Shown piece by piece: positions 1-33,810 of a stretch of DNA of 33,810 bases (positions are counted from its first letter, which is position 1; each line of letters begins with the position of its first letter). The translations under genes and the position numbers were made by a program. Source of the stretch: Neisseria sp. (lineage in GTDB: Bacteria > Pseudomonadota > Gammaproteobacteria > Burkholderiales > Neisseriaceae); assembly GCA_030538415.1 (NCBI GenBank), contig JAUNTY010000033.1:1-33810 (forward strand). The letters are read 5' to 3'. The notes beneath the pieces were generated by a model. The model was not told the DNA's origin. It saw only the letters and a list, made by a program, of their open reading frames with translations, and searched no databases.

Positions 1-11
1 CTGAACACATA

Positions 12-66
12 AAGGCCGTCTGAACATCATCTGCTGTGTTGCAGCAGATGATGTTCAGACGGCCTT
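12..66. terminator. Inverted-DUS hairpin, 25-bp perfect stem
   Basis: Bases 12-36 and 42-66 are perfect reverse complements around the loop TGTTG. Each arm begins or ends with a DNA uptake sequence, and the pairing continues 12 bp beyond the DUS into CATCATCTGCTG. It lies just beyond the stop codon of the gluP-like gene on the minus strand. Inverted DUS pairs commonly serve as transcription terminators in Neisseria. The stem is nearly symmetrical, so it could act in both directions. Confidence 0.8.
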
Positions 67-85
67 GCAAACAATCGGCATCCTA

Positions 86-1309
86 TCAGGCTGTCTGATC
101 AGCCTTGTGGCCTTTCACCGCGAAGAACAGGATGTAGACATAGCAGAGAGCCGATACCACAAACGACAGCAACAGACCGATGTTGTCGGCGGCAAAGCCC
201 TGCACCAGCGGCACAATCGCGCCACCCACAATCGCCGTACAAATCACGCCGGAAGCGGCGCTGGTGAACTTGCCCAAGCCCTTGGTCGCCAGCGAGAAAA
301 TAGTGGGGAACATGATGGAGTTGAAAAAACCGATGGCCAGCAGCGACCACATGGTCACCGCACCGCCGCCCGCCAGAATGGCCAGGGTAATCAGGGCGAT
401 GGCCATCACGGAATTAAAAGCCAGATATTTATTGGGTGCGATTTTGTTCATGACAGCAGAGCCGAGGAAGCGCCCCACCATCGCACCACCCCAATACAGC
501 GCCAGATATTTGGCACCGGTTGCATGGTCGAGGCCGGCGGTCACTTCCATCACGCTCACCAGCAGCGAGCCGATAGACACTTCCGCGCCTACATAGCAGA
601 AAATGCCCAGCGCACCCAGCACCAAATGCTTGTATTGCCACACGCTGGTTTTACCGTCGTGGTTGTGTTCGGTCTCGGCTTCGGCGATTTTACGCGCATC
701 CGGCAGCTTGATCATTTTCACGAATACCGCCAGCAGAATCAGCAGACCGGCCAAACCCAGATAAGGAATCTGCACCGACTGCACCTGCTCGGCCTTGCTC
801 ACCGCCTGGCTGGCATCAGCCAGAATCAGCGCGGAGCCCAACAGCGGCGCCACGGTGGTACCCAACGAGTTAAAAGCCTGCACCAGCGTCAGCGTGGCAG
901 ACTCTTTGCCCGGCTTGGCCAACAGGGTGACATACGGGTTGCCCGCCACTTGCAGCAGGGTCACGCCGGAAGCCAGAATAAACAGTGCGCCGAGGAAAAT
1001 CGGATAAGAAGCGCTGCCCGCGGCCGGATAAAACAGCAAACAGCCGACGGCGGTCAGCAGAAAGCCGCCGATGACGCCGTTTTTATAACCGAATTTTTCC
1101 ACCACTTTGCCCATCGGAATCGACATGATGGCGTAGGCGGTAAAGAAGCAGAACTGAACCAACATCGCCTGAAAATAAGTCAGGTCGAAAATGGCTTTCA
1201 GGTGGGGAATCAGAATGTCGTTCATGCAGGTAATGAAACCCATCATGAAAAACAGCGCGGTCAACACCGACAAGGCGGAGGTATTGTTTTGTTGTGATTG
1301 CGTAGACAT
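86..1309 (-). CDS. gluP: Glucose/galactose:H+ symporter, GluP/FucP-type MFS transporter
   Basis: Inner-membrane transporter of the fucose-galactose-glucose (FHS) branch of the major facilitator superfamily. It is expected to import glucose and/or galactose with a cation. The 407-residue product is almost entirely hydrophobic segments, consistent with 12 TM helices. Near the N-terminus it has the family signature GFITCMNDILIPHLKAIF, then a loop with GKVVEKFGYKNG between TM2 and TM3. The start at 1309 (MSTQSQQNNT) is preferred over an ATG at 1417 because AAGGA lies 8 bases upstream and the extra 36 residues resemble nothing. It lies next to a glucokinase/Entner-Doudoroff cluster, which supports glucose as substrate. 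It is separated from pgi by about 1 kb of repeats, so it is probably transcribed on its own. Sugar specificity cannot be read from sequence alone. Confidence 0.85.
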   Translation of the reverse strand: MSTQSQQNNTSALSVLTALFFMMGFITCMNDILIPHLKAIFDLTYFQAMLVQFCFFTAYAIMSIPMGKVVEKFGYKNGVIGGFLLTAVGCLLFYPAAGSASYPIFLGALFILASGVTLLQVAGNPYVTLLAKPGKESATLTLVQAFNSLGTTVAPLLGSALILADASQAVSKAEQVQSVQIPYLGLAGLLILLAVFVKMIKLPDARKIAEAETEHNHDGKTSVWQYKHLVLGALGIFCYVGAEVSIGSLLVSVMEVTAGLDHATGAKYLALYWGGAMVGRFLGSAVMNKIAPNKYLAFNSVMAIALITLAILAGGGAVTMWSLLAIGFFNSIMFPTIFSLATKGLGKFTSAASGVICTAIVGGAIVPLVQGFAADNIGLLLSFVVSALCYVYILFFAVKGHKADQTA

Positions 1310-1647
1310 TTTATTTGTCCTTAAACCATCTAAAAAATAATCTTGTAAAGCTGTGAAAAGCTTCAGGTTGAGGCTGAAGTTAACATGAGTTAAATCAGGT
1401 GAGGCATGATACTGCATATTCGGGATTCGTGCATCTTTTTAACTTTAAACAAGTTTTATCTATATCAATGATTATTGGATAAAACCATGTCCGGCCAGAT
1501 TTGTTTGGTAATAAACAAATTTTGCCTGTTTTTTTCAGACGGCCCGAATGGCAAACCTGAACGCTGCAGGTACAGCGTCCGCAGCCTGCTGCTTTACTGC
1601 CAGAGTTTCCTGACAGTAAACCGACAAAGCGGCAACCGGTTTGCTTT

Positions 1648-1720
1648 TATAGTCAGAGATGTAGCTTCTGATGCAAGGCGGCGAGCCAACGCCGTAGCAG
1701 AAGCTACATCTCCAACTATA
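1648..1720. repeat. 73-bp hairpin miniature element (short Correia-like)
   Basis: The element starts and ends with TATAG/CTATA. Its terminal arms pair over about 23 bp with two mismatches, and the centre contains GCAAGGCGGCGAGCCAACGC. Close relatives lie at 11599-11670 and 24050-24121 in this window. The centre resembles the conserved ACAAGGCG...AACGCCGTA core of Correia elements with most of the interior deleted. Its right end shares its TATA with the next element. Confidence 0.75.
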
Positions 1721-1769
1721 GTCGTTCCAATTTAGATTGAGACAAGGCAGCAAGCCGCAGGCAGTACAG

Positions 1770-2044
1770 AACGTGAGCTCGGGATAAGTATTTAAGATAT
1801 TCTTATTGTTTTCAAAAATGTATGCACTCCAACAGACAGAAAATCGCCAGATTTTCGTCATTCCCGCGCAGGCGGGAATCCAGAAGCCTGACATTTCCGC
1901 AATGTTTTCAAGGTTTCTGAAACCCGACGACTGGATTCCCGCCTGCGCGGGAATGACGAATCCTTACGGATTCTGCCTGCCTCAAGGAAAATATATTTCT
2001 GAAAACAATAAGAATATCTTAAATACTTATCCCGAACTCACGTT
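1770..2044. mobile_element. 275-bp miniature inverted-repeat element with 44-bp ends
   Basis: The ends 1770-1813 and 2001-2044 are inverted repeats matching at 43 of 44 positions, beginning AACGTGAG(C/T)TCGGGATAAG. The element is flanked on both sides by ACAG (1766-1769 and 2045-2048), consistent with a 4-bp target duplication. It has no transposase gene and would need one supplied in trans. I cannot tie it to a named Neisseria family. Its interior carries a NIME. Confidence 0.7.
1855..1959. repeat. NIME: two dRS3 repeats flanking an RS element
   Basis: Two 29-bp arms (1855-1883 and 1931-1959) are perfect inverted copies. Each contains the 20-bp dRS3 repeat, pattern ATTCCC-N8-GGGAAT, at 1860-1879 and 1935-1954. 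The 47 bases between them are the unique RS part. This is the classic Neisseria intergenic mosaic element unit. dRS3 is known in N. meningitidis as a target for filamentous prophage integration and a substrate for recombination. Confidence 0.85.
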
Positions 2045-2205
2045 ACAGATAGTACGGCAAGGCACAGCAACACTGTATCAATCTAAATTGGAACGGCTAT
2101 ATATGATCAGAAACATGGGCAGACAAGCAAAGCTACGCTTTGCACTGGGCACCCGTCTGCGCGGGCGCGACGGTTATTTTTTTGCAAAGGCCTTCGGCTA
2201 TAAAA

Positions 2206-2247
2206 AGGCCGTCTGAACACTCCATGCATGATGCGTTCAGACGGCCT
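2206..2247 (-). terminator. Inverted-DUS terminator after pgi
   Basis: AGGCCGTCTGAAC (2206-2218) pairs with GTTCAGACGGCCT (2235-2247) around a 16-base loop. On the minus strand it lies about 30 bases past the pgi stop codon and is followed by a TTTT run, so it is a plausible operon end. Confidence 0.75.
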
Positions 2248-2275
2248 CCGGGTTTCACCCGCTTTGGCGGCGCTA

Positions 2276-3943
2276 TTAACAGCCGTCGTCTTTGCCCTTG
2301 TCGCAGTTGGCGCTGCGGTAGAGGCGGATCAGGTGTTGGGTGGAGCTGTCGTGCTGCTGCACCTCAATCTCGCCGGTCAATTCGGCCAGAATGGTTTTCG
2401 CCAGCTGTTTGCCCAATTCCACGCCCCATTGGTCGAAGCTGTTGATGTCCCAAATCACGCCCTGCACAAAGGTTTTGTGTTCGTACATGGCAATCAGGCT
2501 GCCCATGTTGCGCGGGTTGATTTTGTTCATCAGAATCAGGTTGCTCGGGCGGTTGCCGGAGAAGGTTTTGTGCGGCACCAGCTCTTCGATACGCGCTTCA
2601 TCCATGTTTTGCGCGCGCAATTCCTGGCGCACTTCATCCGGGGTTTTGCCGCGCATGAAAGCTTCGGCCTGGGCAAACACATTGGCGAGCAGGATTTCAT
2701 GGTGGCCGGGCAGGTTGCTGCGTTTTTCCAGCGAGGCAATCAGGTCAATCGGGGTAATGTGGGTGCCTTGGTGCAGCAGTTGGAAAAATGCATGCTGACC
2801 GTTGATGCCGGTTTCGCCCCAGATAATCGGCGCGGTTTCGTGTTCGACTGCCTTGCCGTCGAGCGTGACCTGCTTACCGTTGCTTTCCATATCCAGCTGC
2901 TGGATAAATTTCGGCAGGCGGTGTAGGTGCTGATCATACGGGGCGATGATGTGGCTGCCGCCGCCGTAATAGTTGATGTACCACACGCCCACCATGCCGA
3001 GCAATACCGGCAGGTTTTCTTCCAGCGGCGCATTGATGAAATGCTGGTCCATCAGGTGGGCGCCGTTGAGCATTTCGATAAAGTTTTCTTCACCGAGATA
3101 GAGCATAATCGGCAGGCCGATGGCCGACCACAGGCTGTAGCGGCCGCCGACCCAGTCCCAGAATTCAAACATGTTGGCGGTGTCGATGCCGAAATCGGCC
3201 ACGGCTTTTTTATTGGTGGACACGGCCACGAAATGTTTGGCCACCGCCGATTCGTCATTGGCATGCTTGAGGAACCATTCGCGCGCGGTCAGGGCGTTGG
3301 TGAGGGTTTCTTGGGTCGTGAAGGTTTTCGAAGCCACCACAAACAGCGTGGTTTCCGGATGCACGCTGTCGAGCACGTCGCGCAGCTGCGAGCCGTCGAC
3401 GTTGGACACAAAATGCATTTTCAGGCGTGGATGGCCGAATGATTTGAGCGCGGTACACATCATCAGCGGGCCCAAATCGGAGCCGCCGATGCCGATATTG
3501 ACCACATCGGTAATCACCTGATTGGTATAGCCCAGCCAGTCGCCGCTGCGCACTTCGTGGGCGAATTCGCCCATACGGTGCAGCACGTGGTTCACTTTGG
3601 GCATCACGTCTTCGCCGTCGACCTGAATCGGCGCGTTGGTGCGGTTGCGCAAAGCCACATGCAACACGGCGCGGTTTTCGGTGGTGTTGATTTTTTCACC
3701 GCGAAACATCTGCTTCATGCGCTCGGGCAGGCCGGCTTCGCGCGCCAGCTTCATCAACAGCGCCAGCGTTTCGTCGGTGATGCGGTTTTTGGAATAATCC
3801 AGCTTCAGACCGCCCACTTCCACCCAATAGCGCTCGGCGCGGCCGGGATCCTGCTCAAACAACTCGCGCATGTGCTGGCTTTTGGTGGCATCGAAATGCT
3901 TCCACAACTCGCGCCAGGTCGGCAGGTCTTCTAAATGCTTCAT
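2276..3943 (-). CDS. pgi: Glucose-6-phosphate isomerase
   Basis: Cytoplasmic enzyme interconverting glucose-6-phosphate and fructose-6-phosphate. Its 555 residues match the usual bacterial length of about 550. Both family signatures are present: [12 protein letters not shown] (residues 265-276) and [10 protein letters not shown] near the C-terminus, whose Lys is catalytic. [19 protein letters not shown] (376-394) supplies the His of the active site, and GIGGSDLGP (151-159) lies in the sugar-phosphate binding part. The ATG overlaps the hexR stop codon in ATGA, and AGGAG stands eight bases ahead within the hexR tail, so the two are translationally coupled. It is the last gene of the zwf-pgl-glk-hexR-pgi run. 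In an organism relying on the Entner-Doudoroff route, Pgi mainly supplies fructose-6-phosphate for cell wall and capsule sugars or recycles it to glucose-6-phosphate. Confidence 0.97.
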
Positions 3944-4800
3944 GCTTCATGCTCCTTTTCATGTTCTATGCGTTTGTTGTGGATGCTGCGCTTGCCTTTT
4001 TCCAGTTGCAGGCTGGCGGTTTCCCCCAGGCGCAGAGCCAGGCCGATGGCCAGAATATCGATAACCACCAGCTGCAGCAGGCGCGACACCATCGGCGTGT
4101 AAAGTTCGCTGTCTTCCTGCGCCGCCACGCTCAACACGCAGTCGGCCAATTGCGCCAACGGAGAATCTACGCGGGTCACGGCAATCACGGAAGCGCCGTT
4201 TTCCTTGGCGATGCTCACCGCATCGAGCACTTCGATGGAGGAGCCGGAATTGGAAATCACCACCAACACGTCTTGATTGCTCAACACGGAAGCGGCCATC
4301 AGCTGGATATGCGTATCCACATACGCCACGGTCGAAATACCGAAGCGGAAAAATTTGTGTTGCGCGTCCTGCGCCACGATGCCGGAGTTGCCGACGCCGT
4401 AAAACTCGATGCGGCGGGCATGGGTGAGCATGGCGATGGCGTTTTCCAAATCGGTTTCTTTCAGATAACGCCGCGCGCCGAGAATCGAAGCTGCGGTGTT
4501 GCCCAACACTTTTTCGGTCACGCTGGCCATGTCATCGTCGGCGTTCAATTCCGCATGCACATAAGGCATGCCCTCGTGGCCGATGCTGGCCGACAAGGCC
4601 AGCTTGAATTCCGGCAAGCCCTTATAACCCAAGCTGCGGCAGAAACGGATAACGGTCGGCTGGCTCACGGAAGCATGCTCGGCGATTTCGGCCACGGCGG
4701 CGTGTACAAACCATTTCGGCTCGGCCAACGCGCACTCTGCCACTTTACGCTCTGCACCTGACAAATTGGTTAAAGATTCACTGATTTTACTTAACATCAT
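3940..4800 (-). CDS. hexR: HexR-type transcriptional regulator (RpiR family)
   Basis: DNA-binding regulator with an N-terminal RpiR helix-turn-helix (about residues 1-75; [19 protein letters not shown]) and a C-terminal SIS phosphosugar-binding domain (about 115-255; [31 protein letters not shown]). In Proteobacteria HexR represses zwf, edd and eda and is released by the Entner-Doudoroff intermediate KDPG. The 286-residue product from 4800 has AGGGA five bases upstream. An ATG at 4833 would add 11 residues but lacks a good ribosome binding site. The gene sits inside the operon it is predicted to control and overlaps pgi by 4 bases. Candidate operators are listed upstream of edd. Assignment as HexR rather than another RpiR member rests on close resemblance to the enteric protein and on gene context. 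Confidence 0.92.
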
Positions 4801-4870
4801 GTCATTCCCTAATGTATTGTTCTTACGAACCAACGGTTACGGCTGCGTATGGTTTTCAGACGGCCTGAAA

Positions 4871-4925
4871 TATAGTCAGGGAACAAGGCGGGCGAATGCC
4901 GTATCGTTCTTTAATCTACTGTATA
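4871..4925. repeat. Possible internally deleted Correia remnant
   Basis: This 55-bp stretch starts TATAGTCAGGGAACAAGGCG and ends TATA. ACAAGGCG and GCCGTATCG are Correia core words, but the ends pair poorly. It lies between two opposed DUS copies (about 4854-4865 and 4939-4949), upstream of hexR and downstream of glk. This is a weak call. Confidence 0.4.
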
Positions 4926-4991
4926 TTTCAGATTGAGAGGCCGTCTGAACGCTTGCAGCCTGAGAGTCTCCATATTCTCTGATTGCAGTAT

Positions 4992-5015
4992 GAAGCCCGG
5001 GCCTTCCCGGGCTTC
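4992..5015 (-). terminator. GC-rich hairpin after glk
   Basis: GAAGCCCGGG and CCCGGGCTTC form a perfect 10-bp stem around CCTT, five bases past the glk stop codon. No T-run follows on the minus strand, so it may pause transcription or protect mRNA rather than terminate fully. That would let transcription continue into hexR-pgi. Confidence 0.5.
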
Positions 5016-5019
5016 CCGG

Positions 5020-6057
5020 TCAGGCTTTGCTTTTGGCGGCGGCTTTGCTGTCTGCAGCCGCTTCCGGAGCGGGCAGGACGCCCAAATGGTTTTCCAGCGC
5101 CACGGCGGCACCGTTGATGCCGGGATATTTGCTCAATACGATATACACCGGAATCGCTGCCAGATAGGCATCGAAGCGCCCCTTGTTTTCAAAGCGGTTG
5201 CGAAACGGCGAGCTTTTAAAGTAATCGATGAAGCGCGGAATGATGCCGCCGCAAAGATACACGCCGCCGCTGGCGCCCAAGGTAAGCGCCAGATTGGAAG
5301 ACACCGTGCCCAACATGGCGCAGAAAATGTCCAGCGTCAGGCGGCACAGCGGCGACGTGCCGCTGAGCGCACGATCGCTGATTTCAGCCGGAGTAAGCTT
5401 CTGCCGTTTGATGCCTTCGCGCGCCGACAGCGCTTCGTGAATCAGCGACAAACCCGCGCCGCTCAAAAAGCGTTCGGCAGAAACGTGGCCGTATTTTTTC
5501 TTGGCGTATTGCCAAATCATGATTTCGGCATCGTCAAACGGCGCAAAGCTGACATGGCCGCCCTCGCCCGCCAGCGGCACCCAACCGGATTTGCTCGGAA
5601 TCAGGCCGCTTACGCCCAAGCCGGTGCCCGGACCAATGACGGCTTTGGGCGCATCTTCCACTTTTTTGAAGCCGCCGATCTGCACCAGCTCTTCTTTGGG
5701 CATGCGGGTAATCGCCAGCGCCTGTGCGGTGAAATCATTGAGCAGAATCAGCGTTTCCAGCCCGAGCGACTGGCGGGTGGTTTCGATGGAAAACGCCCAG
5801 TGGTGGTTGGTCATCTGCACCCAGTCGCCCAGAATCGGATTGGCAATCGCGATGGCGGCATGGCTGATTTCGGGGTCGCCTGCGCGCTTGAAGTATTCGC
5901 GCGCGGCATCAACGATGGTGTCGTAGTCGTTACACGGCAGCACTTCCACTTTTTCGATTTTGCCGGGCGCGGTTTCCAGCGCAAAGCGGGCATTGGTGCC
6001 GCCGATGTCGGCCACCAGGCGCGGCCAGTTGACGATTTCATTTTGCGTAGTGGACAT
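5020..6057 (-). CDS. glk: Glucokinase
   Basis: ATP-dependent phosphorylation of glucose to glucose-6-phosphate in the cytoplasm. The 345-residue product belongs to the Glk (ROK-unrelated) bacterial glucokinase family. The phosphate-binding motif [13 protein letters not shown] lies at residues 15-27, [11 protein letters not shown] follows in the middle, and [12 protein letters not shown] carries the catalytic Asp region. The last 20 or so residues are Ala/Lys/Ser-rich and extend past the usual family length of about 320. The start codon lies inside pgl, giving a 20-base overlap, with AAGGT seven or eight bases upstream. Import through GluP and phosphorylation by Glk replace a phosphotransferase system for glucose here. 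Confidence 0.96.
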
Positions 6058-6736
6058 GGCAGTTTACCTTTTGCTGATTAATCACATAGCTGACGGGGAA
6101 AGTTTTGCTGAAACCTTTGGCGGCTTCGTCAAACACTTTTTTCTTTTCGTCGCCCTGAATCGCCAGAAACACGGCAGGCGTATTCAAAATCGCCGCCAGC
6201 GTCATGGAAATGCGCTCATGCGGCGCGGTCACCGGCGTGGTGTGCAGCAGCGGCACGTCATTGGCCAAATCCAGTCCTTTGTCGAGCTGCGGCGCCTGCG
6301 GAAACAGCGAAGCGGTGTGGCCGTCGCCGCCCATGCCGAGCACCAGCGCGTCGGGTTGGCGGAAATGCTTCAGCGCGCTTGCCACGGCGGCATCGGGCGC
6401 CAAATCGGCTTCGGCGGCGCCCTCTTCCACCATCGGAATCCAGCTTGCCGCCGCCGCCTTGTTTTGCAGCAGATGGTCGCGCACGAGGCCGGTGTTGCTG
6501 TCGGCATGCTCCAGCGGCACGATGCGCTCGTCTACCAGCGTGAGGCCGATGTTTGCCCAGTCCAAATCTTTTTGCGACAGGGCTTCGAAAAAGGCGATGG
6601 GCGAGCGGCCGCCGGACACGGCCAGCACGGCGCTGCCTTTTTTGTCCAATGCGGTTTGCAGCGCCGCGGCCACCGCATCGGCCAGCGCAGCCGCCGAATC
6701 GGCGGCATTTTCATGAAGATGCCATTGAAAGCTCAT
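6038..6736 (-). CDS. pgl: 6-phosphogluconolactonase
   Basis: Hydrolyses 6-phosphogluconolactone to 6-phosphogluconate, the step between Zwf and Edd. The 232 residues match the DevB/Pgl family length. [15 protein letters not shown] (residues 40-54) is the sugar-phosphate isomerase-like signature, [15 protein letters not shown] follows, and [15 protein letters not shown] carries the catalytic His. The start at 6736 has AGGAA seven bases upstream. The 3' end overlaps glk by 20 bases, showing tight operon organisation. The 101 bases to zwf contain an inverted DUS hairpin. Confidence 0.96.
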
Positions 6737-6765
6737 AATCGGTTCCTTGAAACAGTATTCTTTTT

Positions 6766-6813
6766 TTTCAGACGGCCTGAATCACTGTGATTCAGTTTAA
6801 AGGCCGTCTGAAA
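6766..6813. terminator. Inverted-DUS hairpin between zwf and pgl
   Basis: TTTCAGACGGCCT (6766-6778) and AGGCCGTCTGAAA (6801-6813) are inverted DUS copies. Between and overlapping them, CTGAATCAC and GTGATTCAG (6777-6795) form a second perfect hairpin. The two structures cannot fully form together. On the minus strand the stem is followed by A-residues rather than T-residues, so complete termination before pgl is doubtful. A partial block between zwf and the rest of the operon is possible. Confidence 0.55.
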
Positions 6814-6837
6814 GCATAGCGGTATCGCACCGGCTGT

Positions 6838-8301
6838 TTATTGCTCTTCGTGCCATCTGTCGCCGTTGCGCGCCAAAAGTTCTTGCGCGGCTTTCGGCCC
6901 CCAGCTGTCGGCAGCATATTCATAAGGCGGCATCGGCGAGCTTGCCCAGGTTTCCATAATCGGCATCACCCATTCCCATGCGGCTTCGAGCTCGTCGCGG
7001 CGGTTGAACAAAGCCAGTTTGCCGTTGATCACATCCAGCAGCAGGCGCTCGTAAGCTTCGGCGCGACGGCCTTCGATGGCCTTACCCATGTCTACGCTCA
7101 ATGCGGTGGTTTCGACGCAATTGCCTGCGCCGGGCGTTTTCACCTGGGTGTAGAGGCGGATGGATTCGGTGGGTTGCAGCTCGATGACCAGGCGGTTGGG
7201 TTCGGCGCTGCTGCAATCGTAAAGGTGGCTTTCCAGCTCGCGGAAATTCAACACGATTTCAGCCACTTTACCGGCCATGCGTTTGCCGGTGCGCAGGTAG
7301 AAAGGCACGCCCGCCCAGCGCTCGTTGTCGATTTCGGCCTTGATGGCTACATAGGTTTCGGTGTGGCTGTCGGCAGGCACATGCGATTCCTGCAGATAGC
7401 CGTTGAGCGCTTTGCCGTCTTTCTCACCGGCGCTGTATTGGCCGCGCACCACGTTCAGATCGACATCGCCCGGGGCAAACGGCTTGAGCGATTTGATGAC
7501 TTTCAGCTTCTCGTCGCGCACATCGTCGGCGCTGAGGCTGGCCGGTTTTTCCATGGCCGTCATGCACAGCATCTGCATCAGATGGTTTTGCACCATGTCG
7601 CGCAGCGCGCCGGTGATGTCGTAAAACTCGCCGCGCTCTTCCACGCCCAGTTGTTCGGCGATGGTCAGCTGCACGCTTTTCACGTATTTCCTGTTCCACA
7701 AAGGCTCGAACATCACGTTGGCGAAACGCAGCGCCAGCAGGTTTTGCAGCGCTTCCTTGCCCAGATAGTGGTCGATGCGGTAAATCTGCTCTTCTTTATA
7801 AAACGCGCCCACGGCGGCATTGATTTCCTGCGAAGAGGCAAGATCGGTGCCGAGCGGCTTTTCCAGCACCACGCGCACTTTGTCGTTATTGAGGCCGATG
7901 GCGGCGAGGTTTTCGCAAATCGGGGTGAAGAATTTCGGCGCGGTGGAAAGATACACCACCACATTATCGGTGTCTTTGCGGCCGTTGACGGCTTCACCCA
8001 GCGCGATAAAGCTTTCCGGCACGGTAGCGTCGACGGTCAGGTAATGGATGCGCTTGATGAAGGATTGCCACAACTCACCGCTATAATTGGTTTTCACGTG
8101 GATTTTGGAGTCGCTTGCCACTTTCTGCAAAAATTCTTCGGTAGAGAGCCGGCTGCGGCTCACGCCCAGAATGCGGCCTTCGGGATGCAGCAGCCCGGCT
8201 GCGTGCGCCTGATACAGGCAGGGCAGCAGCTTGCGCATGGCCAAATCGCCGGTAGCACCAAACAGCACCAAATCAAAATTTGTTTGCGTATTCATTTGCA
8301 T
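6838..8301 (-). CDS. zwf: Glucose-6-phosphate 1-dehydrogenase
   Basis: Oxidises glucose-6-phosphate to 6-phosphogluconolactone with NADP+ (or NAD+), the entry to the Entner-Doudoroff and oxidative pentose phosphate routes. Its 487 residues equal the normal bacterial length. It has the nucleotide-binding GATGDLA (residues 15-21), EKPLG (147-151) and the active-site signature RIDHYLGKE (175-183) with catalytic His178 and Lys182. Two ATGs at 8301 and 8295 are equally possible starts, as neither has a strong ribosome binding site. It is the first gene of the minus-strand operon and is divergent from edd across 378 bases, so the two sides can be controlled together. Confidence 0.97.
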   Translation of the reverse strand: MQMNTQTNFDLVLFGATGDLAMRKLLPCLYQAHAAGLLHPEGRILGVSRSRLSTEEFLQKVASDSKIHVKTNYSGELWQSFIKRIHYLTVDATVPESFIALGEAVNGRKDTDNVVVYLSTAPKFFTPICENLAAIGLNNDKVRVVLEKPLGTDLASSQEINAAVGAFYKEEQIYRIDHYLGKEALQNLLALRFANVMFEPLWNRKYVKSVQLTIAEQLGVEERGEFYDITGALRDMVQNHLMQMLCMTAMEKPASLSADDVRDEKLKVIKSLKPFAPGDVDLNVVRGQYSAGEKDGKALNGYLQESHVPADSHTETYVAIKAEIDNERWAGVPFYLRTGKRMAGKVAEIVLNFRELESHLYDCSSAEPNRLVIELQPTESIRLYTQVKTPGAGNCVETTALSVDMGKAIEGRRAEAYERLLLDVINGKLALFNRRDELEAAWEWVMPIMETWASSPMPPYEYAADSWGPKAAQELLARNGDRWHEEQ

Positions 8302-8540
8302 TGTCTTTCATCAAAGAAGGTTGTAATACGATGTAAAAATTCTTGCAGCCAATCAAATATGAGACTCTATTTTAATATAAGTTACAAATACTTAACCAAA
8401 AATTCCGTATAATCGAAAACAGCAATTGCAGCTCTTGCTAAATTAGTAGCAATCCTACACGGCACTACAGCTTTTGTCTATGTTGTTTTCCGTAAAATAT
8501 TTGACTTAGGTAAACACTCAGTCATTTTTCGGTGCTATGA

Positions 8541-8555
8541 TGTTACAAAATTACA
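8541..8555. promoter_or_regulatory. Candidate HexR operator 1
   Basis: TGTTACAAAATTACA agrees with 13 of 15 positions of the HexR consensus TGTARTWWWAYTACA, as I recall it for gamma- and beta-proteobacteria. It lies 47 bases upstream of operator 2, in the region shared by zwf and edd. A hexR gene is in the same locus. This is an inference from pattern only. Confidence 0.5.
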
Positions 8556-8586
8556 AAACAAACTTTGACCTGGTTCAAAAGTTGTA

Positions 8587-8617
8587 TTGTAACTAAACTA
8601 CAAATTTATATTATAAT
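8587..8617 (+). promoter_or_regulatory. Candidate sigma-70 promoter of edd
   Basis: The TATAAT at 8612-8617 is a perfect -10. The best -35 is TTGTAA (8587-8592) with a long 19-base spacer, within the HexR-like site. Transcription would start near 8624, giving a leader of about 55 bases that includes a DUS. Confidence 0.55.
8588..8602. promoter_or_regulatory. Candidate HexR operator 2, overlapping edd -35 region
   Basis: TGTAACTAAACTACA agrees with 14 of 15 positions of the HexR consensus. It ends nine bases before the TATAAT at 8612-8617, so bound repressor would cover the -35 region of the edd promoter. That fits repression relieved by KDPG. Confidence 0.65.
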
Positions 8618-8679
8618 TCGACAAAAGATGCCGTTCAGACGGCCTCCGTTTACATAGAGCCAGAAAGGCAGAACAACAC

Positions 8680-10512
8680 ATGAGCACCCCACTCCACCCC
8701 ACCCTCGCCGCCATCACCCAGCGCATTATCGAACGCAGCAAAACCACCCGCGCCGCTTATCTCGCGCACATCCGTGCCGCCCGCCACCAAGGCCGCCTCG
8801 AGCGCAGCCAGCTCGGTTGCACCAATCTTGCCCACGCATTTGCCGCCGCGCCCAGCGCCATCAAAATCGAGCTGAAACAGGAAAAAACCCCCAATTTCGG
8901 CATCGTGTCGGCCTATAACGACATGGTTTCCGCCCATCAGCCGCTGCAAGATTTCCCCGCCTGGATTAAAGAGGAAGCCTTCCGACACGGCGCCACCGTG
9001 CAATTTGCCGGCGGCACCCCCGCCATGTGCGACGGCATCACCCAAGGCTACGAAGGCATGGAATTGTCGCTGTTTTCGCGCGACGTGATTGCCATGAGCA
9101 CCGCCGTGGCCCTGTCGCACCAAATGTTTGACGCTGCTTTTTACTTGGGCGTGTGCGACAAAATCGTACCGGGCTTATTAATCGGCGCGTTGAGTTTCGG
9201 CCACCTGCCCGCCCTGTTTGTGCCCGCAGGCCCGATGACCAGCGGCATCGCCAACGATGAAAAAGCCAAAACCCGCCAGCTGTTTGCCGAAGGCAAAGTC
9301 GGCCGCGATGCCCTGCTCGAAAGCGAAATGGGCTCATACCACAGCCCCGGCACCTGCACCTTCTATGGCACCGCCAATTCCAACCAGATGATGATGGAAA
9401 TGATGGGGCTGCACATGCCCAACACCGCCTTCGTCAATCCGAATACGCCGATGCGCGAAGCGCTCACCCGCGCCGCCGGTGCGCATCTGGCGCAAGCCGT
9501 GAAAAACGACGCCATTTTGCCGGTGGGCGAAATGATTACCGAAAAATCCATCGTCAACGCCATTGTCGGCCTGATGGCCACAGGCGGCTCCACCAACCAC
9601 ACCATGCACGTGGTCGCCTTTGCCCGCGCCGCCGGCATTATCGTGAATTGGGACGATTTCGACGAAATCTCCGCCATTATCCCGCTGCTGACCCGCGTTT
9701 ACCCCAACGGCAAAGCCGATGTGAACCATTTCGCCGCAGCGGGCGGCCTCGCATTCGTGATTCGCGAACTGCTCGACGCCGGCCTGATGCATGAAGACGT
9801 CGACACCGTGGTCGGCCACGGCATGCGCGCCTACACCAAAGAGCCCTTCATGCTCGACGGCAAACTCGAATGGCGCGACGCCGTAGCCGTAAGCAACGAT
9901 GAAAACGTGGTGCGCCCCGCCAGCAACCCATTCTCTGCCGACGGCGGTTTGCGCCTGATGAAAGGCAACATCGGCCGCAGCGTCATCAAAGTATCCGCCG
10001 TCACGCCCGACCACCGCGTCATCGAAGCGCCCGCCATCGTGTTTGACGACCAGCGCGACGTGTTGGCCGCCTTCGACCGCGGCGAGCTGGAGCGCGACTT
10101 CATCGCCGTGGTACGCTTCCAGGGCCCGCGTGCCAACGGCATGCCCGAATTGCACAAACTCACGCCGCAATTGAGCATCCTGCAAGGCCGCGGCTTCAAA
10201 GTAGCGCTGGTCACCGACGGCCGCATGTCAGGCGCATCGGGCAAAGTGCCCGCCGCCATCCACATGAGCCCGGAAGCCCTGCTCGGCGGCGCCATCGGCA
10301 AAATCCGCACCGGCGACATGTTGCGCTTCGATGCCGACAAGGGCGAACTCAACGTATTGGTGGACGAAGCCGAATTCAACGCCCGAGAAATCCCCGTGCC
10401 CGATTTGAGCGCCCACACCCACGGCGTCGGCCGCGAATTGTTTGCAGGCTTCCGCAGCCTCTCCAGCAGCGCCGAAACCGGTGCCATGAGCTTCGGCGGC
10501 GACTTCGCCTAA
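8680..10512 (+). CDS. edd: 6-phosphogluconate dehydratase
   Basis: Dehydrates 6-phosphogluconate to 2-keto-3-deoxy-6-phosphogluconate (KDPG), the committing step of the Entner-Doudoroff pathway. It has 610 residues, normal for the IlvD/Edd family of iron-sulfur dehydratases. The cluster-binding cysteines are in [10 protein letters not shown] (Cys117), [13 protein letters not shown] (Cys159) and [14 protein letters not shown] (Cys226). The C-terminal signature [20 protein letters not shown] is also present. The choice of Edd over dihydroxyacid dehydratase rests on [17 protein letters not shown] and on the neighbouring eda, zwf and pgl. AAAGG precedes the start by about 10 bases. It is followed by a DUS hairpin and then eda 113 bases on. 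Confidence 0.97.
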
Positions 10513-10516
10513 ACCT

Positions 10517-10545
10517 TTCAGACGGCCTTCCAAAGGCCGTCTGAA
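10517..10545 (+). terminator. Inverted-DUS hairpin between edd and eda
   Basis: TTCAGACGGCCTT (10517-10529) and AAGGCCGTCTGAA (10533-10545) form a perfect 13-bp stem with the three-base loop CCA, five bases past the edd stop. A short T-rich stretch follows. A further DUS at about 10568-10580 precedes eda. eda therefore either depends on read-through or has its own promoter. Confidence 0.7.
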
Positions 10546-10625
10546 CGTTTGACCTGACTTAAAACTTTTTCAGACGGCCTCTTGTATGATGCTGTCACCC
10601 CTTTTCACAAACCCGGAGAATCCAC

Positions 10626-11243
10626 ATGACCCCACGCGAAATCCTCACCGCCGGTAAAGTAGTGCCGGTAATCGCCATCGACGACCTTGCCACCGCCGTA
10701 GATTTGGCCAACGCCCTGGTAGAAGGCGGCATCCCCACCCTCGAAATCACCCTGCGCACGCCCGCCGGTATCGAAGCCATCCGCCAAATCAAAAAAGAAG
10801 TGCCTGGCGCCATCGTCGGCGCGGGCACCGTGACCAACGGCGAGCAGCTCAAAGCCGTGGAAGACGCAGGCGCCGTGTTCGCCATCAGCCCGGGCTTCAA
10901 CATCAACTTTGCCAAAGCCGCCGAAAAAAGCAGCATCGCCGTGATTCCCGGCATCGCCACACCGGGCGAGCTGATGCTGGCACTGGAGCACGGCATCGAC
11001 ACCATGAAACTCTTCCCCGCCGAAGTGGTGGGCGGCAAAGCCATGCTCAAAGCCCTCTACGGCCCGTTTGCCGACGTGCGCTTCTGCCCCACCGGCGGCA
11101 TCAGCCTCGAAACCGCCCCCGAATATCTGGCGCTGCCCAACGTATTGTGCGTCGGCGGCTCATGGCTCACCCCGAAAGAAGCCGTGAAAAACCAGGACTG
11201 GGCAACCATCACCCGTCTTGCCAAAGAAGCTTCCGCGCTGTAA
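10626..11243 (+). CDS. eda: KHG/KDPG aldolase
   Basis: Cleaves KDPG to pyruvate and glyceraldehyde-3-phosphate, the last step of the Entner-Doudoroff route. The 205 residues are a TIM-barrel class I aldolase. PTLEITLRTP (residues 37-46) carries the catalytic Glu40, VGAGTV (64-69) binds phosphate, and MKLFPAEVVGG (127-137) carries the Schiff-base Lys128. These are offset by five residues from Glu45/Lys133 of the enteric enzyme. A good ribosome binding site (CGGAGAA) lies about eight bases upstream. It is followed by an inverted DUS terminator. Confidence 0.97.
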   Translation: MTPREILTAGKVVPVIAIDDLATAVDLANALVEGGIPTLEITLRTPAGIEAIRQIKKEVPGAIVGAGTVTNGEQLKAVEDAGAVFAISPGFNINFAKAAEKSSIAVIPGIATPGELMLALEHGIDTMKLFPAEVVGGKAMLKALYGPFADVRFCPTGGISLETAPEYLALPNVLCVGGSWLTPKEAVKNQDWATITRLAKEASAL

Positions 11244-11261
11244 ACGGCAACAAAAACAGGA

Positions 11262-11297
11262 AAGGCCGTCTGAAACCTCAGGATTTCAGACGGCCTT
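11262..11297 (+). terminator. Inverted-DUS terminator after eda
   Basis: Bases 11262-11275 and 11284-11297 form a perfect 14-bp stem built on DUS copies, with the loop CCTCAGGA, beginning 19 bases past the eda stop codon. Confidence 0.8.
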
Positions 11298-11328
11298 ATT
11301 GTGCCTTGATTGCGTATAGTGGAATCAA

Positions 11329-11538
11329 TATAGTCGTTCCGTTAGTTTGATACAGCGTTGCTGCGCCTTGCCGTACTATAGTCAGAGAAATTAGCTTCTG
11401 ATACAAGGCGGCGAGCCGCAGACAGTACAGATAGTACGACAAGGCGAGACAACGCCGTAGCAGAAACTAATTTCTTCGACTATATCTGTACTGTCTGCGG
11501 CTTGCTGCCTTGTCTCAATCCAAATTGAAACGACTATA
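11329..11538. repeat. Outer Correia element (CREE), split by an inserted copy
   Basis: The ends are TATAGTCGTTCC on the left and GAAACGACTATA on the right. The left part runs through CAGCGTTGCTGCGCCTTGCC to GTAC. The right part resumes at TCTGTACTGTCTGCGGCTTG. Removing the inner element and one TA gives a continuous core CCGTACTATCTGTACTGTC and a total of about 104 bp, the usual size of the short Correia form. Confidence 0.85.
11377..11484. repeat. Inner 108-bp Correia element inserted at TA
   Basis: It starts TATAGTCAGAGAAATTAG and ends with the matching inverted end TTTCTTCGACTATA. The interior holds the full Correia core GCCGCAGACAGTACAGATAG and AAGGCGAGACAACGCCGTAG. It lies precisely at a TA of the outer copy, the known target preference of these elements. 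Members of the family are reported to carry IHF sites, promoter activity and RNase III processing sites in their hairpin transcripts; none of that is tested here. Confidence 0.88.
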
Positions 11539-11598
11539 CAATGAAATTCATCAAAAATAACATCTCATAATACTGCCATTTCGGTACAGGCCGGAATC

Positions 11599-11670
11599 TA
11601 TAGTCGAAGAAATGAATTTCTGCTACGGCGTTGGCTCGCCTTGTATCAGAATCTCATTTCTCCGACTATA
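11599..11670. repeat. 72-bp hairpin miniature element
   Basis: Delimited by TATAG and CTATA. Its reverse complement differs from the element at 24050-24121 at only about six of 72 positions, and it resembles 1648-1720. The centre reads GGCGTTGGCTCGCCTTG. Confidence 0.78.
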
Positions 11671-11763
11671 TACATTCCAGTGCTGATTTGAAAACAAAGT
11701 GATTCCACCATGGCCAGCGCATGCTGCAGCGGTTTGCAGCGACCGGGCACCATTCACATCCCG

Positions 11764-12393
11764 CTATATCTCTTGCCCGACCAGCCATTCGTCATGCAGC
11801 CATTTTTCGGTCTGGCGATGGCCGGGGAACGAAACCCACACGATATCGCGTTCAAACACCATCGCGCGGCCATGATTGCCGACGATAACCCAAAACCAGC
11901 GCCCGTCGGCCGGATTGCGCATTTTTACCTTCATGCCGGTAAGCGTGGTTTGTTCACCGTTGACCAGCAGCGGTTCGTCGTGTCTGTCGACCCAATGCAC
12001 TTCCTTGTTGTCAGCCAAATCCGGCGCATAACGGCGCAAAAAACGCTCGGCTTCCGCTTCTGCCGCAGCCTTGTCGGGCAGCGTGCCGCCCAAGAGCGGC
12101 GCGCCCATCCAGGCAAAACCTTTCAGACAGCCCTCAGGCGTGGCCACGGTGCTGAAGTGTTCGCCGCCCAACTGCATTTGCGTCTGACCGCGCGGCTGGT
12201 AACGCACCCACTGCAAGGTTTCGCCATCGGCCTTGACCTCGCGGCGGCTCACTTCGTCATAGCCTTGCGGCAGATATTCTTCAAATAGCTGATTCATTTT
12301 TGTCTCCTCCAAACAGGTATTCTGCGCCTGTACCGCAGGCGCACCGCAAGCAGCCAGCAAGGCCGCGCAAACGATAACCGACATCTTGTTCAT
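11764..12393 (-). CDS. Predicted exported lipoprotein, function unknown
   Basis: A 209-residue protein with an N-terminal signal: MNKMSVIVCAALLAACGAP contains a lipobox-like LAAC at about residues 13-16. Cleavage after VQAQ by signal peptidase I is the alternative. The mature part is soluble, with no TM segment. It contains GWVRYQPR-like and WFWVIVGNHGR stretches and many acidic/aromatic residues, and I do not recognise a family. The start at 12393 is chosen because GGAGGA lies seven bases upstream and a signal peptide follows. A longer frame from 12498 would add 35 residues overlapping the upstream gene. Its ATG overlaps the stop codon of the DUF2798 gene (ATGA), so the two are translated as a pair, with a divergent LysR gene next door. 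Confidence 0.75.
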   Translation of the reverse strand: MNKMSVIVCAALLAACGAPAVQAQNTCLEETKMNQLFEEYLPQGYDEVSRREVKADGETLQWVRYQPRGQTQMQLGGEHFSTVATPEGCLKGFAWMGAPLLGGTLPDKAAAEAEAERFLRRYAPDLADNKEVHWVDRHDEPLLVNGEQTTLTGMKVKMRNPADGRWFWVIVGNHGRAMVFERDIVWVSFPGHRQTEKWLHDEWLVGQEI

Positions 12394-12614
12394 GTCTGAT
12401 TCCTCCACAGTTTCTGCATCAGCCGCAATACCGGCGATGCCAGCAGCAATATGCACACAAACGCCGCAGGCCAGGCCAGCAGCCATGCCTTCAGCCAATA
12501 TTGGACAAATCCGGCAATGAAACCCAGATTAATCCACGTCACCCACAAGGTCATCAGCAGCGATAACAGCAGCGACATCAAACCCGTATAGGCCAATCGA
12601 AACGTCCGGCTCAT
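12390..12614 (-). CDS. Small DUF2798-like membrane protein
   Basis: A 74-residue protein with two strongly hydrophobic segments (about residues 10-36 and 42-64). The motif WLKAWLLAWPAAF matches the conserved core of DUF2798 inner-membrane proteins as I remember the family, whose function is unknown. AGGGA precedes the start at 12614 by seven bases. It is the first gene of a two-gene unit with the predicted lipoprotein and is divergent from a LysR regulator across 94 bases. That arrangement suggests control by the regulator. Confidence 0.78.
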   Translation of the reverse strand: MSRTFRLAYTGLMSLLLSLLMTLWVTWINLGFIAGFVQYWLKAWLLAWPAAFVCILLLASPVLRLMQKLWRNQT

Positions 12615-12708
12615 TGATTTTCCCTGATGCTTTCAGACGGCCTCATTGTCGCCTGATTCCATTACCGATAGAATAGCCAATATCTGAAACTTCAATTCCA
12701 TAAATGAA
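12615..12708. promoter_or_regulatory. Divergent promoter region of LysR and DUF2798 genes
   Basis: Ninety-four bases separate the two start codons and contain one DUS (about 12631-12643). LysR regulators usually bind between themselves and a divergent target, so this is the expected operator region. No clear T-N11-A palindrome could be chosen by eye. Confidence 0.4.
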
Positions 12709-13584
12709 ATGCTCGATGACATGGCCTTGTTTGCCGCGATTGCCGACGCCGGCAGCCTCAACCGCGCCGCGCAGCAACACGGCATCCCCGCCGCCACGCT
12801 GACGCGGCGGCTGCAAAAACTGGAAACGCAATTGGGCTGCAGGCTGCTGCACCGCAGTTCGCGCGGCCTCAGGCTCACCGCCGAGGGCGCGGAATACTAC
12901 GAACGCTGTGCGCCGCTGCTGGCCGCCTTGCAGCAAACCGCCGAAGAAATCCGCGCCGACATCGCCGAACCGCGCGGACGGGTGCGGCTGCTGGCGCCGG
13001 TGAATCTGGCGGTGTTGCCGATGATGGATTTTTGGGCGGATTTTTTGCGGCGCTTTCCCGAAATCCGGCTAGATTTACAACTCGACAACCGCGCCGCTGA
13101 TTTACTGACGCAAGGCGCCGATTTGGCCTTGCGCGTCGGCAAGCCCGGCAATCCGGCCTATATGCAGCGGCGGCTGGCCTCGGTGCCGACTGCGATTGTG
13201 GCTGCGCCCGAGTATCTGGCTGCACATGCGCCGATTACCGCACCGCAGGATTTATACGAACACGACTGGCTGCTGGCGCAACCGCTGGCGGCCTTCACCC
13301 TGCGCCGCGACGGCGTGCAGGCCGACATCAGCATCCGCCACGCCCGCATGCAGGCCAACGAAATCCGCCTGTGTATGCAGCTGGCAGTGCGCGGTTTGGG
13401 ATTGGCTTATCTGCCGCAAAACCAGTGCCGCGCCGAGCTGGACAACGGCAGCCTGGTGCAGGTGCTGCCGCAATGGCAAGCGCCGGTGCGCGACATTTAT
13501 GCGGTGTGGCTGGCACAGAAAAACCTGCCCGCGCGGGTGCGGGTATTGCTGGACGAGATGGCCGCGTTTTTGGCAAAGTGGTAA
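12709..13584 (+). CDS. LysR family transcriptional regulator
   Basis: A 291-residue regulator. The N-terminal winged helix-turn-helix spans residues 1-60 (MALFAAIADAGSLNRAAQQHG, ATLTRRLQKLETQLGCRLLH), followed by a linker helix and a periplasmic-binding-like effector domain (about 88-285; RVRLLAPVNLAVLPM, GLGLAYLPQN). The length is typical for the family. There is no strong ribosome binding site at 12709, and Met5 (12721) is an alternative start. By position it probably controls the divergent DUF2798/lipoprotein pair. The effector is unknown. Confidence 0.92.
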   Translation: MLDDMALFAAIADAGSLNRAAQQHGIPAATLTRRLQKLETQLGCRLLHRSSRGLRLTAEGAEYYERCAPLLAALQQTAEEIRADIAEPRGRVRLLAPVNLAVLPMMDFWADFLRRFPEIRLDLQLDNRAADLLTQGADLALRVGKPGNPAYMQRRLASVPTAIVAAPEYLAAHAPITAPQDLYEHDWLLAQPLAAFTLRRDGVQADISIRHARMQANEIRLCMQLAVRGLGLAYLPQNQCRAELDNGSLVQVLPQWQAPVRDIYAVWLAQKNLPARVRVLLDEMAAFLAKW

Positions 13585-13744
13585 GCAGGCGGCAGGCGGG
13601 ATAAGGTTTCCGAGAGCTGTCCGTTGCAGGCAGGATAGTGTCTGCATCCCATTTGCAATTTGTTGTCAGCATTTTTCAAAAACGGTATCTCCGCAGGCCG
13701 GGGCGGCTCCACATGCTGCAATCAGCAATAAGCAATTCATAAAA

Positions 13745-13786
13745 ACAGGCCGTCTGAAACCGGATATGCGGTTTCAGACGGCCTGT
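13745..13786. terminator. Bidirectional inverted-DUS terminator
   Basis: Bases 13745-13762 and 13769-13786 form a perfect 18-bp stem around the loop GATATG, with an A-run before and T-rich sequence after. It lies between the convergent ends of the LysR gene and leuA, so it can serve both. Confidence 0.85.
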
Positions 13787-13823
13787 GATTTTAACCGACT
13801 CTTTATAAGTCAGGACACATACA

Positions 13824-15614
13824 TCAGATGCCGCTGCCTTGCGCTTTCAGTTTTTCCGTGCCGAACTCCAGCTTGCTGAGCGCCGACAGATAAGCTTTGG
13901 CGGTGGCCACCAATACATCGGTATCGGCGCCCTGCCCGTTGACCACGCGGCTGCCGCGCGCCAGGCGCACTGAAGTTTCGCCCTGGCTTTCGGTGCCCTC
14001 GGTGACGGCGTTCACCGAATAAATCTGCAAAGTCGCGCCGCTGGCGGCCACGCTCTCAATCGCTTTGAAAATCGCATCCACGGGGCCTGAGCCGTTGGCG
14101 GTGGCGCGGTGTTCCTGGCCGCCGACGCTGAACACCACCTCGGCCACGGGCTGTTCGCCGGTTTCGGTGGTGATTTTCTGCGAGAGGAATTTATAGTGGT
14201 CTTGCGACAGATTCACCATCTCGTCAGACACCAGCGCGTGCAGGTCTTCATCGAAGATTTCGCGTTTCTTGTCGGCCAGCTCCTTGAAGCGGGCAAACGC
14301 GGCGTTGAGCGCTTCTTCGCTTTCCAATTGGATACCCAAATCGGCGAGCTTGGTTTTGAAGGCGTTGCGGCCGGACAATTTGCCGAGGCTCAGGCGGTTG
14401 GCCGCCCAGCCGACGGATTCGGCCGACATGATTTCGTAGGTTTCGCGGTGTTTCAACACGCCGTCCTGATGAATGCCGGATTCGTGGGCAAAGGCATTTG
14501 CGCCGACAATCGCTTTGTTCGGCTGCACCGGATAGCCGGTGACGGTCGACACCAGTTTGGAGCTCGGCACGATTTGGGTGGTGTCGACGCCGGTTTCAAG
14601 GCCGAACACGTCATGGCGGGTTTTGAAGGTCATCACGATTTCTTCGAGGCTGGCATTGCCTGCGCGCTCGCCCAAGCCGTTGATGGTGCATTCCACCTGA
14701 CGCGCGCCGCCCAATACCGCAGCCAGCGAGTTGGCCACGGCCAGACCCAAATCATTATGGCAATGCGCCGACCACACCACTTTGTCGCCGCCTGGCGTCT
14801 TGGCAATCAGCTCGCGGAAAAAGGCTTCGGTACGGTGCGGCACGGAATAGCCGACGGTATCGGGAATATTGATGGTGGTGGCGCCCGCCTCAATCACCGC
14901 GCCGCAGATTTCGGCCAGAAAATTGATTTCCGAGCGCAGCGCGTCTTCGCAGGAAAATTCCACGTCGTCGGTGTATTCCTTGGCGATTTTCACCGCTTTC
15001 ACCGCCGCTTCCACCACTTGTTTGGGCTTCATTTTCAGCTTGTGCTCCATGTGGATGGGGCTGGTGGCGATAAAGGTATGGATGCGGCGCTTCGCGGCGG
15101 GGGCAACGGCTTCGCCGGCGGCGCGGATGTCGCGCTCCACGGCGCGGCTGAGCGAGCACACGGTGGCGGTGGTGAGGCTTTTGGCAATCTCGTTGACTGC
15201 TTCGAAATCGCCGGGGCTGGCGGCGGCAAAACCGGCTTCAATCACATCAACGCCCAGCTTTTCCAGCTGACGGGCAATGCGGATTTTTTCCTCTTTGGTC
15301 ATGGCGGCGCCGGGCGATTGCTCGCCATCGCGCAAGGTGGTGTCGAAAATGATGACGCGTTTGTCTTTTGGCATGGTGGTTTTCTCCAGAGATTTTTGTT
15401 GCTGTAAAAACGCATTCAAATCCAGCGGCCGCCCCTGCGCTTCGGCCAGCGCGGTCAGCTTTTGCAGCTGGTTGAGCGGCAGCGAGCCGCGCGTGCGCCA
15501 TTTGTAGATGGCCGCCGTGCTGGCTGCGTTGTGCGGGTCTTGCTGTTTCAAGGCTTCGGCCAGAGCGTTAACGCCGCCGAAATAGGCGATTAAGCGGTCG
15601 ATGTCCAGTTGCAT
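13824..15614 (-). CDS. leuA: 2-isopropylmalate synthase with N-terminal HTH extension
   Basis: Condenses acetyl-CoA with 2-ketoisovalerate, the first step of leucine synthesis. The enzyme part is [15 protein letters not shown] (catalytic/metal site), [13 protein letters not shown] with metal-binding histidines, and [13 protein letters not shown]. The C-terminal LeuA regulatory domain for leucine feedback lies at about the last 130 residues. The canonical protein would start at Met81 (15374; [11 protein letters not shown]), giving 516 residues, the normal length, with GGAGA eight bases upstream. The frame stays open without a stop for 80 further codons to 15614, where AGGGG precedes another ATG. 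Those residues resemble a Cro-like DNA-binding domain. Translation from 15614 must therefore give a 596-residue fusion, and both forms may be made. The assignment as LeuA is firm; the in vivo start is not. Confidence 0.93.
15375..15614 (-). other. Cro-like helix-turn-helix domain fused in frame to LeuA
   Basis: Residues 1-80 of the long leuA frame. [18 protein letters not shown] followed by [20 protein letters not shown] and [18 protein letters not shown] has the layout of small phage-type Cro regulators (helix, turn, recognition helix with a YKW core, then a terminal strand). No stop codon separates it from the LeuA start. It may be a leftover regulator gene whose stop was lost, or a real regulatory extension. 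Confidence 0.6.
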
Positions 15615-15662
15615 GATGCCCCTTTGTCCAATTTTGTTTGATAAGTTTGGTAAGTAGCCCCG

Positions 15663-15690
15663 ATTATACGCAAATCAGACAAATTGGCAA
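15663..15690 (-). promoter_or_regulatory. Sigma-70 promoter for leuA
   Basis: On the minus strand TTGCCA (15690-15685) and TATAAT (15668-15663) are separated by 16 bases. The predicted start near 15656 lies upstream of the 15614 ATG with a leader of about 40 bases. Transcripts would therefore cover the HTH extension. Confidence 0.65.
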
Positions 15691-15827
15691 TAAACATTGC
15701 ATGCTGTTTGTGTAAATTTTTAAATATTGTCAGATTTAAATACATTTTGTCTAATTTATATTCAGACGGCCTGAAAACCCGGGCGAAATATAGTAAACTC
15801 TCTCTATTCCAGCTGCCGTTTGAAATC

Positions 15828-16958
15828 ATGAACACACGAATCCCCACCAACCTGCCGGCCGATACCGAATGGCGCAACGAAAGCAGCCAGAAGCCGCCCA
15901 AACAGGCGCTGTATCTGCGTGAAACCAATGCCGATGCGCTGCTGCAACACGCCCGCAACAACCTGGCCTGCGTGTGGCAGGGCGATTTCCACAACGCCAA
16001 ACAGGTGTTGGCCGCCCTGAAAAAACGCGTCCGCAAACCTGCCGTCGGACGGAAAAACGACGACATTCAGACGGCCTTCCACCGCCACCGCCTGCAACAG
16101 GCGCAGCAAAGCCGTCTGATTAACATGCTGGCGGTGGAAATCGGCAGCGGCTTCACGCTCGATTTGCCGCGTGCGCCCGATGTGCATGCCGCGCTGGCCG
16201 ATGTGTACGACACGCCGAACAGCGAGCCTTTTTTATTGCCGCTCAACCAGCTGCTCGGCTTTATCGGCGCGCACGAATGGCACAAAAAAGGCGTGGAAGT
16301 GCCCGCGCTGGGCGGCCGCATCCACGTACCCTTCGGCGTATTCTCGCCCCTGCGCGGCGAATACCTCGATTTGCTGATGCAGGCGCCGCTGCCCCGACCC
16401 TGCCACACCGCATTCGACATCGGTACCGGCAGCGGCATCCTCGCCGCCCTGCTTGCCCGCCGCGGCATCGCGGAAATCATCGGCACCGACACCAATCCGC
16501 GCGCCATCGCCTGCGCCCGCGCCAATCTGGCACAGCTTGAATTAAACAAACAAGTGCGCATCGAAGCAGCCGATTTGTTTCCCGCAGGCCGCGCCGATTT
16601 GATTGTGTGCAACCCGCCCTGGCTGCCCGCCAAGCCCACTTCCGCCATCGAAGCCGCGCTCTACGACCCCGACAGCATGATGCTGAAAGGTTTTCTTGAC
16701 GGCGTCGGCACCCACCTCACCGAACACGGCGAAGCCTGGCTGATTATTTCCGATTTGGCCGAACACCTGCATCTGCGTGCGCCTGATTTTTTAGCCTGCT
16801 GCTTTCAGACGGCCGCTTTAAGCGTAATCGATATTTTAAAAACCAAGCCGCAGCACCAGAAAGCGGCAGACAAAAACGACCCGCTGGCATTTGCCCGCAA
16901 TCAGGAAACGACTTACCTTTACCGCCTGAAAGCAGCAAAATATAGCGAAATAAAATAA
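15828..16958 (+). CDS. Class I SAM-dependent methyltransferase, substrate unknown
   Basis: A 376-residue protein. The C-terminal half has a Rossmann methyltransferase fold: FDIGTGSGILAALLAR (SAM-binding motif I), then EIIGTDTNPRAIACARANL (motif II acidic residue), DLFPAGRADLIVCNPPWLPA (motif IV NPPW) and GEAWLIISDLAEHL. NPPY/NPPW motifs mark enzymes that methylate exocyclic or side-chain amide nitrogens (adenine N6, guanine N2, glutamine), as in RsmC, RlmG or PrmC. The N-terminal 180 residues are not recognised. The start at 15828 (MNTRIPTNL) is the most likely, although no strong ribosome binding site is seen. An upstream ATG at 15684 would add residues crossing a DUS. Two DUS copies lie inside the gene (about 16066 and 16803). 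The final codons YSEIK and the stop lie in the Correia element that begins at 16941. Confidence 0.8.
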   Translation: MNTRIPTNLPADTEWRNESSQKPPKQALYLRETNADALLQHARNNLACVWQGDFHNAKQVLAALKKRVRKPAVGRKNDDIQTAFHRHRLQQAQQSRLINMLAVEIGSGFTLDLPRAPDVHAALADVYDTPNSEPFLLPLNQLLGFIGAHEWHKKGVEVPALGGRIHVPFGVFSPLRGEYLDLLMQAPLPRPCHTAFDIGTGSGILAALLARRGIAEIIGTDTNPRAIACARANLAQLELNKQVRIEAADLFPAGRADLIVCNPPWLPAKPTSAIEAALYDPDSMMLKGFLDGVGTHLTEHGEAWLIISDLAEHLHLRAPDFLACCFQTAALSVIDILKTKPQHQKAADKNDPLAFARNQETTYLYRLKAAKYSEIK

Positions 16959-17095
16959 GAAATCTACTGCGTTAGCTGCGCCCGGCTCAAAGAGGGGGCT
17001 TGACTAAGCTGCTGAAGCAGCAAGTCCGCCGCCCCGTACTGTTTGTACTGTCTGCGGCTTGCTGCCTTGTATCTTTCTTATTTTATTTCGCTATA
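16941..17095. repeat. Full-length Correia element (CREE), 155 bp
   Basis: Perfect 22-bp terminal inverted repeats, starting TATAGCGAAATAAAATAAG, bound the element at 16941-16962 and 17074-17095. The interior has the canonical long-form blocks GGCTCAAAGAG, GCTGCTGAAGCAGCAAGT and TTTGTACTGTCTGCGGCTTG. It overlaps the last 18 bases of the upstream methyltransferase gene and supplies its TAA stop. Confidence 0.92.
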
Positions 17096-17099
17096 AAAA

Positions 17100-17127
17100 A
17101 GGCCGTCTGAAACCTTTCAGACGGCCT
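17100..17127. terminator. Inverted-DUS terminator
   Basis: AGGCCGTCTGAAA (17100-17112) and TTTCAGACGGCCT (17115-17127) are adjacent inverted DUS copies with CC between them. It sits between the convergent methyltransferase gene (+) and copper ATPase gene (-), so it may end both transcripts. Confidence 0.75.
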
Positions 17128-17164
17128 GAAACCTTCACACATTATTGAAATCCACCCGTTTTTT

Positions 17165-19627
17165 TCAGACGGCCTTTGTTTTCTTCAACAAACGCAACGC
17201 GTTGGCCACCACCAACAGCGAGCTCAGGCTCATGCCCAATGCGGCAATCCACGGCGTGACGAAGCCGAGCACCGCCAGCGGCACGGCAATCAGGTTATAG
17301 AGGCTCGCCCAAAGCAGGTTTTGGCGGATAATGCTGCGGGTGCGTTTTGCCTGCACCATCATGCGCGGCAGCAGGCGCATATCATCATTGAGCAACACCA
17401 CATCGGCGCCGTCGCGCGCCACATCGGCACCGCCCGCCACTGCCACCGACACATCGGCCTTGGCCAAGACCGGCGCGTCATTGATGCCGTCGCCCACCAT
17501 CAATACTTTTTTGCCTTGCCGTTGCAGGGTTTCCACATAAGAGAGCTTCTCTTCCGGCGAAGCTTCGGCACGCCAGGCATCGAGCCCCAGCGATTCGGCC
17601 AGCGATTGCACGGCGGCGCTGCGGTCGCCGCTCAATACATGCAGGCGCGCGCCGTGATTGCGCAATTCGGCCAACATGGCCGCCGTGCCTTCTTTCAATT
17701 CGTCGGCCAGCAGAAAGGCCGCCTGAAAACCGGCTTGGTTGCCCAAATAAACCAAGCTGCCGCCATGCTCGATGCGGCTTGCTTCTTCCGGCAGCCTACC
17801 CGCGATTTCGGCAACGAATTCCGCCCGGCCAAGCGCCCAAATCTGTGTGTCGCCGTTTACGCTTACCTGCGCACTCACGCCGTAGCCCACGCGGTTAAGC
17901 CGTTGCGCCACTTTAATTTCCAGGCCGTCTGAAACGGCGGTCGAGTGATTCAGAATCGCGCGGGCAATCGGATGCTCCGATTGCTGCTCCAGCGCCTGCG
18001 CCAAAGCCAAGGCTGCCGATTCGTTCAGACGGCCCAAAGGCAACACGCGGATAACGGCCAGCTCGCCTTTGGTCAGCGTGCCGGTTTTATCGAACACCAC
18101 ATCGTTGATTTGCGCCAAGGCTTCAAGGCTTTGGTTGCCGCCCACCAAAATGCCGTCTGAAGCAAGGCTGCCGGTGGAAGCGGCCAGCGCGGTCGGCGTG
18201 GCCAACGAAAGCGCGCACGGGCAGGTAATCACCAGCAGCGACACGGTAATCCACAGCGCCTGCGCGGCATCGGCATAAATCCACCAGCCGACAAACACCG
18301 GCACCGCCATCAGCAGCAATCCGAATACAAAAGAAGAAGCGTATTTATCGGCCAGCTCGGCCAGCCGCGGCTTTTGCGAAAGCGCGCGGTCGAGCAGCTT
18401 CACAATATGAGAAAGGCGGGTTTGGCCGCCCACCTGATCGGTGCGAATCACCAACGGGCCGGCGCTATTGAGCGTGCCCGCCACCACGGCCGAGCCGATG
18501 GTTTTGGCCACCGGCAGGCTCTCGCCGGTCAGCATGGCTTCGTTGACTTCGCTCTCGCCCGCCAGCACGGTGCCGTCTACCGGAATCACTTCGCCGGGGC
18601 GCACCGCAATCACATCGCCCGCCTGCAGGCGCACCACCGCGGCTTCTTCGCTGGCTTCGCTGTGCGGATAATCGGGCAATTTGTGGCAAAAAGCGGGTAC
18701 CAGCTTCACCAGCCGCTCGGCCGCATCGCCCGCCTTGCGCCGCGCCACTTGCTCCATATAGCGCCCCGCCAGCAGGAAAAACACAAACATGGCGATGGAT
18801 TCGAAATACATGCCCTGCCCCGCATTGCTGACCAAAGCATAAATACCGGCGATAAACGCCAGCAAAATGGCGATGGTTACCGGCGTATCCATGCCCACGC
18901 GGCGGTTGCGCAAATCGCGCAGCGTACCCTGATAAAACGGCACGGCAGAATAGCCGATGGCGGGCAGCGCCATCAGAAACGCACCCCAGTGCAAAATACC
19001 GAGGTATTGCGGTTCGATATCGTTGTAAAGATAAGTGGGGATGGCAAACATCATGGTCTGCATCATGCTCAAGCCCGCCACCGCCAAGCGGATGAGCGAT
19101 TGCTTGCGCTCTTTTTGCGCGGCCTCTTCCACTTTTTGGGCATCATAAGGCGCAGCGGTGTAGCCGGTATTCTGAATGCGCAGCAAAATATCGGAAAGCG
19201 CCGTTTTGTCGTTGTCCCAGGCCACGCGTACGCGGCGGGTGCTGTAGTTCAAATCCACCCGCAACACGCCCGGCAGGCGCAAAAGCTGCTGCTCAATCAG
19301 CCACACACAGGCGGCGCAGGTGATGCCGCCCAGCATCAACACCGCCTCACGCCCGCTGCCCGCGCCCGTTTCGACAAAATCGGCCTGCACTTCGGGCAAA
19401 TCGTAAAGCCGGAGCTGCTCGAGAATTTCTGCCGGCGGCAGCGCGGCTTTTTCGGCCTCGGCGGTGCGCTGTTTGTAGTAGCTGCCCAAGCCCGCATCAA
19501 TAATGCTCTGCGCCACGGCCTGGCAACCGGCGCAACAAGCCGGATGCTTTTCGCCTTCGTAGGCAATCGGCAAATCCAGATTTTCGGGCACATCCAGCCC
19601 GCAATGGAAACATTTATTTTCACTCAT
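17165..19627 (-). CDS. ccoI: Copper-translocating P-type ATPase, CcoI/FixI type
   Basis: An inner-membrane P1B-type ATPase of 820 residues. The N-terminus carries a cysteine-rich metal-binding region (CFHCG, Cys6/Cys9; CCAGCQAV, Cys31-35), then an HMA domain with GGITCAAC (Cys104/Cys107). Next come TM helices, a TGES loop ([11 protein letters not shown]), the transmembrane metal site CPC (469-471), the phosphorylated DKTGT (Asp513) and the hinge [15 protein letters not shown]. The cysteine-rich leader before the HMA domain is characteristic of CcoI/FixI, which export copper for assembly of cbb3-type cytochrome oxidase, rather than CopA detoxification pumps. No cco genes are in the window, so this subtype is inferred. 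The last codons GCC-GTC-TGA are themselves a DUS, giving the terminal Ala-Val and the stop. An AT-dialect DUS (ATGCCGTCTGAA) lies within the gene at about 18150. Confidence 0.9.
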
Positions 19628-19687
19628 AATGGACGGATTTTACGCGTAATCGGCATGTCCATAAATGATTTATTCGGTTTGAACGGT

Positions 19688-19733
19688 AAAGGCCGTCTGA
19701 AAGCATGCGGATGCAAGCTTTCAGACGGCCTTT
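19688..19733. terminator. Inverted-DUS terminator between ccoI and glgP
   Basis: Bases 19688-19704 and 19717-19733 form a perfect 17-bp stem (AAAGGCCGTCTGAAAGC and its complement). The arms end in AAA/TTT runs. It lies 20 bases past the glgP stop codon on the minus strand, marking the 3' end of the glycogen operon. Confidence 0.82.
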
Positions 19734-19752
19734 TTCAACGACAGACTGTTTG

Positions 19753-22227
19753 TCAATGCCCTTCGGGCGGCAGCTCTTCCAGTGTCAGCGGCTTGATGTG
19801 CCAGATATTTTCGGCATAGTCGGCAATCGAGCGGTCGGACGAGAAATAACCCATATTGGCGATGTTAATCAGCGCCGAACGATACCAGTTGCGCTTGTCG
19901 CGGTAGTATTCGTCAACCCGGTTTTGGGTGTCGACATAGCTGCGGAAGTCGGCCATCACCTGATAGTAGTCGCCGTAAGACTGCGACACATCGACATAGC
20001 GGCTCGGCTCTTCCGGCGAGAAGGCTCCTGTGACGACTTGTTTGGCCACCGTGCGCAAATCGTGGTCTTTCTCAAGATAATCGAGCGGGTCATAGCCTTC
20101 GCGGCGCAAGGCTTCCACCTGTTCGACGGTATTGCCGAAAATGAAAATATGCTCGTCACCCACTTTTTCGAGAATTTCCACGTTGGCACCGTCAAGCGTG
20201 CCGATGGTGAGCGCGCCGTTAAGGGCGAATTTCATGTTGCCGGTGCCCGAGGCTTCGGTGCCCGCCAGCGAAATCTGCTCCGACAAGTCGGCGGCCGGGA
20301 TGATGATTTGGGCAAGGCTGACGCTGTAGTTGGGAATAAACACCACTTTGATTAAGTCGCGGATGCGGCTGTCGTTGTTGACGACTTTGGCCACGTCGTT
20401 AATCAGGCGGATGATTTTTTTGGCCACATAATAAGACGATGCCGCCTTGCCTGCGAAGATGAATACGCGCGGCTGCCAGTCTTGCTCGGGATTGGCCAGA
20501 ATGCGGTTGTAGCGGTCGATGATGTGCATCACGTTCATCGCCTGGCGCTTGTATTCGTGGATGCGCTTGATTTGCACGTCGAACAAGGCATCGGTGTTGA
20601 CGGTGATGCCCAGCTCTTTTTCGATATAGTCGGCCAGGCGCTGTTTGTTGGCGCGCTTCACTTCGGCGAATTCGGCCTGCACGGCTTCATCGTCGACCAG
20701 CTTGTTGAGCTCGGTGATTTTTTCCAGGTGCATGCGCCATTGGTTGGTGCCGAGGTGTTTGTCGAGAAAGCCGGTGAGCGGGCGGTTGGCCACGGCAATC
20801 CAGCGGCGCGGGGTCACGCCGTTGGTGACGTTGGTAAAGCGGCTCGGATACAGTTTGGCAAAATCGGCAAAAATCGACGTGGTCATCAACTCGGAATGGA
20901 TTTTGGCCACACCGTTGACTTTGTGTGAGCCGACCACCGCCAGCCAGGCCATGCGCACGCGGCGGCCGTTGCTTTCGTCGATAATCGACACGCGGCGGAT
21001 GAAATCGTCGTCAAACGCGCCGGTTTCGCGAACGGCTTCGAGGAAATGCTTGTTGATGCAGAAAATGATGTCGAGATGGCGCGGCAGCAGGCGGCCCATC
21101 AGGTCGACCGGCCAGGTTTCCAGCGCTTCGCTCATCAAGGTATGGTTGGTGTAGGAGAATACTTTGCAGCAGGTATCCCACGCCTTGCGCCATGCCCAGC
21201 CTTCTTCGTCAATCAAGAGGCGCATCAGCTCGGGAATCGCCAGCACCGGATGGGTATCGTTGAGGTGGATGGCCACTTCGTCGGCCAGCGTGTCGAGGCT
21301 GGGGAAACGGCATTTGTGACGGGCGATAATGTCCTGAATCGAAGCGGACACCAGGAAATATTCCTGCTTCAGGCGCAGCTCGCGGCCGCTTTCGGTGGAG
21401 TCGTTGGGATAGAGCACGCGCGAGACGTTTTCATCGCTGGTCTGGCCGCGCATGGCGGAGAAGTAATCGCCCCGGTTGAAATCATTCAAATCAAACAGAT
21501 AGCCTGCGTGCGCCGTCCACAAACGCAACGGGTTGGCCACTTCGCCGCCATAGCCGGGGATGATTTCGTCGAAGCCCAGCGCGGTGATTTTTTCGGCCGG
21601 CTCCCAGCTGTGCACATCGCCTTCGACACGCAGCTGGCCGCCGAAAGAAACGGGGTAATGCTTGTTGGGGCGTGGGAACTGCCAAGCCATGTCTTTGTCG
21701 AGCCACAGGTCGGGTTTTTCCACCTGCTGGCCGTCGATGATTTCCTGTTTGAACATGCCGTATTGGTAGCGGATGCCGTAGCCCATGGCCGGGATGCGCA
21801 AAGTGGCGAGCGAATCGAGGAAACAGGCCGCCAGACGTCCCAAACCGCCGTTACCGAGGCCGGGATCTTCTTCTTCGCCGACAACGGTGTCGAAATCCAG
21901 CTCCAGCTGTTTGAACGCTTCTTTAAACGAGTCGTATACGCCTTCGCTGATTAACGAATTGGTGAACGCGCGCCCCAGCAGGAATTCCATGGAAAGGTAA
22001 TACACCATGCGTTTTTTGTGGTCGATGTGGCTGCGGCGGGTGCGCAGGAAGCTCTCGGTCACCAGGTCGCGGGCGGTAAACATGGCGGCATTGAGCCAAT
22101 GCTCGGGCTTGGCGTCTTTCGGATCCACACCGAGGGTGAAAATCAGCTTGAAGACAATGGATTGGCGGATACGGTCGGCATCCGTGGTCGGCATGCGGTA
22201 TTCATATTCGGGGAGTCTGGGAGCCAT
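19753..22227 (-). CDS. glgP: Glycogen/maltodextrin phosphorylase
   Basis: Releases glucose-1-phosphate from the non-reducing ends of alpha-1,4-glucan. The 824-residue product is of normal length (about 800-830). The pyridoxal-phosphate site [19 protein letters not shown] has its Schiff-base Lys at residue 666, close to Lys662 of E. coli Glg[16 protein letters not shown] and the glucan-binding [16 protein letters not shown] are also present. Glycogen versus maltodextrin preference cannot be told by eye, but the glg operon context favours glycogen. It is the last gene of the operon and is preceded by an intrinsic terminator behind glgA, so its expression probably depends on read-through or on its own promoter in the 202-base gap. 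AGGA lies six bases ahead of the start. Confidence 0.96.
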
Positions 22228-22391
22228 GAAAAATCCTAATCATGTTGGGAAACGAAATGGCAGCAAGCGCTGCAAAGCTTTATTGAAATTGTAACACGAT
22301 GCAATGCTCTATAAATATTATTGCCAACGATTACAGCGAAGTAGCCGTAATCACGGGCGTAGTGTGGTGTAAGACAAACAGTTTGACGTGC

Positions 22392-22423
22392 AAAAAAATT
22401 TCCGCCCGGCGTGGCGGGCGGAA
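22392..22423 (-). terminator. Rho-independent terminator after glgA
   Basis: Bases 22400-22408 (TTCCGCCCG) pair with 22415-22423 around GCGTGG. On the minus strand the stem runs directly into seven T residues, the classical intrinsic terminator form. It is one of the few terminators in this window not made from DUS copies. Confidence 0.85.
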
Positions 22424-22429
22424 GCGGGA

Positions 22430-23869
22430 TTACAGATTACCGTAACAGGCGTCATAACTTTCGGCCGCCTTGTGCCAGCCAAAATCCTGCATCATCGCCT
22501 GTTTGCGCACCGCAGGCCACATGCGCGGTTTCTGCCATACCGCCAGCGCCTGTGCCAATGTATCGGCCAGCGCCTGCGCCGACGGTTCGTCAAACACGAA
22601 GCCGGTGGCGGTTTTGTCTTTCAGCGTTGCCGCATCGGTGTGCACCACCGTGTCGGCCAGCCCGCCGGTGCGGCGCACAATCGGCAGCGTGCCGTATTTG
22701 AGGCCGTAAAGCTGGGTGAGGCCGCAGGGCTCGAAGCGGCTGGGAATCAGGATGGCGTCGCCGCCCGCAATCAGGCCGTGCGCCAGTTGCTCGTCGTAGC
22801 CGATATGCACGCCCACTTTATCGGGGTAAGCGGCGGCCAAATCACGAAACGCCTGCTCCAGCTCGGGCGCGCCGCTGCCCAACAGTGCAAACTGCAAATC
22901 GGCACCTTCGGCAAGTTTTTCCTGCAAGGCGCCCAGTAGCAAATCGGCGCCTTTTTGCGGGGTCAGGCGCGATACCATTACCAGCAGCAAGGGTTCGCCA
23001 TCCTGCGGCAGGCCGAAATATTCCTGCACGGCTTTTTTGTCGGCTTTTTTGCCCTGCATGGCTTTGAGGTGGTAGTTTTTCACCAACACCGCATCGGTTT
23101 GCGGATTCCACACCGCATCGTCGACGCCGTTCAAAATGCCGTTCAGACGGCCTTCTTCCAGGCGGCTTTGCAACAAGCCCTGCAAACCGCAGGCAGCAGG
23201 CTCGCGGGTGATTTCATCGGCATAGGAGGGGCTGACGGTGGTGACGCAGTCGGCATAATACAGGCCGCTCTTCAAAAACGACATCTGACCCTGAAATTCC
23301 AGCCCTTCCACGTCATACATATACCACGGCAAATCCAGCTCGGCCAAATGGCGCGACTGAAACATGCCCTGATAGGCGATATTGTGGATGGTGAACACGC
23401 TTTTCACCTCCGAGCCCCAAGCATGCAGATAGGCCGGCGCCAAACCCGCCTGCCAGTCGTGCGCATGCAGGACATCAGGCTTGCCCCATACTTCGTCAAG
23501 GCCGGTGGCGATGGCTGCGGCCGCCCAGCCGAGGATGCCGAAACGGATAACGTTGTCGGCATAATCCCGATAATCCGCATCATGATAAGGATTGCCTTCG
23601 CGATCGAACAAATGCGGCGCATCAATCAGATAAAGCCCCAGGCCGTTATAGTCGGCATAACGGATAACGATATGGCCGCCAAAATTGTCGCGCACGGCCA
23701 CTTCCGCCGCATCGGGCAGGGCTTCGCGCACTTTCGGATAATACGGCAACACCACGCGCACGTCATCGCCGCGCTGCAATTGCGCAAACGGCAGCGCGCC
23801 CAACACGTCGGCCAGGCCGCCGGTTTTCAACAACGGAAAAATTTCCGAAGCTGCATGCAAAATTTTCAT
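22430..23869 (-). CDS. glgA: Glycogen synthase (ADP-glucose type)
   Basis: Transfers glucose from ADP-glucose to the growing alpha-1,4-glucan. It is a GT5 retaining glycosyltransferase of 479 residues, matching the 477 of the E. coli enzyme. The N-terminal motif KTGGLADV (Lys15) binds ADP-glucose, and the C-terminal domain has RFEPCGLTQLYGLKYGTLP with the conserved catalytic-site Glu. The start at 23869 (MKILHAASEI) has GGAG about eight bases upstream. A longer frame from 23932 adds 21 residues without family support. It is separated from glgC by 275 bases that carry a repeat element, so it may have its own promoter. Confidence 0.97.
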   Translation of the reverse strand: MKILHAASEIFPLLKTGGLADVLGALPFAQLQRGDDVRVVLPYYPKVREALPDAAEVAVRDNFGGHIVIRYADYNGLGLYLIDAPHLFDREGNPYHDADYRDYADNVIRFGILGWAAAAIATGLDEVWGKPDVLHAHDWQAGLAPAYLHAWGSEVKSVFTIHNIAYQGMFQSRHLAELDLPWYMYDVEGLEFQGQMSFLKSGLYYADCVTTVSPSYADEITREPAACGLQGLLQSRLEEGRLNGILNGVDDAVWNPQTDAVLVKNYHLKAMQGKKADKKAVQEYFGLPQDGEPLLLVMVSRLTPQKGADLLLGALQEKLAEGADLQFALLGSGAPELEQAFRDLAAAYPDKVGVHIGYDEQLAHGLIAGGDAILIPSRFEPCGLTQLYGLKYGTLPIVRRTGGLADTVVHTDAATLKDKTATGFVFDEPSAQALADTLAQALAVWQKPRMWPAVRKQAMMQDFGWHKAAESYDACYGNL

Positions 23870-24049
23870 GGTAATCTCCTGATTTGAGAAATCTTCGGCA
23901 TAACCCGGATGCCGGGCATCAAACGATATCATGCAATATGCAGAGAAAATGCCGCCGTTTGTTATGCAAGGATTCTTTATTTAAGATAAATGATAAAGCT
24001 GTATTGTTATATTGTTGTTTCAGACGGCCTTTTCTTTTCCGGCATGCCC

Positions 24050-24121
24050 TATCATCGGAGAAATGAGATTCTGACACAAGGCGAGCCAACACGGTAGCAG
24101 AAACTCATTTCTTCGACTATA
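24050..24121. repeat. 72-bp hairpin miniature element between glgC and glgA
   Basis: Very close to the reverse complement of 11599-11670 (about 66 of 72 positions). The left end is degenerate (TATCATCGG for TATAGTCGG), while the right end CGACTATA is intact. It lies between two opposed DUS copies (about 24019-24030 and 24129-24140) inside the glycogen operon. Confidence 0.72.
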
Positions 24122-24144
24122 GCAGCCAGGGCCGTCTGAAAGCC

Positions 24145-25515
24145 TTACTCGGGCTGCCCTGCTGTTGCTTCCTGCTGCGGTTGTCTGGCTGCCTCTTCCT
24201 GCTCTTGCTTGTCTTGCAGCATGGCTTCAACCATGGCGCGGGTCACCAATACCACGCTGCCGCCGGAGCTGATGCGGAAATATTTGGCGTCTGCTGCCGG
24301 ATTGAGGCCGATTTCGGTGCCGTCGGGAATCACACAGGTGCGGTCGATGATGCAGTTTTTCAGACGGCAGTTTTTGCCGATTTGCACGCTCGGCAACACC
24401 ACGCAGGAATCAATCACGCTGTTTTCTTCCACCGTCACATGGTCAAACAACACCGACGAACGGATTTCGGCATCGGTGATGATGCAGCCGCCGTTGACCA
24501 GCGAATTGTCCAAACCGCGCCCTTGCCGGTTGTTTTTATAGAAAAACTTGGTCGGCATGGCCTGCGTGGGCAAGCCGCGCACCGGCCAGCTTTGGTCAAA
24601 CAGGTTGAGCTGCGGATGCTCGGTGACCAAATCCATGTGGGTGCGCCAATAGCTGTCGAGCGTGCCGACGTCGCGCCAGTAGATGCTGCCCTCGGCGTTG
24701 CGCCCCATGCACGAGCGCTCGAACGGATGCGCATACAACACGCCCTCTTCCAGCGCGCGCGGCAGAATGTCTTTGCCGAAATCGTGGTGGGTTTCGGCTT
24801 TGGCCACTTCGGTTTCCAATGTTTCATACAGGTAATCGGCGTCGAATACGTAGATGCCCATCGAGGCCAATGATGAATCGGGTTTTTCGCGCATGCTCGG
24901 CGGATTGCTCGGTTTCTCGACAAACTCCTGCACTTTCAGCTTCTCGTTCACCGCCATGATGCCGAACTGGTCGGCTTCGCTGCGTTTCACTTCGATGCAG
25001 CCCACCGTGCACTTGGCGCCGCTGCTGACGTGGTCGCGCAGCATCTGCATATAGTTCATCTTGTAGATGTGGTCGCCCGCCAGAATCAGCACGTATTTGG
25101 GTTTGTAGTGCTCCTGCATGATGTGCACGTTTTGCCACACTGCGTCGGCGGTACCGCGATACCACATGCTTTCGTCCACCTGCTGGCGTGCGGGCAGCAT
25201 GTCGACAAACTGGCCGCGGTCGCGCGGCAGGAAAGACCAGGCGTGTTGCAGGTGGCGCAGCAGCGAGTGGGCTTCATACTGGGTGAGCACGCCGATTTTT
25301 TTCAGGTTGGAATTGAGGCAATTGGACAGGGTAAAATCGATAATGCGCCAGTTGCCGCCGAAATACACTGCGGGCTTGGAGCGCCGGTCAGTCATCTCGT
25401 GCAGGCGCGAGCCGCGGCCGCCTGCCAGAATCAACACCAGCGTGTTTTCGGCGATGTCGAGGGAATGCAGGGCGGGTTTGTTATCGTCTGTCATTAAAGT
25501 ATCTTCATGTCTCAT
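24145..25515 (-). CDS. glgC: Glucose-1-phosphate adenylyltransferase (ADP-glucose pyrophosphorylase)
   Basis: Makes ADP-glucose from ATP and glucose-1-phosphate, the controlled step of glycogen synthesis. The nucleotide-binding LILAGGRGSRL lies near residue 26, followed by KPAVYFGGNWRIIDFTLSNC and the sugar-phosphate site VEKPSNPPS. A C-terminal left-handed beta-helix repeat region follows. The C-terminal tail is unusually rich in Gln, Glu and Ala. The start at 25515 (MRHEDTL) is chosen because its ATG overlaps the glgX stop as TAATG and AGGAG lies about 10 bases upstream. MTDDNKP at 25494 is an alternative. With the 25515 start the protein has 456 residues. A frame open to 25683 lies inside glgX and is not expected to be translated. 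Confidence 0.96.
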   Translation of the reverse strand: MRHEDTLMTDDNKPALHSLDIAENTLVLILAGGRGSRLHEMTDRRSKPAVYFGGNWRIIDFTLSNCLNSNLKKIGVLTQYEAHSLLRHLQHAWSFLPRDRGQFVDMLPARQQVDESMWYRGTADAVWQNVHIMQEHYKPKYVLILAGDHIYKMNYMQMLRDHVSSGAKCTVGCIEVKRSEADQFGIMAVNEKLKVQEFVEKPSNPPSMREKPDSSLASMGIYVFDADYLYETLETEVAKAETHHDFGKDILPRALEEGVLYAHPFERSCMGRNAEGSIYWRDVGTLDSYWRTHMDLVTEHPQLNLFDQSWPVRGLPTQAMPTKFFYKNNRQGRGLDNSLVNGGCIITDAEIRSSVLFDHVTVEENSVIDSCVVLPSVQIGKNCRLKNCIIDRTCVIPDGTEIGLNPAADAKYFRISSGGSVVLVTRAMVEAMLQDKQEQEEAARQPQQEATAGQPE

Positions 25516-27503
25516 TACTGAAGTTCTCCTTGTTTGTGAAATAACCAGATGCCCATATGCTCCACCAGGCATCCGTCGGTCGCGTGCCGGTAACGCTCTG
25601 AGGGCGCCAAACGGCATGCCCAACCGGCTTGAGGTAAATCGAATGATTGCGGGCCGCGCTTTCCATTCACCAACAGCAGCCACTCATCATCCAATACAAT
25701 CTGCATGGCTTTGATTTCATTGTTGTGCCATGCCGCTTCGGTCATCGGTGCGCCTTCGGTATCCAGCCAGCGCACCCGACCATCCCACCACACGTCTTCG
25801 CCGATAAGCGGGATTTCACGGCGCAATGCCGCTAATTCTCTGACATATTCTTTCAGACGGCCATCTTGTTTGTCCCATGAGAGCCAGGTGATTTTATTGT
25901 CCTGGCAATAGCCGTTGTTGTTGCCTTGCTGACTGTTGCCGAATTCGTCGCCCGCCAGCAGCATCGGAATGCCGTTGGCGAGAAACAGGCTGGCCAGCAG
26001 CGCCTTGGCGGTGTATTCGCGCGCTTCGAGCACGGCTTCATCTTCGGTTTCGCCCTCGAATCCGTGGTTGTCGCTGATGTTGTCGTTGTGGCCGTCGCGG
26101 TTGTCTTCGCCGTTGGCTTCGTTGTGTTTGCCGTTGTAACTCACCAAATCATGCAGGGTGAAGCCGTCGTGGGCGGTGATGAAATTGACGCTGGCCGAAG
26201 GATTGCGGCCGTCGTGGCAAAACAGGTCGGCAGAGCCTGCAAAGCGCTCGGCAAACGCGCCGAGTTTGCCGCTCTGGTGCACCCAAAATTCGCGCATGTC
26301 GTCGCGGAAGCGGTCGTTCCATTCGGAAAACGGCTGGGCAAACCTGCCCACCTGATAGCCGCCCAAACCGATGTCCCACGGCTCGGCAATCAGCTTGCGG
26401 TCGGCCAGCAGCGGGTCTTGGTAACAAGCCTGGAAAAAGCGCCCGTAAGCATCGAAAGCCGGTTCGCGCCCGAGCATGGTGGCCAAATCGAAACGGAAGC
26501 CGTCGATGTGGAATGTTTCCGCCCAGTAGCGCAGGCTGTCCATCACCCAGCGGGTGACGCTGCGGTGGCCGACGTGCAGCGTGTTGCCGCAGCCCGACCA
26601 GTTTTCATAATTGCCGTCCTGGTTCACCCAATACCAGGCGGCGTTGTCGATGCCGCGCTGGCACAGCATCGGCCCGCCTTCGTCCTGCTCGGCGGTGTGG
26701 TTGTAAACCACGTCCAGTATCACTTCGATGCCCGCCGCATGCAGCGCCTTCACCGCTGCGCGCAATTCGTCGGCGGCTTGCTCCGGCTCGGCGGCATAGC
26801 CCGGCTCGACGGCAAAATGCGACCAGGTGTTGTAGCCCCAATAATTGCTCAGCCCCATCGCCTGCAAATGCTGCTCGTCGAGATGCTGATGCACGGGCAA
26901 AAGCTCGACGGCGGTGATGCCCAAGTCTTTCAGATGGCCGATGACGCGCTCGTCAGCCAGCGCGCGGTAAGTGCCCGCATGCGCCAGGTCGGGAAAAAGC
27001 TTGGTCAGCCCTTTCACATGCGCTTCGTAAACCACGGTTTGCGCAATCGGCGTTTGCGGCAGCCTGTCGTCGCCCCAGTCGAATTCAGACGACCCCACCA
27101 CCACGCTTTTGGCAGCCACGGCGGCGTTGTCTCTATCGTCTTCGGCGCGAAACCACGCCAACTCCTCCCCATTCGCATACACCGGTTTGCCGTCGATGGC
27201 TTTCGAATAAGGGTCAATCAACAGCTTGTCGGGGTTGAAATACAGCCCCTCCTCCGGCAAATCATGGCCGTGCACGCGGTAACCGTAGCGTTGACCCGCG
27301 CCGACATCCGCCACGAATCCATGGCGCACATGACCGCTGCGCCCCGGCAGCGGCAGGCGGGTTTCCCCGCCGTCGCCGTCAAACAGACACAACTCAATCT
27401 TGTCGGCACGCGACGAGAAAATGGCAAAATTCACGCCGCCGTCGCGCACATGCGCGCCCATCGGGTAAGGCAGGCCGTCTGAAAGCTGCGGCGCATCAGT
27501 CAT
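25515..27503 (-). CDS. glgX: Glycogen debranching enzyme (isoamylase type)
   Basis: Hydrolyses alpha-1,6 branches of phosphorylase-limit dextrin. The 662-residue GH13 protein has an N-terminal CBM48 domain ([20 protein letters not shown]) and a barrel with conserved region [11 protein letters not shown]. The nucleophile region is [15 protein letters not shown] (Asp339), the acid/base region LIAEPWDIG and the stabiliser region [12 protein letters not shown]. Asp339 matches Asp336 of E. coli GlgX. The start at 27503 overlaps the end of the malQ::glgB gene by 8 bases, and its stop overlaps the glgC ATG, so three genes are translationally linked. Confidence 0.96.
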
Positions 27504-30500
27504 GGCGGGCTTCCCGATACAGATACAACGTCGCCAGCGGCGGAATGGTCAGCGACAGCGATTGCGCTTTGCCGTGCGAATCAATATTCTCGGTTTGCAA
27601 AGTATCGCCAATGTTTACGCCGCTGCCTTGATAATCGAGGCCGTCTGAATTCAGAATCACCCGGTATCCGCCCGCCTGATTCACGCCGAAGCGGTAGTGT
27701 TCGCGCACCACCGGCGTGAAATTGCTGATGACGATGACCGAATTACCGTCGCGGTCGCGCCGTTCAAACACGAATACCGAGCTGGCCACATCGTCCACCA
27801 CCAGCCATTCGAAGCCTTCCGGCCATTGGTCGAGCTGATACAGCGGTGTGTGGCTGCGGTAGGTATGGTTCAAATCGCGCACAAAGCTTTGCACGCCTTT
27901 GTGCCAGCCGCCGTGGCTTTCGTCGAGCAGAAACCAGTCGAGCGGCTGGTCGTAATTCCACTCGCGCCCTTGGGCAAATTCGTTGCCCATAAACAGCAGT
28001 TTCTTGCCGGGGAAGCCATACATAAAACCGTAATAAGCGCGCAGGTTGGCGAATTTCTGCCAGCAGTCGCCCGGCATGCGGTCGAGCAGCGATTTTTTGC
28101 CGTGCACCACTTCATCGTGCGACAGCGGCAACACGAAGTTTTCGCTGTATTGGTACATCATTGCAAATGTCATCAGGTTGTGGTGGTATTTGCGGTTGAT
28201 GGGATCTTCCTGCATATAGCGCAGGGTGTCGTTCATCCAGCCCATATTCCATTTATATTGGAAATTCAACCCTTCGGCGCGGGTGACGTTGGCAAACGAG
28301 GTCGATTCTTCGGCGATTTCGGTGGCTCCCGCCGCTTCCTGCTGCAACATGGTGTTGGTGTCGCGCAGAAAATTGATGGCTTCGAGGTTTTCGCGGCCGC
28401 CGTATTGGTTGGGAATCCATTGCCCTTCATCCCGCGAATAGTCGCGGTAAATCATCGAGGCCACCGCATCGACACGGATGCCGTCGAAACCGAAGCGCTC
28501 AATCCAATACAACGCGTTGCCTTGCAGGAAGTTTTTCACTTCGGTGCGGCCGAAGTTGTAAATCAGCGTGTTCCAGTCTTGATGGTAGCCTTCGCGCGGG
28601 TCGGCATGTTCATACAGCGGCGTGCCGTCGAAATGATTGAGGCCGTGGTCGTCGACCGGAAAATGGCCGACCACCCAGTCGAGAATCACGCTTATGCCCG
28701 CCTCATGAGCCGTCTGAAGCAGATATTGCAATTGTTGCGGCGAGCCGAAGCGGCTGGTGGGCGAATAAAGACCGGTGGCCTGATAGCCCCAGGAGCCGTC
28801 AAACGGATATTCCGAAATCGGCAGCAATTCGATGTGGGTGAAGCCCATGTCTTTCACATAATCCACGAGCTCGTGCGCCAGCTCTTCATACGTGAGCCAG
28901 AAGCCGTTTTCGAGATTGCGCCGCCACGAGCCCAGATGCACTTCGTAGATGCTGATGGGGCTGTCGATGGCGTTGGCTTGGGCGCGGTGCGCGGGCGCGG
29001 GCACTTTTTCGGGCAGGCCGCGCACCACCGAAGCCGTGGTCGGGCGCAGCTCCGAAGCAAAGGCATAAGGGTCGGATTTTTGGCGGACGTTACCGTTGGC
29101 ATCGCGGATTTCGAATTTGTAGAGCGCGTTGAACGGCACATCGGGAACAAAGATTTCCCACACGCCGATGTCGCGGTGAAAACGCATCACATGGCGGCGG
29201 CCGTCCCAGCCGTTGAATTCGCCGATAACCGACACCCGCGCCGCATTCGGCGCCCACACCGCAAAATGTACGCCTTTCGCGCCGTCGTGTTCCACCAAGT
29301 GCGCACCGAGGGTTTCATACGGCCTCAGGTGTTTGCCCTCGCCCAACAGCCAACTGTCGAGCGATTGCAGGCAGGAATCGAAACGGTAGGGGTCTTCGAT
29401 GCGGGAGGCCGTCTGAACGCCGGGATAAGTCACACTGAGCGCATAATCGGGCGAACCTTCGGGCAACACCGCCACAAAAAAGCCGCGTTCGTCAATTTTC
29501 TGCATCGGTGCTATCAATCCGCCACCTTCGCACGCCACCACATCAACGCTGCGGGCATCGGGCAGCAGGCAGCGTACCACGTCGCCCACGCCCTCCAGCC
29601 GGTGCCGCCCCAGATAGGCAAACACATTGCCGTGTGTGGCGTAAAACAGGCTGTCGATGGTATCGCGCTCTTGCTGGTCGGGCGCGGGATAAGGAATCTG
29701 CTTGCTGTTTTTTCTCATTTCGACCTCGTAAATCATCTGTAAATGCGCTTCCATTCTGGCTTGCTGAGGGAAGTCTTCTAGTTTCACCGGCAGCTTGACC
29801 GACCAGTTGGGATAACCGTCGGCCACACCCGGCACGTTGAAATTGACGCTCATGGCCAGCAGGTTTTCAATCTGCACGCCGTAAAGCCTGCTGCTGCATT
29901 CGGCACCGAAGCGGTGCAACGCAAACAAAATACTGTCGCTCAAATTGGCAGGTAGCGGCTCGTCATGCGGCAGCAGCCCTGCGTTTTTCAGCGCCTGCAA
30001 CAAGATTTCCTTGTCGTATTGGCGCTGGGTTTGCGCGGCCAAGAGCGCGGTGTCATCGGCATACACGCCCAAATCGCGCATCGTGGTCAAGTCGCTGCCT
30101 GACCAAAATCCGGCCATCGGCGGCAAATCGTGGGTGCTGGTGACCGTAATCGCCTGCTCGGGGTAATCGGCGGGCGCATTGAAACTGTCTGCGCCACGGT
30201 TGAAATACAACACCGAATACGAAAGGATGCGGTAGCGGTTGAGCAACTCGCGCATGCCGTCGGGCACGATGCCCAAATCTTCGCCGATGATGATGCAGCG
30301 CCTTTGCTGGCTCTCCAGCACGGCAACCGCCATCAGAATTTCCTGCGGATAGCGCACATAAGCACCGTTGTCGGCATTTTCACCCGACACCACCCACCAC
30401 AGGCGGCTGAACGACATCACATGGTCAATCCGCAAGGCGCCGTAAAGCTTCATGTTTTCGCGCAGGATTTTAATAAACTCGCGGCAGCCGCTGCGCAACA

Positions 30501-31779
30501 ACGCGCCCGGATGCAGCGGCGGCAGCTGCCAGTTTTGCCCCGCCGGGCTGAATTGGTCGGGCGGCGCGCCCACTGACACATCCAGGCAATACACGTCTTG
30601 CGCGAGCCAGATATCCGCGCCGCCGCGCGCCACGCCCACCGACAAATCGCCGTAGAGGCCGATTGCCATGCCGCTTTCACTCACGCGCCGGTTGACGGCT
30701 TCCAGCTGGGTGGCGCACAACCATTGCAACCACATGTAAAAGCGCACCTCTGCCGTATGAGCCGCCGCAAACTGCTTTACCGCCTCGTTTTCAGGCCGCC
30801 GGTATTCAGACGGCCAGCCCGGCCAACCCAAAATTTCAGGGTCGGCAAAATGCCGGTCGATGGTTTCAAACAAGGCATAGCCGTGCAGGCCTTCGCCTTT
30901 TTCGGCCACAAAAGCATCAAATGCCCGCCGCTGCCGCGCCCATTCTTCGCCCTCACCGGTTTCAAAAGCAGCAAAGGCCGTCTGAAGCGCGGCTAGTTTC
31001 AACGCCCACACGCCATCATAGTCTACCGTTTCGCATTCACGCAGGGCTGCAATCTGCTGCTGCACTTCCGCCGATACCAACCATTGCTGCGCGGCGACGG
31101 AAGCCTGAAAAGCGGCCACAGCAGTAATGTCCAGGTAAACCGGATTCAGCCACACGCGCGAAGACGGGCTGTAGGGGCTGGCATAAGCAGGCCGCGCGCC
31201 AAACAGCGCATGCAGCGGATTGATGCCGATAAAATCCAGATGGCGCGCGGCGGCATAATCCACCAAAGCGGCCAAATCGGTAAAATCGCCTATGCCCCAG
31301 TTGTTTGCCGAGCGCAGGCTGTAGAGTTGGATGGTAAGGCCGTTGAGGCGGCGGTTATCCGCCAGCGCCTGAGGCTCGTAAGCCTCGCCGGGCGCGGCAA
31401 TCAACAGGCAACGCCCCGTCTGCCCGCCTTGATAAAAAGCCGACAAATCGTGATAGCCTGCAGGCAGGGGCGGCAGCGTGACCGCAATGCCACCCTCGCG
31501 GCATTGCCAGTCCACATCCGGGCAAGTGCCGTCTTCCAGCGTCAGCTTCAGCGCATCAACCTGCGGCGGCGCTTTTTCCCACACAACATCCGCCTGCCCG
31601 TCAACCGGCACAATCCTGATTTCATCCACCGGATTTTCCGCCGCGCCCGTTTTGCCCAAGCAATCGACCAAAGCTTCAAGCACCACAGGAGAAATCTCAC
31701 GATACATGCCGTTAAAATCCAGATAGCCGGTGTTCACGCCCAGCCCGGCAGCTCGCTTTAACAGGTCATCGTTATTCAT
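27496..31779 (-). CDS. malQ-glgB: Fused 4-alpha-glucanotransferase and 1,4-alpha-glucan branching enzyme
   Basis: One uninterrupted frame of 1427 codons. Residues 1 to about 690 are a GH77 amylomaltase (MalQ): [15 protein letters not shown], nucleophile in [13 protein letters not shown] (Asp452), acid/base in [13 protein letters not shown], and third Asp in [13 protein letters not shown]. From about residue 700 to the end it is a full GH13 branching enzyme (GlgB): CBM48 region, [33 protein letters not shown] (nucleophile Asp1104), [10 protein letters not shown] and [21 protein letters not shown]. All catalytic residues appear intact in both halves, and each half has the length of the stand-alone enzyme (about 694 and 728 in E. 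coli). GGAGAG stands four bases before the start at 31779. An internal ATG at 29718 (Met688, MRKNSKQI) has GAGG five bases upstream and could give a free 740-residue GlgB. It is the first gene of the glycogen operon. Confidence 0.95.
29716..29730 (-). promoter_or_regulatory. Possible internal ribosome binding site and start for GlgB
   Basis: On the minus strand GAGG is followed by TCGAA and an in-frame ATG at 29718 (Met688), 10-20 codons before the branching-enzyme part begins ([19 protein letters not shown]). It would produce a 740-residue GlgB. It may be an old start site kept after fusion of malQ and glgB. Confidence 0.4.
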
Positions 31780-32133
31780 TTTCTCTCCGTGTTTTGCAAG
31801 CCTGAATCGGTAAACTTGCCAATCGAATATTCATACTAATATAAAAATACATTTTTGTCTGTATGCACAATCAGACCCAAATCAAATAATCCTCATTTAA
31901 TCAGAATCTTTACGTTTGTGCTTATGTAAAACAAATGCCGCATGCCGAATGATGCTCAAGCCGTCATTATATCGTCATAAAGCTTGATTTTCATCCGCGA
32001 TTATGATGCCTTGATGCAAGGCAGGCCAAAGCAACGCTGTATCGTTCTGTGTTATTTGACTATACTTAAACTACTGTCTGCAATCTGCCGCCCTGCATCA
32101 AAATATCCCGCCTGCCGCCGAAAACCTGCCATC
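31780..32133. other. Divergent region between malQ-glgB and ushA
   Basis: These 354 bases hold the malQ-glgB leader and an AT-rich stretch (31830-31930) likely to contain its promoter. Then comes a degenerate Correia-like segment (about 32003-32105) directly before the ushA start. No small gene is convincing, and I could not choose a -35/-10 pair with confidence. Confidence 0.6.
32003..32105. repeat. Degenerate Correia-like remnant upstream of ushA
   Basis: GATGCAAGGCAGGCCAAAGC and CAACGCTGTATC match, in reverse complement, the left arm of the element at 11329. ACTACTGTCTGCAATCTGCC matches its right arm. Terminal TATA ends are lost or changed, so this is a decayed copy; boundaries are approximate. 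Confidence 0.45.
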
Positions 32134-33777
32134 ATGAAACCCGTCTTGTTCGCCACCCTACTCGTCCCCCTGCTTGCCCAGGCCTACCAGCCCGACCGCG
32201 CCTACCGCCTGACCCTGCTCCACACCAACGACCTGCACGGCCGCTTCTGGCCCAACGAGCAAGGCGAATACGGTCTGGCCGCGCAAAAAACCCTCGTCGA
32301 CCAAATCCGCCGCGAAGTGAACAAACAAGGCGGCTCGCTGATTATTCTCAATGCGGGCGACATCAATACGGGCGTACCCGAATCCGACCTTCAAAACGCC
32401 CGCCCCGACATCGAAGCCATGAACGCCATCGGCTACGACGCCATGACCTTGGGCAACCACGAATTCGACAACCCCGTCCAGCTGCTCGGCATACAGGAAA
32501 AATGGGCGAAATTTCCCTTTCTCGCCGCCAATATTTCTTATCAATCCAACGGCAAGCCGCTGGTGCAGCCCTATACAATACTCAACAGACAAGGCCTGAA
32601 AATCGCCGTGGTGGGGCTTACCACCGAAGACACCCTCACCGCCGCCAGCCCCGAACACACTCAACATCTGCACTTCGACCTGCCTGCCGATGCCGCCCGC
32701 CGCACCCTGGCCGAGCTGGCACCTCTGCAACCCGACTTGAAAATCGCCCTCACCCACATCGGCTATTACCCCAACGGCAAACACGGCAGCAACGCCCCCG
32801 GCGACGTATCGCTCGCCCGCAGCCTGCCGCCGCAATCGTTTGACATCATCGTCGGCGGCCACAGCCACACCGCCCTTTGCACCAACCCCGACGGCTCGTT
32901 CAACAGCCAATTCAAGCCCGGCGACGCCTGCCGCCCCGATTTCCAAAACGGCAGCTGGATTATGCAGGCCGGAGAATGGGGCAAATACCTGGGACGCGCC
33001 GATTTCGAATTCCGCAACGGCCGTCTGAAACTGATTGACTACAAGCTGATTCCCGTCAACCTCAAGCAAAAAATCACCGATGCCGACGGCAACAGCCGCT
33101 ATGTGCCGATACAGCCGGAAATCAAAACCGATAAGAAACTTCATGCCCGACTGAAACGCTATCAGAATCAAGGCGACAAAATGCTCGGTATCATCGTGGG
33201 CAGCAGCAACGGCAAGCTCGAAGGCGACCGCGAGCGCGTGCGTATCGAGCGTACCAACCTCGGCCGGCTCATCGCCCGCGCCCAGCGCCAAAGCGCGAAT
33301 GCCGACATCGGCATCATCAACGGCGGCGGCATCCGCGATTCCATCGCAAGCGGCAATGTTACCTACAAAGCCATCCTCAAAGCCCAGCCCTTCGGCAACA
33401 TCGTCAGCCACATCGATTTAAACGGGCGCGAATTGGCCGACTACCTCACTCAAATTTCTCTCAACACCCCGGGATCGGGCGGCTTCCCCCACTTTGACGG
33501 CGTGAGCCTCGTTATCGACCACAAAGCAGGGCAAGTGCGCGACATCAACATCAACGGCAAGCCCCTCAACCCCGCCCAAACCTACCGCATCGCCCTTTCC
33601 AGCTATCTGGCTGCCGGCGGCGACGGCTACCCCAAGCTGACCGGCAAACCCGGCTACGTCAACACCGGTCTTGTAGACGCGCAAGTATTGAAAGCCTATT
33701 TCGAGCAACACTCCCCGGTTGATGCCGCCGCGTTCAAACCCGCCGGTAAAATCACCGACATTCGTCAGCCCCGTTAA
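32134..33777 (+). CDS. ushA: Periplasmic UshA-type 5'-nucleotidase / UDP-sugar hydrolase
   Basis: Predicted periplasmic metallophosphatase that hydrolyses 5'-nucleotides and UDP-sugars so their parts can be taken up. The 547-residue precursor starts MKPVLFATLLVPLLAQA, a signal peptide cleaved before YQPDRAY. The calcineurin-like domain follows, with LLHTNDLHGRFW (metal ligands Asp33, His35), NAGDINTGVPESDLQ, LGNHEFDNP and GGHSHTALC. The C-terminal nucleotide-binding domain has NGGGIRDSIASGN and GGDGYPKL. The sequence follows E. coli UshA closely throughout, including the PGDACRPDFQNGSWIMQAGEWGK region by pattern. The start at 32134 is set by the signal peptide; no strong ribosome binding site is seen. 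A frame from 31984 would add 50 residues lying in a decayed repeat. Confidence 0.93.
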   Translation: MKPVLFATLLVPLLAQAYQPDRAYRLTLLHTNDLHGRFWPNEQGEYGLAAQKTLVDQIRREVNKQGGSLIILNAGDINTGVPESDLQNARPDIEAMNAIGYDAMTLGNHEFDNPVQLLGIQEKWAKFPFLAANISYQSNGKPLVQPYTILNRQGLKIAVVGLTTEDTLTAASPEHTQHLHFDLPADAARRTLAELAPLQPDLKIALTHIGYYPNGKHGSNAPGDVSLARSLPPQSFDIIVGGHSHTALCTNPDGSFNSQFKPGDACRPDFQNGSWIMQAGEWGKYLGRADFEFRNGRLKLIDYKLIPVNLKQKITDADGNSRYVPIQPEIKTDKKLHARLKRYQNQGDKMLGIIVGSSNGKLEGDRERVRIERTNLGRLIARAQRQSANADIGIINGGGIRDSIASGNVTYKAILKAQPFGNIVSHIDLNGRELADYLTQISLNTPGSGGFPHFDGVSLVIDHKAGQVRDININGKPLNPAQTYRIALSSYLAAGGDGYPKLTGKPGYVNTGLVDAQVLKAYFEQHSPVDAAAFKPAGKITDIRQPR

Positions 33778-33780
33778 GTT

Positions 33781-33809
33781 AGGCCGTCTGAAAGTTTAGG
33801 CCGTCTGAA
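33781..33809 (+). repeat. Two DUS copies in direct orientation after ushA
   Basis: AGGCCGTCTGAA occurs at 33781-33792 and again at 33798-33809, both in the same direction, starting three bases past the ushA stop codon. Unlike the inverted pairs elsewhere, direct copies cannot fold into a terminator. The window ends here, so a reverse partner may lie just outside. Confidence 0.85.
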
Positions 33810-33810
33810 A

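Follow-up and report, generated by a model that had tools for sequence, protein, structure and literature searches.

A malQ::glgB fusion has already been reported for a Neisseria species (Chem Rev 2024, PMC11046441), named N. suica in the text of that review and N. sicca in the legend, with MalQ placed before GlgB. The passages of the review that deal with this fusion mention neither an internal start, nor a wider distribution, nor an origin. For Pasteurellaceae, a passage of a 2007 paper describes candidate malQ-glgBXCAP operons (PMC1805755). Here we analysed a stretch of 33,810 nucleotides from Neisseria sp. (hereafter, the window), which carries a fused gene of the N. sicca kind, with an N-terminal MalQ and a C-terminal branching enzyme in a Neisseria glycogen locus, and which has the gene order given in that passage for Pasteurellaceae. 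In contrast to the N. sicca fusion as the review passages present it, the one in the window has glgC and glgA beside it, and we did not find any amylosucrase match in the window's own genome. The earlier note on this DNA had presented the joined gene as a departure from the norm of separate malQ and glgB genes; the fusion holds, but in view of the passages cited it is not unprecedented.

The fusion in the window is real. The open reading frame listing and the translation give one uninterrupted minus-strand frame with an ATG start (Table 1), and, as had been proposed from the DNA alone, it joins MalQ and GlgB with catalytic residues in both: the two modules are intact and all six residues are present. 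Pfam domains were matched along the whole protein (GH77 at residues 150-664, GlgB_N at 705-798, CBM48 at 824-906, alpha-amylase at 972-1040 and Alpha-amylase_C at 1325-1422), and the MalQ N-terminal domain PF21226 scored slightly below its cut-off (20.7 bits; cut-off 24.1). The MalQ half passed the curated cut-offs of PF02446 (417 bits; cut-off 25) and TIGR00217 (546; 206), and remained below that of the narrower MalQ model PRK11052 (698; 806). The GlgB half passed the equivalog cut-offs of TIGR01515 (929 bits; 464), PRK05402 (942.5; 741) and PRK12313 (827; 577), and was under the cut-offs of NF009221, NF011293 and NF011294. The nearest solved structures were 4s3p for MalQ and 1m7x for GlgB, which we take to be E. 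coli enzymes.

Table 1. Features of the fusion gene and of the neighbouring glycogen genes (window coordinates).
Feature	Position	Strand	Remarks
malQ::glgB fusion gene	27496..31779	-	1427 aa, frame read 31779..27496; ORF, profile matches and relatives' frames
MalQ (GH77) module	29716..31779	-	residues 1 to ~688; triad D452, E500, D551
GlgB module	27499..29718	-	residues 688-1427: GlgB_N, CBM48, GH13, C-terminal domain; triad D1104, E1158, D1222
Candidate internal start codon ATG (Met688)	29716..29718	-	predicted free GlgB of 740 aa
GAGG, Shine-Dalgarno-like core	29724..29727	-	ends five bases before the internal ATG; overlaps the Glu685 codon
Promoter-like site	31966..31994	-	10 of 12; upstream of the fusion start
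glgX (debranching)	25515..27503	-	overlaps the end of the fusion gene; profile matches
glgC (ADP-glucose synthesis)	24145..25683	-	mechanical GTG ORF too long; family match begins at residue 73
glgA (glycogen synthase)	22430..23932	-	profile matches
glgP (glycogen phosphorylase)	19753..22227	-	profile matches

The MalQ triad, aligned to 4s3p, is kept in 27 of 27 fused rows of the alignment. D1104 and D1222 of GlgB are likewise found in all 27, and E1158 in 25, with Asp in the remaining two (L019 and L020); the catalytic roles of these six positions are those that we presume from general knowledge of the two enzymes. The GlgB parts of L019, L020 and L113 carry Asp (AEDST) for the acid/base Glu that is residue 1158 in the window, and branching may be impaired in these three.

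The fusion gene is followed by glgX-glgC-glgA-glgP, all on the minus strand. In the window's own assembly (106 contigs, 96% complete) we did not find a second malQ or glgB, the only other match being glgX, with 30% identity. Our scan for promoter-like sites gave three sites in total, against 2.8 in shuffled sequences. An internal glgB promoter was considered and rejected: there is no minus-strand promoter-like site near 29718, and the scan yields no more sites than the shuffles. The motif GCCGTCTGAA occurs 43 times in the window against 0.07 expected, in 33 of the 43 copies as AGGCCGTCTGAA, a Neisseria DNA-uptake dialect. Five of the 43 copies sit within the fusion gene. Near the glycogen cluster, pgi, glucokinase, zwf, an edd-like dehydratase and KDPG aldolase are grouped at 2276-11243, and the two groups together form a putative Entner-Doudoroff and storage neighbourhood. 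Further along, LeuA (13824-15614, minus strand) has an N-terminal carph-isopro domain (NF046037, 73 bits; cut-off 38).

The search for the fused architecture in Neisseriaceae and Pasteurellaceae, which had been suggested as a check, found it in both families, in 25 of 83 and 4 of 121 genomes, respectively. In Neisseriaceae, the host family, 29 of the 83 genomes gave a match (the window's own included), the 25 being those with one open frame across both modules; 11 of the 25 are single-contig genomes. The four matching but unfused genomes have split frames (G050), separate genes (G038), GlgB alone (G066) and a malQ remnant (G044). G050 (locus L113) could be read as a natural frameshift that forces internal initiation; we dropped this reading because glgX and glgP of the same assembly are split as well as malQ. 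At 7480-8690 of L116 (G044), what is left of malQ is its 5' end, with a remnant of glgP immediately after it, and the remaining glycogen cluster is absent from the stretch. G066 (L114) has glgB, glgC, glgA and glgP, with no glgX in the stretch read and no GH77 match in the genome; its GlgB is therefore independent of a joined MalQ.

Among Pasteurellaceae, 110 of the 121 sampled genomes matched. The four fused without a stop are all four genomes of one genus, and 23 further genomes had matches that span both modules and carry one or two stops. Ten of the 12 Cardiobacteriaceae genomes matched, nine of them fused without a stop and one (L141, genome G747) with a single TGA in an otherwise fused frame; L140, of the same genus, has no such TGA. 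In broader samples, those spanning both modules among the best-scoring matches listed for 300 genomes of the order were all from the window's genus, and the matches listed for 369 genomes of the class included one further genome of this kind (G521, Cardiobacteriaceae). A scan of contigs of relatives identified two fused genes among the best 80 of 590 (L028 and L029, both Cardiobacteriaceae). A match was present in 1079 plasmid records, in 33 of which the bulk of the query aligned at a single place; the 20 that were listed include no record annotated as a single fused gene. We also observed long frames (1326-1849 aa from stop to stop) whose C-terminal end is GlgB, in L051, L055, L070, L086 and L105, and one of 1497 aa ending in MalQ, in L060; perhaps these are other alpha-glucan enzyme fusions.

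In both phylogenies the fused genes form a single clade. A single branch divides the fused rows from the separate Pasteurellaceae pairs and from other bacteria in the GlgB tree (34 rows; bootstrap/SH-aLRT 100/99) and in the MalQ tree (30 rows; 100/98); the placement of the long branches L028 and L029 is unsure. Larger quick trees of GlgB and MalQ give the separate Pasteurellaceae pairs as the sister group of the fused rows. Independent fusions in each family are not supported, since the fused rows stay together in both trees. Two GlgB-only genes are nested in the fused GlgB clade: L114, whose sister is a fused gene (100/100), and L030, from Ursidibacter, which groups with the fused L140 and L141 (98/96). 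The L030 genome has a MalQ elsewhere, from another clade. The separate pair of G038 (L115) clusters with the separate Pasteurellaceae pairs for both genes, and was therefore probably acquired from a Pasteurellaceae-type source. The malQ stop is separated from the glgB ATG by 3-11 codons in each of the 11 same-frame Pasteurellaceae pairs that we looked at (L148-L158); in another pair, L031, the two genes are in different frames. Loss of the stop codon between neighbouring malQ and glgB genes would be the simplest origin of the fusion, and one such event, with the fused gene then passing between families and its joined MalQ being lost twice at a later time, would explain the trees. The median log divergence ratio of MalQ to GlgB was 2.21 in fused Neisseriaceae rows, against 1.83 for the separate pairs and 1.70 for the remaining fused genes; from these medians it is not clear that fusion speeds MalQ divergence.

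The second proposal of the earlier note was that an in-frame ATG at 29718, with GAGG five bases upstream, could give a free GlgB besides the fused protein. The site is as described, just before the GlgB module; the ATG is codon 688, and lies 17 residues before the GlgB_N match. Met688 is present in 25 of 25 fused Neisseriaceae rows, as the sole invariant column of a variable 33-residue linker (671-703); it is also found in L028 of Cardiobacteriaceae, and is absent in L029. Glu stands at position 685 in 20 of the 25 Neisseriaceae rows, and 19 of these encode it as GAG, which is the less used of the two Glu codons in every one of the 26 scored genes (8-37%). Column 685 ranks first for GAG among 52 conserved Glu columns (the next has 76%). 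Three rows (L015, L017 and L018) have Gly instead of Glu685, yet keep GGAG at equal spacing.

Several comparisons set this site apart within the gene. Column 688 has the most favourable mean Shine-Dalgarno (SD) energy of the 16 conserved Met columns, and the third weakest mRNA structure. The mRNA at Met688 is less structured than 84-99% of windows of the same gene (15 genes), and more open than the mean synonymous recoding in 14 of the 15 (equal in L109). Pooled over lineages of our own grouping, which share history and are only partly independent, so that the values are optimistic, the SD rank relative to the remaining ATG and GTG codons in frame within each gene gave p = 2.9e-4 (11 lineages; 7.4e-4 with g414, the lineage lacking the start, counted as a miss), a purely synonymous SD test gave a modest p = 0.013 (0.026 with g414 as a miss), and openness against synonymous recodings gave p = 7.9e-4 (7 lineages). 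With 20 random control sites per gene, none was as good in seven genes, and 30-55% were as good in L013, L007 and L109. The fused genes of Cardiobacteriaceae and Pasteurellaceae went in the same direction in 9 of 9 cases (p from 0.007 to 0.35). In 23 of 26 rows the internal SD was stronger than that of any N-terminal start with a score (the exceptions being L005, L028 and L109); N-terminal starts less than 20 bases from the beginning of the frame were unscorable. Synonymous conservation was high just upstream of Met688, the 9-codon windows from 676 and 677 ranking 8th and 9th of 1379, with no comparable elevation downstream of it.

Outside the host family, the genus g412 of Cardiobacteriaceae (L135-L137) has a linker without Met and a GTG just before the GlgB module, with AGGAGG, GGAGG and AGGAGG, respectively, seven bases upstream (SD energies -14.1, -9.5 and -10.2); these sites came to notice after a search for Met, and so do not count as predicted in advance. 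In L142, GAGGAGG precedes the ATG (-12.7). The two GlgB-only relatives inside the fused clade start at about the same point: the free GlgB of L030 begins at AAGGAGAGCAA-ATG, and that of L114 begins MPTLSYPTP, at about the Met688 position, with a poor SD (-2.7). There are also exceptions: the start is missing from L029/L143, the SDs of L004, L109 and L144 are weak, and in L028/L138, L109 and L145 the SD is not above synonymous chance (p 0.75-0.86). Overall, the start codon and its SD appear to be conserved beyond the needs of the protein, with these exceptions. The codon, SD and openness comparisons thus speak for the proposed pair of products, and the rows without a start or with a weak SD speak against it; we consider it likely that the locus makes both the fusion and a free GlgB of about 740 aa.

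The sequence record itself gives little room for doubt about the frame. That it is a sequencing or assembly artefact has a negligible probability: nothing in the window points to it, the one relative with a split frame (L113) comes from a noisy-looking assembly in which malQ, glgX and glgP are all broken, and the 25 fused frames of the family, 11 of them in single-contig genomes, stand against it together with an independent published mention. The products leave more to weigh. The 1427-aa fusion could be the sole product, the Met688 region being kept because it closes the final helix of MalQ, or persisting as a fading trace of the old glgB start. An AlphaFold model of residues 140-930 (17 sequences, pLDDT 79, pTM 0.72) has a helix at 674-691, of fair confidence, at the end of MalQ, followed by a short linker (692-701) before GlgB, and since this predicted helix contains Met688, packing might account for its conservation. 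Positions 685-687 and 691 show fair conservation too (20-24 of 25), and the absence of the start in L029/L143 fits as well. However, the hydrophobic helix positions 676, 682, 683 and 686 swap among M, I, L and V and 688 does not; the choice of Glu codon and the low mRNA structure are not properties of the protein; and in g412 the start is a GTG behind a strong SD, within a different peptide. We therefore regard a single product as unlikely.

A further alternative, compatible with dual products, is that the stop was lost neutrally, the halves working independently and without channelling, and that the fusion persists since reversal is hard or the stoichiometry tolerable. Members of the GlgB clade that do without a joined MalQ are in line with this, namely L114, from a genome lacking GH77, and L030, whose genome has a MalQ of another clade elsewhere, as is the separate pair of Pasteurellaceae type in G038. 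On the other hand, 25 of 83 genomes of the family retain the fusion across wide divergence, every fused row still has the whole MalQ triad, and the fusion is retained with either glucan source, so that we give neutral persistence somewhat less than an even chance.

Our best explanation, which we hold to be probable from the comparative evidence, is a single stop-loss fusion with the start kept by selection and two proteins made from one mRNA. The stop codon would have been lost between operon neighbours that shared a frame and were separated by a few codons, leaving the ancestral glgB ribosome-binding site and start within the joined frame, and selection would keep both in most lineages. One mRNA would then give a bifunctional 1427-aa MalQ-GlgB and a free GlgB from Met688, and the internal start would let the cell produce GlgB in excess over MalQ, as with separate genes. 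By rearranging short maltodextrins, MalQ forms longer chains, and long chains are what GlgB requires for branching. In the fusion, MalQ may extend short maltodextrins, for instance the products remaining after GlgX and GlgP action, to a length that GlgB can branch, and a channelling of maltodextrins by the joined enzyme is plausible. The 25 fused Neisseriaceae genomes have a match to GlgC (7), to amylosucrase (14) or to both (4, with two stops in one of the GlgC matches); none is therefore without a glucan-making route, and the fusion would serve either glucan source.

Gene fusion is usually seen as locking two enzymes together. If our explanation is true, the long-kept buried start reflects selection for both the joint and the free enzyme, and fusion did not fix the GlgB and MalQ activities at one to one. 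The balance of glycogen branching in these bacteria also becomes testable, with the separate same-frame pairs, the GTG version and the two GlgB-only relatives as natural controls for the question of the buried start. It seems reasonably probable, if with a little more reserve, that this is a bifunctional enzyme that keeps the start of its second gene under selection in three families, with the GlgB:MalQ ratio set by translation and with both tethered and free GlgB. We did not find, among titles and beginnings of abstracts in the open-licence literature, any work on an internal start of a fusion of the malQ::glgB type, and "branching enzyme" and "internal start codon" gave no match together in open-licence PMC literature.

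Among known architectures, the GlgX-MalQ fusion (NCBIfam PRK14510) also joins MalQ to an alpha-glucan enzyme, but to another partner; the window protein matched this model in part and below its cut-off (453.8 of 2511 bits), and so it did PRK14507, a malto-oligosyltrehalose synthase model whose N-terminal part matches MalQ (668.1 of 2148 bits). The malQ and glgB genes of Pasteurellaceae resemble the window more closely, as the two are often in frame with each other and only a few codons separate them, glgB having an SD and an ATG; they differ from it in the stop codon between the genes. As for the start itself, E. coli clpB, cheA and infB each have a conserved, SD-led, in-frame internal start that gives a shorter product without the N-terminal part. 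In the window, by contrast, the predicted short product would be a complete second enzyme, formerly encoded by a gene of its own.
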